A stretch of 50,255 nucleotides of DNA from a virus. The notes below the pieces were generated by a model, which saw nothing but the letters and a program-made list of their open reading frames with translations, was not told the origin of the DNA and ran no database searches. The position numbers were made by a program, and so were the translations under genes. Position 1 is the stretch's first letter; each line of letters opens with the position of its first letter. This document shows positions 1-50,255 of the stretch, piece after piece. Location of the stretch: positions 1 to 50,255 of IMG/VR virus record IMGVR_UViG_3300050821_009614; one strand, written 5' to 3'.

Positions 1-41
1 AGCGGCTGACGGCCACGGAATTGGAAGCAAAGTCGGCGTGA
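1..41 (+). CDS. 3' end of a rightward gene (partial)
   Basis: Reading frame 3 gives a short C-terminus, RLTATELEAKSA, ending in TGA at 39-41, 15 bases before the next rightward start. This would be the tail of a gene lying mostly outside the window, and fits a rightward operon that enters from the left edge. Only 12 codons are visible, so no function can be given and the call is weak. Confidence 0.35.
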   Translation, partial: RLTATELEAKSA

Positions 42-56
42 GGGTAAAATCAGGCG

Positions 57-305
57 ATGAACCAAAAGCCCACCGAGACCGGTTATTACTGGTACAAAGA
101 AAAGGGGAGCCAAAAATTCCCCAGGGACTGGAGCCCGGTCTACGTCTATCAGGAAGAGCACCGCATTCAATTCAAAGAGGGGATCCCCCCGGACGATGGC
201 TGGCGCGTGATTGGCATCGGTTGGGAGATCGAAACCTACATGTCGCTGTGCGACGGCGAATGGGGCGACCGAATCCCGGAGCCGCCGGCTAACTCGGCGG
301 ATTGA
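57..305 (+). CDS. hypothetical small phage protein, 82 aa
   Basis: Unrecognised soluble protein that begins MNQKPTETGYYWYK and is rich in Trp, Tyr and acidic residues. Openings of the type 'P-T-E-x-G-x-Y-W-Y' are common in small phage proteins of the early region. A GAGGG-like ribosome site lies about 12 bases before the ATG. It is rightward and its last 17 bases overlap the end of the leftward gene that stops at 289, so it marks the convergent end of the rightward operon. No domain is recognised. Confidence 0.6.
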   Translation: MNQKPTETGYYWYKEKGSQKFPRDWSPVYVYQEEHRIQFKEGIPPDDGWRVIGIGWEIETYMSLCDGEWGDRIPEPPANSAD

Positions 306-2061
306 CGATCCGGTCGCCAGCGATGACAAGTTCGCCGGCCTCGGTGCACGTGATGAGCAAAGCCGGTCGTTGGCCGAGCGGATTCGGAGTAATGGCCGTT
401 GTCGTCACCTTGCCATCGGGCGTCACGATGTTGAGGTTCTTGCCGTCGACCGCGTAGAAGTTCTCGCCGTCGGTGTCCCAGCCTGTGATCGAGTTCGGGA
501 ACGCCACGACCCATCGTTGTGTTAACGGAATCGTGGTCGGCGGAATGATGGGTGTGCCCGGGTCGTACCGACCGAACCCGGTGCCAAAGGAGAGCCCGAA
601 ACTTCCGTCCGCGTATCGGAAAGCTCCGATGCCTCCGTTCCCATAGAAGTAGGTGCAGACCACCGCTCCAGTGTCCGGGTCCAATTGGGAGGTTTGAAGC
701 TCGCCGATCGGCACGCCGTTGAACGTGCTTATGTTTGAGACATAAGGAAGATTCTGAGCATCGACAAAGAAGTTCTGTGCGAGAGTGGAATCACCGTTGC
801 CGCCGATCGGTCCCATCGTCTCAATGCTGGCAACCCAAATGACAGACCCGTCGGTCGGGTCGATCTTCGCCAGATACGGAGCACCGGCGTATCCCGAACC
901 GGCCATGCAGTTCCAGAGGTAGAGCTGCGTTCCGTCATCGCTGAAGCATGGAATGCCGCCGGTCGGCGTGATGAAACGCTGGATGCTGATTACGACGAAA
1001 AAAGTGGAGTCGATCAGGAGGGACAACGACGCCGCGAACGGAACGGAGAACGTCGACCGCCAAATGGCCCCGTCGAAGGCCGCGTTCACGTCGGCCTCGG
1101 CTCCAGAGAACGTGAAGTTGCCCTGCCCGTTCTCTCCGCTCGTGAAGGTGAGATTCTTGATCGTCGACAACAGAAGTGTTGCGTCTGGCGCCGAGACCAC
1201 GACTGTGATTGTTCCGGTCGCCACGAATGAGATTGTGTCGTCTCCGCTGTCTTCCGAGCCGAAGGTGTAGCTGCCATTCTTTTCCATCAAAACTTGTGCC
1301 GGCGCGGTGAACGATGGGTCACTTCCGCCCGAGTGTTGCCCAAAGTTCCAATCTCCCGGGGGGGCATAGGCGGTGCTCGGGTCTTCCCCCCAGAAAACGT
1401 TGCCCGCGGAGCCAATGGCGTACGGGTTGAGGCTCACCGACGGGCAAGATGCTGTAAGCGTGTCGACCGAATGGCTCTGATCGTTGAACTCGCCCTGTGG
1501 CCCTTGGCCCACGACCCAGATCTGGTCCTGGCCAAGCCCGGAATCGATCAGCGTGAACGGCGGAGGGATCGGCGGCGACGGGGGCGTGAATCCGCCCGTG
1601 AAACAAGCAGACGGGCACACGGCCGTCCCGTCGGCCGACGAGCAGACGACGTGCGATGCGTTGGCTGTGCCAGTCCAACTGCTCGCGACAACGAACGGAC
1701 CTGGATAAGTCGGGCTGGGCCCGAAGTTGTTGCCGAGGATGTTCGGGTCCGGAACTCGCCACGCCAGCGAACCAGAGAGATTGAAGCCTTGGACTTGTCC
1801 CCAGCCTTGGGTGAGGTTGGCGTTGAGCTGACCCACCCAATAGACGAACCCGTTGGCGTCTCCACCCACCGCATAGCATTGGACCGATATCGTCTGCGGC
1901 GGCTCGACTGAGAGGCCCTGGAAGGCATCGTAGGTCTGGATCGTGTTGCCGTCTGTGGACAGCTTCCGATGCGTGACGGCGGTGTTTGTGACCGAACAGC
2001 AGTGGCAGTGCCAGAAGAAGAGCGGCACGCAAACACAGCAGAGCAAGAGCGCGGTCAGCAC
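289..2061 (-). CDS. secreted or membrane-anchored propeller-like protein, 590 aa
   Basis: Last gene of the leftward late operon. I chose the GTG at 2061 because GGAGAGG lies just upstream and the start overlaps the previous stop (GTGCTGA). A TTG at 2079 is also possible. The N-terminus is a hydrophobic segment with several Cys (LLLCCVCVPLFFWHCHCC), so it is a signal peptide or membrane anchor. The body is rich in Gly, Thr, Ser and Pro, and its C-terminal half has repeated units of the type 'KIDPTDGSVIWVAS' and 'QLDPDTGAVVCTY', which resemble blades of PQQ- or BamB-like beta-propellers. Position after the distal tail genes suggests an adsorption or virion-associated protein, but export by a signal sequence would be odd for a virion part. 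The function is inferred only. Confidence 0.65.
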   Translation of the reverse strand: MLTALLLCCVCVPLFFWHCHCCSVTNTAVTHRKLSTDGNTIQTYDAFQGLSVEPPQTISVQCYAVGGDANGFVYWVGQLNANLTQGWGQVQGFNLSGSLAWRVPDPNILGNNFGPSPTYPGPFVVASSWTGTANASHVVCSSADGTAVCPSACFTGGFTPPSPPIPPPFTLIDSGLGQDQIWVVGQGPQGEFNDQSHSVDTLTASCPSVSLNPYAIGSAGNVFWGEDPSTAYAPPGDWNFGQHSGGSDPSFTAPAQVLMEKNGSYTFGSEDSGDDTISFVATGTITVVVSAPDATLLLSTIKNLTFTSGENGQGNFTFSGAEADVNAAFDGAIWRSTFSVPFAASLSLLIDSTFFVVISIQRFITPTGGIPCFSDDGTQLYLWNCMAGSGYAGAPYLAKIDPTDGSVIWVASIETMGPIGGNGDSTLAQNFFVDAQNLPYVSNISTFNGVPIGELQTSQLDPDTGAVVCTYFYGNGGIGAFRYADGSFGLSFGTGFGRYDPGTPIIPPTTIPLTQRWVVAFPNSITGWDTDGENFYAVDGKNLNIVTPDGKVTTTAITPNPLGQRPALLITCTEAGELVIAGDRIVNPPS

Positions 2062-2360
2062 AAGACCTCTCCACGGCAAATGACGATATCGGCCCCGCAG
2101 GGCCGCCGCCCATGGCTGTGGTTCATTATCGACGGGTCAACAGAAATCGAATCCCAGTCAATCGGGATCGTCCCGTCGATCGACCAGTTAAATCCAATCT
2201 CGAAACTCCAAAGGTGCCGCGCTTCGTCCTTAGGCTCCCGAATTCTCCCCTTCGCATGAATGCGGTACGGGTGGCCACACCGAGGACAGTCGAACGAGAT
2301 TTCCAGCACGTCCGGCTCTGCCGTGATTCCAATCGCCGGATTGAGCGTCGAAAGTTTCAT
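2055..2360 (-). CDS. DUF6527-like zinc-binding protein, 101 aa
   Basis: Small protein with a zinc-knuckle start (FDCPRCGHPY), a Trp-containing middle (WSFEIGFNWSIDG), a DPSI motif and a distal Cys (RRPCGAD). The order CPxCG, W..., PSI, C...G resembles the DUF6527 family, which is frequent in tailed phages and of unknown role. It lies between a tail gene ending at 2362 and the secreted protein starting at 2061, with both junctions nearly overlapping, so it belongs to the late operon. The family assignment is by motif order and has not been searched. Confidence 0.6.
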   Translation of the reverse strand: MKLSTLNPAIGITAEPDVLEISFDCPRCGHPYRIHAKGRIREPKDEARHLWSFEIGFNWSIDGTIPIDWDSISVDPSIMNHSHGRRPCGADIVICRGEVLC

Positions 2361-2361
2361 C

Positions 2362-3048
2362 TCAGCACGGGTCCGCGACGAACATCTGCCAGAACCCCTT
2401 CCCCGGGATGATCGACTGGCCGTTGGGGTTCCACCACTTGCAGAGCACCAGCTTGCCGGCGGGAATCAGCGTCATGCGGTTGACGCACGACAACTGCCGC
2501 TGGTTGCCGTTGGCATCGAACAGGTTGGTCAGGTTGACCGTGGCCGATGCGTTGGCCGGCGCGTCGTTGGGCAGAATGCCCTCGGCCATTCGCTCGAAGT
2601 AAGCGGAGGTGAACAAGAGGCCGTTGATCGGCGTGACCGTGATGAACGTGTCGACCGGGATATAGCTGTTGGAAGCCAGGTTGCAGACGTACTCGATGTC
2701 GCCCGGTCCGGCGTCCGAGCTGCACCAGTTTTGTGCCGCCGAGCCGAGCGCCCCGGTGTCCGGGACCGTATAGTTCATGTCGGAGATCAGCCCGGCCGGA
2801 TAGATGTTCGGCAACGACTCGATGTAGGGGTAAGTGCCGTCGACGTCGGGAGTCGTCTGATAGAGCAGCGTTTCGGCCGCTTCGAGCGCGACAATGTGCC
2901 GCCCCGATGAATTGACCATCATCGCCATGTTGGAGGAAACGATGCTCTGCTTCCGCAGCTCGTCGATCATCGCCTGGACCAACTCGGCCTTGAGAACGTC
3001 CCCTCGTTTGAGGGTCTGTTCCAGGATTTGGCTGAAGCTGGTGGGCAT
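2362..3048 (-). CDS. probable phage structural protein, 228 aa
   Basis: Unrecognised protein in the distal tail cluster. It begins MPTSFSQILEQTLKRGD and has a short helical N-terminal region, then a mostly beta-predicted body rich in Asn, Thr, Pro and Tyr with four scattered Cys. It follows the 298-aa tail gene by nine bases and precedes the DUF6527-like gene by one base. Its place downstream of the tape measure suggests a distal tail or baseplate component. Confidence 0.6.
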   Translation of the reverse strand: MPTSFSQILEQTLKRGDVLKAELVQAMIDELRKQSIVSSNMAMMVNSSGRHIVALEAAETLLYQTTPDVDGTYPYIESLPNIYPAGLISDMNYTVPDTGALGSAAQNWCSSDAGPGDIEYVCNLASNSYIPVDTFITVTPINGLLFTSAYFERMAEGILPNDAPANASATVNLTNLFDANGNQRQLSCVNRMTLIPAGKLVLCKWWNPNGQSIIPGKGFWQMFVADPC

Positions 3049-3057
3049 CGTTGCGGT

Positions 3058-3954
3058 TTAGAGAGAGGGCGTCGGCAGTTGCGGCGGCGGCGGCAACGTG
3101 CCTGGCTGCTGCTGTGGGCTGTTGGGAATGAACAATTGGCTCTGGAACTGCGAGAAGGCTTGGGAGTTCGCGTAGAGCTGCGGAACGGTGTTTTCCCATT
3201 TGCCGGTGGAGGGACGAAACACCTGGTTCCACAACTGGCTGCGGATGTCGAACGCCAGCTCCACGGTGCGGGCCTGCTTGAGAATCACATTGCCCGTGGT
3301 CGGGTCGCCGGCCATCGACGTGGTGTAGTCGGTCGTGGCCCCGGTGAAGAGGGCATAACCCGGCTGCACGCCCAGAAACGTGTCCGGGTTCACCGGATTC
3401 TGGCTCATCGTATAGAGGAACGGCTCGTTGATCTGCATGTCCTGGGGCACCATCGGGAAGCCGAGCTTGAGGATGATGTGCCCGATCCAAATCGTCGTCG
3501 GGTCGGTCTTGTTCTTGTGATCGCTGTTCCACTGGAACGAGTTGGGCGGAATCGACATGATCTCGCCACCGTATTCGAGCTTCTTCGTATAGACCGTCTG
3601 AAACTGCGCGTCCTGCTGCTCGAAGCTGAGCGACTTATAGTTAATCTCCAGCAGGCACCACTGGTTGAGAATCATGCCGTCGGCGGGATCAAACGAAATC
3701 TTGTCTGTTTCGCTGAAGGGGCGGACGTTGATTTCGTTGACGTAGATGAACGAGCAGCGCGGGTGCGACGGCGGCAGGTAGAGGATCATGTTGCTGACGG
3801 AGCCCTGCGTGGACCACCACAGCTTGCCCGCCAGGGTGACAGCGTCCTGGCCGCGGCAGCGAATCAGTCGCTGCGCGGTGACTTCTTTCTGCCCGAATTT
3901 ATAGATCCCCGAGCCCTTCGACTCGTAGGCCTCGATCCCGTACATCTGTCCCAT
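3058..3954 (-). CDS. probable distal tail protein, 298 aa
   Basis: First gene after the tape measure gene (20 bases downstream), the usual place for a distal tail (Dit-like) or tail-tip protein. The sequence begins MGQMYGIEAYESKGSGIYKFGQ, is mainly beta-predicted, and ends in a Gln/Pro-rich tail (PQQQPGTLPPPPQLPTPSL), a disordered end seen in some virion proteins. No family is recognised, so the tail assignment rests on gene order. Confidence 0.6.
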   Translation of the reverse strand: MGQMYGIEAYESKGSGIYKFGQKEVTAQRLIRCRGQDAVTLAGKLWWSTQGSVSNMILYLPPSHPRCSFIYVNEINVRPFSETDKISFDPADGMILNQWCLLEINYKSLSFEQQDAQFQTVYTKKLEYGGEIMSIPPNSFQWNSDHKNKTDPTTIWIGHIILKLGFPMVPQDMQINEPFLYTMSQNPVNPDTFLGVQPGYALFTGATTDYTTSMAGDPTTGNVILKQARTVELAFDIRSQLWNQVFRPSTGKWENTVPQLYANSQAFSQFQSQLFIPNSPQQQPGTLPPPPQLPTPSL

Positions 3955-3974
3955 TGGCGACTCCCGTAGCGGCT

Positions 3975-6188
3975 TTATCCCAGAATTGCTGGCCCGGAGT
4001 TGGGGCGCAGCCAGCCCTGCTCGGATAGCTTTTGGAGCAGCTGTTTCTGCTCGGCTGCTTTCTGGTTCGCGGCCCGGGCTTCCTCAAGGTGTTGCTTTGC
4101 GATGGCCGCTGCGTCCTGCCCCACCTTAAGGTGTTGTTGTGCGACGCCAAGCACGGCGTGTGCCGCGTCGTTCTTTGATATGTCCTCTTGCACCTTCTTC
4201 CAGGCTTCTGTCAGCGACGAGAACGAAATCTCCTCGTGCGGCCGGCGGGTTTCGTCGGGCGATCCTCCTGGGGGCTTCTTCTTGGGGATCCATGCCGACG
4301 TGTCCCAGGGTTCTGGCGGTTTCTCGTTGTGCTTGCGTTCCGTGTCGGCGATCCTCTTGTCGATCTCTGCCAGCTCGGAATCGATGGCTTTGGTGAGTCC
4401 GCCCTTGTTGGCGATCGATTTGCGGAAGGCGTCGGCCCCTTCCTTCTGCGCCTTAATGAACTCAGCGAACGCATCCTTATTGGGGGCGTTTTGCTGACCG
4501 GCCAGGGTATTGTTGAAAGCGTCCGAGAATGCACCGGTGATTCCAGCGGGGCTCCTGTTGGGATTCTGGTAGCGCCGGCCATCGATGATCACATACCGCT
4601 TATCGCTCTCTTCCAAGGCGGCTGCGATTCCTGCCGCAGTTGCCTTGAAGACGTTGATGAGTTCAGTGAGTCCGCCCTTGATGCTGTCGATGATCGTAGA
4701 AAAGAAAGTCTTGAGCCCGGACCACACGCCCACGAATGTGCCTGCCCAGCTGGTGAGCGGGGCCTCCATCTGGGGGAACGCCGTTAAGAACCCCTTGACT
4801 ATCAATAGGGCCGTTTTCTCGATTTCGTCTTTCAGGTTGCGGTATACAAACTTAACCTTTTCGACTCCGTCCTCCATCTTCTTCCAGACTGAGCTCATCT
4901 TTTCGCCGAAGGTTTCCCCTTCGCCAGTTGCCTCCACGATGATCGCTGCGACTCCGGCGATGGCGGCGATGGTGATGCCGACTGGTCCCGTGAGAAACGT
5001 AAAAGCAGCCCCCAATGCCGTTATGCCAGCGATGAACGCCGGGATTACCGTGCTCGTAATGGCACCGAAGGCCGCCACTCCCGCGGCGATACCTGCGATG
5101 GCGGCAACAACCGCGGCGCCCGTTTCGATGCCCACCTTGTGCTCATCCCAAAATCGCTTAATCGACTCCTTGGCGGATGTTGCCCACTCGTGCACACTTT
5201 TAATCCCCTCCTTGAGGCTTTCAAAGATGTCCTTGCCGCTATCCATCGCGTCGCCCAGATCGAACACGTCGATCAGCGTTGCGCCCAGTTCCTTGATAGC
5301 GCCCTTCACCGATTCGGAGAGGATGCCCCACTTGCCCATCGCCGTGGCGAGATACTTATCCGTGGCGTTGGCGTACTGGCCGGTCCCTGTGGTCAGCCCG
5401 ACGAGTGCCTTGTTGAACGTCGCGAACGAGATCTGCCCGGCCATGGCCAAATCGTCAATCGCGTCGATCGGCACGTGCATCGCGTCGGCGAGCAGCTTGT
5501 AGATCGGGACGCCCCGCGCGGCGAGCTGGTTGATCTCACCAAAGCTCATCACGCCGCGATTCTGGGCTTTCCCAAAGGACATGGCCAATTCATCGATCGG
5601 AACTTGGGTTGCCTTCGACAGGTTGCCCAGCATTTCCAGTTGCGGCACCACGCTGCCAACCGACGAACCGAATGTCAGCAGCTCCCGCGCGGCCTTGTTG
5701 ACGTCCGCCGTCTCGAAGGCCTTCGAGATCTTGCTCTTTTCCAGCTCCTCCATCACACGCTTGGCGTTTTCCGCTGACCCTGCCACGATCTCGAAGCCCG
5801 CTTTGGCCGCTTCGGACTGCATGGCCAGCTTCACGCCCCAGCCGACCAGCGCCCCCTCGGCCAGTGGCCCGATCCACTTTTCGATCAGCTCGCCGATCGA
5901 ATGGGCCTGCTCTTTGATTTCGTCCATCCGCTCTTTGATGCGGTGCAGACCAGACTCGGCGTGCTCGGTGTCGGCGGCAACGTGGATGTGGGCCTTGGCC
6001 CCGACTTCGCCGATGTGCTTGCCCAGTTCCTGCGTGGACTTCACGGCCTCTGCGGTGTTGGCCGAGACGTTGATCGACGGCACTTCCAGATTAGAAATCT
6101 GGCCGGGCAAGTCATTCAAAGCGCTGTCGAACTGATCCTGGTTGGCAGCAATCTCGACAATCGCGCGGGTGAGTGTTTCGTCGGCCAC
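3975..6188 (-). CDS. tail tape measure protein, 737 aa
   Basis: Sets tail length and is injected with the DNA. Length, position after the G/GT chaperone cassette, and content fit the family. The N-terminus is helical (MADETLTRAIVEIAANQDQF). Residues about 120-290 carry a TP901-type tape-measure core with 'SFGKAQNRGVMSFGEINQLA' and 'RGVPIYKLLADAM'. Ala/Gly-rich hydrophobic stretches at about 350-430 are likely membrane-inserting segments. The C-terminus is charged and coiled-coil-like (KVGQDAAAIAKQHLEEARA). By the usual rule of about 0.15 nm per residue the tail would be near 110 nm. The identification is firm. Confidence 0.93.
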   Translation of the reverse strand: MADETLTRAIVEIAANQDQFDSALNDLPGQISNLEVPSINVSANTAEAVKSTQELGKHIGEVGAKAHIHVAADTEHAESGLHRIKERMDEIKEQAHSIGELIEKWIGPLAEGALVGWGVKLAMQSEAAKAGFEIVAGSAENAKRVMEELEKSKISKAFETADVNKAARELLTFGSSVGSVVPQLEMLGNLSKATQVPIDELAMSFGKAQNRGVMSFGEINQLAARGVPIYKLLADAMHVPIDAIDDLAMAGQISFATFNKALVGLTTGTGQYANATDKYLATAMGKWGILSESVKGAIKELGATLIDVFDLGDAMDSGKDIFESLKEGIKSVHEWATSAKESIKRFWDEHKVGIETGAAVVAAIAGIAAGVAAFGAITSTVIPAFIAGITALGAAFTFLTGPVGITIAAIAGVAAIIVEATGEGETFGEKMSSVWKKMEDGVEKVKFVYRNLKDEIEKTALLIVKGFLTAFPQMEAPLTSWAGTFVGVWSGLKTFFSTIIDSIKGGLTELINVFKATAAGIAAALEESDKRYVIIDGRRYQNPNRSPAGITGAFSDAFNNTLAGQQNAPNKDAFAEFIKAQKEGADAFRKSIANKGGLTKAIDSELAEIDKRIADTERKHNEKPPEPWDTSAWIPKKKPPGGSPDETRRPHEEISFSSLTEAWKKVQEDISKNDAAHAVLGVAQQHLKVGQDAAAIAKQHLEEARAANQKAAEQKQLLQKLSEQGWLRPNSGPAILG

Positions 6189-6194
6189 TGTTAA

Positions 6195-6419
6195 TTAACC
6201 GATCCTGTTAAGCCGCTTGAACTCGCGCATGGCAACGACCGCGTCCGCGTGCGACACGCCGGCATGGCCGCCTGTGCCGCCTGTCTCGTCCGTGAACTCT
6301 TTCATCCGCAGCGCCAGTTCGAGTTGGTGCCAGGTCAGCCGGGCCACGTCCGCGGGTTGCATCTCGAAATAAAACCAGAACCGAGCGAACACCCGCTCCC
6401 AATCGATCGGTTCGGCTAC
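6195..6419 (-). CDS. T domain of the tail assembly chaperone GT, made by -1 frameshift
   Basis: This 74-codon frame lies between G and the tape measure gene, where lambda T lies. Entered from the slippery heptamer at 6425-6419, it begins V-A-E-P-I-D-W-E-R and continues FARFWFYFEMQPADVARLTWHQ. It has no good start codon of its own: only a GTG at 6392 without a clear ribosome site. The expected product is a G-T fusion of 226 aa. In lambda, G coats the tape measure and the T domain recruits tail tube subunits. Helices and an aromatic 'W-x-x-V/F...' pattern fit such domains. The -1 frame relation was checked base by base. Confidence 0.82.
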   Translation of the reverse strand, partial: VAEPIDWERVFARFWFYFEMQPADVARLTWHQLELALRMKEFTDETGGTGGHAGVSHADAVVAMREFKRLNRIG

Positions 6420-6874
6420 TTTCCCGAGTCGTCGCCTTCCTCTCCCTCCTTGGGCTTCTCGCCCTTCTTTTTCATGTTGAGCTCGTTGAAAGCCTGCTGG
6501 ATCTCCGGCACGTCCTCAAACGTCACGGATTTCTGGATCATCTCCCGCGTGACCTTGGGGTGATTGGCCTCGATCGACAGGGCCAGCATCTCGCAGATGG
6601 CGGGGAAGGACTTGAGCCCGGCGTTAAAGCCGTCGGAGCCCAGGAACACGCCCTCCGATTCCTTGACCGCTCCCTCCCAGATGATGCGGCGAGCCTCTTC
6701 CGGGAGCACCAGCGAGTCGGCTCGAGCCTTGGCCCGCAAGATCGGCTGGTTGCGGAGAAAGTCTTCGAGCTTGCCGAACTGGCCGAGGTTCAGCGGGGCC
6801 AGCGTGTACGAAACGCCGGCTACCGTGACGCTGCGGGTCTTGGTGCCGGCCAGATCCACGAGAGACGTGCTCAT
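6416..6874 (-). CDS. tail assembly chaperone G, 152 aa
   Basis: Short chaperone encoded just before the tape measure gene. It begins MSTSLVDLAGTKTRSVTV, has a beta N-terminus and a helical body, and ends in a Lys/Glu-rich tail (KKKGEKPKEGEEGDDSGK) before TAG at 6418-6416. The final codons GGA AAG contain a GGGAAAG slippery site, so a minority of ribosomes should shift into the T frame. The tail tube gene lies upstream and the tape measure gene downstream, the standard siphovirus order. Confidence 0.85.
   Translation of the reverse strand: MSTSLVDLAGTKTRSVTVAGVSYTLAPLNLGQFGKLEDFLRNQPILRAKARADSLVLPEEARRIIWEGAVKESEGVFLGSDGFNAGLKSFPAICEMLALSIEANHPKVTREMIQKSVTFEDVPEIQQAFNELNMKKKGEKPKEGEEGDDSGK
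6419..6425 (-). promoter_or_regulatory. programmed -1 frameshift site GGGAAAG (G to GT)
   Basis: Minus strand reads TCG GGA AAG TAG in the G frame, so the heptamer G GGA AAG has the X XXY YYZ form, and is the heptamer known for lambda G-T. Slipping one base back gives GGG AAA then GTA GCC GAA, which opens the T frame. A purine-rich run containing AAGGAGG and GAGAGGAAGG lies about 9-26 bases upstream and could act as an internal Shine-Dalgarno stimulator. The G stop codon directly follows the heptamer. Confidence 0.85.
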
Positions 6875-6922
6875 GCCAAAAGTCTTTCAAAGAAAAGAGG
6901 ACTGGGGTTGCGCATTTGTTGG

Positions 6923-6979
6923 GCGTCGGCCATTGCGCTGCCGACGCAGAGCCGAAGGCACCAAGCGACCATTGGTCGC
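6923..6979 (-). terminator. two hairpins between tail tube and chaperone genes (attenuator?)
   Basis: Directly after the tail tube stop lies GCGACCA-T-TGGTCGC (6965-6979), a perfect 7-bp stem. It is followed by GCGTCGGC / GCCGACGC (6923-6930 with 6940-6947), an 8-bp stem with a 9-base loop. No U-run follows on the minus strand, so this is not a classical intrinsic terminator. A partial transcription block or an mRNA 3'-end stabiliser would help make much tail tube protein and little chaperone. Confidence 0.5.
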
Positions 6980-7396
6980 CTAGCTGTCGATGTTGGCCGT
7001 GGGCTTCGTGCAGGCCAGCGTACCGGTGAAGTCGACGGAGTAGGTCACCTTGCCGGCCACGACCAGATCGACCTTCACCTTGTCGACGATGATGTTGCCG
7101 GAGTAAGTGCCGTTCGCGCCGGCCGTGTTCTCGACCATGAACTGCGCAGCGATGATCGCGCCTTCGTTGATGTCCGGCGGATCGACGTGCGGGTTTTGCG
7201 CGGCGTCGTAATTCGCGTCGAACGAGCCCGACCAGCCGTGCAGACCGTCGGCGTACTCGTACGCACCGCCCGACTCGCTGCCGGTGACGTCCTGCTTGTC
7301 GGCTTTCATCTCCAGGGAGAATTTCGTGACGGCGACGATCGTTCCGTCACAAGTCACTCGCCCGTTTTTACCTGCCAGCTTGCGAGGCGTTGTCAT
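6980..7396 (-). CDS. major tail (tube) protein, 138 aa
   Basis: Forms the tail tube. It begins MTTPRKLAGKNGRVTCDGT and includes 'FSLEMKADKQDVTGSESGG' and 'LHGWSGSFDANYDA', typical of beta-sandwich tail tube proteins with an early strand-turn-strand and a long loop. It lies just upstream of the G/GT cassette, where the tube gene is expected. Two hairpins follow the gene. The family is inferred from size, place and the 'GW-S-G-S-F' pattern. Confidence 0.78.
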   Translation of the reverse strand: MTTPRKLAGKNGRVTCDGTIVAVTKFSLEMKADKQDVTGSESGGAYEYADGLHGWSGSFDANYDAAQNPHVDPPDINEGAIIAAQFMVENTAGANGTYSGNIIVDKVKVDLVVAGKVTYSVDFTGTLACTKPTANIDS

Positions 7397-7405
7397 GTCT
7401 GCTCC

Positions 7406-7825
7406 TTATTGCGGGTTGACCAAGCGTTGCATGTGCACGCGATACTCGATCGTGCCTTTGAACAAATTGCGGTTGACCGGATCTTGAGTCACCCAGTCGT
7501 TGAGGTATTCCAGCCACTGCATCAGCGGGTTGTCGCCGTACTCCACCTTCACGGCGTCGATCGCCGTCTTAAACTCCTCCACGATGGCTTCGGCGGTAGG
7601 GCGATCGGACGCGAAGGCATCGACTGAAATCACCTGTGTGTCCGTGCGGGCCTGACCTTCCTCGTCAGCCGTGTTCCATTCGTCGGCTTGTGCCGGCGTC
7701 GTTTCGTCGATCGAGGCGTACGGGTTGACCTGCAGCGTCTGCGGTACCTGGCCGACGACGATCCGGCTCTGTGGCACCGTCGTCACGGTGTTGAGCGCGT
7801 TGCGGATCATCAGGGTTGCGCGCAT
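7406..7825 (-). CDS. probable tail terminator/completion protein, 139 aa
   Basis: Small protein between the connector genes and the tail tube gene, the slot for a tail terminator (lambda U-like or DUF3168-like). It begins MRATLMIRNALNTVTTVP and contains 'VISVDAFASDRPTAEAIVEEF' and a helical, acidic C-terminal half. A GGGGG ribosome site precedes the ATG. Its first 16 bases overlap the upstream gene. The assignment rests on order and size; the sequence is not diagnostic. Confidence 0.6.
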   Translation of the reverse strand: MRATLMIRNALNTVTTVPQSRIVVGQVPQTLQVNPYASIDETTPAQADEWNTADEEGQARTDTQVISVDAFASDRPTAEAIVEEFKTAIDAVKVEYGDNPLMQWLEYLNDWVTQDPVNRNLFKGTIEYRVHMQRLVNPQ

Positions 7826-8067
7826 GGAGCCCCCTTGTCTCGCCAGCGCTTGGCAGCGTTATATCCCAGCACTTCCGACCGCCGCTCTTCCAGCAGTTCG
7901 CCCGAAGACAACGCCTCACCGGAGCGCGGGTTCCGATTGCGGCAGACTCGCTCGCGCATTAGAGCGATCCGCTGCTCTCGGCACGCTTCGCTGTGCGGGC
8001 CGCTTTCGTCCCCACGGCGGTCGTCGTATTGGGCGCAAAAGTTGATTGGCGGCTGTGACGCTTTCAC
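7810..8067 (-). CDS. hypothetical protein, 85 aa (GTG start)
   Basis: I chose GTG at 8067 because GGAGGG lies six bases upstream and the start overlaps the previous stop (GTGA). Starting farther upstream would give a long overlap with the gp10-like gene. The product begins VKASQPPINFCAQYDD and is rich in Arg, Glu and Ser, with Cys at three positions; no domain is recognised. It would occupy the otherwise empty 240 bases between two tail-connector genes. Confidence 0.5.
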   Translation of the reverse strand: MKASQPPINFCAQYDDRRGDESGPHSEACREQRIALMRERVCRNRNPRSGEALSSGELLEERRSEVLGYNAAKRWRDKGAPCAQP

Positions 8068-8450
8068 GATCGCCCTCCGGTCAAAAACAGACCCACTTGC
8101 CGGCGGTATTTCTCCCAGGTCACCCGGATCCATGGCCGGGCGGCCATGAACTTGGAGCCGTCCTCCAGGATCAGCCCGTAGTCGGCCGTGGCCGTGAGGC
8201 CCACGCAGCCTACCGGGTTGTCGTCCGTCGGCGGGTCGATCACCACGTTGTCATGCAACTGGCCGCTGACCAGCTTAGGCGGTTCGCCCGGCGCGCTCGG
8301 AAACTTCCCGCCCGGATTGGGCCGGCTGATCACCCGCTGCAACTGCTGCTGGATGAACAGGCAGGCATACATCACGTTCGTTTTCGAGGCCCGGCGGACC
8401 TTGAGCTTGAGCGCGTTACCGTTCCAGGATTCGATCTTAACTTTGCCCAA
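8064..8450 (-). CDS. HK97 gp10-like head-tail protein, 128 aa
   Basis: Probably a tail-completion or head-tail joining protein. The N-terminal helix and the motif 'ARPWIRVTWEKYRRQ' near residues 104-118 resemble the 'RPFLRPA' end motif of HK97 gp10-type proteins. The sequence also contains 'GQLHDNVVI' and 'ATADYGLILEDG', which match the beta part of that fold. It is translationally coupled to both neighbours by short overlaps. Family level confidence is moderate. Confidence 0.68.
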   Translation of the reverse strand: MGKVKIESWNGNALKLKVRRASKTNVMYACLFIQQQLQRVISRPNPGGKFPSAPGEPPKLVSGQLHDNVVIDPPTDDNPVGCVGLTATADYGLILEDGSKFMAARPWIRVTWEKYRRQVGLFLTGGRS

Positions 8451-9090
8451 CTAGCGGCTCCTTCAGCGTGACGACGCTCATCAGCGAAGTCAGGGTCTGC
8501 CGGTTCTTCACCTGCTTGATCGAATAGACGCCGCCACAAAAGCGAATCCGATGGGCCGTCGTCAGTGGCAAGTCCGCCAACAGGAAGATCTCGTGCGTAA
8601 CCGTCAGGCGGCGGGTATCGGCGTTGATCTCCAGGTCCTGGTCGAGCGGCTGCACGCGGGCGATCTGCCGCGGATAGAGGACCACCCACTGCTCGGACGC
8701 GGCCCCCGTCGTGTCGACCGTGGACTGGTTCGCCACTTCGATATCGACAAGGTCCTGCAGCAGGTACTCGATGATGAAGTTGCGACAGAGGCAGACGTAG
8801 ACGCCCGACATGCGATCGAGCGTCACCGCGATCGTGATTAGCTGCTCGCTGCCAACTGTGATCGTGTCCCGCAGCTTGGGAATCCAGGTGTTGACCTCCT
8901 TCTGCGGCAGGATCAGCTTGACGTCCCGCGTGGTGTAGACCCCGTTCGAGCGCGCGGCCTCCCGCACCGAGATCGTGCTCCGCTGGACGTTGTTGACCTT
9001 CTGCTGCTGGATGGTGCCGGCGCGCGACAGCACCAGACCTTGCAAGAGGCCGTCAATGCTCAAATAGTCGGAGGTCAGGTCGACGCTCAT
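8437..9090 (-). CDS. probable head closure/joining protein, 217 aa
   Basis: Lies in the connector cluster. The N-terminal part has 'LSIDGLLQGLVLSRAGTIQQQ' and the C-terminal part 'TVTHEIFLLADLPLTTAHRI' and 'YSIKQVKNRQTL', a beta-barrel-like pattern seen in head-tail stopper proteins. The length of 217 aa is greater than a single stopper domain, so it may hold two related halves. ATG at 9090 is followed by clear coding sequence, and the gene overlaps the next one by 14 bases. Confidence 0.55.
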   Translation of the reverse strand: MSVDLTSDYLSIDGLLQGLVLSRAGTIQQQKVNNVQRSTISVREAARSNGVYTTRDVKLILPQKEVNTWIPKLRDTITVGSEQLITIAVTLDRMSGVYVCLCRNFIIEYLLQDLVDIEVANQSTVDTTGAASEQWVVLYPRQIARVQPLDQDLEINADTRRLTVTHEIFLLADLPLTTAHRIRFCGGVYSIKQVKNRQTLTSLMSVVTLKEPLVGQS

Positions 9091-9095
9091 TTAGC

Positions 9096-9317
9096 TCACG
9101 CCAGGATGCGGGTCTCGTGCTCCCACGGGCCTTCTTCTTCTTCCATGACTTTCAGTTGCGCCCAGTCGATCTGTTCCTTCAGATACTCCTGGTACTCCTT
9201 CCAACTGAAAGTCCGTCCGTCGACGGAATACGACAACTTGGGTGGACCGGTCAGGCACGCCAGCAATTGCTGCTGTGCGGCCGCCAGAATTTGTCCGTAC
9301 GGTCCGAGCGTCGTCAT
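9096..9317 (-). CDS. hypothetical connector-region protein, 73 aa
   Basis: Short helical protein beginning MTTLGPYGQILAAAQQQLLA and ending in an acidic segment (KVMEEEEGPWEHETRILA). The pattern 'YSVDGRTFSWKEYQEYL' is the kind seen in small phage proteins next to head-tail adaptors. It lies five bases upstream of the head closure candidate. Its function is not known from sequence. Confidence 0.6.
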   Translation of the reverse strand: MTTLGPYGQILAAAQQQLLACLTGPPKLSYSVDGRTFSWKEYQEYLKEQIDWAQLKVMEEEEGPWEHETRILA

Positions 9318-9355
9318 GATTTCAGCCCCCCAGTTGGTTTCGGAACGCGCGTCCT

Positions 9356-9733
9356 TTACCCGTTAGCCCGAACCGCCCACCAATCGACGATTCGATAGCC
9401 GCGCTCTTCGGCCACACCGATCAATCGGTACGCGGAATAATCAAACCGGGCATTTTTCCCGTGCCCCATCGAGATCGCGACGTAGCCTTCTCCGAAGTGT
9501 TCGACGTGAAGGTGGAACACCTGGATCTCGTGGTAAGAAACAAACTCCGGCATCCCGAGCATGTGGATCGGATCGTCATTCGGATCGTCCATTGAACGAG
9601 GGAGCCGGTTCGGACTTTGAACGCGGCCACTCTTAGAACTCTCGCGCGGGTGTTTATCCGGCTTGCAGTCGTCTCCAACAGCGCACGAGAAAATCGCGAT
9701 GATGGCCAGCATGGCATAGAGGTATCTGTGCAT
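9356..9733 (-). CDS. secreted or lipoprotein-like hypothetical protein, 125 aa
   Basis: The N-terminus MHRYLYAMLAIIAIFSCAVGDDC is a typical signal peptide, with a possible lipobox at IFSC or a cleavage after the Gly. The mature part has many His and acidic residues ('IQVFHLHVEHFGEGYVA', 'ISMGHGKNARFDYSAYRLIG'). It interrupts the head-to-connector order between the small 119-aa gene and the connector genes, so it may be a morphogenesis-region moron acting at the host envelope. No homologous domain is recognised. Confidence 0.55.
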   Translation of the reverse strand: MHRYLYAMLAIIAIFSCAVGDDCKPDKHPRESSKSGRVQSPNRLPRSMDDPNDDPIHMLGMPEFVSYHEIQVFHLHVEHFGEGYVAISMGHGKNARFDYSAYRLIGVAEERGYRIVDWWAVRANG

Positions 9734-9789
9734 CTCTCAAGCTCCCAAGTTTGTTCCGAAACAGTTGGATTGCCGCTTTGCTGCAGGTC

Positions 9790-10149
9790 CTATTCGGCCG
9801 CCGCGGGAACCGGCTGTTCCGGCATTTTGAACGGCCTGATCTTGTACTCGTGCGACGTCGCCCGAATGCCGTGCTGCCGCTTGAAATGGATCCAGGCCAT
9901 CTCGTTGTCATCTTCGATCGGAATGTCATAGACGAGGTCCGGGACGCCCTGGAGCGACACAGTGAGCCGCTTCATGCCGTCGGGGATCGGGGTGACGCTG
10001 GCGATCTTGGGCGACATGCCCCGCGGGTGGGCTTTGGCTTCGTGCTCTTTCTTCTGGGTGGCGTCCATCTTGTGAACGGACATTGTGTCGGTGCCGGTGC
10101 CTTTGTCGGCGGCCGGTGCTCCGAGCGTTTCGGTGCTGGACTTGGCCAT
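9790..10149 (-). CDS. hypothetical protein next to the capsid gene, 119 aa
   Basis: Starts at the ATG at 10149. The first 40 residues are polar and disordered (SSTETLGAPAADKGTGTDT). The remainder looks compact, with 'SVTPIPDGMKRLTVSLQGVPDLVYDIPIEDDNE' style sequence (positions about 52-84) and a Pro/Ala tail. It follows the major capsid gene and its terminator, so it is likely made at lower level. A head-completion role is possible but unproven. Confidence 0.55.
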   Translation of the reverse strand: MAKSSTETLGAPAADKGTGTDTMSVHKMDATQKKEHEAKAHPRGMSPKIASVTPIPDGMKRLTVSLQGVPDLVYDIPIEDDNEMAWIHFKRQHGIRATSHEYKIRPFKMPEQPVPAAAE

Positions 10150-10189
10150 GGGGAATCGATCTTTCTTTTGCTGGAGGAAAGGAAAACTA

Positions 10190-10217
10190 GAAGAAAAAGA
10201 GAGCTGGGGGCTCTCGG
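10190..10217 (-). terminator. intrinsic terminator after the major capsid gene
   Basis: On the minus strand CCGAGAGC-CCCCA-GCTCTC is followed at once by TTTTTCTTC. The stem (10199-10204 with 10210-10215) has six perfect pairs and the U-run is at 10194-10198. It sits 12 bases after the capsid stop, and would raise capsid output relative to downstream head-tail genes. Confidence 0.75.
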
Positions 10218-10226
10218 TCTTTGGGA

Positions 10227-11393
10227 CTACGAAGTTGCCGTGTTACGGAGCACGGCGCGCGGCTCGTTGACGTTCGGCACGCCGCGTTCGCTACAGCGAT
10301 ACCGCAACACGATGTCGCGCTCGAAGGACGCCTCCATGTTCGGAGCTGCCTGTTGGATTTCCATCCCCCAGTTCTCCATGTAATTGAAGGCCTCCTTAAA
10401 GTCCCCGTAGTACCACGTGAAACCGGCGTTCGAGCTGCCATATCCTGCAATCTCACGCTGGTACGCGATGGCGGACGACACGATCTTCGTCGCCATGCCC
10501 GCCATCGGGCTCGGCGAGAGTTGGACCAGGTTACCGGACTCGGTGGTATGCCGAACCTCTGTTGCCCCAAGCACACGCGAAGACGTGAAGAGCTTGGGCG
10601 GGTAGACCAACACCGTGTTCGGCGTGATCATGATCGGCTCGTTGTTGTAAGGATCAACCAGCAACGCGAACGTCTGAAGAGCGACGTCGAAGTTGGTCCA
10701 ATCGATGAGCGGATTGGAGATCTGGTTGGTCCACAAAGCACCCGACGTCTGGTACGTGTTGTAGTTCGTACCCAACCGGGTGTACGGATTCACGACACCG
10801 ATGACCACGTCGATGATTCGACGCTCGCGGTCGATGCCGAGACGCTTGCCGATCGCGCCCGCCTTCCGCAGGAGTTCGCCGGTCCGGTCGAAGAAGATGG
10901 TCTCCTTCGTGACGGACAGGATCGCTCCGTGCTTCGCGGTCTCGGGCGTTTGCAGGTAGTCTTCCTGCATCGAGAGTTCCGGAAACGGCATGCCGTCCGG
11001 GATCTGCTCCACGTTCCCGATGATGTTCGAGATGCCGGGAATCTTCTCGGTCTTGAACTTCGTCGGAACCGTCGAGCACAGCGAGTCAGCAACCAATCCG
11101 ACGTCCTTGTAGGACGACATGATCTTGCTGAAAATCAGCTGGCCGATGATGTTCGAGAACGCGGTGACGTCCACGGCATCGCCGGCTTCGAGCAAGGGCA
11201 CCAGGCCGCCGCGTTGACGACGATCGGGGTCCCAGCGATCGAACCATTGCTCTCCCAGGAAAGCAAAAGCCAGCTCCTTGATATCGAACTGTTCCGGCTT
11301 CATTTTGCCGGACGACATGGCTTCTTCGAGCAAGTTGAGCGTGTGATTCGCCCCGTTGCTCTCGTAGACACGTCTGAGGTTTGCACCTCGCAT
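10227..11393 (-). CDS. major capsid protein, 388 aa
   Basis: Expected to form the HK97-fold shell. It lies directly after the fused protease/scaffold and the decoration protein, the usual order. Features include an N-terminal helical part (MRGANLRRVYESNGANHTLN), 'PGISNIIGNVEQIPDGMPFP', 'ETAKHGAILSVTKETIFFDR' (about residues 152-171) and a long helix 'GELLRKAGAIGKRLGIDRER', the P-domain spine helix type. A strong terminator follows. The identification is from order, length and these segments rather than a diagnostic motif. Confidence 0.82.
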   Translation of the reverse strand: MRGANLRRVYESNGANHTLNLLEEAMSSGKMKPEQFDIKELAFAFLGEQWFDRWDPDRRQRGGLVPLLEAGDAVDVTAFSNIIGQLIFSKIMSSYKDVGLVADSLCSTVPTKFKTEKIPGISNIIGNVEQIPDGMPFPELSMQEDYLQTPETAKHGAILSVTKETIFFDRTGELLRKAGAIGKRLGIDRERRIIDVVIGVVNPYTRLGTNYNTYQTSGALWTNQISNPLIDWTNFDVALQTFALLVDPYNNEPIMITPNTVLVYPPKLFTSSRVLGATEVRHTTESGNLVQLSPSPMAGMATKIVSSAIAYQREIAGYGSSNAGFTWYYGDFKEAFNYMENWGMEIQQAAPNMEASFERDIVLRYRCSERGVPNVNEPRAVLRNTATS

Positions 11394-11432
11394 GCCAATT
11401 CTCCTTTATGGCGTTTTGTGGCCAGAACAGGA

Positions 11433-11918
11433 CTAAACGGTCGCAGCCAACTGCGTTCCGCCAGCGTCCGTGGTGAGCGAACCAGCGATGCGGACCCGGA
11501 CCGTCGTCGTGTTGGAGGGATACTCCTTCACGACGCGCCCGATCGCTTCACCAGCGGTCGTCACCTTGACAACCTGATTCTGGTAGAGGGCCGTCCCGCC
11601 GTTGTTGGCCGGGCCGACGTAGTCTCCCGTGTGGAACGTGGCCGCCGCACAGGCAAAATCGAACACGCCTTCGGTCGCCACGCGAACGGGGTCCGAGTCG
11701 AGATTGGCTCGGGACCGCTGCATGGCCACCCCGGCGTACAGGGCGTGGAAGGCAAGCTGCGTGTCCGCCAGATTGGTGGTCCACGCCACGTCGCACGCGC
11801 GAATCAAAACGCCACTGCTCATGCCCACCAGATCGCCGATGTCGATCTGTTGGGTCTCCAGCAGCGGGAGATTGACCGGGTTGGTTTCCCCGTACTTGTA
11901 GGGGCTTGGCTCCGGCAT
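11433..11918 (-). CDS. capsid decoration protein, DUF2190-like, 161 aa
   Basis: Likely a capsid cement protein. It begins MPEPSPYKYGETNPVNLPLLE and shows the beta-rich pattern of DUF2190/gpD-like proteins: 'IDIGDLVGMSSGVLIRA', 'GDYVGPANNGGTALYQNQVV' and 'AIGRVVKEYPSNTTTVRVRI', ending in a strand. It is placed between protease/scaffold and major capsid genes, the normal slot. A good ribosome site (AAGGAG) precedes the ATG. Confidence 0.75.
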   Translation of the reverse strand: MPEPSPYKYGETNPVNLPLLETQQIDIGDLVGMSSGVLIRACDVAWTTNLADTQLAFHALYAGVAMQRSRANLDSDPVRVATEGVFDFACAAATFHTGDYVGPANNGGTALYQNQVVKVTTAGEAIGRVVKEYPSNTTTVRVRIAGSLTTDAGGTQLAATV

Positions 11919-11983
11919 ATCCTCACTCCTTGTCAGAGAACCTTTTCACTCAAAACTGAAAGTCCGCGTTCGTCCGCCGTCAG

Positions 11984-13186
11984 CTACTTCAGCGCCGCCA
12001 CCAGCTCGTCGGACGTCGTGATCTTCTTCTCCTGGCCAGCATGTTCGAGCAGCGTCTGGCTGCTGCTCTTCACTTGCGTATGGCCCTTGGTCGGCTGCGG
12101 CTTGCCAGGCGCGAACCAGACCGTCTTGCGGTCTTCGATCAGCCGCGTCACGGCCGAATCGTCGGCCGCTTCCAAGAGCTGCGATTGGAAGAGATCGGAG
12201 ATCGCCTCCTTCGGCAGCTTGGCCTCTTCGAGCAGACCGCTGATCTTGGTCCGGCGGTCCGCGATCTTCTTCTCCGTTTCCAGCACGTCGACGCGCGCCT
12301 TGAGCGTCTTTCGCTCTTCGAGCAACACTTGCTGCTCCTGGCTCGACTTGTGTTCGAGCAAGACGGCGTCGACGATGTCCGGACGCTCCTTGCGGAGCTG
12401 TTCCAGCGTCACACCTTTGAAGTCCATGGCCTCAAACTCCTCAGTAACGACCTGGGAGTTTGCCCCCGTGGACCCAGCGTCCTTGGTGAGCAGTGCCTCC
12501 CATTCATCCAACACGGCAACGATCCTTGCCTTCTTCTCCGATGGCGTCAGATCGGAATCTGCGTAGTCGCCATAGCAGCCAAGAATGCTGCTGACCAACT
12601 CCTGGGCGATGTTGCTGATTTTGCGAGTAGCTTTCAGTTGCTCGTCGGTCTCGATCTTGTCGGAGATCAGCCCTTCGAACAGGCTCTTGTTGGTGCCGCC
12701 GTCAGCCACCAGGTCGATTGAGCGCACCTTGGCCACGCTTTCGATGCACAACTCGCCGTTCTCGATCCGCCCCCGCCCGTCGGCGTTCTGGCTCAAAGCC
12801 ACGGCGGCCGGCTGGTTGTCGGCCCACCATTCGAGGGTCTTGGCCCAGGGGTGAGCCGGGTTGTAATGCAAATCCCCGAACGTCCCCTCCGTCGCATTCA
12901 CAAACCTCGCGTTTTTGATCAGACCGATGCGATCGGTGAAGGTCCGGGGCCGATCGGCTTCCGCTTCCGACGGGGGATGATTGACGTTGACGCCGATGCC
13001 TTCGCAGAGCCCGGCCTGCTCTTTGAGGGCGTTCTCGCTATAGCGACGGCGCGAGTAGTTGGCCCGCGAGTTGCGGCTGATCGGACCCAGCAGCTTGACG
13101 CCGTAGATCACGCCGGCCGTTTTGTCGATCCGGGGGCTGCTGGTCACCGTCTCCAGAATCGGAATCTCGATCGATTTCATGGTCAC
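11984..13186 (-). CDS. fused prohead protease and scaffold, about 400 aa
   Basis: The N-terminal ~170 residues look like a capsid maturation protease: 'GVKLLGPISRNSRANYSRR', 'GIGVNVNHPPSE' with a likely catalytic His, then 'AVALSQNADGRG' with a likely Ser, and 'CIESVAKVRSIDLVADGGT', a strand-turn seen in such proteases. Residues about 250-370 form a charged coiled coil (LEQLRKERPDIVDAVLLEHK, EERKTLKARVDVLETEK), fit for scaffolding. The GTG at 13186 overlaps the previous stop (GTGA); an ATG two codons on is equally possible. Confidence 0.8.
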   Translation of the reverse strand: MTMKSIEIPILETVTSSPRIDKTAGVIYGVKLLGPISRNSRANYSRRRYSENALKEQAGLCEGIGVNVNHPPSEAEADRPRTFTDRIGLIKNARFVNATEGTFGDLHYNPAHPWAKTLEWWADNQPAAVALSQNADGRGRIENGELCIESVAKVRSIDLVADGGTNKSLFEGLISDKIETDEQLKATRKISNIAQELVSSILGCYGDYADSDLTPSEKKARIVAVLDEWEALLTKDAGSTGANSQVVTEEFEAMDFKGVTLEQLRKERPDIVDAVLLEHKSSQEQQVLLEERKTLKARVDVLETEKKIADRRTKISGLLEEAKLPKEAISDLFQSQLLEAADDSAVTRLIEDRKTVWFAPGKPQPTKGHTQVKSSSQTLLEHAGQEKKITTSDELVAALK

Positions 13187-13395
13187 CCATCTCCTGAATG
13201 TACGTTGCCCCGCTCGCTAGACCTGTTCAGAAAATCAACGAACTGCTCGCCGAGGGGCGTTAGTCGCTTTCCAGTGCCACGGCATCTGCCGCAGCGGAAA
13301 ACAGCGCAAAAGTTGTGAGAGCACGGCTCCTCAAGGGCGTCTATGAACTCGCTCCAATTGATTTTCAGCTCCGCAGAGACTCTGGCTTCGCTCAT
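13183..13395 (-). CDS. small Cys-containing protein, 70 aa
   Basis: I chose the ATG at 13395 because it overlaps the minor head protein stop (ATGA). The protein begins MSEARVSAELKINWSEFIDAL and has a Cys cluster with His, 'CSHNFCAVFRCGRCRGTGKR', then a helix 'LTPLGEQFVDFLNR'. The CxxC plus flanking Cys/His suggests a zinc-binding site, perhaps with a winged-helix-like C-terminus. It sits between two head genes and is coupled to both. Function unknown. Confidence 0.62.
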   Translation of the reverse strand: MSEARVSAELKINWSEFIDALEEPCSHNFCAVFRCGRCRGTGKRLTPLGEQFVDFLNRSSERGNVHSGDG

Positions 13396-14921
13396 GGGAT
13401 TGTTCCACTCGTGTTGTCGTTGACGGTCACCATCCAAGAGGCGCCGCGGCCTCTGCGGGGATCGCGGAAAATCGCCGCATGAATGCCGGCCTCTCTGAAC
13501 TCTTCCGCGCGAGCTTCGGCCGCCGCCTTCGACAGCCCGGACGCGACCACTTTGCTGCCATTGAGCAGATGGGTCAGGTGCGGGTAGTCGATCTGCGCTT
13601 CGTTGGGTACGCCCGTCGCCGCGCCAATGCTCTGCGTCGTGCCCTGGTCGAAGAACCCGAAGCGATCCAACTGCTTGGCCTGGGATTGCTGCTGTTGCAG
13701 CGTGGCGATGTTCTGGCCGCTGTCCTGAATCAGCTCCGCGCGCTCCATCCCCCGCAAATCAGCCAGCGAGCGGAGACCGCCCGTCTCGGGATCGAGAAAG
13801 TTGTGGAAATGAATGCCCGTATCGTCGAAGCCCAGCAGATCCTTGACGAGCCGATAGCGGGTCTTGCCCACGGCCTGGACGCGGGTCTTCTCAGGCTGCT
13901 GGTCGAACCATTGCTCGTGGCTGACGGGGTCGACGGCGTCCGGGTCGGGATCGGAGAAGGCCGACAGCAATTCCGGATGGTCCTTCGCCCAATCAGGCGT
14001 CTTCATCACGACCGTGTACCAGCAGCGGCAGTTGGGCTCGTCCGGCAGATCGGACTTTTCGTCGGCCGTGAACTCGCCCTTATCGGGATCCTTCCAATAG
14101 ATGCGACCCGACCGCGCGGCATGCGCGGGCCGTGAGCGTTCGTCGAGTGGGTTGCGAATCTGGAACCCGTCGATAATCTCGCCCATCGCCTCGTACGACT
14201 TGTCCTGCATCTTGTTGGCCACCCGCCGTGTCTCCGTCCGGGCAATTCGCTTGGCCGAAGAATTCACGTCGGACACGTAGGGCTGAATCTGCTTGGCAAT
14301 CTTCTGCCACTTCGTGCCCTGGGCCATTTGCTGCACGATGATGTCGGCCAGCGTGTCCGGGTTGGTCACGCGGTGCGACAGCGTGTCGAGCCGCTGCTCC
14401 CAGTTCTGCCCGTTGAGCGGGGCATAAATGATCTCGCGGACTTCCTTCTGGGATGGCGGCTTGAACAGCAGCCGGCGTGCTTCTTCCTTCGTGGGCTTGG
14501 CGGATGTCGCGGTCCGCTTTGGTCCCAATCCCAGTTGCAGCTCGCCGTCGTCGCGCGTGTCGTCGTCCATCCGCTCCAAGAGCGTCCGCTTGACTCGTGG
14601 CAGCGCGGCCCACCACTTGGGCGGGATCACCGACAGCGTGTCGGCCACCGCCGTGCGAAAGCCCCAATCGGCGGTGTGGAGCAGTTCCTTGGCCACGGTC
14701 GCTTTGATGTCGTGGAACACCCGCCACATGGCGGCCGAGATGATCGACCGCGCGGCCAAGTGATGCTCGTACTTGGCCCGGAGCGCCTTGAGCATCCGTC
14801 GCCAGGCCTGGGTCGTGATCCGGTTGATATGGTCGACCACCTGCGCAACCCGAGCCGCGATCGCGTGCTGGCGAATCTCAGTCTTGCTGAGGAATGTCGC
14901 GTCGAGCGGGTGGCGCATCAT
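13392..14921 (-). CDS. minor head protein, Mu gpF / SPP1 gp7-like, 509 aa
   Basis: A minor capsid protein of the phage Mu F-like family (PF04233 type). The hallmark is near residues 225-305: 'ARTETRRVANKMQDKSYEAM' followed by a basic/His region 'DERSRPAHAARSGRIYW', then 'LPDEPNCRCWYTVV', the conserved PxNCRCxxxPV-like end. The N-terminal half is helical and the C-terminal 170 residues are Gln/Ala-rich. It follows the portal gene as expected and probably helps DNA ejection or procapsid assembly. Confidence 0.85.
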   Translation of the reverse strand: MMRHPLDATFLSKTEIRQHAIAARVAQVVDHINRITTQAWRRMLKALRAKYEHHLAARSIISAAMWRVFHDIKATVAKELLHTADWGFRTAVADTLSVIPPKWWAALPRVKRTLLERMDDDTRDDGELQLGLGPKRTATSAKPTKEEARRLLFKPPSQKEVREIIYAPLNGQNWEQRLDTLSHRVTNPDTLADIIVQQMAQGTKWQKIAKQIQPYVSDVNSSAKRIARTETRRVANKMQDKSYEAMGEIIDGFQIRNPLDERSRPAHAARSGRIYWKDPDKGEFTADEKSDLPDEPNCRCWYTVVMKTPDWAKDHPELLSAFSDPDPDAVDPVSHEQWFDQQPEKTRVQAVGKTRYRLVKDLLGFDDTGIHFHNFLDPETGGLRSLADLRGMERAELIQDSGQNIATLQQQQSQAKQLDRFGFFDQGTTQSIGAATGVPNEAQIDYPHLTHLLNGSKVVASGLSKAAAEARAEEFREAGIHAAIFRDPRRGRGASWMVTVNDNTSGTIP

Positions 14922-15139
14922 TCAAACTCTACGATCAGTGGTGCAGGAGCCATGAAGCCCTCGCGCTGAGCCTCGTTATGGTGCACGATGATGTGGTTGC
15001 CGGACGTCGTCTGAAATCGTTCAATCCAACCTGAATCGGTGTCGCATTCGATTACCCTTGTCCATTGCCGTCCGGCGGCGTCTATCACCCTCTTGACGCG
15101 CCTACCGACTCCGACCGTGTTGTCGACCGTGTAGATCAT
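14918..15139 (-). CDS. hypothetical small protein, 73 aa
   Basis: Beta-predicted protein beginning MIYTVDNTVGVGRRVKRV. I prefer the ATG at 15139, which shares its first base with the preceding TGA (TGATG). A GTG one codon upstream is also open. It includes 'RFQTTSGNHIIVHHNEAQ' and ends just where the minor head gene begins, overlapping it. Its role is unknown. Confidence 0.6.
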   Translation of the reverse strand: MIYTVDNTVGVGRRVKRVIDAAGRQWTRVIECDTDSGWIERFQTTSGNHIIVHHNEAQREGFMAPAPLIVEFE

Positions 15140-15291
15140 CACAGCACGCTCAGCACCATCAGGAGGACGACGAGGATGATCAGCACGCCCAGGCAGCCGC
15201 TCGGGCCGTACCCGAACCCCTGGCTGTGTGGCCAGGCGGGCACGACGCCCATCAACAGCAGGATCAGGATCACGAGAATCAACAGTCCCAT
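15139..15291 (-). CDS. DUF3309-type membrane peptide, 50 aa
   Basis: ATG at 15291 opens a 50-codon gene with two hydrophobic segments around a short conserved loop: MGLLILVILILLLMGVVPAW, then PHSQGFGYGPSGCLG, then LIILVVLLMVL. The pattern 'lPxWPxSxGxGYGPSGxLG' is the signature of DUF3309 proteins, found in many bacteria and of unknown role. It sits between portal and minor head genes and ends in a one-base overlap with the next start. Finding it in a head operon is unexpected. Confidence 0.8.
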   Translation of the reverse strand: MGLLILVILILLLMGVVPAWPHSQGFGYGPSGCLGVLIILVVLLMVLSVL

Positions 15292-15294
15292 CGG

Positions 15295-17055
15295 CTAACC
15301 TCCCGGATCCGTAGCCGGCCCCGTGGCTGCCGGCGGTTTGTCTTTGGTCGGCGCGCCCGGCTTCGGCGCGATCGTTGTCGGCGGTTTCTCACCGCCAACG
15401 GCCGTGTCTTCCGCGTCGTCCTCACCCGGAGCGGGAATGCTCAGGTCCGGCCCCTGCCGTTCGCCAACGGTCGCCACGTGCTCGTCGATGTTGGCTTGCT
15501 CGGCCTCGTAATCGAGGTCTTCACGCTGCGACCAGCTCTGCGGTGACAACACGCCCTCTTGTTTCAGAATCTGATTCTTCTGCGTGTCCTGGAGCGCGTC
15601 GCGGACGGCCAAGGTGGGCGCCACCACGTTCAGCTCGACGATGTCCATCAGCGCGTCTAGCAACGCTTCGTTGTCGCCGCTGTCGACTTCCAGACCGTCC
15701 AACAGCGCGCCCAAGTCGAGCTGCCCGGTTTCGATCATCCACGCGACCGTCTTCCAGACGATCTCCGCGAAATAATCCTTGAACAGATCCTGCAAGCGCT
15801 GGAACGACCGCACGGCCGGACCTTCGGCCACCATCGTGCTGGCGAAATTGGCGTTGCTGGCATCCGAGGTGAACATGAACTCGGGCATCTGGACCGACGC
15901 CGCACAGGCACGCAATTCCGCCTGCAACGCAGCCACCAGCTTGTCGACGTTCACGCCCACGATCGGGAACTCGTAGTCGACGTTCTTCGGCACGTCGAGA
16001 TTGCGTGGGTCGCTCTCAAAGCGGTAGCGGTGCGTCTTGCCGGTGACTTCGTTGGTCACCATGGCGTCGGCTTTATCGTTTAAGAAGCTGGCCACCACGT
16101 TCGAGGCGTTCTTGGTGCCGTGCTTGCGAATCATGCCGATCGAGGCTTGCGCCGCCACCACCACTGACATGTTTCGCAACAGCTTGTCGGCCCGCCGCAA
16201 GTTCTCGTTGATGCAATAGGTGGTCGGGATCCCGCGCTTCACGTTGGAGTCGACGTTCATCTTGAGATAGGCGATGTCGTCAGCAGGCACCCGGTCCGGC
16301 ACGCTGGCGTCTTTGTCCGGGTCGGCGATCCAGAAGGCGACCGGCGCGTTCTTGTCGATGCCGTTATCCTCCACGCCGAACGCCACCGCCTTGGGGCTGA
16401 CGCTTGTCGTCTCGCCGGGAGAGCGGACCATGTCCGATTCGACGAACCGCAGCTCCACCTTGCCGTCTTGCATGTCGAAACGGCGGATGATCGACTCGCC
16501 GTCGCGATCGGCCCGCCGCACGGCCTCCTGCTCGATGAAGCTCATCTTGACTTTGCGGAGCCACTTGTTGATCGGCTTCTGGATCTTCTTGGCAATGGCT
16601 GCCGCCTGCGAATCGTCCTCGTCGACCGGGGCGAACTCGTATTTGAAACCGGAGCCCACGACGTAGTTGACGCGATTCTCCACCAGGTTGCGGGCGAAGC
16701 CGTTGGAGACGTTCAGCCACCGGGACTGGTAGCGGATCATCCGCAGGCCCGTCTCGTCCTGGAACGGCACCGAGGTGTTGTAGCCGAAGAGATCGCCGCC
16801 CCGGTTGATGGTCTGCCAGAGCGTGCCGTCCGAGTCGATGATGCGGTCAGCCACCATCGAGACAACGTCATACTCGTTGAACATCGACAGGTATTCTTCG
16901 GTCAGCCGCAGTTCGAGCTGAGTCTGCTTGAGCTCCAATTGCTCCAGGCAGGCGGCTTTGTCCTGGGGCATGGCAGACCGCGCGCGGGGATCGTTCGGGC
17001 CGCGCTGTTTCGCGTGGCCGTTGCCGCCGATCGGTTCGACGAACACGGTGTCCAT
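15295..17055 (-). CDS. portal protein, 586 aa
   Basis: Forms the dodecameric DNA gate. Length, position directly downstream of terminase and content fit the lambda/HK97 class of portals. It includes 'YQSRWLNVSNGFARNLVEN' (about 112-130), the acidic 'RRADRDGESIIRRFDMQDG', 'MVRSPGETTSVSPKAVAFG', and 'QMPEFMFTSDASNANFAST', typical of the stem/wing of these portals, with a Pro/Asp-rich tail. I prefer the ATG at 17055 (TAATG overlap) over a GTG two codons earlier, though GGAGG upstream could serve either. Confidence 0.87.
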   Translation of the reverse strand: MDTVFVEPIGGNGHAKQRGPNDPRARSAMPQDKAACLEQLELKQTQLELRLTEEYLSMFNEYDVVSMVADRIIDSDGTLWQTINRGGDLFGYNTSVPFQDETGLRMIRYQSRWLNVSNGFARNLVENRVNYVVGSGFKYEFAPVDEDDSQAAAIAKKIQKPINKWLRKVKMSFIEQEAVRRADRDGESIIRRFDMQDGKVELRFVESDMVRSPGETTSVSPKAVAFGVEDNGIDKNAPVAFWIADPDKDASVPDRVPADDIAYLKMNVDSNVKRGIPTTYCINENLRRADKLLRNMSVVVAAQASIGMIRKHGTKNASNVVASFLNDKADAMVTNEVTGKTHRYRFESDPRNLDVPKNVDYEFPIVGVNVDKLVAALQAELRACAASVQMPEFMFTSDASNANFASTMVAEGPAVRSFQRLQDLFKDYFAEIVWKTVAWMIETGQLDLGALLDGLEVDSGDNEALLDALMDIVELNVVAPTLAVRDALQDTQKNQILKQEGVLSPQSWSQREDLDYEAEQANIDEHVATVGERQGPDLSIPAPGEDDAEDTAVGGEKPPTTIAPKPGAPTKDKPPAATGPATDPGG

Positions 17056-17292
17056 TACCACGGGGCCTCCGTGCTGCGATCAAACTCGACAGAGCAACGC
17101 GGACAGCGAATCGTCATGCGAAGAATTTTGCTCAACAGCCAGCCGGCGGGCGTGTCCCAGTCCGCAAACTGGCCGCAATCGGCGCATCGGCGCTTGATGA
17201 CTGCGAACGTGAACGAGCACGCCAGCGCGATCAAAAGCGACGATAAACACGATGTCGAGCATCAGGTACGACTCAGGTGATCCGATTTTCAT
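17055..17292 (-). pseudogene. frameshifted single-TM zinc-ribbon protein
   Basis: The ATG at 17292 starts MKIGSPESYLMLDIVFIVAF, then the frame changes character. Removing one T from TTTT (minus strand; AAAA at 17233-17236) gives one coherent 78-aa protein: a continuous membrane segment 'LMLDIVFIVALIALACSFTF', then 'IKRRCADCGQFADWD', and 'TIRCPRCSVEFDRSTEAPW' ending at TAA that overlaps the portal start. The CxxC...CxxC pairs form a zinc ribbon. So the gene is either broken by one inserted base or the sequence has an error. The start overlaps the terminase stop (TAATG). Confidence 0.7.
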
Positions 17293-18920
17293 TACGCGGC
17301 CCCCGCAAGTGCGACGTCGTTATCGAGCTCGATCGCCAGCCGCAGCGCCATCTCCAGCGCGTCGGGGCCGTCGTCGTGGTCTCCCGTGAACAGGTCGCGC
17401 ATCTGGTTGACCAGCATCAGCGTGCCCGGCGAGCGGGTCTTAAACCGGAACAGGCGGCGGGACAGGTACGGACCCAGCCGGCGGATGCGGACTTCTTTGC
17501 GGACCACGTTCACGATTTCGTAGATCGGCAGCATGATCCCCTGCAGCTGGGACTCGCGGAGGAAGTCGCCCGCGAGCAGTTCCTGGAACTGGTTGGTCTC
17601 GATGGCGAAGCCCTGGCAGCCGGGAAAACGCCTGTAAACGTCGATCCCATCGTCCACGATCTTGGCCACGTCCCGCCGCTCCAAATCGGCCTCCACGTAC
17701 AGGATGCCGTCACGCGCGCGGGCCAGCTTGACGATGGCCGAGTAGTCGCCGCGTCGCGCGTCGCGTCCCTTGGACGGATCGAGGGCCATGACTTTGAGCG
17801 TGAGCGTCTTGGCGTCGGGCCACTGCTCGAACCAAATGCGATCGTCGTCCAGCCATTCGCTGGGGAACTCGCAGGCTTCGGGATTGACGGGGTTGCCTTG
17901 CTTCTCCGACTCAAACGCATTCCGCCCTTCCCGCACGCGCATCTGCATCAGCTCGTACAGGCTCTCCTGTTCCGGCCAGAGCAACACGGCGCCTTCATCC
18001 ATCTGTTGCTTGTTTCGCTCATAGAACTCGCGGGCCTCGTCCTGATAGCGGGGGTTTTGAATGTCCGTATAGATCGTTTCCCACTGTGCCCACAGCTCCA
18101 TGTGCTTGGGCCATTGCTCGATGGCCTGGAACAGGTCGTGAGCCCAGCCGGGCGTACGTGCGAGCGTCAGCGGCAGGCATTCACGATGCAGCACGGTTCC
18201 CAACACCAGGACGTTCGTGTCCTTGTTGCCGCATTTCATCAATGCCCGGTTGAACCAGGAGCGCGCTCGCTCGCGTTGCCTGGGAGAGAAAATGTGGTCG
18301 TCGTTCTCCAAGTCGTCAGCAACAATTAACGATGGGCGGTGCTGTTTGCGTCGACGTCCACGGATTTTGTTTCCGGTGCCCAAGGCGTCCACGGCCACTC
18401 CGTTTCTGGCAACAATACGATTAGTTCGCCAAATACTGCCGATGCCGCAAGCACCTGGATAGGCGTCAGCGAGGGCCGAGTTTGTTTCGAGTTCATTCTT
18501 GATCGCCTCCAGGAAGGTATAGCTCTGGTCGGCCGTGTCGGACGTCAGAAAGATGTAAGTCTCCACGTGCTCGCAGATGCACTTGAGCACGTAGGTCAGC
18601 GACACGAACGTGGACTTGGCCGAGCCGCGGGGAGCGATGATCACCCGGCGCGTGCCGCGGGCTGAATGCATGCACGAAATTGTTTCGCTCACCGAGCGGT
18701 GCATGCGGGAAGGCGCGCGATCGTAGTAATGCGGCAGAAACCGCTTGCCCCAGTCCAGCACGCTGTCGCTGACTTCTGTGGTTGGCGGGCACAGCTGCTC
18801 GCGAAATGAGCCAACGACGTCATTGAGGTCTTCGTTGGAGAACAGATTCCCAAGAGAGCCCAGGTCGACGGACCCGACTTCTTCGCGAAGCTCTTGAATG
18901 AGGGTGTTACTCTGTGGCAT
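17292..18920 (-). CDS. terL: terminase large subunit, 542 aa
   Basis: Packaging motor with ATPase and nuclease domains. Walker A is 'APRGSAKSTF' at about residues 96-105. Walker B is 'LIVADDLEND' at 198-207. A coupling-type motif 'VLGTVLH' follows. The RuvC-like nuclease has 'ALDPSKGRDARRGDYSAI' near 385-402, 'AIETNQFQELLAGDF', and 'TGDHDDGPDALEMAL' near the end. The gene overlaps the small subunit candidate by 14 bases and is directly followed by the zinc-ribbon gene and portal. The identification is firm. Confidence 0.95.
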   Translation of the reverse strand: MPQSNTLIQELREEVGSVDLGSLGNLFSNEDLNDVVGSFREQLCPPTTEVSDSVLDWGKRFLPHYYDRAPSRMHRSVSETISCMHSARGTRRVIIAPRGSAKSTFVSLTYVLKCICEHVETYIFLTSDTADQSYTFLEAIKNELETNSALADAYPGACGIGSIWRTNRIVARNGVAVDALGTGNKIRGRRRKQHRPSLIVADDLENDDHIFSPRQRERARSWFNRALMKCGNKDTNVLVLGTVLHRECLPLTLARTPGWAHDLFQAIEQWPKHMELWAQWETIYTDIQNPRYQDEAREFYERNKQQMDEGAVLLWPEQESLYELMQMRVREGRNAFESEKQGNPVNPEACEFPSEWLDDDRIWFEQWPDAKTLTLKVMALDPSKGRDARRGDYSAIVKLARARDGILYVEADLERRDVAKIVDDGIDVYRRFPGCQGFAIETNQFQELLAGDFLRESQLQGIMLPIYEIVNVVRKEVRIRRLGPYLSRRLFRFKTRSPGTLMLVNQMRDLFTGDHDDGPDALEMALRLAIELDNDVALAGAA

Positions 18921-19431
18921 TCGTTGTCTTCTTAGCCGGCGACAAACCCAGTCCCGCCAGCAAGTCCGAAAGTCGCGTGTCGATCTCTTTCCGCAAGGTG
19001 CTGTCCTTCACCACGTCGTTGATGACCTGGCTCAGGCTGAGCATCAGCATCAGCATTTGCTCGCGGGTAAAGCTGTCCGGTGTTCTGGCGGCGAACTCTC
19101 GCCACCACTTGCGCTCGAGCATCCAAGCCGACGCCCGCCACTGATCGTCGCCCTTGTAGAGTTTCTGCAGGTGGTGGTGCTTGCCTTCCGCTTCCGCCTT
19201 TTCGATCCGCGCCTTGAAGTCCGGGTGTCGCTTCGTGGTGTCGCCCAACATCATCAAGTCGGCGACCGAGCCAGACCGACCGATCAGCTTCATGGCGTCC
19301 GTGCGCGAGCCACCGACCCGCAGGCAGCGGAGAATGACCCTTTCCTCGGCCACGCCAATCGTCTGGACGCGATCCGAGCCCTTCCTGCGATAGGCTGCCC
19401 CGGCGTCTGTTTTTGGCTTCTGCTTGGCCAT
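18907..19431 (-). CDS. probable terminase small subunit, 174 aa
   Basis: Begins MAKQKPKTDAGAAYRRKGSD at 19431; the ORF is open upstream but this ATG gives the usual start type. It has a basic N-terminus, an HTH-like stretch 'ERVILRCLRVGGSRTDAMKLI', 'HPDFKARIEKAEAEGKHHHL', and 'RASAWMLERKWWREFAARTP', a pattern seen in phage terminase small subunits, then an oligomerisation helix 'MLMLMLSLSQVINDVVKD'. It lies directly upstream of terL and would recognise pac or cos DNA. Confidence 0.75.
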   Translation of the reverse strand: MAKQKPKTDAGAAYRRKGSDRVQTIGVAEERVILRCLRVGGSRTDAMKLIGRSGSVADLMMLGDTTKRHPDFKARIEKAEAEGKHHHLQKLYKGDDQWRASAWMLERKWWREFAARTPDSFTREQMLMLMLSLSQVINDVVKDSTLRKEIDTRLSDLLAGLGLSPAKKTTNATE

Positions 19432-19453
19432 AGCCCACAAGAACACTAAGGTT

Positions 19454-19831
19454 TCAACCACCTGCAAAGATCGACGTGCCGTCCGTCGGGAAAATGTTGA
19501 TCTGGTAATCTGTGCCCGTGCAGGGGAAGTGCTCTAGCGCCCCCGCGTTGTTCACGATGAACCAGGCGTAGAACTTGCCCGGACTGGCCACGTCGGCCGA
19601 CTGCCATTCGTAAGCCACGATCCCCTCCGCTGCGTTGATGATCAGCGCGCCGGCGTTGGCGATCGTAGGGACGGGCGGACTCGACGGAATCGCTGGCACC
19701 ATCCGAAACGCCACGGTCATGCCGGTCAGGTTCATCGGCACCTTGTTGCCGTTCGTGTCGGTCACGAACAGCTGAGCCGTGGGCAGCTTCAGCAGGTCGC
19801 CGACCGAGAAACTTTGGACGTTTGACGCCAT
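19454..19831 (-). CDS. BppU-like baseplate/receptor-binding N-domain protein, 125 aa
   Basis: Single beta-sandwich-like domain: 'LFVTDTNGNKVPMNLTGMTV', 'AFRMVPAIPSSPPVP', 'INAAEGIVAYEWQSADVASP', 'GKFYAWFIVNNAGALEHFP'. This alternation of D-x-x-G and strand motifs resembles the N-terminal domain of BppU-type proteins that attach receptor-binding parts to the tail. It overlaps the next gene upstream by one base. The assignment is by pattern, not search. Confidence 0.6.
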   Translation of the reverse strand: MASNVQSFSVGDLLKLPTAQLFVTDTNGNKVPMNLTGMTVAFRMVPAIPSSPPVPTIANAGALIINAAEGIVAYEWQSADVASPGKFYAWFIVNNAGALEHFPCTGTDYQINIFPTDGTSIFAGG

Positions 19832-21432
19832 TACCGCACGGCCCCCGTGTTCACCAAGGCGTCATTCGAGATCAGGGCCAGTGCGTCTTCCTGGAGTGAG
19901 ACCCAGGGAAGATCCTCGATCCAGATACTGGCCGGCGCGTGGTTGTTGTAGATCGGGACCGGATACATCGTCTTGAGGTCAGCCGTCACGAACGACGCCA
20001 GGAAGAACGAGTCAGCTCCCGTGCCGGTGTCGGTCACGCTGTCGATGATCGTGGCCTGCAGGATGTTGTCGCTGCCCACACCGGCGTCAGTGAGCGAGTA
20101 CGTGATCACGGTGCCCAGCGAGTCCGTGCCGGTGAGCGTGTCGACGAACGGCACGAAGGCCGTAAGCCCCAGCACGTCCACTCCCACCGCGGCAATGCTG
20201 TCGACCAGGGAGATGGGCAACTCTTGTCCGGCAACGTCCGCCCCGGAACTCGCGTCAGCCCATTCGTTGCCGACGCCGACGGACATGGCATCCAGGCCAA
20301 CCGATGATTCGGAGTAGACGTTGATCGGAACGGCTGTCAGCGTGTCGAGCCCCGAGCCCGTGTCGAACTGTGCCAAACCGCCGAAGAACGTGGTTTCCGT
20401 GCCTGTGCCAGTGTCCGTATCCATGAACGTGGCGATGGTGCTTTCGCCATCGTTGGCCGTCATCACGTCGGAGAGCAGGATTGAGCCGGAGAGGCTTTCC
20501 GTGCCCAGTCCCACGTCGATCGCCAGGCTGTCGACCAGCGGGAACGCGTCTGTTGCGGAGCCCGTATCGATGCCGAACGACAGCTGCAGGTCGAACTCGG
20601 TTTCCGTACTCGAGCCCGTGTCCGTAACCGACAGAGCAATCGAGGCGACTTCGGTTCCGCTCGACGTGTCGGTGGCCAGCGAGTCGAGCACCGGGAAGAC
20701 ATCGGCGGCAGCGCCGCTGTCTGGATAAGAGACCGAGACCAGCGGGTAGGTGCCGACCCCAACATAGAGCAGCCCGTTCCAGACGTAGACTTCGGGGCCG
20801 TCGTTGGCGGAAGTGGCGTCAGCCAACGGCAGATTGAGGGTCGGGGCTGCGTCTGCTCCGGTGCTTGAATCAGCGAACGACTGCTGCCAGACAATCGAGG
20901 TGGTGTCTGAGCCTGAGCCGGTGTCGGCGAGGGAGACTGGGGTGCCGCTGGTCGTATAAGTGACCGTAATCAGCAGCCCGAAATAGTTTCCGCTCGAATC
21001 ACCGCCCATCGCCGTTTCGACGACCACCCGAAAATTATTCCAGAGGGACGGCGTCGAGTTGTTGATGGTCAGTGCGGTTGGCCCAGACGTGATCTCTGAT
21101 CCGCTGGTGGTCGTGATCTTGCTGGACATCGACGCGAGGAGCGTTGCGCCGGTGCTGTCGTAAATCTTCAAGAGAAAGTCGGAGGTCGCTTTGCTGGTCG
21201 CCTGCCATTTGGCTGTATAGGTGGCGCCAGAAATTGCCGTGATAGTGCCGGTATTGAATGTGCAGGCGCCGATGTAATTGTTCGTGCCGCCCGTGCCAGA
21301 CGCCTGTGTGATGTAATGCGTGCCGTCGCCCGCACCACCCGATGCCGAAAGCACGCCCCAGAAATTGGACCCAGTTGTTGTCCAATCTGTTGTGGTGATG
21401 TCGCTGCTAGGAACGACGTTTGAGCTGGGCAT
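19831..21432 (-). CDS. repeat-rich tail fibre-like protein, 533 aa
   Basis: Probably an adsorption fibre or decoration protein. The N-terminal ~160 residues look like a carbohydrate-binding-type beta-sandwich (WTTTGSNFWGVLSASGG ... NNFRVVVETAMGGDSSGNY). From about residue 169 to 475 an acidic unit of the type D-[TS]-G-[TS]-G-x-[DE] recurs about 17 times, spaced 15-25 residues apart. The C-terminus is a short hydrophobic segment 'YNNHAPASIWIEDLPWVSLQ'. Such Asp/Gly repeats may bind Ca2+ or form a fibrous stalk. The call is inference from composition and its place next to the BppU-like gene. Confidence 0.65.
   Translation of the reverse strand: MPSSNVVPSSDITTTDWTTTGSNFWGVLSASGGAGDGTHYITQASGTGGTNNYIGACTFNTGTITAISGATYTAKWQATSKATSDFLLKIYDSTGATLLASMSSKITTTSGSEITSGPTALTINNSTPSLWNNFRVVVETAMGGDSSGNYFGLLITVTYTTSGTPVSLADTGSGSDTTSIVWQQSFADSSTGADAAPTLNLPLADATSANDGPEVYVWNGLLYVGVGTYPLVSVSYPDSGAAADVFPVLDSLATDTSSGTEVASIALSVTDTGSSTETEFDLQLSFGIDTGSATDAFPLVDSLAIDVGLGTESLSGSILLSDVMTANDGESTIATFMDTDTGTGTETTFFGGLAQFDTGSGLDTLTAVPINVYSESSVGLDAMSVGVGNEWADASSGADVAGQELPISLVDSIAAVGVDVLGLTAFVPFVDTLTGTDSLGTVITYSLTDAGVGSDNILQATIIDSVTDTGTGADSFFLASFVTADLKTMYPVPIYNNHAPASIWIEDLPWVSLQEDALALISNDALVNTGAVR
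20005..20928 (-). repeat. about 17 degenerate D-[TS]-G-x-G-x-[DE] repeats
   Basis: In the fibre-like protein, residues ~169-475. Examples are DTGSGSD, DSSTGAD, DTGSATD, DTDTGTGTE, DTGSGLD, DASSGAD, DTLTGTD, DAGVGSD and DTGTGAD. The units are degenerate at DNA level, so they are old and kept by selection rather than recent tandem copies. Confidence 0.8.
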
Positions 21433-21834
21433 TTAGAAGTGCCTCAGCGCATTGGGATCGTTGGGGAATGCCGTCGCATCGATCGGCACAATTTCCCAGT
21501 CATTTTCCTCCAAGAACCGGTCGCGGTTGGCCAGCCTGGCGGCCATCGTGTCCTCTTGCGGCCCAACCACAGTGGCGACCACGGGCACCGGCCGACTGAT
21601 GATGAACGCCTGCATGTGGGCGGCGTGGGGTCCGGTGAAAGTGTTCGCACACATCCACTTCGTCGGGGCGCCCTTGCTGCCTTTGGGTCTCAGCGGAGTT
21701 GGCAGCATTTCAGCTACGGTCACCCGCGAATGCGGATTGATGAGCACGTGCCACTCGACACAAAGCGGCCGAGCCACCGGCGCTTCTTCGGCCGTCGCCA
21801 CAATACAAACCGTAAAAAGCTGTGAACTATTCAT
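21433..21834 (-). CDS. hypothetical protein, 133 aa
   Basis: Starts MNSSQLFTVCIVATAEEAPV at 21834 and stops one base before the fibre-like gene. It contains 'VEWHVLINPHSRVTVAEML' and 'MQAFIISRPVPVVATVVG', mixed alpha/beta, and ends with 'LEENDWEIVPIDATAFPND'. No domain is recognised. It is the first leftward gene beyond the divergent glycosyltransferase gene, separated from it by only 41 bases. Confidence 0.55.
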   Translation of the reverse strand: MNSSQLFTVCIVATAEEAPVARPLCVEWHVLINPHSRVTVAEMLPTPLRPKGSKGAPTKWMCANTFTGPHAAHMQAFIISRPVPVVATVVGPQEDTMAARLANRDRFLEENDWEIVPIDATAFPNDPNALRHF

Positions 21835-21875
21835 CGCGCGCGTGCGTTAGGATGGTCTGGGGGAGGGTTGGGACA

Positions 21876-23102
21876 ATGTCGCGTTCTACGATCTTTGGTT
21901 ACATTGCCTACATGTTGGCATTCCTCGGCGCCGCGAAGGCGTGCTATCTCGCAGGCACTACACCCGAGCTATTCGGAGCCGACGAGCTTTTTCACTTCGA
22001 CCTCGTGTCGCACTATTCACAGTTGGAGACTCCCCGGTCGTTCGTGGGGCTCACGCTGGAAGCCGGCCGGCACATCAACTCGCCGATCCCCCTGGTCAAT
22101 CACGAGTCCCTTGAGCCGCCGCTTTACTACGCGATCGCCGGCGCTTGGCATGCGGTGGGCCAGATCGCCGTTGGCCTCAACCGAATGCCGTTGTGGGACC
22201 GTCTGCTTTCCGCCGCGTTCGCGTTTGCGGCCGTCATCGTTGGCTGGCTGGTCGGCAGAGAGATTTTCCCCGGAGACGACTTTCGGCAACTTATCGTCCC
22301 GGCCGTCATTGCGATCATTCCGCAGCGCGACCTTTGCATGGTGAGTGACGATTCCCTTGTGCCGTTGTGTGCGGGGCTCGCTTTGCTGGCGCTCCTCAAA
22401 TACGCAAAGGTGCCGACGATCGGAGCCGCCATCTGCGCCGGTCTCGGATGTTCCGCGCTGCTCATGACAAAGACCACGGCCCTTCCGATTGCCTGCATCG
22501 CGCTCGCGGCTTATGCGTGGATCTCTCTTAAGAAAATCGATCGCCGCTCGCTCGCAGTTCTCGTCGGACTCGTGCCGCTCGCCGCTTGGTGCGCTTGGAA
22601 TCTGGCAACCATCGGCGAACTGACCGGCGCGAATGCTAAGATGCACCAGCTCGGATTCTCGGCCAAGCCGGTGAGCGCTTGGGGCGCGCACGCCCTGTTC
22701 ACGGCGGGAGGCGCTTGGACGTTCTGGAAAGAGCTGAGCGTTTCGTTTTGTCGCGGCGAACTCTCTCCAGAGGGAAGCGTCATACCACGCTTCGACTGGG
22801 CTTTCATCGGAGTCGTCAGCGCCGCGTTGGTTGGCGGATGCTATCGAGTTGCCCGCGATCGCCAACTTGGACTGGCGGTCTGCCTCTCTGCGTTTGTGGC
22901 CAGCGTTGCATTCGTGGCCTGGGCCAGCGTTCGCACAGATTTTGGGGTGATCGGAATGCCGTCTCTCTGGCTGCAATTCCCTGGATTCTCGAATGGGCGC
23001 CTGATCGCCGGCGCTTTGGTGCCGTTCGCGGTTCTGTGCGCAAGCCTGTTGCCGCGCGCCGTCGTCGCCCACGACGTGCAGGCAGCTTTGGCCAAGCAGT
23101 GA
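21876..23102 (+). CDS. GT-C/DUF2142-like integral membrane glycosyltransferase, 408 aa
   Basis: I chose ATG at 21876 because GGGAGGG lies nine bases upstream. The protein has about 9-11 hydrophobic segments. After the first one comes the loop 'GADELFHFDLVSHYSQLETP' with an Asp-Glu pair (residues 36-37) as in PMT/ArnT/DUF2142 transferases, and then 'EPPLYYAIAGAWHAVG', also typical. Such enzymes use lipid-linked sugars to modify surface polymers. It is the only plus-strand gene between 0.3 and 41.7 kb and is followed by a terminator, so it is probably an independently expressed moron that changes the host surface in lysogeny. Substrate is unknown. Confidence 0.75.
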   Translation: MSRSTIFGYIAYMLAFLGAAKACYLAGTTPELFGADELFHFDLVSHYSQLETPRSFVGLTLEAGRHINSPIPLVNHESLEPPLYYAIAGAWHAVGQIAVGLNRMPLWDRLLSAAFAFAAVIVGWLVGREIFPGDDFRQLIVPAVIAIIPQRDLCMVSDDSLVPLCAGLALLALLKYAKVPTIGAAICAGLGCSALLMTKTTALPIACIALAAYAWISLKKIDRRSLAVLVGLVPLAAWCAWNLATIGELTGANAKMHQLGFSAKPVSAWGAHALFTAGGAWTFWKELSVSFCRGELSPEGSVIPRFDWAFIGVVSAALVGGCYRVARDRQLGLAVCLSAFVASVAFVAWASVRTDFGVIGMPSLWLQFPGFSNGRLIAGALVPFAVLCASLLPRAVVAHDVQAALAKQ

Positions 23103-23157
23103 CAAAAGACTCGCGATCAAGAGCAGCATCGAAACTCTCGCGGGTAGTCGAAAACAA

Positions 23158-23191
23158 CCCGGCCACGCCGATCTCAGCGAACGTGGCCGGG
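23158..23191. terminator. bidirectional terminator between convergent genes
   Basis: Perfect 10-bp stem CCCGGCCACG / CGTGGCCGGG with a 14-base loop. On the minus strand it is followed by TTGTTTTCG, a U-rich tract; on the plus strand by a weaker T-rich run. It lies between the glycosyltransferase stop (23102) and the leftward structural gene stop (23261), separating convergent transcripts. Confidence 0.8.
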
Positions 23192-23260
23192 AGTGCGTCT
23201 TGCTTCCGTTCCTTTGCGTTGGTGCCGGCCGTTTCGGCCGCAAGCGACCGACGCCGACAA

Positions 23261-23908
23261 CTATGACCAGGTGATGGCTAGGGTCAGCGTCCAAGTCGAA
23301 CCAGACGCCTTCGTGCCCAAGCTCTGCACCTTGCGATTGAGCATCACCACCGAGCCGCTGACGGCTCCCGAGCCGTTCTGCACGCCGCCTTCGTTCCAAG
23401 CGAAGTTGGCCTGAGCCGAGCCGAACGTGGCCTGCCAGGTGGCCGTCTGCCCGGAGACCGACGGGTAGCCCGAGTTCATGGCCACAGCCAGGTAGTTGGT
23501 CCCGGCCTGCATGTCGGTCTGCGTGGCCACGGCGGCCGTCGACGAGTCGCCCACTTTGAGCTGCGCGTTGGCGTTGCTATACGCCGTGGGCGAACCGGTG
23601 CCACAGAGCAGGTTGATCAGCACCGTGATCCCGGCGTTCAAGCACAGGTTGCCATCCCACTCCTCGGTCTCGTCGGGCGCGAAACCCAGCGCGTGACGCA
23701 GCTCGGCGGTGAGGCCGGACGGATGCGGGACGCCCGACTGCCACTTCTCGAGCTTCCACCGCGGGTGCATGTGGATCCGGTCGCACATGCCGCCATCGGT
23801 GGGCGCGGCGAGCGCCAGACCACAAGATGCCAGCATGAGCGGCACGAGCCGCTTCCAATGCCGCTTGAGACGACTGAGCCAGGTAAATTTTCCGACTGCC
23901 ACAGACAT
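23261..23908 (-). CDS. probable phage structural protein, 215 aa
   Basis: The segment 'NAGITVLINLLCGTGSPTAY' followed by 'SNANAQLKVGDSSTAAV' and 'ATWQATFGSAQANFAWNEGG' belongs to a group of phage virion proteins often found near tail fibres; the strand-rich C-terminus ends 'STWTLTLAITWS'. The first ~35 residues (KRHWKRLVPLMLASCGLALA) look like a basic, hydrophobic signal-like segment. A terminator-like hairpin lies just upstream, so it may have its own promoter. Role not known. Confidence 0.62.
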   Translation of the reverse strand: MSVAVGKFTWLSRLKRHWKRLVPLMLASCGLALAAPTDGGMCDRIHMHPRWKLEKWQSGVPHPSGLTAELRHALGFAPDETEEWDGNLCLNAGITVLINLLCGTGSPTAYSNANAQLKVGDSSTAAVATQTDMQAGTNYLAVAMNSGYPSVSGQTATWQATFGSAQANFAWNEGGVQNGSGAVSGSVVMLNRKVQSLGTKASGSTWTLTLAITWS

Positions 23909-23931
23909 CGCGATTTCTCCAAAAGCAAAGC

Positions 23932-23959
23932 GGGGGCCGGCGAACGAACGCCGACCCCC
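23932..23959 (-). terminator. terminator-like hairpin upstream of the 215-aa gene
   Basis: GGGGG-c-CGGCG, six-base loop, CGCCG-a-CCCCC: an 11-bp stem with one mismatch. On the minus strand it is followed by GCTTTGCTTTTGG. The 23909-24067 gap also has a near-palindrome CCGGGTAGCTACTCCCGG and GCCGGC-attcgac-GCCGGC (about 24021-24040), and no gene. It separates the 169-aa gene from the 215-aa gene. Confidence 0.6.
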
Positions 23960-24067
23960 ACAAAGGTCGCGAGTGTTGTGGCACTCTTCCGGGTAGCTAC
24001 TCCCGGTGTGCTCTATGTCAAGCCGGCATTCGACGCCGGCCTCCGCTGATTAATCCCCTTGTTTCAA

Positions 24068-24577
24068 TCAGCCCCCGACCAGAATAATGTCAAACTGCGC
24101 GGCGGTCATGGACGACGTAACCGTGATTGCCTTGGTCGTGCTGCTGACAGTGGGCAACGACGCGTTGTGAACGTGCTCGCACGAGTCGCCCGGCCACAGC
24201 TCCATTAGGCCGGACGTGCCCAGCAACAGGTAGCCGTTACTGCCCGCGGCCTGGACTGTGATCGGCTGCGTGTTGTTCGGGTTGGCCCGAATTTTGTAGG
24301 CGTTGATCTTCTTGCCCGTGAAGTTGACGGGACACGGCACGCTGTTGACCGTGGGACCGAGACACTCGGTCAGGTCCAGCGTTGTGGTGCCCCCCGAGAG
24401 GGTGACAGACCCGCTGGCGACCAGAGCGCCCGGCGGCGTGGACGAAGCGTTCAACAGCGTGACGGCGTCGGTGATCTGATGCGTCACGGTCGGCGGCGAG
24501 GCGACTTCCGCGTCCCCGATCGGAATCGTCTCGGCCACTTGGAGGCCCAGCCCGATGTTGGCTTGGATGGTGCTCAT
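24068..24577 (-). CDS. probable virion protein, 169 aa
   Basis: Beta-rich protein beginning MSTIQANIGLGLQVAETIPI, with 'GALVASGSVTLSGGTTTLDL', 'YKIRANPNNTQPITVQAAG', 'MELWPGDSCEHVHN' and a C-terminal 'TAAQFDIILVGG'. Such proteins with a 'N-x-x-P-I-T-V' strand and a 'W-P-G-D' turn occur as minor structural components. It is coupled to the upstream gene by an ATGA overlap. No firm family. Confidence 0.58.
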   Translation of the reverse strand: MSTIQANIGLGLQVAETIPIGDAEVASPPTVTHQITDAVTLLNASSTPPGALVASGSVTLSGGTTTLDLTECLGPTVNSVPCPVNFTGKKINAYKIRANPNNTQPITVQAAGSNGYLLLGTSGLMELWPGDSCEHVHNASLPTVSSTTKAITVTSSMTAAQFDIILVGG

Positions 24578-24900
24578 GAGCTGGACGTCTCCTTGCTGGC
24601 TTCAGCCACGATGATCTCAGCCAATTGCAAGACGCGCGCCCAGTTGGTGTCAGCGTACGACTTCCGGCAAGCCAGCGAGAGCAGGTTGGCCGTGTCCCGA
24701 CAGGTCATGATGCTGGCCTTGGTCGCCACGGTTTTGCCCAGCGGCTGATGCTGGACGGGAGCGGTTGCTGCCACCGAGGGCAACGGCTCGACGATGGGCT
24801 GAGTGGTTGCCGCGGGCTCCGCGGCCGGAGTTGCCGGGCCCGCAGCAGCAACGTGCGGCGGACTCGCGGCAGGAGTCGGATTAGGTTGGACCTGACTCAA
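24574..24900 (-). CDS. Pro/Ala-rich hypothetical protein, 108 aa
   Basis: The first 55 residues are disordered (Pro, Ala, Thr, Val); the remainder is helical with two Cys: 'TCRDTANLLSLACRKSYADT', then 'NWARVLQLAEIIVAEASKE'. It overlaps both neighbours by four bases. A linker plus helix suggests a small adapter, but no function can be assigned. Confidence 0.5.
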   Translation of the reverse strand: MSQVQPNPTPAASPPHVAAAGPATPAAEPAATTQPIVEPLPSVAATAPVQHQPLGKTVATKASIMTCRDTANLLSLACRKSYADTNWARVLQLAEIIVAEASKETSSS

Positions 24901-25226
24901 GCAGGAGTCTCCTTTGTCTTGGTGGATCGATACCCGAACAGCTTGGAAATCCGCACGGTTAAGTTGCGTTCCACCGCCGTGGGCTTGCCGCCCATGACTC
25001 CGGGCGGCGGAGTTTCACAAAGGCCACTGCCAAAAGCCTCCAGAGTGATTCCCACATCGGGGGCGTCCAGACGGTGATCGAAGTTCTGGTCAATCAGACC
25101 GACGATATGCGACTTGGCGTCTTCGAACTCAAACCGGCTGTTGCCGTGAATCGAGTCTCCGTAGGCCAGGAACGCAGCCTTTACCTCTTCGACCGAACCG
25201 GACGTCACAGGGAAGCTCCAGCTCAT
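24897..25226 (-). CDS. hypothetical protein, 109 aa
   Basis: Begins MSWSFPVTSGSVEEVKAAFL, with a helix-rich acidic first half ('EFEDAKSHIVGLIDQNFDHR') and a basic C-terminus ('NLTVRISKLFGYRSTKTKET'). The ATG overlaps the stop of the small upstream gene. A conserved-looking 'F...G.S.' opening is seen in some small phage proteins, but I cannot name a family. Confidence 0.55.
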   Translation of the reverse strand: MSWSFPVTSGSVEEVKAAFLAYGDSIHGNSRFEFEDAKSHIVGLIDQNFDHRLDAPDVGITLEAFGSGLCETPPPGVMGGKPTAVERNLTVRISKLFGYRSTKTKETPA

Positions 25227-25396
25227 GGCAGTGGCTTTTCGTCGTGGGAGAGGTTGTGGCGAAGCAGGCGGTACTGCACCTGCTCCGCGCTGAGCACGAC
25301 GGGATACTTGCTCCCGTCTACCGGGCCGCAGTACGGCCCGGCGCTCGATGGTTTAACGTCTGCCGCGAAAACTGCCGCGAAAGCTTCGACAGCCAC
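25223..25396 (-). CDS. hypothetical small protein, 57 aa (GTG start)
   Basis: The 126 bases between the Tyr/Ala-repeat gene and the 109-aa gene are open in one frame. It ends in an ATGA overlap with the next start, the habit of this operon. A GTG at 25396 (GGAGGG about 10 bases upstream) gives MAVEAFAAVFAADVKPSSAG, 'PYCGPVDGSKYPVVLSAEQV' and 'QYRLLRHNLSHDEKPLP'. The first 40 bases overlap the upstream gene. Protein-like composition supports it; the start is uncertain. Confidence 0.45.
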   Translation of the reverse strand: MAVEAFAAVFAADVKPSSAGPYCGPVDGSKYPVVLSAEQVQYRLLRHNLSHDEKPLP

Positions 25397-25961
25397 CGCC
25401 GCCGAACCCTCCACCCCACCCACGACCGAAGCCGAAGTTGAAGGACGGATTAAAGCCGAAGCCCAACCCACCACCGCCGTAAGGATCGCCGTACCCGGCT
25501 GCATACGGGGCCGCGTATGCCGGCGCTGCGTACGCTGGTGCCGCATAGACCGGCGCCGAGTAGACCGGGGCCGCAGCGTAAGCCGGAGCAGAGTAGACCG
25601 GCGCGGAGTAAACCGGCGCCGCGTATTGGACCGTCGAGTACGTCGGGGCGGGCGCTGCGTAGGCCGCTGCCGGGCGCGAGCAATCGGGAGCCGCGTAGGC
25701 GGATTGGGTGCCCCCATAGCTGTAAGGTGCTCCGTAGTACGCTTGGGCGACTTGTGGCTGATAGCCGGCGTTCTGGTAACCGTAGCTGCGGGGCGAAATC
25801 AAATCGCCAATCCCGCGGCCGACTTCCCTGCCAAGTCCTTCACCGAGTCCGTACGCAAACTCCAGGCCGAACGGGGCGAGCAGCCCCGGGTGCGCTTGGG
25901 CTTTGTGCGGCGAAGACATCATGGACGCAACGAGCGTCAGGACAGCGATCATCACTCTCAT
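25353..25961 (-). CDS. secreted Tyr/Ala-Pro repeat and Gly-rich protein, 202 aa
   Basis: Signal peptide MRVMIAVLTLVASMMSSPHK, likely cleaved after 'KAQA'. Then 'GLGEGLGREVGRGIGDL', a Tyr/Gln/Gly region containing 'YSYGGTQSAY', a run of [YV]-[AS]-[AS]-P units (YAAP, YSAP; about 15 copies) and a Gly/Phe/Arg-rich end. Repeats like these occur in surface, adhesive and cell-wall proteins. The shared 'YGGTQSAY' links it to the secreted thioredoxin-like protein at 27577-28746. It may act at the host surface; no catalytic domain is seen. Confidence 0.68.
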   Translation of the reverse strand: MRVMIAVLTLVASMMSSPHKAQAHPGLLAPFGLEFAYGLGEGLGREVGRGIGDLISPRSYGYQNAGYQPQVAQAYYGAPYSYGGTQSAYAAPDCSRPAAAYAAPAPTYSTVQYAAPVYSAPVYSAPAYAAAPVYSAPVYAAPAYAAPAYAAPYAAGYGDPYGGGGLGFGFNPSFNFGFGRGWGGGFGGGGCRSFRGSFRGRR

Positions 25962-26008
25962 CGTTCGATCTCCTTAAAGGTTTGCGGGTGGTTCCGTTTG
26001 GGAAACTG

Positions 26009-26365
26009 CTAGACCGCCGGTTTCGTTGTCGCGACGGGGGCCATCGCCGTTTCCACCTCCGTGATGATTCCCGACACGGTCGCGAGAGCCGTGGCAGTCG
26101 GCACGTTCGCCGCCGCACCAGCCTGAGCAATCATGACCGTCGCGAACTTGACGACGGCGCTGTTGGCGAGTTGCTCCAGCATCGGCAACGCTGTTTGAAG
26201 CATGGCTTGCGTTGGTGCGGGCAAGCTGTTCCAGAGCTTCAATAGGTCGGCGTCGACGGTCGCCGCCCCTGCCTGAAGATCGCTGATCAAACGCGACATC
26301 AGTCCGGGCTTTGCCGGAGCGGCCGGAGCAACGGGTGCAGGAGCTTGTGTGCCTATCGACATCAT
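26009..26365 (-). CDS. hypothetical helical protein, 118 aa
   Basis: Pro/Ala-rich N-terminus then helices: 'LISDLQAGAATVDADLLKLW', 'QAMLQTALPMLEQLANSAVV' and 'KFATVMIAQAGAAANV'. The hydrophobic stretches are amphipathic rather than clear membrane segments. Starts at an ATGA overlap with the upstream gene. Some phages carry similar 100-120-aa helical proteins near holin genes, but function is not known. Confidence 0.52.
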   Translation of the reverse strand: MMSIGTQAPAPVAPAAPAKPGLMSRLISDLQAGAATVDADLLKLWNSLPAPTQAMLQTALPMLEQLANSAVVKFATVMIAQAGAAANVPTATALATVSGIITEVETAMAPVATTKPAV

Positions 26366-26649
26366 TCGCCCTTTGCTTGGGAGTCCGGCAGTTCGCGGAG
26401 AATCGCTTCCGCGAACGCCCTAAGGGACTCTGGATTTAGGTTGTATCCCATCTCAAAACCCATCCCGTCATCACGGCAGTCTTGGACGCAGAGGCACGCA
26501 CCAAAATGCCCTTGCTTCAGGACAATCCGCAGGTCTTCGACCAGTTCCGGAGGCGAAGAATCCTCGCCCTCAAGGCCGACCATGAATCCGCCGGCGAGTT
26601 GCAGTCCGACCGACGCAACGATTTTCTCTTCGCATGTTTGAATGCTCAT
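26362..26649 (-). CDS. hypothetical Cys-containing protein, 95 aa
   Basis: Starts at the ATG at 26649 with AAGG six bases upstream (a GTG one codon earlier is also open). Contains 'QTCEEKIVASVGLQLAGGFM', 'LRIVLKQGHFGACLCVQDCR' and 'LNPESLRAFAEAILRELPDS'. Four Cys are present, three of them clustered. No family recognised. Confidence 0.5.
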   Translation of the reverse strand: MSIQTCEEKIVASVGLQLAGGFMVGLEGEDSSPPELVEDLRIVLKQGHFGACLCVQDCRDDGMGFEMGYNLNPESLRAFAEAILRELPDSQAKGE

Positions 26650-26668
26650 CACGCGCCTTCAATCCGCC

Positions 26669-27082
26669 TTACGTGACGTTCGTGGGGATGCGGCTTGCGG
26701 TGGCTTCGGCGCTGGCCGTGACGGTAGGGTCCGCCGGCTTGTGCGGTCCAAGGTCTGCGGCCAGAGGTTCGATTGCCAATTCGAACTTGGTGTACTCGCC
26801 GTCAAGCGCGCCGCTCGCCTTGTCGGATGCCGTCTGCAACTGAGCCGCTTCGGCATCGTGCGTGCGAAATGCGCTCACCGCGGCATTCACAGTGGCCTCA
26901 ACCGTCGCCGGATCAGCCGCTGCAGCAGCCACGATCTTGGCAACGGCGTCTTTCTGCACCTGCTCAAAGGCGGCGGCTTTCGCGACGACGTCCATCTGAG
27001 CGTTGTCGGCCGCCTCCAGCGCCGCGTCGAAGTCCTTCATCGCGCCGCGCAGCGCGTCGACTTGTTCGTGAGTTGCTTTCAT
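26669..27082 (-). CDS. coiled-coil hypothetical protein, 137 aa
   Basis: Almost entirely Ala-rich helix: MKATHEQVDALRGAMKDFDA, 'AQMDVVAKAAAFEQVQKDAV', 'AKIVAAAAADPATVEATVNA'. A spacer or oligomerising coiled coil. It has the same style as the 140-aa coiled-coil protein at 32917-33339. It lies upstream of the 95-aa gene with a 19-base gap. No catalytic motif. Confidence 0.55.
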   Translation of the reverse strand: MKATHEQVDALRGAMKDFDAALEAADNAQMDVVAKAAAFEQVQKDAVAKIVAAAAADPATVEATVNAAVSAFRTHDAEAAQLQTASDKASGALDGEYTKFELAIEPLAADLGPHKPADPTVTASAEATASRIPTNVT

Positions 27083-27093
27083 TGGGGAACTTT

Positions 27094-27561
27094 CTAGCGT
27101 GGGACGGGAAACGACTTCTTGTTGACCTTGAGCGATTTCAGGATGGGTCCGGGAGCTGACCGAGGTCGCGTGAACATCGCACTCACCGTCTCGATCCGTT
27201 CCGGCTGGTCGATAGTGACGACTCCATCAGCCAGGAACGACGGCATGCCAAAGCAACCGTCGAACCCGCCATGAAGGAACACGGACGACCGCGTGGCTCC
27301 ATCATGGACCGCCTCGATTTGAACCGTAAGCTTCTCGTGAGGCTCAAGCGGCGGCGTAATGTCGATGACAAGCGACAACAGGTCGCGACCGTCGGTTGTC
27401 TGGCATCGACGTGCCATGGTCCAACGTTCGAACGCTACAACCTTGACCGCGTGCTTGGCGGGAGCCCCAGCGTCGCACCGAGGATTGTGCGGAGAGATGG
27501 CCATGACCACTGCGAATATCGCGAACAGGGTAAGCAGAGTGCACTTCGTCGTATCTCTCAC
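27094..27561 (-). CDS. membrane-anchored or secreted hypothetical protein, 155 aa
   Basis: GTG start at 27561 with AAGG about ten bases upstream. N-terminal hydrophobic segment 'CTLLTLFAIFAVVMAI' followed by a globular domain with Cys at four positions (PRCDAG, ARRCQTTDG, FDGCFG). 'IEAVHDGATRSSVFLHGGFD' and 'FLADGVVTIDQPERIETVSA' suggest a beta-sandwich. It is placed directly after the thioredoxin-like gene, so it may be a substrate or partner at the envelope. This is inference. Confidence 0.55.
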   Translation of the reverse strand: MRDTTKCTLLTLFAIFAVVMAISPHNPRCDAGAPAKHAVKVVAFERWTMARRCQTTDGRDLLSLVIDITPPLEPHEKLTVQIEAVHDGATRSSVFLHGGFDGCFGMPSFLADGVVTIDQPERIETVSAMFTRPRSAPGPILKSLKVNKKSFPVPR

Positions 27562-27576
27562 GAGCGTCGAGCCTTT

Positions 27577-28746
27577 CTATCTGACGAACTGGCAGCCGTT
27601 CGGGCCGCAGACCATGTTGCCGCTGCCGTACGAGACGGGATAACTCGACACGAGGTTTGAATCGTTGGCGTAGAACGTCTGCTGGACCGGGTACGCGATG
27701 TAGCTCTGCCACTGACCAGACGGGTTGTACGCCGACTGAGTCCCGCCGTACCGATACGCGGATTGGGTGCCACCGTACCGATAGGCCGACTGCGTTCCAC
27801 CATAGCGCCAAGCCGCTTGGGTGCCTCCGTAACGGTAGGAGGATTGAGTTCCGCCATAGCGGTAGGCGTCCCACTCGCGGTCCATCTGCCGCTGGAATCG
27901 TTCATCGAATTGCCGAGCACCTTCCGCGATGCGTTGACGTTGCCACCGTGCCCGCTCCGAATCCTCAGAGGCGTACGACACGTCGTCGGGCGGCGGGGGC
28001 GGGTAGTCGTCGTCGCCACCCTGACCAACCGACCGCAGCAGCGCCTTGGCGTTGCGGACAGCCCGCGACATCGGGTGCTTGGCGATGATGGATTTGATTT
28101 CCTCCGGCGTGCTCTCGAATCCCGACTGCCGCCCGCTCTCCTCTCCGTTCACGAAGAAAATCACGGTCGGTGCTTCCACGAGGTTGCGTCTGACGAACGC
28201 TTGCTTGTCCTTGAGGTAGACGTGGATGAAGTTCGCCCCGGGGTTGCGACGGAACGAGCCCAGCGTGCAGCCGGCCGCGAGTAGCATCTTGTCGAGGTTG
28301 CGACACGGGATGCACTGTTCCTTCTGCGGGTTCATCCCGTAGATGATGGCTCCCGTCCAATTGGGAGTCGGCAGGTCGATCGGCGGGCAGGCTGCGAGAG
28401 CCGACGTGGTCGCGTACTGCTGCGGCTGAGTGTCCGGATCGTCCGTGTCGTCGTTTCCACCGACGAGCGGCTGCTGGGGCTGCGGCGGATAGTCCGGCTG
28501 TTGCGCGAACGTGGGTTGCGCCTGAACGGGCTGTCGAGCCATGGCCCGCGGCACTCGCTGAGGCGGAATCGGCTGCTGCGGGTTGGTGGCGATCAGCGGC
28601 TGCGTCTCGGCCGGTGCGGGTTCTTGCTGGGGCTGGACGGGCTGCACGTGCTTGCGGGCCGGGGGATCATCACGCACCCAGGCGGTGTCGTCTTGCGCCC
28701 AAGCCATACCCGGCAGAAGAAGGATTGCGATCAGGAGCGTTCTCAT
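27577..28746 (-). CDS. secreted thioredoxin-fold protein with YRYGGTQSA repeats, 389 aa
   Basis: Signal peptide MRTLLIAILLLPGMAWAQ, a Pro/Gln-rich linker to residue ~115, then a thioredoxin-like domain at about 120-230 with C145-I-P-C148 ('QKEQCIPCRNLDKML'), 'FIHVYLKDKQAFVRR' and 'EAPTVIFFVNGEESGRQSGF', the last with the Pro before a strand that is typical of the fold (cis-Pro). After a basic linker come five copies of YRYGGTQSA (295-339) and a Cys-containing end. CIPC is close to the CxPC class of disulfide reductases and isomerases. Role is likely thiol-disulfide exchange outside the cytoplasm. It is coupled to the second CxxC gene by an ATGA overlap. Confidence 0.75.
   Translation of the reverse strand: MRTLLIAILLLPGMAWAQDDTAWVRDDPPARKHVQPVQPQQEPAPAETQPLIATNPQQPIPPQRVPRAMARQPVQAQPTFAQQPDYPPQPQQPLVGGNDDTDDPDTQPQQYATTSALAACPPIDLPTPNWTGAIIYGMNPQKEQCIPCRNLDKMLLAAGCTLGSFRRNPGANFIHVYLKDKQAFVRRNLVEAPTVIFFVNGEESGRQSGFESTPEEIKSIIAKHPMSRAVRNAKALLRSVGQGGDDDYPPPPPDDVSYASEDSERARWQRQRIAEGARQFDERFQRQMDREWDAYRYGGTQSSYRYGGTQAAWRYGGTQSAYRYGGTQSAYRYGGTQSAYNPSGQWQSYIAYPVQQTFYANDSNLVSSYPVSYGSGNMVCGPNGCQFVR
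27730..27864 (-). repeat. five 27-bp tandem repeats encoding YRYGGTQSA
   Basis: Units of nine codons: YRYGGTQSS, YRYGGTQAA, WRYGGTQSA, YRYGGTQSA, YRYGGTQSA. DNA copies are close but not identical. The same phrase appears once as 'YSYGGTQSAY' in the secreted repeat protein at 25353-25961, so the unit has spread between two exported proteins. Confidence 0.9.
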
Positions 28747-29276
28747 TGCTCTCTCCGGGGATTGGCTTTGGCTCTCGACACGATGCTGATGAACGCTTCG
28801 CGGTCGCCGGGGTTGTAACCGACGGCTTTATCGAACTCTCGACCCTGCGGGTCCTGGTAGCAAATCTCCGGGACTTCCGCCGGCCGTTCGTATCCGTCCC
28901 ACCTGGCCTCGTCGACCACGTACAGCCAGAACCAGACGCCGTGCACGCGGACGCATTCGGTGCCGTGGCTATCGACCGTTCGAAGCTCGGCATTGCGACG
29001 GAGCTCATCCATCAGCCCGCAGCAGTTGCTGCACCACGACACGCCGTAGACGAGAACGTGATTCGTCACGCCGCGACGTTCGGGCGGGCGGGGAGTGACG
29101 CGGAACCACGGACGTTCGGAGTCGACGCTTCCTACCCGATTCGGGTTCGGGATCGGGTCGCGAACGACGTCCTGCCCGTGGGCCACCCGGACAGCCAGCG
29201 CCAGCGTGGCGATCGCCCACAGGACCACGATCACTTTGAGGGCAAACTCCCACCAGCCTGTGCGAGGTGCGTTCAT
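28743..29276 (-). CDS. membrane-anchored thioredoxin-like protein, 177 aa
   Basis: Starts at the ATG at 29276, which overlaps the protease stop (ATGA). N-terminal anchor 'FALKVIVVLWAIATLALAVR', then a periplasmic-type domain with a W-C-x-x-C motif 'VSWCSNCCGLMDELRR' (residues 79-94) and 'TNHVLVYGVS' as the preceding strand. The C-terminal part has 'ARWDGYERPAEVPEICY', with a Pro that could be the cis-Pro strand. The WCxxC is typical of thioredoxin-like reductants, here CSNC. It would be the membrane partner of the secreted CIPC protein encoded next to it. Function as a redox pair is inference. Confidence 0.7.
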   Translation of the reverse strand: MNAPRTGWWEFALKVIVVLWAIATLALAVRVAHGQDVVRDPIPNPNRVGSVDSERPWFRVTPRPPERRGVTNHVLVYGVSWCSNCCGLMDELRRNAELRTVDSHGTECVRVHGVWFWLYVVDEARWDGYERPAEVPEICYQDPQGREFDKAVGYNPGDREAFISIVSRAKANPRREQ

Positions 29277-30166
29277 ACGATCACCTCGTCGTCGCCGCCG
29301 TGGTCGATCGGATCCGGGTCGCCCCCGAAGTCTTCCTGATGCGAGAAGCCGACACATTCCACTTCGCCATGGCCGACGAGCGACATGAGGTATTCGAACG
29401 CTTCGGGCTCAAGGTAGAAATGGCCGTGGTGGCCCCACTGGTCGGTCCACGAGTTGTCGCCGCCGATGTAGGCCCGTTCGCCCGTGCGCAGGCCCAGGGT
29501 TTCAGGCAGCAGGTAATGCGGCAGGCAGAGGGCGTGGCCGCCTTCCGGGGCGCGGGCGTCGGCCATCACCATCTGCTTGGTGAGGATGCCCGTGCAACTC
29601 TGGAAGTTCTTGCCAACCGGCATGCCGATGCCGAGCACGCCCACCGTGCCCAGATACTGAATCGCGTCCTCGTACGACGAGATGACGGAGTGGCTGCCGG
29701 TCTTGCACTTCAGGCCTTCGGCTCGCGCTTCTTCCGAAACGTCGGAGTCGTACTTGTTGCAGCTCTCGTCGGCCTTATCGAACGGCTTCTTCTCCCACGT
29801 AGCCAGCCCGTACCTCTTGGACGCTTCGGCCGCGGAGAAGATGGTCGCACCCTTGTCTTCGCCAACGCCAGACGGTTCCATGCAACGCTGGTTGTCGACA
29901 TAGGCCATCATCGCCGACATGCGGGGCGGCTCTTTCCGCCATCGGTTCTGGATGCCGAGCAAGTAGCGAACCACCGAGGCCCGCATTTCACCCGAGCACA
30001 TGCCGATCCCGTCCTGGTCCTCGATCAGCGAGTGCTTTCGCTGGTCGACTTCCCGCGGCACCTTGTAATAGCGGTAGTGCGACAGGTCGAACCGCTGCTG
30101 CGTCCGCAACAAGCCGGCGTGGTTCTCGGCGGGTTGGTTCCATCCGTAGGAGAATTCGAAGCTCAC
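29273..30166 (-). CDS. papain-like (C1A) cysteine peptidase, 297 aa
   Basis: GTG start at 30166, overlapping the preceding stop (GTGA). Residues fit the papain order: Gln51 and Cys57 in 'EDQDGIGMCSGEMRA' (oxyanion Gln and nucleophile), His211 in 'PEGGHALCLPHYLL', and Asn238 in 'GGDNSWTDQWGHHGHFYLEP', matching the 'N-S-W-G-x-x-W-G-x-x-G-x-x' motif of C1 peptidases in outline. No signal peptide is visible, so export would rely on holin-type pores, as for endolysins. It sits among membrane and redox genes. A role in cleaving the host envelope or in virion maturation is inference; the peptidase family is well supported. Confidence 0.8.
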   Translation of the reverse strand: MSFEFSYGWNQPAENHAGLLRTQQRFDLSHYRYYKVPREVDQRKHSLIEDQDGIGMCSGEMRASVVRYLLGIQNRWRKEPPRMSAMMAYVDNQRCMEPSGVGEDKGATIFSAAEASKRYGLATWEKKPFDKADESCNKYDSDVSEEARAEGLKCKTGSHSVISSYEDAIQYLGTVGVLGIGMPVGKNFQSCTGILTKQMVMADARAPEGGHALCLPHYLLPETLGLRTGERAYIGGDNSWTDQWGHHGHFYLEPEAFEYLMSLVGHGEVECVGFSHQEDFGGDPDPIDHGGDDEVIV

Positions 30167-30339
30167 GACACTCTCCTTCGGGCTGGCGGAGGCGGCGCAG
30201 CAATGGGATGTTGCGTCCGAGGCGGTTGCGGACTACCGCACTTCGCACATCGCTGTGAGAAGCACGACTGTCCGCAGTAAGGACAGACGTTCCGGTGTTG
30301 TTCGACGGGCGCTGACGGTGCGGGTCCGTTCCAACTCAC
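30163..30339 (-). CDS. double-CxxC zinc-ribbon protein, 58 aa (GTG start)
   Basis: A 58-codon gene with GGGAGG eight bases before GTG at 30339, and GTGA overlaps with both neighbours. The sequence has 'NVCPYCGQSCFSQRCAKCGS', a zinc ribbon, then a Pro-rich tail. The short size and small spacing between the Cys pairs fit rubredoxin-like or zinc-knuckle folds. Likely a regulatory or scaffold partner of the peptidase operon. A longer overlapping frame here looked like noise. Confidence 0.68.
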   Translation of the reverse strand: MSWNGPAPSAPVEQHRNVCPYCGQSCFSQRCAKCGSPQPPRTQHPIAAPPPPARRRVS

Positions 30340-30761
30340 GACGGAATCCTCCCGGCGTTCTGCGGAGAAGATGCTGCGACCGGAGGCGAAGAAGGGTTAG
30401 GACTTTCGGTGGCTCCGGCCGCAGCCACGTTCGCCGAATCGGATCGAACGCCACCATGGACGATCGACGCGGTATCGGTGGCGACGTCATGCGCGAGCTT
30501 TTTCAGCGCCGCGATTTCGTTGGCCGAGAAGTTGCCGGCGGAACTGGACGCGGCCGAGCTCGTGGCGCTGACGTTCGTTGCTGCGCTCTTGGCCTGGGCC
30601 GACAGCCACGCGAACGGCTTGTAGACCAGCCACAACAGGCCCTGCGGGAGCGTCGCGCCGTCGTGGAGAATGGCGTAGGCCGCGATCATCAAATAGCAGA
30701 TCGCCACCGTCGCCAGGCACGACAACAGCTCGGGCGCGCAGTAGACGAGCGCCGTCGTCAT
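30336..30761 (-). CDS. membrane protein, 141 aa
   Basis: N-terminal membrane segment 'CLATVAICYLMIAAYAILHD' and a second hydrophobic stretch 'LLWLVYKPFAWL', then a disordered Ala/Ser/Asn-rich tail. Two membrane-spanning segments with a short basic/hydrophilic linker are the usual class II holin topology, but the length is larger. ATGA overlaps on both sides place it in the lysis block. Holin is a candidate only. Confidence 0.58.
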   Translation of the reverse strand: MTTALVYCAPELLSCLATVAICYLMIAAYAILHDGATLPQGLLWLVYKPFAWLSAQAKSAATNVSATSSAASSSAGNFSANEIAALKKLAHDVATDTASIVHGGVRSDSANVAAAGATESPNPSSPPVAASSPQNAGRIPS

Positions 30762-31234
30762 AACTGCGGCTCCCCTTCCACGGCCATGCGGAATTCAGCG
30801 CTCAGGTGCGCGTAATTGGGCTTCTCCCCCTTGTCTTCGAAGTCCTTCTTGATTCCGCTGGCCGCCCGGTCGTGTGCCTTCAAAAACATCTGGTCGAACC
30901 ACTTGCGGTCGACCGGGTCGCCTTTTCCTTGTCGGCGATCAGCTTCGGCATAGACGGTCGCCAGGTTGTCGGCATAGCTGTCGAGGAAGTCCTCCACTCG
31001 CTCGTTGCGGATGCGGTGGTGGTGATGGCGATCGTGGTCCGGATCCCACGGCTCGGGCCGATGGTGGGGCTCGGGAATCCAATGTGGCCCGAACGGGCTC
31101 CAGTGTCCGACGTCGGAGATCACGGCCCTGACGAGGATCACGCCCATAATCAGAAACATGACCATGACGACAATCACGGCGCCGCAGCCGATCGCCAACA
31201 CGGACGGTCCTGAGTTTTGATTCTGCTCTGCCAT
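30758..31234 (-). CDS. single-pass membrane protein with His-rich linker, 158 aa
   Basis: Transmembrane segment 'VLAIGCGAVIVVMVMFLIMG' then 'HWSPFGPHWIPEPHHRPEPW', a D/H-rich segment 'DPDHDRHHHHRIRNERVEDF', and a helical C-terminus 'FLKAHDRAASGIKKDFEDKG'. The His-rich linker might bind metal. The topology resembles inner membrane spanin-like proteins, but no spanin family is recognised. Confidence 0.55.
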   Translation of the reverse strand: MAEQNQNSGPSVLAIGCGAVIVVMVMFLIMGVILVRAVISDVGHWSPFGPHWIPEPHHRPEPWDPDHDRHHHHRIRNERVEDFLDSYADNLATVYAEADRRQGKGDPVDRKWFDQMFLKAHDRAASGIKKDFEDKGEKPNYAHLSAEFRMAVEGEPQL

Positions 31235-31241
31235 TCTGCAC

Positions 31242-31787
31242 CTACTGCTGGGTTTTCGGTCTGCGATGCCACGGTCGCCGTTTGGGTTCGGCTGCCGACT
31301 GCGGTTCGACCGGCGTGAGCGCGGCAGCGGGCACGATCGGCACGACAGCCACGGGAGGATGCTCGGTTGCCAGTTCCTTGACGCCCTCTTTCGCCTTCTC
31401 CTTGATCACCTCCTTCACGGACGCCGTGGTGTCGCGCGACACCTTGTTGACGTTCGCTTCCACACGGCCTGCCACCTCGTGCAGCGTGCGGCGCGTCCTG
31501 AACCCCTGCCAGGCGTTGTAGGCCATGATGAGCGGAATCATCGTGCCGGTCAGACCACCCATCACGTATGGGATGCTCTCCTTGTAGACGAACATGAGCC
31601 TGACCAACGCCCCGGTCACAACAATCAGCACTAGGAAGATCGCGACCGACAACGGGCCGCCGACCGGATCCGTCCAGCTCTTGTTGATGGCGCGCCGCTC
31701 TTCCTGCGGAGCCGTGGCGCCACCTTCCGTCTGGTTGATGATCACCTCGTCCGTGACGGGCGGCGGTTTGGGAGTGTCGTCTGTCAC
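31242..31787 (-). CDS. two-TM membrane protein with coiled coil, 181 aa
   Basis: GTG start at 31787 overlaps the previous stop (GTGA). Two hydrophobic segments, 'PLSVAIFLVLIVVTGALVRL' and 'YVMGGLTGTMIPLIMAYNAW', followed by a helix 'VSRDTTASVKEVIKEKAKEG' and a Pro/Ala-rich basic tail. Good candidate for a pinholin or antiholin-type protein of the lysis block; the evidence is topology only. Confidence 0.55.
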   Translation of the reverse strand: MTDDTPKPPPVTDEVIINQTEGGATAPQEERRAINKSWTDPVGGPLSVAIFLVLIVVTGALVRLMFVYKESIPYVMGGLTGTMIPLIMAYNAWQGFRTRRTLHEVAGRVEANVNKVSRDTTASVKEVIKEKAKEGVKELATEHPPVAVVPIVPAAALTPVEPQSAAEPKRRPWHRRPKTQQ

Positions 31788-31942
31788 TGCACCGGCTTTC
31801 CGAAGACTTGCCACCCGAGCAAACCAATCACCACCCACAGCAGTACGTTGCCGCCCACGACGTAGTAGGACGGCCAGCTACTCCAGATTCCGAAGATGAG
31901 CCACAGGATCATGAGCACCCAGAACAGCACGCCTTTGGGCAT
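31784..31942 (-). CDS. small two-TM, Trp-rich protein, 52 aa
   Basis: ATG at 31942, GTGA junction downstream. MPKGVLFWVLMILWLIFGIW, then 'SSWPSYYVVGG', then 'NVLLWVVIGLLGWQVFG'. Two membrane segments around a short aromatic loop, the size and layout of the DUF3309-type protein at 15139-15291, but without its GYGPSG motif. A small holin is possible. Confidence 0.62.
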   Translation of the reverse strand: MPKGVLFWVLMILWLIFGIWSSWPSYYVVGGNVLLWVVIGLLGWQVFGKPVQ

Positions 31943-31953
31943 CGCCTTACCCT

Positions 31954-32295
31954 CTACTTACGGAACACCAACAGGCTGATCACTGCGGTGGTCGCAATCA
32001 TGATCGTGCAGAGCACGGTGATCACGGCCAGGATCTCTCTGCGAGTTACGAACGACGCCGTCTGGTCTGACAGGACCTGACGGAACTCGTTGACTGAATC
32101 GAACCGCTTTTCCGCCGCCGCCTCTGCCTTGCTGACAGCGAGTTGAGCGGCTGAAAGAGCCAGGTTCGTTGCCTCCTTCTGATCTCGAAACATCTGCTCG
32201 TACCGTCGGTCCTTTTCCCTCAGCAGCTCGTGCATGTCGTTGACACGGTCGTCCAGAATTGACTTGACTTGGTTTGCGGTCCAATCGTCTGCCAT
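31954..32295 (-). CDS. coiled-coil protein with C-terminal TM, lysis-block type, 113 aa
   Basis: Begins MADDWTANQVKSILDDRVND, has an Ala-rich coiled coil with the common phage pattern 'AAQLAVSKAEAAAEKRFDSV' then 'NEFRQVLSDQTASFVTRRE', and a C-terminal membrane segment 'ILAVITVLCTIMIATTAVIS'. Many tailed phages carry this family close to holins and endolysins, sometimes annotated as a holin-like or DUF1515/DUF7201 protein. Orientation suggests the coiled coil faces the cytoplasm or periplasm, depending on insertion. Confidence 0.72.
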   Translation of the reverse strand: MADDWTANQVKSILDDRVNDMHELLREKDRRYEQMFRDQKEATNLALSAAQLAVSKAEAAAEKRFDSVNEFRQVLSDQTASFVTRREILAVITVLCTIMIATTAVISLLVFRK

Positions 32296-32317
32296 TCCGG
32301 ACTCTCATGATTTCACT

Positions 32318-32737
32318 TCACTTCTTTTCCTCGGTCTCAGGTGCGGACGGCGTCATAAATCCGCGGCGCGTCGTGGCCAGCCTGCTCGACAAGGTCTGGA
32401 TGTCTCGCTTGACGTCCCCCACCTCTCGTTTGACGTCGATCACTTCCTTCCTGGTCTCTGCCACGTCGTGCTTCACCTCGATCACGGTGTCGTGCGTGTA
32501 CTGAGCGTTGATCTCGATCGTCGTCGTCCGGTTGTTGATCGTCCAAATGAACCCCGCCAACGCGACCGCGACAAGCACCCCCAATCCAATGGCCCGGCCG
32601 ACGGACGTTCTCAGCAACCAATCCTTGTCGCGTTGAGGCATGCCGAACTCGATGGCGAGTCCAGGCTTTTTCTGCCTCTCGGCTAGACGTTCGAGAATGT
32701 GGTCCAGCTGGTCGTCGCTCAGCATGAGCTGATTCAC
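32318..32737 (-). CDS. TM plus coiled-coil protein, 139 aa
   Basis: MNQLMLSDDQLDHILERLAE, a membrane segment 'SVGRAIGLGVLVAVALAGFI', then a long coiled coil with 'VIEVKHDVAETRKEVIDVKR' and 'EVGDVKRDIQTLSSRLA'. A heptad-repeat stalk after one TM is the layout of inner-membrane spanins or tethers. Part of the membrane cluster. Confidence 0.58.
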   Translation of the reverse strand: MNQLMLSDDQLDHILERLAERQKKPGLAIEFGMPQRDKDWLLRTSVGRAIGLGVLVAVALAGFIWTINNRTTTIEINAQYTHDTVIEVKHDVAETRKEVIDVKREVGDVKRDIQTLSSRLATTRRGFMTPSAPETEEKK

Positions 32738-32916
32738 CGCTCGGTGCTCTCCCTGCTTCGGGTTTCGCTCTGAATCCTTTCAGTCCGTCACAGAGATAGT
32801 TGGTGGTGTGACGCACTCTGGGAGGAAGAACCCAACGGCCGAAGGGAGTCGAAAGTCTCCGACCGCCGGGGTTCCTCTAACTCGGCAACCGCCCCAGCTC
32901 GGCCACCGCGAAGCGA
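32738..32916. other. 179-bp gap with a nested hairpin, no gene seen
   Basis: No convincing gene. A nested inverted repeat lies at 32829-32873: outer AACCC / GGGTT, middle CGG / CCG and inner GGAG / CTCC around a short loop. On the minus strand the stem is not followed by a U-run, so its role as a terminator after the 140-aa gene is uncertain. Confidence 0.4.
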
Positions 32917-33339
32917 CTACTTGGCCGGCGCTTTGCTCGGAGCGGGGCTCGTCACGTTCGCCGGCAGCGGAGCCGGCTTGGCAACCGCGCTCGGCGTGGC
33001 CTGCGTTGCCGCCGCGTGGACGTTTTGCACGTGGCTCGACAGGCTGGTCACCAGCGCGCTCCAGGCCTGCCGCTCTTGCTGCTGGGCGGCCGTGAGATTG
33101 TTTTGCGCGGCGCGGATTTGATTCTCGGCCGACGTGGTCACCGCCTGAAGCTTGTCGTACGCCTCTGCCGTCAACTTGCGGCATGTCTCCAGGTTGTCCG
33201 CGTTGGCCTTGGTGGGGTCTTCGCCACCCACCGGCGTGCCCGTGGTCTCGGCCGTGGTCGGCGTGACGGGTGTGGCGGGGGGCGTGGTCGACGGCGCGCT
33301 GGCCGGTCCGGCGTTGGCTGGTGTGGTTCCTGTGCTCAT
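32917..33339 (-). CDS. Ala/Thr-rich coiled-coil protein, 140 aa
   Basis: Low-complexity N-terminus rich in Thr, Pro and Ala, then a helix 'AENQIRAAQNNLTAAQQQER' with 'WSALVTSLSSHVQNVH', and a disordered Pro/Ala-rich tail. AGGAG precedes the ATG. It is the first gene after an AT-rich upstream region that may hold the promoter of this operon. No family recognised. Confidence 0.55.
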   Translation of the reverse strand: MSTGTTPANAGPASAPSTTPPATPVTPTTAETTGTPVGGEDPTKANADNLETCRKLTAEAYDKLQAVTTSAENQIRAAQNNLTAAQQQERQAWSALVTSLSSHVQNVHAAATQATPSAVAKPAPLPANVTSPAPSKAPAK

Positions 33340-33482
33340 ACAACTGGCTCCTGTGCGATGCGATTGATCGAGGAGAGATCTGAGAGCCAGTATAGACCGC
33401 GATGTGCTAGCTGCTAGCTACTGCCTCAATATATTCGTTCTACTATGTTTCACTATGTTAGCAAGACTACGCTGTCTACTAA
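33340..33482 (-). promoter_or_regulatory. AT-rich region with candidate promoter and GCTAGC repeats
   Basis: This 143-bp gap stands out by low GC between 33400 and 33482 in a GC-rich genome. On the minus strand it has TATACT (33394-33389), TATATT near the GCTAGC-t-GCTAGC double palindrome (about 33406-33420), and two related ACATAGT(G/A) words. No clear -35 pairs with them, so promoter assignment is tentative. It lies just upstream of the leftward membrane/redox operon and after the glycosidase stop at 33483. Confidence 0.45.
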
Positions 33483-34970
33483 TTATTGAATCGACACCCG
33501 ACAGGCCGGGTCAATCAGCCGCAGCGCCGGATCGGTGTCAGGTCCGAGAATCGCCTGCTCGTTACCCAGCATACCGTACGTTGCCGGCACAGACACCACG
33601 GGCGCGACGCCGCGCAAAGCCGGGTTGTGGAATTTGTCCATTTGCTCCTGCACGCCCACACACATCACTTCGTCGAAGCGGCCGTCGTACGGATCGTTGT
33701 AGGTTCCGTACGGCGAACCTTCGCTGAAGATTTCGCTGTGCATCCACGAATACATGGCCGCGATCTGCACGCCCTGCACTACCATCGCGTGCGTCCCGGA
33801 CGCCATCCCCAGACAGCGTTCGTGGTTGGGGTCTTGGAGGTTCTTGCCGTTGACTCTGTACTGGGTCACAAAGCCGTACTCGGTCACCGCCTGCGGAGGG
33901 CCCCAGCCACCACCCGCAATGCGGGCTGCGAATCGCGATCGCTTGTCCGTAGTCCGTGCGTCCACCAGAAACTTGTTCCACGACGGCAAGCCGTTCTCCG
34001 TCGCCTCTTCGTACGAGTAGCAGTGCTGATCGACGATATCACCCATGGCAATCTGGTTGGCGAACATCGAGTACGGCCCGGCGCCGAAATGGTTGCTCGT
34101 CACGATGAGCGCATGGCTGTTCGCGCGGGCGACCGCCACCATCGGAGCCAGCCACGCCGCTTCGCGGTAGATCGCGTACTGCACGTGCTCCTGCGCGCCG
34201 GGCTTCGTGATCCCGTATGAAGCCCAGAAGGCTGCCGAGTCGGCGGCGAACGCCGCTTGCAACTGCGGGTGCGCGGAGTAACCCCACGTTGCGGTAAACG
34301 TCAGGCCGCGCTCGTTGGTGATGCCGACAAACACCAAGCCCGGTCCGTAGCCGATCGGCACGTTGGTATAGGGATTGACGGCCGTCAGCACTTGCGTGAC
34401 GAACTGGGCTTGGAGCGTTTGGAGCACGCCCGGATATGCGGCCCACGGCAGCACTTCGCCCATTTGCTGTGACGTGAACGCGCTCGACACACACTCCAAG
34501 AACAACGGGTCGGTTGTCCCCGGGGCGTCGGCCGGCACACACACGCGGCCGTAATGCAGGTCCAGCGAATAGCTGATGCCTGCCTGCTCCAAGAGCATGA
34601 TGAAATAACTGAGGGCCTGGACCTTCACTGGATCGAGCGCCGTGGTACTGCCCGCCGCGAAGATCGGCGAGTAGGTCAGGTCGATGCCGTGAATGCGACA
34701 GAAGCTGAAGTGGGCCCGCTTCATGTTCGCCACTTGCGCGGCGACCACAGCCTCTTGGGCTGGATCCATCGCCATCGTCCCGGCCTTGGGATTGAGCAGT
34801 CCGCAGATGGCCGAGAAGTCCGCGTTGACGCCGCCGAAGAGGACGGGCGTCGTGCCGCGGACGAGCTGGCCCTTGACGACCGTCACCGGCCCGGCCGAGA
34901 ACGGCACGTAGGGAAACGGATTCGGCACGTCGGAGAATTCGTAAGTGGAGAGTGGGCTGGCTGCGATCAT
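33483..34970 (-). CDS. clan GH-A glycoside hydrolase-like protein, 495 aa
   Basis: I chose the ATG at 34970, which overlaps the previous stop (ATGA). The body looks like a (beta/alpha)8 glycosidase: 'FGGVNADFSAICGLLNP' (strand 1), 'RAHFSFCRIHGIDLTY', 'ISYSLDLHYGRVCVP', 'VFVGITNERGLTF' with the acid/base in the N-E pair (E220), 'HCYSYEEATENG' and 'AVTEYGFVTQYRVNG' with a likely nucleophile in T-E-Y-G (E364). Such enzymes cut polysaccharides such as cellulose, mannan or beta-glucan. It has no signal peptide, so it may be a virion depolymerase or part of lysis. The substrate is unknown. Confidence 0.7.
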   Translation of the reverse strand: MIAASPLSTYEFSDVPNPFPYVPFSAGPVTVVKGQLVRGTTPVLFGGVNADFSAICGLLNPKAGTMAMDPAQEAVVAAQVANMKRAHFSFCRIHGIDLTYSPIFAAGSTTALDPVKVQALSYFIMLLEQAGISYSLDLHYGRVCVPADAPGTTDPLFLECVSSAFTSQQMGEVLPWAAYPGVLQTLQAQFVTQVLTAVNPYTNVPIGYGPGLVFVGITNERGLTFTATWGYSAHPQLQAAFAADSAAFWASYGITKPGAQEHVQYAIYREAAWLAPMVAVARANSHALIVTSNHFGAGPYSMFANQIAMGDIVDQHCYSYEEATENGLPSWNKFLVDARTTDKRSRFAARIAGGGWGPPQAVTEYGFVTQYRVNGKNLQDPNHERCLGMASGTHAMVVQGVQIAAMYSWMHSEIFSEGSPYGTYNDPYDGRFDEVMCVGVQEQMDKFHNPALRGVAPVVSVPATYGMLGNEQAILGPDTDPALRLIDPACRVSIQ

Positions 34971-35284
34971 GTGTTGTTCCGTGTGAGAATCGTTCGTATC
35001 TGTTTGCAACAGTGGGCCGCTTCGGCGTCGTAGCCGGGCAGCGCCTTCGCTATCTCCCCCAGCACCTTGCGCAGCCGCTCGGCTTCCCTGGAGTCTCTCT
35101 GCTGCAATTGCATGAGCAGTCGCCAGCGAGTTTCGTTGTCGTTGTTGATTCCCAGGGGCGTGTTGCAGGGGCAACCGTCAGTCACCCAGGCGTTGTCGAG
35201 CAGCAACGGCTTCCCGCATCCGAGACAATTGTCCGACGCCGTTGGGAATCCGCCGATAACGTCAGCGCGAGTCTCGTTGGTCAT
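34967..35284 (-). CDS. zinc-binding hypothetical protein, 105 aa
   Basis: Begins MTNETRADVIGGFPTASDNC and has Cys pairs 'NCLGCGKPLL' and 'VTDGCPCNTPLG', a zinc ribbon, followed by a helix 'NETRWRLLMQLQQRDSREAE' and 'ALPGYDAEAAHCCKQIRTI'. It overlaps the glycosidase start. Similar small proteins occur in phage early regions; no function assigned. Confidence 0.6.
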   Translation of the reverse strand: MTNETRADVIGGFPTASDNCLGCGKPLLLDNAWVTDGCPCNTPLGINNDNETRWRLLMQLQQRDSREAERLRKVLGEIAKALPGYDAEAAHCCKQIRTILTRNNT

Positions 35285-35451
35285 TGGTAGTCCTTGGCGT
35301 GTTTAGTCGCCCATTTCTCGAACGCCTTGAATCCGTCCGTGTTCCACCAGTCGTTGAACATCTCGGCGTCAACGTCGTTAACGAACGACAGGAATATCTC
35401 GTGCTCGTGGATGCTGCGGTCGATTTCACGAGGACTGTCGGGCATCTCCAC
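35281..35451 (-). CDS. hypothetical small acidic protein, 56 aa
   Basis: I prefer GTG at 35451 because GGAG lies about 8 bases upstream. An ATG two codons later also works. The ORF is open farther upstream but those residues look non-coding. The product has 'SIHEHEIFLSFVNDVDAEMF', 'NDWWNTDGFKAFEKWATKHA', a compact, aromatic and acidic protein. Common in phage early operons, of unknown role. Confidence 0.55.
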   Translation of the reverse strand: MEMPDSPREIDRSIHEHEIFLSFVNDVDAEMFNDWWNTDGFKAFEKWATKHAKDYQ

Positions 35452-35467
35452 GGTCAACGCTCCAGGA

Positions 35468-35701
35468 TCAGGTGATGTGGCGGGTGAAAATCGCCTGCTG
35501 ACAGTGAGGGCAGTCGCCGATGTACGCGGACTCCATGCCGTCATCGAATCTACGGTCGTTCTCGTCATCGACCTTCACCGACGACACGAAATCGCCCTTA
35601 AAGACGACGCCGACCAGCTCGTGCAGGCGCAAGTATTGCTCGCAGCACTCGCACTGAACGGTCTCGCTTGGTCGCAGTCCAGACGGCTTTTTGCGTGCCA
35701 T
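35468..35701 (-). CDS. zinc-ribbon hypothetical protein, 77 aa
   Basis: Cys pairs 'VQCECCEQYLRLHEL' and 'IGDCPHCQQAIFTR' enclose a beta hairpin with 'VGVVFKGDFVSSVKVDDEND'. Small zinc-ribbon proteins like this are frequent in GC-rich phage genomes; DNA or protein binding is possible. AGGAG precedes the ATG. Confidence 0.65.
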   Translation of the reverse strand: MARKKPSGLRPSETVQCECCEQYLRLHELVGVVFKGDFVSSVKVDDENDRRFDDGMESAYIGDCPHCQQAIFTRHIT

Positions 35702-35712
35702 TCACTGGCTCC

Positions 35713-36303
35713 TTAGTCGGCTTTGATTTGGTTTCCGTACCCGGCTCGCTCCGACGCGGTGATGTAGACCTTTGCAGGCACGAAAGACGCGATTTTTCTC
35801 AGCTTGAGATTCTCGTTACTCAGCCGCTCGGCTTCGGACGGTTGGGCGGCGGGAGCGTCGGAGAGTGCGGCAACCAGCTTTCGGTACACGCGATAAAAGT
35901 AGATGCTCGCGTAGGTCGTTCCGCCTGCACGGCCTTCGTGGAAATTCCAACCGTACATATCGCCTTCGGCCTTCCACCGATTTGCTTCGGTGTGGGCGTC
36001 CTGGGTTTCTTTCAGTCGTTCCTCGTTGGCCGCCTTAAACTCGTCTTTCAGGCTGGTCAGCACTGTTCGCATCGCCGCAACCGCGTCGTCCCGCTCCTTC
36101 GTCAGCGTGGCGATTTGCATGTCCTTCGCGTCGAGTTCGGCCGTTCTGTGGTCGTGAAGCCGTTCCCATGTGGCCGCTCTGTCGGTCGCCTCTTTGAGCT
36201 TGGCGGCAAGGGCGGAGCTTTCGGCCTTGAGTCGCTTGATTTCGTCGATGCACTGATCCAGCTCGAAGCGATCGTCGAACCGGTTTTCTTCTGGAAGGTT
36301 CAT
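35713..36303 (-). CDS. coiled-coil hypothetical protein, 196 aa
   Basis: Long helix with heptad repeats: 'QCIDEIKRLKAESSALAAKL', 'ATWERLHDHRTAELDAKDMQ' and 'IATLTKERDDAVAAMRTVLT'. A less regular middle has 'YGWNFHEGRAGGTTYASIYF', then another helix with 'SEAERLSNENLKLRKIASF'. Likely a structural or scaffold-like protein in the leftward early operon. No domain recognised. Confidence 0.55.
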   Translation of the reverse strand: MNLPEENRFDDRFELDQCIDEIKRLKAESSALAAKLKEATDRAATWERLHDHRTAELDAKDMQIATLTKERDDAVAAMRTVLTSLKDEFKAANEERLKETQDAHTEANRWKAEGDMYGWNFHEGRAGGTTYASIYFYRVYRKLVAALSDAPAAQPSEAERLSNENLKLRKIASFVPAKVYITASERAGYGNQIKAD

Positions 36304-36317
36304 CGTTCAATTCCCTC

Positions 36318-36764
36318 TCAATGGATCGTCAGGCCCGCAATCCTTATCAGGTGATACATCCTTAGGACCGCCTGATCGCGCCGGTGCTGTGGGAGTTTCC
36401 GGCCTACATGGCAGACAGTTTCGGCAGCCCTGGATGGACGATCCCCGCGCCGAACCCACAACAATCCAATGAGCACGCATCGCGATTGCCGCGCTTCTGC
36501 CGTTCTGGTTTCGTCAGTCCACCACTGCCCACACAATGGCCGGTAAAGCCTGAGATATTTTTCGCGTTCAGCGGCTATAAATTCGTCGAGTGGGTGGCGC
36601 TCATTTCGGGATTCCCACGCGGCGATGATGGCTGCCGATTCGCAACTTTGGATTTCAGCCGATCTGTCGGTTCCCAGAATTGCCGCCGAGGTCTCAATCA
36701 CCGAAGCTGCTGCCCATGCCTTCTCAATCTCCGCGATCCGCTCTTCGCTCAGGGGGCCGTTCAT
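36318..36764 (-). CDS. hypothetical protein, 148 aa
   Basis: Helix-rich N-terminus (MNGPLSEERIAEIEKAWAAA) with a Cys-containing middle 'RSAEIQSCESAAIIAAWESR' and 'REKYLRLYRPLCGQWWTDET'. The last ~45 residues are basic and less protein-like, so the true end may be uncertain. It is coupled to the upstream gene (4-base overlap). Function unknown. Confidence 0.5.
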   Translation of the reverse strand: MNGPLSEERIAEIEKAWAAASVIETSAAILGTDRSAEIQSCESAAIIAAWESRNERHPLDEFIAAEREKYLRLYRPLCGQWWTDETRTAEARQSRCVLIGLLWVRRGDRPSRAAETVCHVGRKLPQHRRDQAVLRMYHLIRIAGLTIH

Positions 36765-36952
36765 GGCGTGGGCTCCTGTCCGTCCTCGTGATCCTTCATC
36801 CGCTTGATTTTCCGCCTCAGCACGTGCACACCCTTCTTGATCGCGCCCTGGATAATGCGACTGCTGCGCTTTGCGCCGCGAATCCGTCCCTCGACAGCAG
36901 CACGAACGACAGATAGTTCTTCGCGGTCGAACTTGTGTTTACTCATCTCCAT
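36761..36952 (-). CDS. small basic protein, 63 aa
   Basis: ATG at 36952 has GGAGG nine bases upstream; an ATG six bases later (MSKHKFDREEL) is a possible alternative. Strongly basic C-terminus (VHVLRRKIKRMKDHEDG) with a helix 'LSVVRAAVEGRIRGAKRSSR'. Size and charge suit a small nucleic-acid-binding or regulatory protein. It overlaps the 59-aa gene upstream and the 148-aa gene downstream. Confidence 0.52.
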   Translation of the reverse strand: MEMSKHKFDREELSVVRAAVEGRIRGAKRSSRIIQGAIKKGVHVLRRKIKRMKDHEDGQEPTP

Positions 36953-37118
36953 AGCCGATCGCCTCCAAGGCTTCATCAACGTCAGCGTAAGCCGCCGTCG
37001 GCTGACTCCCGTTGTGCACGAGCACCGCCGCCAGTACGTGCCGCCAGACCAGACGCACGAGCAGCCTGTCTAACTTATTCAGATCTTCCGGGCTGGGATC
37101 TGGTAGGTTGCCTTCCAT
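36939..37118 (-). CDS. hypothetical acidic protein, 59 aa
   Basis: ATG at 37118 preceded by GGAGACGAG. The frame is MEGNLPDPSPEDLNKLDRLL, then 'VRLVWRHVLAAVLVHNGSQP' and 'TAAYADVDEALEAIGYGDE', ending in TAA at 36941-36939. Protein-like helix composition and its fit between neighbours support it. Its end overlaps the start of the basic protein. No family recognised. Confidence 0.58.
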   Translation of the reverse strand: MEGNLPDPSPEDLNKLDRLLVRLVWRHVLAAVLVHNGSQPTAAYADVDEALEAIGYGDE

Positions 37119-37164
37119 CGTTCTCGTCTCCGTTGCGATGAAGCGATCCGCGCCTATGCTTGGC

Positions 37165-37554
37165 TCATTCCGTGAACTCGGCCAAGACAGAGCCGTCTTC
37201 GGCGTAATAGGTCATCATCCAATTCGGGTGGCAGTTCATTGGGAAATCCACCCCGTCGAACAGCACGTCGAAGTTTCCCGATTCGTTGTGACCGACTATC
37301 GCTCCCGGCCTTCCATTTACGGTCACCCGCATGCCGACCTTCGCGAATGGAACACCGCGGCTTCGCGCGACACGCTTGAAGTCATCGCTGGATTGCGGCG
37401 CCCCGAGCGATCGGCAACGGATGTCCTGATACTTGGCGTCAGGGCACGGATCCCGAATGAACGAGAGATACTGCGACTTGGCCTTTCCTGAGGTCCTGGC
37501 GACGATCCGCGTCCCGTGATCGTTGCCCTTTAGGCGACACTCGAAAGTTTGCAT
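37165..37554 (-). CDS. hypothetical protein, 129 aa
   Basis: Begins at the ATG at 37554 (MQTFECRLKGNDHGTRIVAR) with GAGAGA upstream; the open frame extends further but those residues look like noise. The core is beta-rich: 'VGMRVTVNGRPGAIVGHNES', 'GNFDVLFDGVDFPMNCHPNW', 'MMTYYAEDGSVLAEFTE'. This looks like a KOW/SH3-type barrel with a 'N-G-R-P-G-x-I-V-G' turn. It is a common small phage fold, of unknown role. Confidence 0.58.
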   Translation of the reverse strand: MQTFECRLKGNDHGTRIVARTSGKAKSQYLSFIRDPCPDAKYQDIRCRSLGAPQSSDDFKRVARSRGVPFAKVGMRVTVNGRPGAIVGHNESGNFDVLFDGVDFPMNCHPNWMMTYYAEDGSVLAEFTE

Positions 37555-37631
37555 AAAATCTCTCTCGGTGCGATCACCTCCGCGCCCGCTTCGCCAAGTC
37601 GGCTCACGGGCCACGGAGAGGAGATGGGGAA

Positions 37632-37844
37632 TCAGTTGCCCGGCGCACCATCGGCCTTCGGCGCGCTCGGATTTGGATACGTCGCCTGCGCTGAGTCGAT
37701 GAACCATTGCCTGTATCCGGGCGACAGGACTTCGAGATCCTTGTTGAGTCGCCTGAGCACCTTGTAGGCGTCGAGCAATTCATCCTTGCCGTCCGCTGGC
37801 GGAATGGGTTGCGTCTTACTCGTCTGCGTCGCTGTCGCCGTCAT
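37632..37844 (-). CDS. hypothetical protein, 70 aa
   Basis: ATG at 37844 with GGAG about nine bases upstream. Begins MTATATQTSKTQPIPPADGK, a disordered head, then 'DELLDAYKVLRRLNKDLEVL' and 'GYRQWFIDSAQATYPNPSAP'. It overlaps the end of the nuclease gene by 29 bases. Its small size and place next to a Cas4-like exonuclease suggest a partner, but this is a guess. Confidence 0.5.
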   Translation of the reverse strand: MTATATQTSKTQPIPPADGKDELLDAYKVLRRLNKDLEVLSPGYRQWFIDSAQATYPNPSAPKADGAPGN

Positions 37845-38856
37845 CGTCCCGTTCTCCGATCTTGTAAATGCGTTTAGGAGTCTTTCTCGTCGAGTTAGGC
37901 TTGTCATTTCCAAATCCAATTCCCGTTCCAACAACGTCGTTGCCGGTCAGGTCCACGAACACGCTCAGCCGCTTCTTAATTGTCTTTGCCGTCTCTTCCA
38001 CGGACGCCAGGCGGTCCAGCCACTTTGCGGGGCTGCCGAGCATCTCAGGCACGTCCATGTCCGCCACTGGGCACTTGTGCGACACGGGGCAGATCCGGCA
38101 CTTCTCGGCCGTCGGTCGCGTCTCGGCCTTGGCGGGAATGGCGTCTTTCCAGCGCAGCCAGTCTCCGATCGCGGACAGCACGCGGGATTCGATTGGCTTC
38201 AGGCGGTCGCGGCGAAACTCGGTCGCCCAGCTCGGACCGTTGCTGCGACGGCTCCAGATCCGCGTGCGAAGCGCCTGAATCTCGGGGTAGTTCCCGAACA
38301 CCAGAAGGGCGTGCAACTGAAACTGGAACGATTCCTGAACGCTCTCCGGGCTCCACGGCTTCCAGCCCGTTTTCCAGTCCATCTCCTCAATGACTTCCGG
38401 GCTCGCGGTCGAGTAGAGCACGTCGAGTTCGCTGGTCACGCGCACCGTCTGATCGGCCACCGTGAAATCCAGTGAGAGCTGTCCGCTGCGATCCCCGCGC
38501 CCCCCGTCAAACCTGAGAATGTTTGATGCGTGGAGACGCCAGAGCCAATCGGAGAACGGCCAGACCGATGATGCGAACGCCTTGACGACTTGAGGCTGCA
38601 CATCGGGACGCGCCGCACGGAGGTTCGTGTGTAGCTCTTCCTGGATCACCTTTCGGTCCATCGATCCGCCGGAACCGATGTAAAGATCGATTGCGTCGCT
38701 GATCGCCTTGTGGACTTCTTCCCCGACCACAGCAATTTCACCAACAGTGCGGCCGATCCCCGACTCCCGCAGCAATGACTGCGCTGGGCAGTTGCAGAAG
38801 CCTTCCAGTGTGGACCGATCGACGGTTAAAACATCGTCTTCGATTTCGAGGGGCAT
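37816..38856 (-). CDS. Cas4/RecB-like PD-(D/E)XK nuclease with Cys cluster, 346 aa
   Basis: Begins MPLEIEDDVLTVDRSTLEGF at 38856. Motifs for the PD-(D/E)XK superfamily: 'GEEVHKAI' (His49), 'TSELDVLY' (Asp145), 'EEMDWKTGWKP' (Asp160 and Lys162) and 'SFQFQLHALL' (Gln180). Cys at the start ('GFCNCPAQ') and at the end ('CRICPVSHKCPV') match the 4Fe-4S cluster pattern of Cas4 and AddB-type nucleases. It likely degrades DNA ends for recombination or repair. It lies next to a Rad52-like gene, a typical phage recombination pair. Confidence 0.78.
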   Translation of the reverse strand: MPLEIEDDVLTVDRSTLEGFCNCPAQSLLRESGIGRTVGEIAVVGEEVHKAISDAIDLYIGSGGSMDRKVIQEELHTNLRAARPDVQPQVVKAFASSVWPFSDWLWRLHASNILRFDGGRGDRSGQLSLDFTVADQTVRVTSELDVLYSTASPEVIEEMDWKTGWKPWSPESVQESFQFQLHALLVFGNYPEIQALRTRIWSRRSNGPSWATEFRRDRLKPIESRVLSAIGDWLRWKDAIPAKAETRPTAEKCRICPVSHKCPVADMDVPEMLGSPAKWLDRLASVEETAKTIKKRLSVFVDLTGNDVVGTGIGFGNDKPNSTRKTPKRIYKIGERDDDGDSDADE

Positions 38857-39785
38857 CCCGGCTCTCCTGATTGTGGCGTGGGTTCCGGAGCGCGGCCCAT
38901 GCCGCTCTCTTCGTCGAGCATCCCGTGGGCGAAGTCGATCTTTTTGACGTTCCACGACGACAGGCTACGGCTCTTGTTGGGATCCGCCACTCCAGCCGCC
39001 TGAGCGAATCGCGCCCAAGCCAGTTCGTCGTCTGGCGACTTGCCGTTGCCCGAGCGAATCGCTTTCCAGCGGTCAACGAGGCCCTTGAGCTGTTCGACCG
39101 TGGCCCGCTCGGAGCGCGCATGGACCTTGGGCTTGGTTTCGTCCGGCGTGGGATTGCCGTGTTGCTCCGGCTGACCGAGCGCCCCTTCCTCAAGATCCTG
39201 CGTAAATAGGTCGGTTAGCGCCCACGCGCTGAGCACGGCATCGACGTGAGCGCACTTCTTCGCCATCTTGATCGCATTGTTCGCGTCGCCTCCCTTGTCC
39301 CCGACCTTTCGGATTCCGCGGCCTTCGCCGAGCAATTCGCCCGTCGCCCTCGAATAGAGGTGGCACGCGAAAACAAAGGTTCCGTCCGGCTTGCCGAGTT
39401 GGCGCCATGCCATCAGGTCGGCCTTGTATTCATCGCGCGCCCCCATGAGGTCGCACACGAAATTTGCGCCGGCCTTGTAAAGCGAGGGCTTGGGAGTCCA
39501 CTGCTTGGGGTTCACGACGTCGTCGCGATTCTTGCGACTGTTCCAAACCAGGAAATTCCCTTCTCCGTCCGTCCGCGGCGTGAGCCCCGGCGGGAACCCG
39601 AAATGGATTCCTTCGACCAGGTGCGATCGCAGCCAGTCACGGAACGCCTTGCGCCGCTCGGAATACTCCGCCAGGCCGGCCCGCATCGTCTCGACGGGCA
39701 TCAGCATGAAGCCGGCGCGCATGTCTCGCAGTGGCCCGGTCGGGATGGAAATTGCTGTCGTTTCAATGATCTCACCGTTGGCCAT
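38826..39785 (-). CDS. Rad52-like single-strand annealing protein candidate, 319 aa
   Basis: Begins MANGEIIETTAISIPTGPLR at 39785. The core has 'KPSLYKAGANFVCDLMGARD', 'HLYSRATGELLGEGRGIRKV' and 'NNAIKMAKKCAHVDAVLSAW' then 'ALTDLFTQDLEEG'. This last segment ('N-x-A-x-K-M-A-x-K-R-A-x-V-D-A') is shared with a phage family that I believe is related to Rad52-type annealing proteins. The C-terminal ~110 residues contain a charged region 'SERATVEQLKGLVDRWKAIR'. It is encoded beside a Cas4-like exonuclease. Annealing role is inference. Confidence 0.6.
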   Translation of the reverse strand: MANGEIIETTAISIPTGPLRDMRAGFMLMPVETMRAGLAEYSERRKAFRDWLRSHLVEGIHFGFPPGLTPRTDGEGNFLVWNSRKNRDDVVNPKQWTPKPSLYKAGANFVCDLMGARDEYKADLMAWRQLGKPDGTFVFACHLYSRATGELLGEGRGIRKVGDKGGDANNAIKMAKKCAHVDAVLSAWALTDLFTQDLEEGALGQPEQHGNPTPDETKPKVHARSERATVEQLKGLVDRWKAIRSGNGKSPDDELAWARFAQAAGVADPNKSRSLSSWNVKKIDFAHGMLDEESGMGRAPEPTPQSGEPGCPSKSKTMF

Positions 39786-39870
39786 GTCTTCCGTCTCCGA
39801 TGTGCACTTCTCAGCGTGAACGCATCCCAGCGACAATCGGCCTCGCTGCCACTAACCAGTCAACAAAGCC

Positions 39871-40653
39871 CTAAAACGGCAGCGCGATCTTCTCGTAGCG
39901 CTCCATCAGCTCGCCGCGAACGTGGACAAGCTGAGCGGCGTCAAGGGCGTGCTGACGGATGCACTTGTCGAGAGTCTTAATCGCCTCGTATAGCGCGTCC
40001 TCTTCGGTCTCATACAGATCGTCGAGGTCGAGTTCTTCCGGCTCACCGTCAGGTGTCTGCTTTGGCATTCCTGGAGCCGTGATCGCAAGGTGCTCGCCCT
40101 CATCGCGCACTGTGCCCGCATATATCGCCTCGCCGTTCTCCGCTGGAATCCAGCACGGTTTCTCTTTCATTCCGTTTCTCCTCTCTCGCAGCCCCCTCAT
40201 CACTTCCGAGTGAGCCCACCGGGACACGTCGAACTTGAGACGCTCAAACAGCACATCGAACCAGCCCAGGAACGGCACGCCGGTCAGCGCCTCGATCGCC
40301 GCTGTGTCCAACTCCCCCTTGCGCCACTTCACGCACAGCGACAACACGCGACCGTCGATGGTGAACCGCTCGGCCCAGTCGTGGATCTGCCGGCGGACAC
40401 AAATCAAATTGGTCACGATGTCAGCCCGGCAGTTGGTCAGGATGTGATGCGGGTCGATTGGGTCGTCGTGGCCCACGAGCGCCTGCAGTCCGTTCTCGGT
40501 TGGCAAGTAGTCCTCGGGGAAGAACACCGACAGCTCGCACTGAGGATTGGCGCGCCGGTACGCCTGTCGCGCCCTGAGGTTGATGCCCGGGCGGGGCTTC
40601 CCTCGGCGGCGCGGGAGCGGCTTGGTGCTGCGTGGCATGGGTGTACGCTTCAC
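39871..40653 (-). CDS. HNH-like protein with possible internal second start, 260 aa
   Basis: GTG at 40653 overlaps the previous stop (GTGA). Residues 1-150 hold an HNH-like core with 'DPIDPHHILTNCRADIVTNL' and 'ICVRRQIHDWAERFTI', resembling RecA-dependent or NinG-type nucleases, and a basic N-terminus. The remainder begins MKEKPCWIPAENGEAIYAGT at ATG 40170, which has GAGGAG seven bases upstream, so a separate 99-aa protein may also be made. That part is acidic and helical ('DLYETEEDALYEAIKTLDKC'). The frame is continuous, so either one two-domain protein, or a nested pair. Confidence 0.6.
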   Translation of the reverse strand: MKRTPMPRSTKPLPRRRGKPRPGINLRARQAYRRANPQCELSVFFPEDYLPTENGLQALVGHDDPIDPHHILTNCRADIVTNLICVRRQIHDWAERFTIDGRVLSLCVKWRKGELDTAAIEALTGVPFLGWFDVLFERLKFDVSRWAHSEVMRGLRERRNGMKEKPCWIPAENGEAIYAGTVRDEGEHLAITAPGMPKQTPDGEPEELDLDDLYETEEDALYEAIKTLDKCIRQHALDAAQLVHVRGELMERYEKIALPF

Positions 40654-41276
40654 GGCTGAACCCTTTTGAACGTGATCGCCCAGACCCACGGATTCGACTC
40701 CCACGGGAAGCCGCGCTTGGCGTTCAGGTGGTTCCAAGTGTTTTGAAACAGGAACCGGGCCGACAGGCCAATCAGGCAGGTGCGCCCAATCCAATATTCG
40801 CGCCCATCCGATGGCAACCCCTCTGCCACGGCGTCCGCTTCGCTGATTTCCTGCAACCGCTGCACGCGAACGTCGGTGATTTCGAGCGTGATGCGCGAGA
40901 ATCGGCGCGGCATGTGGATTGACGGTCTCCACGGGACAAGTTCGCCGCGATGATTTCTGGGCCGCGCATCGGTCGCAGCAAAATGCACTCGCTCGACCAG
41001 AGAATGACCTTTGGCACCGAGAATCGGGCCGGTCCACGTCTCGCGTACCCACAGCCGGTCGCCAACAGAAGGCTGTCTCGGGACCCTCTCACACGAGCAA
41101 CCGCCGTTCGCGGACTGAAACGCGAAGCCTCCGCAGTATCCGCAATCGGTCTGGACTCCGAACTGCGGTTGCGGCTTAATCACCCTCCGGGTCTGCGTCT
41201 TGCGACCGTCCAGGATGGGACAGACCATCGGACCCGAAAACAGGATCGGCCGCTCGTTGACGGCTGTTGCGCTCAT
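40650..41276 (-). CDS. ASCH-like phage protein, 208 aa
   Basis: Starts MSATAVNERPILFSGPMVCP at 41276. It has the phage pattern 'RKTQTRRVIKPQP', 'GDRLWVRETWTGP', 'SIHMPRRFSRITLEITDVRV', 'QRLQEISEADAVAEG' and 'NPWVWAITFKRVQP', which occurs in a widespread ASCH/PUA-like family of phage early genes. A Cys group 'DCGYCGGFAF...CSCERVP' is inserted. Such proteins may bind RNA or nucleotides. It is the second gene after P_L. Confidence 0.75.
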   Translation of the reverse strand: MSATAVNERPILFSGPMVCPILDGRKTQTRRVIKPQPQFGVQTDCGYCGGFAFQSANGGCSCERVPRQPSVGDRLWVRETWTGPILGAKGHSLVERVHFAATDARPRNHRGELVPWRPSIHMPRRFSRITLEITDVRVQRLQEISEADAVAEGLPSDGREYWIGRTCLIGLSARFLFQNTWNHLNAKRGFPWESNPWVWAITFKRVQP

Positions 41277-41281
41277 GTGTC

Positions 41282-41647
41282 TTACCATTCCCGGCGTCTC
41301 ACCTGGCTGGCGATGTCCAACCGGATCTTGCCCGCGAACATCGTCACGTCGCCCCTGTGGTCCACCTCGACGGTCGCCACGACTCCGGCATCCGGACGCG
41401 CGATGTCGAAGACGTTGGCCATGACGTTGCGCTGCGCGACTTTGCAGCCGTGGTCGCCCTGGAAGTCGTCGGCCAAGTCCCGCAGCAGATTGGCCAGCGT
41501 GCCGGCGTGCAGCTTGGACGCGCGACCGACGAAGGCCGTGCCATCGGTGAGCACCTTCCACCGCAGCCCGATATGACGGACCAACGCCGCAGCCGTGGAC
41601 TCGGGGCCGTTCACTGCGACCGGGGCGATGCGCTTGCGTTGCAGCAC
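41282..41647 (-). CDS. hypothetical early protein, 121 aa
   Basis: I start it at GTG 41647 (GGAG, seven bases upstream). A GTG at 41767 is open too but lies upstream of the predicted transcription start and within an operator, so I reject it. Begins VLQRKRIAPVAVNGPESTAA, with 'ALVRHIGLRWKVLTDGTAFV', 'SKLHAGTLANLLRDLADDFQ' and 'VATVEVDHRGDVTMFAGKIR'. First gene of the leftward operon behind P_L. Function unknown. Confidence 0.6.
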   Translation of the reverse strand: MLQRKRIAPVAVNGPESTAAALVRHIGLRWKVLTDGTAFVGRASKLHAGTLANLLRDLADDFQGDHGCKVAQRNVMANVFDIARPDAGVVATVEVDHRGDVTMFAGKIRLDIASQVRRREW

Positions 41648-41758
41648 GATTCGTCTCCGTGTGGTCCACCACGGATTCCGCCAGCGGGGCGGAGAAGCGG
41701 GTGGTACTTGTTTGGCCTGAGGCGTGTCGGATCGGCTATCAAACCGATCGACGGCCTG

Positions 41759-41787
41759 ATGATACACTAAAGTGTAGTATCGGACAA
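41759..41787 (-). promoter_or_regulatory. P_L: leftward promoter with operator in the spacer
   Basis: On the minus strand -35 TTGTCC (41787-41782), a 17-base spacer, and -10 TATCAT (41764-41759), matching consensus at 4/6 and 5/6. The spacer contains the palindrome CACTTTAGTG, and -10 follows it directly. Transcription would start near 41752, 105 bases before the 121-aa gene. The same layout is present in the repressor's own promoter. Confidence 0.68.
41763..41776. promoter_or_regulatory. operator O1 (TACACT-AA-AGTGTA)
   Basis: TACACT-AA-AGTGTA has perfect 6-base arms. The arms extend into a wider inverted repeat, GATAC...GTATC. It overlaps the spacer and -10 of P_L, so bound repressor should block leftward transcription. 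Its likely ligand is the small HTH repressor at 42369-42635. Confidence 0.7.
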
Positions 41788-41795
41788 GGGCAAAA

Positions 41796-41824
41796 TTGAC
41801 ATAAATCGCCTTGTTCTGCTAAAT
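41796..41824 (+). promoter_or_regulatory. rightward promoter upstream of the tRNA-Val half
   Basis: TTGACA (41796-41801, full consensus), 17-base spacer, CTAAAT at 41819-41824 (or TAAATT with an 18-base spacer). It would read through the 5' tRNA-Val half (41889-41928), the 59-aa gene and perhaps the repressor. No operator copy overlaps it. In an integrated phage it could drive the restored host tRNA. Confidence 0.5.
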
Positions 41825-41888
41825 TGACGCAAGCCGTTACCGACGCTTCGGTTCGGCTCTCTCTTATGTGCGGGCAACCGCAACGCTT

Positions 41889-41928
41889 GGTCGCTTAGCT
41901 CAGTTTGGTTAGAGCGCCACGTTGACAT
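41889..41928 (+). other. 5' half of tRNA-Val(GAC); putative attP core
   Basis: This 40-base stretch matches positions 1-38 of a bacterial tRNA-Val: acceptor GGTCGCT, TA, D-stem GCTC / GAGC around AGTTTGGTTA, anticodon stem CCACG, loop TTGACAT with anticodon GAC. The match ends exactly at the end of the anticodon loop: the next bases are GCCTG instead of CGTGG, and no T-arm follows. A lone 5' half in a phage with integrase nearby suggests an attachment site. The gap 41929-42037 holds no visible gene. Confidence 0.65.
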
Positions 41929-42037
41929 GCCTGCAAGCCGGCTGCCCACAACGGCGCCCTCGTTCTGAGCCCATCGACCGCAACGCCGCTTTCGTCGCGC
42001 GCTCGAAAACCAGTCCAGATTGTGAGGGGCACTCCGA

Positions 42038-42217
42038 ATGGCGCAGTCACCGTCAAACACACCACACCTCGACAAGATCAAAGACCTCGAATCATCCTCT
42101 TCCGGAGACATCAAAGAAATCTGCGGCGCGATCATTGAGCTGCAAGGCCTGATGCGATCGATCGCCGAAGAGGAAGCCGCGGAAGCCGCTAGTAAGGTCG
42201 TCGCGAGGGCGGGCTAA
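42038..42217 (+). CDS. small acidic helical protein, 59 aa
   Basis: ATG at 42038 has GAGGGG eight bases upstream. The product is MAQSPSNTPHLDKIKDLESS, then 'GDIKEICGAIIELQGLMRSI' and an Ala/Glu-rich end 'AEEEAAEAASKVVARAG'. Helical, acidic, one Cys. It lies between the tRNA half and the repressor and may be an anti-repressor or partner; this is a guess from place. Confidence 0.6.
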   Translation: MAQSPSNTPHLDKIKDLESSSSGDIKEICGAIIELQGLMRSIAEEEAAEAASKVVARAG

Positions 42218-42251
42218 ACGGCGCCTTCCAAAGAAATATCTGCGGCAGTCC

Positions 42252-42308
42252 GCGTCGCTCGCGAGACGACGCACGGGTGATTGGTACTTGAGCCCGCTAT
42301 CAAGGGCT
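42252..42308 (+). other. two hairpins in the repressor leader
   Basis: GCGTCG-ctcgcgaga-CGACGC (42252-42272) and AGCCC-gctatcaa-GGGCT (42291-42308). They lie in the 151-base gap before the repressor and upstream of its promoter, so may terminate the rightward transcript from 41796. Confidence 0.35.
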
Positions 42309-42331
42309 GTCGCAGATTCTTGTCTTTGATC

Positions 42332-42360
42332 TTGCGGATTGCAACACCAAAGTGTATTAG
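42332..42360 (+). promoter_or_regulatory. promoter of the repressor gene, operator in the spacer
   Basis: -35 TTGCGG (42332-42337), 17-base spacer, -10 TATTAG (42355-42360). The spacer ends CACCAAAGTG, so the -10 directly follows the operator half-site, as in P_L. The start codon of the repressor lies 9 bases after the -10, suggesting a leaderless or very short-leader transcript, or a weak promoter. Confidence 0.55.
42343..42356. promoter_or_regulatory. operator O2 (AACACC-AA-AGTGTA)
   Basis: Matches O1 at 12 of 14 positions (AACACCAAAGTGTA against TACACTAAAGTGTA). It overlaps the spacer and -10 of the repressor promoter, so the repressor should control itself here. Its left arm is less perfect than O1, which predicts weaker binding. 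Confidence 0.6.
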
Positions 42361-42368
42361 ATGGAAGC

Positions 42369-42635
42369 ATGATTGCCGTGCTCACGGAAGCCGAAGCCAA
42401 AAAGATCGTAGCGAAAAACGTGGTCAGCCGTCTCGACGAGCTGGGCCATTCCCGCTACTGGCTTGCCAAGCAAACGGGCGAGCATCAGAGCACGATCGGA
42501 AACGTCTGCCATGGGAAGAAATGCTGCAGCGCGGCACTCTTGGCTCGCATTGCTGAAGCCATCGGCCTGACTCCCAACGATCTTCTCGATAGAAAAACTT
42601 CCCGCAATTCAAAAAAACCAGCGAAGAGCACTTGA
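42369..42635 (+). CDS. Cro/CI-like HTH repressor, 88 aa
   Basis: Starts MIAVLTEAEAKKIVAKNVVS at 42369. The five-helix XRE fold is seen in 'SRLDELGHSRYWLAKQTGEH' and 'QSTIGNVCHGKKCCSAALLA', with recognition helix around 'HQSTIGNVCHGK', then 'RIAEAIGLTPNDLLDRKTSR'. It is only 88 aa, so there is no LexA-like peptidase or long dimerisation domain: it resembles Cro or a short CI. It sits between O2 (upstream) and O3 (downstream). A basic, disordered C-tail ends 'NSKKPAKST'. Binding to the three operators is inference. Confidence 0.8.
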   Translation: MIAVLTEAEAKKIVAKNVVSRLDELGHSRYWLAKQTGEHQSTIGNVCHGKKCCSAALLARIAEAIGLTPNDLLDRKTSRNSKKPAKST

Positions 42636-42659
42636 CGCGCTACACTAAAGTGGTGTAGT
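42632..42659 (+). promoter_or_regulatory. rightward promoter toward integrase
   Basis: TTGACG (42632-42637) with a 16-base spacer and TGTAGT (42654-42659). The -35 overlaps the stop codon of the repressor. Spacer and -10 contain O3. It would transcribe a 230-base leader and then the integrase. Confidence 0.5.
42641..42657. promoter_or_regulatory. operator O3 (TACAC-taaagtg-GTGTA)
   Basis: TACACTAAAGTGGTGTA contains the O1 core CACT-AA-AGTG followed by one extra G, and also TACAC / GTGTA as perfect outer arms. It overlaps the spacer of the promoter at 42632. One inserted base relative to O1 could change affinity, giving a graded response across O1, O2 and O3. Confidence 0.6.
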
Positions 42660-42660
42660 G

Positions 42661-42890
42661 TCTCCCGCGTCGTCGAGTTTGATAGCTCGGCGATGAACGG
42701 TTTGTAACAAGTACCGCCTCTCGTCCCCGCTACTTTGCGTGGGCCTGTCGCGGTTGCGACGGAACATCCGGCATAACCGCGATTCACCAATCCGCGTTTT
42801 TGCCGGAAGCTGGAGCGCGCTGAGGGATGCGAGCGCATTTTCACGGGATGATCGCAAACTTTGGCATCGGATGCCGATCGGCATCCCGCC
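42661..42890 (+). other. integrase leader with two inverted repeats; no gene seen
   Basis: The 230 bases have no convincing gene. They contain CGCGGTT (42749-42755) with AACCGCG (42775-42781), a perfect 7-bp pair, and the 18-base perfect palindrome GGATGCC-GATC-GGCATCC at 42869-42886, five bases from the integrase ATG. The latter could hide the ribosome site in a hairpin or be a protein-binding site for control of integrase. Confidence 0.5.
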
Positions 42891-43850
42891 ATGATTTCGG
42901 CTCATTTTGCTGTCCGTCAGGCCTCAGAAAATTTCTACATCCCATCTGTTCCGGGGCTCTCGTCGGCAACCAGGCGCAAGCTGAACCACCAGTGGAATCG
43001 GTGGGAGCGCTCAACGTCCAACCCTGCGATCCAGCAAATTGGCCGGCAGACGTTCGCCGATTTCCGCGCCGCTGGGCTGGAAGCAAAGCTGTCGCCTGTA
43101 ACGATCGAGGGCGTTGTCAGCGACGTTCGAACAGTCCTGAAATCCTGCGTCGACGCTGGAATTCTGGATGCACTTCCGCCCCCAGGCAGGAGGCTTCGTC
43201 GAATCGATCGCGTCAAGGCGACGCCATCGGTCGAAGATGTTTCACGGATGATCGCGCGGGCAAACTGCGCCACATGGCCCCGGCATCCCAGAGTGACCGC
43301 GGCCGATTGGTGGCGATGTTGCTTGGGGGCGGCTTTCTTCACCGCACTGCGGAGGACCGATCTTCTGATTCGGCCAATCGCCGATTTTCGTGGCGAGTCG
43401 TTCTCAATTACTCAAGAGAAAACCGGCCGCGTCGTGACCGTTCCGAATCACGACGTGCTCCGCAAGCTCGCCAAAAAAATGCCGCTGGAAAGTCTCGGCG
43501 GACTTGGATCCGCAAAACAACAGCGACGCGAGCTGAAGCGAATCTGCGAAGCCGCGAGTGTCGGGCCGTTTACTCTGCAATCGATTCGTCGCTGTGCGTC
43601 GCGGTCATGGGAACGAGCGCGAGCGGGTTGCGGTCCACTAATTCTCGGACACGCAATTCGCGGAGCGGCGCGATTCTATCTCAGCCCGGACGAGATTCTA
43701 TTCGAGGCCGTTTCGCGCCTCGATTATCCCGACGCGCTCGGCAAGCCGAAGGTTGCGCGGGACGAGCCACGACTGCTCAAGGCGTTCCGTCGGTTGGACG
43801 CAAAAGAGGCCGCGAAGGCTGTTCGGCTCGTCGAGTCGTTGGGCGACTGA
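42891..43850 (+). CDS. int: tyrosine recombinase (integrase), 319 aa
   Basis: Catalyses integration and excision. From the ATG at 42891, an N-terminal SAM-like core-binding domain is seen to residue ~110 ('ATRRKLNHQWNRWERSTSNP'). The catalytic domain has Arg154 in 'FTALRRTDLLIR', Lys177 in 'TQEKTGRVVTV', an R-box 'FTLQSIRRCASRSW' with Arg233, His254 in 'LGHAIRGAARFY' and the nucleophile Tyr263. The first His of the usual H-x-x-R is Gln230. A TTG at 42861 would add ten residues, but no ribosome site supports either start well. It is next to the tRNA-Val half, its likely target. Confidence 0.87.
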   Translation: MISAHFAVRQASENFYIPSVPGLSSATRRKLNHQWNRWERSTSNPAIQQIGRQTFADFRAAGLEAKLSPVTIEGVVSDVRTVLKSCVDAGILDALPPPGRRLRRIDRVKATPSVEDVSRMIARANCATWPRHPRVTAADWWRCCLGAAFFTALRRTDLLIRPIADFRGESFSITQEKTGRVVTVPNHDVLRKLAKKMPLESLGGLGSAKQQRRELKRICEAASVGPFTLQSIRRCASRSWERARAGCGPLILGHAIRGAARFYLSPDEILFEAVSRLDYPDALGKPKVARDEPRLLKAFRRLDAKEAAKAVRLVESLGD

Positions 43851-43863
43851 TCGGCGGTGGCTG

Positions 43864-44091
43864 ATGACGCTCACCGATCGCGACAACGTCCTGGACTGCA
43901 TCGCGAAGGGCCGGCACGTTTCGCTCTCTGGTGAAGAGCACTGGGCGTCTAGGTTGAGCGCCGATCAGGTTTTGGAAATCCGCCGGCTGCGCCTCGAAGG
44001 GATGCCTTACACCGAAATCGCCCCGCTGTTTTCTATATCGGCGACAACCGCGAGGGACGTGGTCACGCGTACGTGGAGGCACGTAGCGTGA
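43864..44091 (+). CDS. small HTH protein, possible excisionase/regulator, 75 aa
   Basis: ATG at 43864, 14 bases after the integrase stop. It begins MTLTDRDNVLDCIAKGRHVS, has 'SGEEHWASRLSADQVLEIRR' and 'EGMPYTEIAPLFSISATTAR' then 'DVVTRTWRHVA'. This is the HTH pattern found beside HNH endonucleases and in resolvase-like small DNA-binding proteins. Next to integrase it may be the directionality factor. This is inference. Confidence 0.62.
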   Translation: MTLTDRDNVLDCIAKGRHVSLSGEEHWASRLSADQVLEIRRLRLEGMPYTEIAPLFSISATTARDVVTRTWRHVA

Positions 44092-44121
44092 TGAAACCGA
44101 TACGAGATCGGAACCATCTAC

Positions 44122-44175
44122 CCCGGGGCGATGCCCGCGAACGCTTGGCTCTGCGAACCAGGCATCGCTCCCGGG
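44122..44175 (+). ncRNA. long hairpin before the tRNA gene
   Basis: CCCGGG-g-CGATGCC (44122-44135) pairs with GGCATCG-ct-CCCGGG (44161-44175). Thirteen base pairs with a 1x2 internal loop and a 25-base loop. It could be a transcript end, a processing signal for the downstream tRNA, or a structured RNA. No U-run follows, so it is not an obvious terminator. Confidence 0.4.
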
Positions 44176-44186
44176 ATTTCAAATGA

Positions 44187-44258
<72 letters not shown>

Positions 44259-44495
44259 ATTGCAGGCGAGACCGGGAGAACGCCGGGCCTTCCGATTGGT
44301 CGGCAGAGTTGTGGCTAGAGACCACGATACAGGCGTGACAAGCCGGGAGAGACCGGCGCTTTTACGCGAGCCACGCGGCGCAACCTCACTCAGCCAGAAG
44401 GCATGGTGGCCTGCCGGCAGACGGTGCGTCCGTGGCTACGCGATTCGAAGGACCATTGTGCAATTTGCGACTAGCCTGCGGACGGAGGTGAAAAA
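44259..44495 (+). other. gap between tRNA and methylase, no firm gene
   Basis: A 79-codon open frame spans it, but its composition is Arg-rich and not protein-like. A shorter 23-codon frame at about 44402-44473 has CRQTVRPWLRDSKDHCAICD, too short to trust. A small hairpin GTGG-ctagaga-CCAC lies at about 44312-44326. AGGAGG-like GGACGGAGGTG precedes the methylase GTG. Confidence 0.4.
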
Positions 44496-45353
44496 GTGAC
44501 CATAGACAGTGCCATCAAGTGGCACGGTGGCAAGAGCTATCTTGCCAAACGGATCGTCGGACTTTTTCCGCCGCATCTGCATTACGTCGAGCCATTCTTC
44601 GGTGGCGGCGCTGTGCTGTTTGCTCGCGATTCAGGCCGCGATTGGCTCGGCGAAGGCCAGCCGTCATCGCTGCGCGGTGGCGCTGAAGTTGTCAACGACC
44701 TCAACGGCAGGCTTGTGAACTTCTGGCGCGTCATCGCCGATCGCGATGCATTCCAAGAGTTTGTCCGGCTGGTTGAATTGACTCCGGTTGGGCAGGACAC
44801 CTTCGATTCCGCGAAGGATCTCTGTGCCGACTCGGTGCGCGACGCCGTCGCGTTCTTCGTGCGCAATAGGCAGTCGCGCCAGGGGCTCGGCAAGGACTTC
44901 GCCACGCTCTCACGCAACCGCACACGGCGCGGCATGAATGAGCAGGTGTCGGCGTGGCTCAGCGCAATTGACGGGCTCCCCGAGATCCACGAGCGGCTGC
45001 AACGGATCGTCATTTTGAACGCGGATGCGATCAAGGTGATTGAGCAGCAAGACGGCCCGCTGAGCCTGTTCTATTGCGACCCGCCCTACCTGCACGAAAC
45101 CAGGTCGTCAACCGGAGAGTACGGCAATCACGAAATGACCGTCGAGCAGCATCGGAGATTGCTTGAATGCCTGTCTCGGATTCAGGGCAAGTTCGTGCTT
45201 TCCGGCTATCCGAGCGGGCTCTATTCCGAATTCAAAGCGCGATTCGGCTGGCATCTCGTGGAAATCACGATCGACAACAAGGCCAGCTCGAAGAAAGAGA
45301 AGCCACAGAAAACAGAGTGCCTTTTGATGAACTATCAGCCCGCAAAATCGTGA
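44496..45353 (+). CDS. D12-class adenine-N6 DNA methyltransferase (Dam-like), 285 aa
   Basis: Motif I 'EPFFGGGAVLF', N-terminal 'IKWHGGKSYLAKRIVGLFPP', 'VVNDLNGRLVNFWRVIADR', and catalytic DPPY in 'LFYCDPPYLHETRSS', with 'GKFVLSGYPSGLYSEF' and 'KTECLLMNYQ' at the end, match D12/MboI-type N6-adenine methylases. GTG start with GGAGG nine bases upstream. No restriction partner is visible, so it is probably an orphan methylase protecting phage DNA or regulating expression. The recognition sequence is unknown. Confidence 0.9.
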   Translation: MTIDSAIKWHGGKSYLAKRIVGLFPPHLHYVEPFFGGGAVLFARDSGRDWLGEGQPSSLRGGAEVVNDLNGRLVNFWRVIADRDAFQEFVRLVELTPVGQDTFDSAKDLCADSVRDAVAFFVRNRQSRQGLGKDFATLSRNRTRRGMNEQVSAWLSAIDGLPEIHERLQRIVILNADAIKVIEQQDGPLSLFYCDPPYLHETRSSTGEYGNHEMTVEQHRRLLECLSRIQGKFVLSGYPSGLYSEFKARFGWHLVEITIDNKASSKKEKPQKTECLLMNYQPAKS

Positions 45354-45417
45354 CTCCCGCTCCCGACGACGAATCGACCGAATGCCGCACACCACGTCTC
45401 ACACAGGAGCCATTGCC

Positions 45418-45813
45418 ATGACCAGAAGCGGGTACGTAGACGAGTCCGAGCACCTCGAACTTTATCGCGCCAACGTCGAGCGATCGATTCAAGGCAAGCG
45501 CGGCCAAGCATTCCTGCGCGAGCTGGCCGAAGCGCTCGACGCGATGCCGGTCAAGGAACTGATCCCCAACAGGCTAGTGGTCCCTTCGGTCGGCGTCTGT
45601 GCCATCGGGGCCGTCTGCCGAGCTCGCCGGTTGGACGTGTCGGAAGTGGACTACTACGACCCGGAAAGCGTCGGCAACGCGGTCGGAATCTCACGCATCA
45701 TGGCCGCAGAGATCGAGTACATGAACGACGAATGGGCTGGACGCCGGGAGACACCCACAGAGCGTTGGACTCGAATGCGGAAATGGGTCGACGATCAAAT
45801 CAATTCCCTCTAA
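45418..45813 (+). CDS. conserved phage protein, 131 aa
   Basis: ATG at 45418. Sequence 'GYVDESEHLELYRANVERSI', 'GKRGQAFLRELAEALDAMPV', 'GVCAIGAVCRARRLDVSEVD' and 'SRIMAAEIEYMNDEWAGRRE' with 'RMRKWVDDQI'. I know this as a recurring phage early-region protein type with unknown function. Helical and acidic. It follows the methylase and precedes a 119-aa protein in the same direction. Confidence 0.68.
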   Translation: MTRSGYVDESEHLELYRANVERSIQGKRGQAFLRELAEALDAMPVKELIPNRLVVPSVGVCAIGAVCRARRLDVSEVDYYDPESVGNAVGISRIMAAEIEYMNDEWAGRRETPTERWTRMRKWVDDQINSL

Positions 45814-45834
45814 CCCACGGAAGGACGGTGCCTC

Positions 45835-46194
45835 TTGTTAGTTTCTGACCCGCAGAAAGCTGAAACGCTGCCGATCGAACGCATCCTCGAATTGCTGGAA
45901 AAGATGAACGACCGGCCCGAGGGGCTGCCGCATCAAATCGTGCTGTACTCAGACTTTTCCGGGCACGTGCAAACGTCGGATGGCCCTGTATTCGATTTCA
46001 ATTCCCCGCAGGCCCTCGAACGGGAATCGGCCATTTATCTGGCCCCAGCCGTCGAATGCGACGACAAGGCCCTGGCGGCGCTCAAGGACCTCGTCAGGGT
46101 GATCCGGCAAGACGAGTTGATGCCCGACTCGTTGAGCTACATGAAACGCGCTCTGGAAGTCATCGCGGAATCGGAATCGCCGACTCAGGACTGA
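45835..46194 (+). CDS. hypothetical protein, 119 aa (TTG start)
   Basis: Starts at TTG 45835 by frame. The upstream ribosome site is weak. Contains 'ETLPIERILELLEKMNDRPE', 'QIVLYSDFSGHVQTSDGPVF', 'DFNSPQALERESAIYLAPAV' and 'LKDLVRVIRQDELMPDSLSY'. Mixed alpha/beta, acidic. Its stop lies 12 bases before csrA, suggesting co-transcription. Confidence 0.52.
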   Translation: MLVSDPQKAETLPIERILELLEKMNDRPEGLPHQIVLYSDFSGHVQTSDGPVFDFNSPQALERESAIYLAPAVECDDKALAALKDLVRVIRQDELMPDSLSYMKRALEVIAESESPTQD

Positions 46195-46206
46195 AAGGGA
46201 GAACGG

Positions 46207-46392
46207 ATGCTCGTGCTTAGCAGAAAGAAAGGCGAAGAGATCGTCATCGACGAAAACATCACGATCAGCATCGTGGAGATCCGCGGCGACAAAGTCCGTT
46301 TGGGCATCACGGCGCCACGCGAGACGCCCATTCACCGTGCCGAAGTCTTCGAGCGGATCCGTGCCGGCGAAACGGAACGGCGTGAACCATGA
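46207..46392 (+). CDS. csrA: CsrA-family RNA-binding regulator, 61 aa
   Basis: MLVLSRKKGEEIVIDENITI, then 'SIVEIRGDKVRLGITAPRET' and 'PIHRAEVFERIRAGE': the complete CsrA fold with R/K in the first strand and the core 'GxxVRLGIxAPxxxxVHRxEV/Y'. CsrA dimers bind GGA motifs in mRNA leaders and change translation or stability. The leader AAAGGGAGAACGG before its ATG includes a GGA, so autoregulation is possible. A phage copy could reprogram host gene expression. Identification is firm; role in the phage is inference. Confidence 0.93.
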   Translation: MLVLSRKKGEEIVIDENITISIVEIRGDKVRLGITAPRETPIHRAEVFERIRAGETERREP

Positions 46393-46469
46393 CCACGCTC
46401 ATCGTTGCGGCGGCTTGCTGTCTCCAGGCAGTCGCGGTGTTTGTGCTCAAGCGGCAGATGAGGCGATAG
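46389..46469 (+). CDS. tiny membrane peptide, 26 aa
   Basis: ATG at 46389 overlaps the csrA stop (ATGA). The product is MTTLIVAAACCLQAVAVFVL then KRQMRR: one hydrophobic helix with a basic end. It is too short to be certain, but the overlap is typical of this operon. Could be a membrane modulator. Confidence 0.45.
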   Translation: MTTLIVAAACCLQAVAVFVLKRQMRR

Positions 46470-46476
46470 CCGACCA

Positions 46477-46752
46477 ATGGCGACATTTTACTTTGAAGCT
46501 CGCCCCCATCCCGCCGGACCTTATACCAAGGCATGTTTGCGATCCCCCGTCGATGCACCGACGGAGCGAGAGGGAATGGCCATGGCGCAGGCGATGGTGC
46601 GGAGCGTCTATCCGCCCGGGCGTCCGTGGGCGGTTTCCCTCCGGAATGAAAAACGCGAATGGGTCTGTGGTGAAACGATCCAATGGCAAGACGACGAGCG
46701 ATTTCGCACGCCGCCGGAACCGGAGCCGACTTTTATGGGGGAAGGCATTTGA
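46477..46752 (+). CDS. hypothetical protein, 91 aa
   Basis: ATG at 46477. Begins MATFYFEARPHPAGPYTKAC, and continues 'TEREGMAMAQAMVRSVYPPG' and 'NEKREWVCGETIQWQDDERF'. Its stop overlaps the next start (TTGA). Aromatic and mixed; no family recognised. Confidence 0.52.
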   Translation: MATFYFEARPHPAGPYTKACLRSPVDAPTEREGMAMAQAMVRSVYPPGRPWAVSLRNEKREWVCGETIQWQDDERFRTPPEPEPTFMGEGI

Positions 46753-47068
46753 AACCCGCTGACATCCCCATCCACTTCACCCATGCCGAGCTGGGAGCCG
46801 TCAGCGCGCGGCTTGTCTTCCTGGCCACGCACCCACGCTGCGAACCGCGGGTCGGCGAGCTGTGCGAATGGATGCTGCCCCGCTTGGCAAAGAAGCTGGC
46901 CGGGCCCGGCGACACGTTGACAGCCACGTGCTCAGCCGAGGCGTGGGGCAAGTTGGTCAGTGCGCTGTCCTCGGGCGAAGCGGGCGGCGTGGCCAAAGCC
47001 ATGTGGCAGGCGTGTGACAAGATTCGGGGGGCGTGTGCGATGCAGCAACAGGGGAGGGCGCAAGATGA
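46749..47068 (+). pseudogene. TTG-start helical gene with likely single-base frameshift
   Basis: TTG at 46749 (GGGGGAAGG upstream) overlaps the previous stop. The product 'KPADIPIHFTHAELGAVSAR', 'EPRVGELCEWMLPRLAKKLA', 'AEAWGKLVSALSSGEAGGVA' looks protein-like until the run of six G at 47026-47031. As given, the frame then runs on to 47450 through dnaN with Arg-rich noise. With a seventh G the frame becomes GGVCDAATGEGAR and ends at TGA 47066-47068 overlapping the dnaN ATG. I infer an indel in the homopolymer, either real or a sequence error. Confidence 0.55.
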
Positions 47069-48168
47069 AAGTCCAGTTCAAACTCAAACCGCTTGCCGAG
47101 GCGCTCGAGGTGGTTCGGCGCGCAGTTCCGAGCAAGACGGACAAAGAAGTCCTGAAGTACGTGAAGCTCGACGCGGATGCGCTGTCCGTGAGGCTTGCGG
47201 CCACCGACGGTGTGACCGGCGTGGTCTGCGAAGTGTCAGAGGCGATTGTCGAGTCACAGGGCGCGGCGCTGCTGTCCATGCGGGCCACAGAGGCCCTTCG
47301 CAGGCTGAGCGGCGACGATGTGACGATCGAGTTCGATGGCGACCACGTGAAGATTGCCGGGGGAAGCGACCGCTTCAAGCTGCAAGGCGCCGATCCTTTC
47401 GAGCACCCGCCAATCGGCTTCGACGCCGGGCCCAACAAATTCGACATTGAGTCGGACGTGCTGTCCCTCGGGCTTCGTCTGGCCACTGTGGCTTCCGACA
47501 AGAAGCCAGGCAGTCGATACGCGCTGGAAGGCGTCCACTTCGACTGCCAGGACGACGAGCTGATCCTGGTCGCGACCGACACCCACGTAATGACGGCGTT
47601 TCGCACAAAGGCGAAGGTCGAAAAATGGCCCGGCAGCGTGACGATTCCCGCAAGAGCCGTGTCGGCCGTCCAGTCAGCCATCAAGGCCAACGGCGGGACT
47701 GTGTCGGTCTGCATCGGCGATTCTCAGGCGTCGTTCCGCGTCGGCACCATGTCGGTTGTCACGCGGCTCCTGGACGGCCGATTCCCGAAGTGGCGCATCT
47801 TCCCGAACAAACACAAGGTCGCCGCCCAGTCGGTCGCTGGGCCGTTGTTGTCGGCGATTGAGCGGGCGTCGCTGCTCACCGAGGAAGATTCCCGCGGCGT
47901 GGACTTCGGGTTTGGCCGCGATGTGCTGACGCTCAAGACGCAGTCGGCCGACGTTGGCGAGTCGGAGATTTCGCTGCCGATCGTGCTCACTGGCGAGCCG
48001 CTCGAAATGCTGATCGATCCCCGGTGGTTCGCACTCTTTCTCAAGGAACTTCCACCCGAACAGTCCGTGCGTCTTGAGATGCTCGATGCAGACCATGCGG
48101 CGACGGTGAAGCTCGATGCCGATCCGCGCGTCGAATTCATGGTGATGCCGCTTAGCAGGATGAGGTGA
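47065..48168 (+). CDS. dnaN: DNA polymerase III beta subunit (sliding clamp), 367 aa
   Basis: Starts MKVQFKLKPLAEALEVVRRA at 47065, with GGGAGGG about 14 bases upstream and a weaker site nearer. Full-length three-domain clamp, 367 aa like bacterial DnaN (~366). Key segments include 'LLSMRATEALRRLSGDDVTI', 'YALEGVHFDCQDDELILVAT', 'DTHVMTAFRTKAKVEKWPGS', 'VTIPARAVSAVQ', 'FPKWRIFPNK' and a C-terminal 'DPRVEFMVMPLSRMR' corresponding to the 'MPMRL' end with which clamp ligands bind. It should tether the host or phage polymerase. A phage clamp is uncommon but known. Confidence 0.92.
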   Translation: MKVQFKLKPLAEALEVVRRAVPSKTDKEVLKYVKLDADALSVRLAATDGVTGVVCEVSEAIVESQGAALLSMRATEALRRLSGDDVTIEFDGDHVKIAGGSDRFKLQGADPFEHPPIGFDAGPNKFDIESDVLSLGLRLATVASDKKPGSRYALEGVHFDCQDDELILVATDTHVMTAFRTKAKVEKWPGSVTIPARAVSAVQSAIKANGGTVSVCIGDSQASFRVGTMSVVTRLLDGRFPKWRIFPNKHKVAAQSVAGPLLSAIERASLLTEEDSRGVDFGFGRDVLTLKTQSADVGESEISLPIVLTGEPLEMLIDPRWFALFLKELPPEQSVRLEMLDADHAATVKLDADPRVEFMVMPLSRMR

Positions 48169-48393
48169 ATGGTGAACCAACGCGAAAAGGATTTGGAAAC
48201 CGTCAAGCGGGCACAGTCACTGTCGCTGCCCTGGGAAATCGCCCCCGAGCACCCCGAGGACAGCCAGCGAGTTGAGGTGATTGACTCGGCCGGCAGATTG
48301 GTTTGCCGCGCAGACCAGTGGCATGCGGAGTTCATCGTGTCCGCCAGTCGGCTGCTGACCGACGAATCGCCGGCCGCGAAGGTCGCGGGCTGA
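48169..48393 (+). CDS. hypothetical protein, 74 aa
   Basis: ATG directly after the dnaN stop, with GAGGTG before it. Begins MVNQREKDLETVKRAQSLSL, then 'PWEIAPEHPEDSQRVEVIDS' and 'GRLVCRADQWHAEFIVSASR', a phage type seen in early operons. Function unknown. Confidence 0.6.
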   Translation: MVNQREKDLETVKRAQSLSLPWEIAPEHPEDSQRVEVIDSAGRLVCRADQWHAEFIVSASRLLTDESPAAKVAG

Positions 48394-48415
48394 CGGAACG
48401 GAGATCGACTGAGCG

Positions 48416-49192
48416 ATGGCTGGGAAGCCTGTACGCTGGACGCAATGGTTCTTCTCGGACTGGCGCAATGACGCCGGAGTCCGAAGCGTGTCGTTGGAGG
48501 CGCGTGGCCTCTGGATCGACATGCTCGCGTTAATGGACGAGTCACCTCGTCGGGGTTACCTCCAACAAGCAAACGGCAGGCCAATGACCGTCGAGCAGCT
48601 CGCCATCGCGGCCGGCTCATCCGCTGTCACCGTCTCCCGGCTGTTGCAGGAACTTGAAGACGCTGGGGTGTATTCCTCCGACGCGACAAAAACCATTTAC
48701 AACCGACGGATGACGCGAGACCTCTCAGCGAGGGAAAGAGGGGCCTGCAATCGCAATGTCCGGCGATTGTCCAGGCATGGTCCGGCCAATGTCCGCAACG
48801 GACAAAAAACAGGGGGGAGTATTAGTCTTGGATCTGACTCTTCTGTTTCTTTGTCTGAAGATCCAATTCAAGACCAGACTTCGAATGCAAAGACTTTGGG
48901 AAGAAACGCGGAAGAGCTTTACCGACTGTATCCGCGCAAGGTGGGAAAAAAAGATGCACTGAAGGCGATCCTAAAAGCCCTGAAAGAGTGCGAATTTGAG
49001 GCGTTGCGTGAGGCGGTTCAGGAGTACGCGACGTCACCCGAGGGCCGTGGACAATACTGCCCGCATCCCGCGACTTGGTTCAACAAAGGCAGGTGGCACG
49101 ATGACCGACGCGAATGGCAGAAATCGGGCGGAAAGTCCAGCAGCCTCAGATCCTCCCTCGACGAAGCCGAACATCGCCTTCAGGGACTTTAA
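48416..49192 (+). CDS. replication initiator/organizer-like protein, 258 aa
   Basis: The N-terminal ~105 residues hold a winged-helix type domain 'WFFSDWRNDAGVRSVSLEAR', 'GLWIDMLALMDESPRRGYLQ', 'TVEQLAIAAGSSAVTVSRLL'. Residues about 105-160 are a low-complexity linker, and residues ~165-245 a second domain 'LYRLYPRKVGKKDALKAILK' and 'CPHPATWFNKGRWHDDREW'-like (with R between) seen in phage replication proteins. The same design as lambda O: DNA-binding head, ori-bearing linker, helicase-recruiting tail. It precedes the helicase-loader candidate. Confidence 0.78.
   Translation: MAGKPVRWTQWFFSDWRNDAGVRSVSLEARGLWIDMLALMDESPRRGYLQQANGRPMTVEQLAIAAGSSAVTVSRLLQELEDAGVYSSDATKTIYNRRMTRDLSARERGACNRNVRRLSRHGPANVRNGQKTGGSISLGSDSSVSLSEDPIQDQTSNAKTLGRNAEELYRLYPRKVGKKDALKAILKALKECEFEALREAVQEYATSPEGRGQYCPHPATWFNKGRWHDDRREWQKSGGKSSSLRSSLDEAEHRLQGL
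48754..48804 (+). other. putative origin: four 11-bp iterons inside the initiator gene
   Basis: Iterons CAATGTCCGGC, GATTGTCCAGG, CATGGTCCGGC and CAATGTCCGCA are directly adjacent (48754-48764, 48765-48775, 48776-48786, 48787-48797). The GTCC cores start at 48758, 48769, 48780 and 48791, an exact 11-bp period. An inverted copy CGGACA (48799-48804) follows, then a run of A and a T/A-richer stretch to about 48900. Iterons in the linker of the initiator gene are typical of lambdoid origins. Confidence 0.72.
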
Positions 49193-49745
49193 GGCGCGGA
49201 TGATCGGCTTGTTCTCGGCGATCGGCCGCGAGCTCGACGCGGATGGCTGGATCATGTGGTACCGCGTGTTGATGGACCTCCCGCTTTCCTGTCTCGACCA
49301 GGCGATTGTGCGGTGGCTGTCCGAAAACGATTCCGGGTTCCCCACGCCGGCCGCTCTGCGGAGACTGGCGCTGGAATACCGTGACGGTGAGGACGGGACC
49401 TATTGCGACGTGCTGGAGGACTTCTTCCGCACTAAGCGGAGGTTCGACCCGTTCTACGCGGGCGATCAGTTCATGCGAGCCCTGCAACCGCTCACGAGGC
49501 GATGCGTGGCTTCTTTGGGTGGTTGCGGGTGGGCCGCTGATTTGATGGTGGCCGACAGGCCGATTTGGACGGCCCAGCTCCGCGAAGTCGCGAAGACGCT
49601 ATTGAGCCGGGAGCAGTCGTTGCGTCGATTGCCGGAAGAGTTGCGACCGAGGCTGCGTGTGCGTTCGGAAACGGCGGGGCTCCTGGCAGAGCGGATGTCA
49701 GTCCCACAGGGCGTCGTGATTGAAGCAGAAGCAGAATCGGCATGA
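49101..49745 (+). CDS. probable helicase loader-like replication protein, 214 aa
   Basis: ATG at 49101 with AGGTGG upstream; overlaps the initiator gene by 92 bases in another frame. It has a disordered N-terminus, then 'FKARMIGLFSAIGRELDADG', 'WIMWYRVLMDLPLSCLDQAI', 'VRWLSENDSGFPTPAALRRL' and a basic C-terminus. The layout resembles the N-domain of phage helicase loaders (G39P or lambda P class). It follows the initiator, like O then P. No ATPase P-loop is visible. Confidence 0.62.
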   Translation: MTDANGRNRAESPAASDPPSTKPNIAFRDFKARMIGLFSAIGRELDADGWIMWYRVLMDLPLSCLDQAIVRWLSENDSGFPTPAALRRLALEYRDGEDGTYCDVLEDFFRTKRRFDPFYAGDQFMRALQPLTRRCVASLGGCGWAADLMVADRPIWTAQLREVAKTLLSREQSLRRLPEELRPRLRVRSETAGLLAERMSVPQGVVIEAEAESA

Positions 49746-49803
49746 CGAAGCAGACGCGCGTTGGCGGGGTCGATGGGCGTGAAGGGGTAACTGGAGGGAA
49801 CAC

Positions 49804-50019
49804 ATGGGAAAAGCCAAGGGGGCGGACGCGGAAGTTACGCCGATGGAGCCAACCGATCATTTGATCGCGGCAGGAGACCAACTCTATCGCATCGTGCGAT
49901 GGCAGCTAATGAACGGAAGCTGGAACGAGCAGTTCATCGCGAACCGACTCGACGCACTTGCTCGCTGGACGTCGGCAAAGACAGCGTTCCGCAAAGAGTT
50001 CCAGGAACCGGTCACCTGA
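49804..50019 (+). CDS. hypothetical protein, 71 aa
   Basis: ATG at 49804 with GGAGGGAACAC upstream. MGKAKGADAEVTPMEPTDHL, then 'IAAGDQLYRIVRWQLMNGSW' and 'NEQFIANRLDALARWTSAKT'. Helical C-terminal half. Unrecognised; in the replication operon. Confidence 0.55.
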   Translation: MGKAKGADAEVTPMEPTDHLIAAGDQLYRIVRWQLMNGSWNEQFIANRLDALARWTSAKTAFRKEFQEPVT

Positions 50020-50031
50020 GGCCGCACCAGC

Positions 50032-50255
50032 ATGTCCCGCCCACGCAAACAGCGCTGGCTCGGCCCAGTCTTCGATTCAAAGGGGGAACCGCCCGATCAC
50101 CGGGTGCTACAACACGACGCCATTAGAACGCTGTCCGAGGTGGGCGAGATGCTGGGCCTGAGCGACAAGGCCGTGTGGAAAATCGAGCAGCAGGCGTTGG
50201 CCAAGCTGTGGACCGGGATTCAGGAACTGGGACCGTCGGAGCAAGTGGCTTGTCG
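50032..50255 (+). CDS. sigma-like HTH protein (partial, runs off the window)
   Basis: ATG at 50032, 13 bases after the previous stop, open to the window edge. MSRPRKQRWLGPVFDSKGEP, 'DHRVLQHDAIRTLSEVGEML', 'GLSDKAVWKIEQQALAKLWT'. The last part matches the sigma-70 region-4 type HTH (L-S-x-x-G-x-x-L-G-[LV]-S-x-x-x-V-x-x-I-E-x-x-A-L-x-K-L). A regulator of late or host transcription is likely. Truncated by the window edge. Confidence 0.7.
   Translation, partial: MSRPRKQRWLGPVFDSKGEPPDHRVLQHDAIRTLSEVGEMLGLSDKAVWKIEQQALAKLWTGIQELGPSEQVAC

Follow-up and report, generated by a model that had tools for sequence, protein, structure and literature searches.

A probable immunity and integration region with repeated operators, shared leader hairpins and a tRNA-Val half in a tailed-phage genome

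Genes at the locus and the probable 88-aa repressor

We analyzed an entire IMG/VR virus record of 50,255 bp (61% G+C), referred to here as the window. The record encodes tailed-phage proteins (tape measure, head morphogenesis, portal, terminase and capsid) and is possibly incomplete at its right end. Structural and recombination genes lie on the leftward strand, and the genes for a repressor, an integrase, a sliding clamp and replication proteins lie on the rightward strand. The region described here is located where the two blocks meet. Taken as a whole, it probably serves a temperate tailed phage for both immunity and integration. Its genes are:

41282 to 41647, leftward strand: gene 1 of the leftward operon, encoding 121 aa from a GTG that follows GGAG; without a family match
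42038 to 42217, rightward strand: 59-aa ORF with a Shine-Dalgarno-like GAGGGG; no family match
42369 to 42635, rightward strand: 88-aa Cro/CI-type HTH repressor (P0001); HTH_3 7.4e-6, HTH_26 1e-5, and phrog_4583, transcriptional repressor, 1.5e-10
42861 to 43850, rightward strand: tyrosine-recombinase-like integrase, 329 aa; phrog_1 E 1.1e-8

An integrase in the same element is expected of a temperate-phage immunity region, and the phrog_1 match provides one; a profile search of this protein gave no Pfam or NCBIfam match. The 88-aa protein was the only HTH_3 match in the record. Its gene may start at ATG 42369 or, alternatively, at GTG 42378 behind GGAAG. A previous annotation made from the sequence (the first-pass annotation) described a repressor without a peptidase domain, and our profile search agreed: there is a single HTH domain in the 88 aa, and none of the C-terminal S24/LexA-like peptidase or oligomerisation domain that is characteristic of lambda CI-type repressors. 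The earlier statement that induction must differ from that of lambda is reasonable, but short repressors without a peptidase, such as P2 C, are well known.

Homologues of the 88-aa protein were found neither in viral contigs nor in genome contigs. Similarly, there were no relatives in viral contigs of the integrase or of the protein encoded at 38826-39776, and none of the sliding clamp in genome contigs. A search with the terminase yielded one identical contig, which is without the switch, and two short relatives at 51%. A single-sequence AlphaFold model was of poor quality (pLDDT 71), and the fold search gave nothing meaningful.

IMG/VR contig 3300021181_000045 (22,357 bp) is 100% identical over window positions 7295-22356. 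The start of this contig appears to lie at most 1 bp from the first base of the window, hinting that the genome really ends there or that both assemblies broke at this point.

Operators and promoters

We found three related palindromic sites in the region, and several predicted promoters on or near them. The sites have no strand assigned; promoters are given as the -35 hexamer, spacer length and -10 hexamer.

41763 to 41776: O1, a 14-bp palindromic operator, TACACTAAAGTGTA; unique within 3 mismatches in 50 kb apart from O2 and O3
42343 to 42356: O2 operator, AACACCAAAGTGTA; sequence match
42641 to 42657: O3 operator, TACACTAAAGTGGTGTA; sequence match
41759 to 41787, leftward strand: PL, TTGTCC-17-TATCAT, with O1 in the spacer; rank 3 of 100,418; also found by a consensus scan; predicted start 41752
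41796 to 41825, rightward strand: PR, TTGACA-18-TAAATT, operator-free and divergent from PL; rank 1 of 100,418; also found by a consensus scan
42316 to 42344, leftward strand: P2L, TTGCAA-17-AAGAAT, adjoining O2; score 9.95, about 12th best in the window; predicted start 42308
42332 to 42360, rightward strand: weak promoter of the repressor gene, TTGCGG-17-TATTAG; O2 spans its spacer and -10; rank 441
42632 to 42661, rightward strand: P3, TTGACG-18-TAGTGT, with O3 in the spacer; rank 4 of 100,418; predicted start 42668

The three sites had been recognized before, and a sequence scan confirmed their coordinates and cores. Within 3 mismatches, O1, O2 and O3 were the only matches to TACACTAAAGTGTA on both strands of the 50,255 bp (0.26 expected), and the next-nearest matches in the record required 4. 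That is, the motif scan that had been suggested as a check, with few other sites as the expected outcome, turned up no further match within 3 mismatches on either strand. All three operators fall within 880 bp. A comparable palindromic three-site family was present in 0.5% of simulated 2-kb regions (local composition, all near-palindromic words allowed) and arose in 2 of 20 whole-genome simulations. The promoter context makes a chance origin of the three sites much less likely.

Some details were different from those first described. O3 had been said to contain one inserted base; relative to O1 it has three extra bases (GTG). It can also be read without a gap, with the core CACTAAAGTG, zero extra bases, and GT replacing TA. 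O2 and O3 do flank the 88-aa gene, as had been claimed for all three sites, but O1 is ~590 bp upstream of the gene, separated from it by a tRNA fragment and the 59-aa ORF. The analysis did not support graded repression, which had been predicted from the quality of the operator arms and the supposed inserted base in O3; graded affinity is a guess from the sequence.

The exact 14-mer TACACTAAAGTGTA occurs at no fewer than 119 loci in viral contigs, and none of the loci listed encodes a relative of the repressor. We take these matches to be due to chance. Several low-GC viral contigs (L012, L034, L084, L113) have TACACTAAAGTGTA and a one-mismatch copy exactly 78 bp apart, probably an unrelated operator pair. 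We also considered a host LexA site, but the Planctomycetes LexA literature did not provide a motif that could be used.

We ranked promoters with a two-hexamer position weight matrix on both strands, at all 100,418 positions. The rankings support the earlier view of repeated operators inside promoters that face the leftward operon and the integrase/replication operon, and place these promoters among the best. The operators had all been placed inside promoters, and this holds well for O1 (rank 3) and O3 (rank 4) but less well for O2, whose rightward promoter is weak (rank 441). In the O1 and O2 promoters alike, the final two bases of the operator are also part of the -10. The strongest promoter of the genome, PR (41796-41825), had been missed.

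O2 had been assigned mainly to the repressor's own promoter. In contrast to the rank of 441 for that promoter, the neighboring leftward promoter scores far higher and fits the shared module described below. If copy 2 of that module uses P2L, then O2 would be a divergent operator between the weak repressor promoter and P2L. The direction of P2L is antisense to the 59-aa ORF. The arrangement proposed here at O2, back-to-back promoters around one operator, is similar to that of lambda PRM/PR.

A repeated leader module

We found by repeat search that each operator is part of a larger module. The module is present in three copies and consists of the operator, a hairpin with loop (T)TTGATAG, and then CAAGTACC. 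These operator-linked 5' hairpins were overlooked in the first-pass annotation.

41726 to 41752, leftward strand: copy 1 hairpin, loop TTTGATAG; at the predicted 5' end; z -2.66
41703 to 41710, leftward strand: copy 1 box CAAGTACC; 54 nt from the operator core
42291 to 42308, leftward strand: copy 2 hairpin, AGCCC-TTGATAGC-GGGCT; at the predicted leftward 5' end; 49-nt fold z -0.34, not significant
42283 to 42290, leftward strand: copy 2 box CAAGTACC; 54 nt from the operator core
42668 to 42695, rightward strand: copy 3 hairpin, 12-bp stem, loop TTTGATAG region; at the predicted 5' end; z -2.26
42708 to 42715, rightward strand: copy 3 box CAAGTACC; 55 nt from the operator core

In the operator-first orientation, TTGATAGC and then CAAGTACC follow within 90 nt in all three copies. 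In contrast, the opposite flanks of the operators share no 8-mer. A single shared 8-mer was seen in 14 of 20,000 simulations, and the leaders share two. TTGATAGC occurs four times genome-wide; the fourth occurrence, at 5293, has a stem of 1. The stems closing TTGATAGC have 7, 5 and 11 pairs in copies 1, 2 and 3, respectively, and differ in sequence between copies (p = 0.0026, 0.023 and 0.0004 when flanks were shuffled). Copies 1 and 3 fold better than shuffled sequences, whereas copy 2 as a whole does not.

In all three copies, a transcription start placed 7-8 nt past the -10 is the first base of the hairpin, for copy 2 only if P2L is used. The coincidence of starts with the hairpin at the usual spacing implicates a leftward promoter at O2, back-to-back with the repressor promoter. 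P2L and the copy 2 hairpin are the weakest of the set. In addition, the copy 2 box is ~5 nt from the loop word, compared to 21-24 nt in the other copies. That is, this box keeps its distance to the operator and not its distance to the hairpin or start, and a role of the box at the DNA level therefore fits better than a role in RNA.

As in phages with nut or put sites, the early leaders share an RNA element, here two 8-mers and the hairpins. In place of the two-stem put fold there is one hairpin here, and no boxA-like word was seen. A search of viral contigs with the leader pattern gave 8 matches, without operator or stem, approximately the number expected by chance. Rfam had no match above threshold on the switch, and an unfiltered search gave only noise.

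A separate stretch of RNA upstream of the repressor gene is also strongly structured:

42222 to 42345, rightward strand: structured RNA between the 59-aa ORF and the repressor gene; z -4.24, 0 of 200 shuffles

A perfect 13-nt inverted repeat, CAAGATCAAAGAC/GTCTTTGATCTTG, connects the 59-aa ORF (42073-42085) with the stretch before O2 (42322-42334), and the words CAAAGAAAT and ATCTGCGGC are also common to both. The 13-nt repeat may allow distant parts of the RNA to pair, and such pairing could regulate read-through into the repressor gene.

The tRNA-Val half and a model for the region

Between PR and the 59-aa ORF is part of a tRNA gene, which had also escaped notice in the first-pass annotation:

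41889 to 41928, rightward strand: tRNA-Val(GAC) gene, 5' half only, running from the acceptor stem through the anticodon loop; 39 of 40 columns agree with the complete tRNA-Val found in viral contig L135

We first spotted this half by comparison to an E. coli sequence, and then confirmed it against tRNA genes in public records. The match to the complete tRNA-Val has a single 1-nt indel. The half is 40 nt, from the first acceptor base through the last base of the anticodon loop, and was seen as one copy in the record. We also tested position 41889 for a complete tRNA and for one split by an intron, and rejected both. The half is probably the core of an attP of the rare 5' class, in which a 5' part of a tRNA gene ends at a known crossover subsite. 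Crossover in the anticodon loop is one standard class, but it is rare for an island to leave a 5' tRNA fragment, as 159 of 3919 do (PMC4383910). The partner of such an attP would be a tRNA-Val 3' half (CGTGGAGGTC...).

In viral contigs L135 and L136, a Phage_integrase gene ends inside a tRNA-Val(GAC) gene on the opposite strand, indicating that other elements use this tRNA gene for attachment. In both integrases (L135 6142-7578 and L136 1-1491), the C-terminal residues VATGLEPVTSTMSTWRSNQLS are encoded antisense within this tRNA gene.

To carry a 5' tRNA half, a phage must provide a promoter for the restored tRNA, and PR, the best promoter in the genome, is 64 bp upstream of the half. There are 440 bp from the end of the tRNA half to the repressor ATG, which would place attP outside the repressor reading frame, unlike attP in BPs-type phages.

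Based on the arrangement of sites, promoters, leaders and tRNA half, we favor a model with a single repressor, a leader signal and an attP in one immunity/integration region, and as a whole we consider this the probable explanation. The binding, transcription starts, RNA function, integration and all regulatory consequences in this model are predictions from sequence. The 88-aa HTH protein is most likely the sole lysogeny repressor; judging from the position of its gene, which is beside operators repeated in early promoters, it would recognize O1, O2 and O3, as a dimer. Bound there, it would block PL, and with it the leftward operon (recombination, packaging and structural genes), and P3, and with it the integrase and, if the operon continues, the replication genes. 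It would also block both promoters at O2, which diverge: the weak rightward one of its own gene, and P2L. The operator-controlled leader transcripts would each have a hairpin with the same loop at the 5' end, followed by CAAGUACC. This common leader signal would most likely function in processive antitermination, like nut or put, or in protection of the transcript.

PR is the likely establishment promoter on circular phage DNA; its rightward transcript would cross the tRNA-Val half, then the 59-aa ORF and the strong RNA fold, and run on towards the repressor gene. Integration would join the host tRNA-Val 3' half to PR, which would then drive the restored host tRNA, and would place the host tRNA promoter upstream of the repressor. 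O1 and O2/O3 would then be at opposite ends of the prophage, ~50 kb apart. We propose only tentatively, and with some doubt, that the switch is rewired by integration in this way and that a shared 5'-terminal hairpin of an undescribed type adds control at the level of RNA. If so, host tRNA and phage promoters swap jobs at integration, tying lysogeny to insertion while the repressor gene stays uncut, and a second, RNA-based layer of control is common to all of the repressor-controlled transcripts.

A simpler model, as in the first-pass annotation, has three operators, each in its own promoter, and O2 would serve the repressor gene alone; the other shared words would be relics of the duplication from which the operators arose. 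O2 does span the spacer and -10 of a promoter just 9 nt before the repressor ATG. In lambda, the cI message made from PRM is leaderless, and an analogous message could be made from the O2 promoter. However, that promoter ranks only 441st. In addition, just two 8-mers survive in otherwise diverged leaders, and pairing has been kept in stems of differing sequence, making relics unlikely. We consider the simpler model less likely than the single-repressor model, and the most plausible of the alternatives. It is slightly less plausible that the tRNA half is itself a relic, of an old recombination, and not a working attP. The integrase gene starts ~930 bp from the half, and integrases are often closer to attP; there is also a complete tRNA-Met downstream of the integrase. 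Still, the half is intact, has one indel relative to a complete gene, and stops exactly at the anticodon loop, a known crossover class.

Different identities for the proteins involved seem less probable again. The 88-aa protein is small, with one HTH domain, and could be a Cro-like or accessory regulator, or an HTH protein like the antitoxin of an addiction module, given a similarity to HigA antitoxins that is weak and falls short of the curated cut-off. The true repressor would then be unrecognized or outside the record, which is possibly incomplete at the right end. We think this improbable: the record has no other HTH_3 protein, no toxin-like neighbor was found, the best match is to a repressor family, and a position beside its own operators fits a master repressor. 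It is very unlikely that the repeats are recognized by a host regulator or, since they surround the probable attP, that they are arm sites for integrase or excisionase. Arm sites are usually clustered, but these repeats are palindromic, sit inside promoter spacers, and lie on either side of the core at distances of ~160 to 720 bp.

As proposed here, the region is like the lambda immunity region (OL/PL, OR/PR, PRM, nutL/nutR): operators lie in early promoters that diverge, the repressor would regulate its own gene, and the leaders of the early operons under repression have an RNA element in common. It differs in that the repressor is 88 aa without a peptidase or long C-terminal domain, and there is one operator per promoter (none further within 3 mismatches) rather than the three, bound cooperatively, per regulatory region of lambda. 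In addition, the integrase gene is directly downstream of the repressor under its own operator, the probable attP is inside the region, and the hairpin loop and box appear unlike boxA/boxB. In phage HK022, putL is just downstream of PL, putL and putR share sequence and structure, and the put RNAs are ~70 nt with two stem-loops (PMC9378689). In contrast, there is one short hairpin and a linear box here, in three copies that are always operator-linked. The region resembles lambda-type immunity and nut/put leaders, but lacks the CI domain and does not appear to have a known leader fold.

The region resembles integration-dependent immunity, as in mycobacteriophages BPs and Brujita, only in that the attachment site would lie in the repressor control region; in those phages, integration changes repressor expression (PMC4557955; PMC10865867). 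Their attP is part of the repressor reading frame and integration alters the protein, while here attP would be upstream and would change the promoter context only. The anticodon-loop crossover and the tRNA fragment in attP are also found in the tRNA-gene islands described with Islander (PMC4383910), but here the restoring promoter would be the strongest of the phage, one that diverges from a repressed early promoter.

Several other genes in the window are of interest. A complete tRNA-Met (CAT) gene is at 44187-44258, downstream of the integrase. The sliding clamp of DNA polymerase III (47065-48168; 367 aa from ATG) has only distant relatives in phages. A leftward gene at 29273-30166 encodes a papain-family cysteine protease-like protein (Pfam Peptidase_C1 E 1e-5). 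Adjoining the integrase gene, at 43864-44091, is a gene for a 75-aa HTH protein that resembles the C-terminal part of phage HNH endonucleases (phrog_6156) and is possibly a second regulator. Lastly, the phage encodes a CsrA at 46207-46392 (Pfam CsrA E 9.8e-25) with ~45% identity to plasmid csrA genes, possibly a post-transcriptional regulator.
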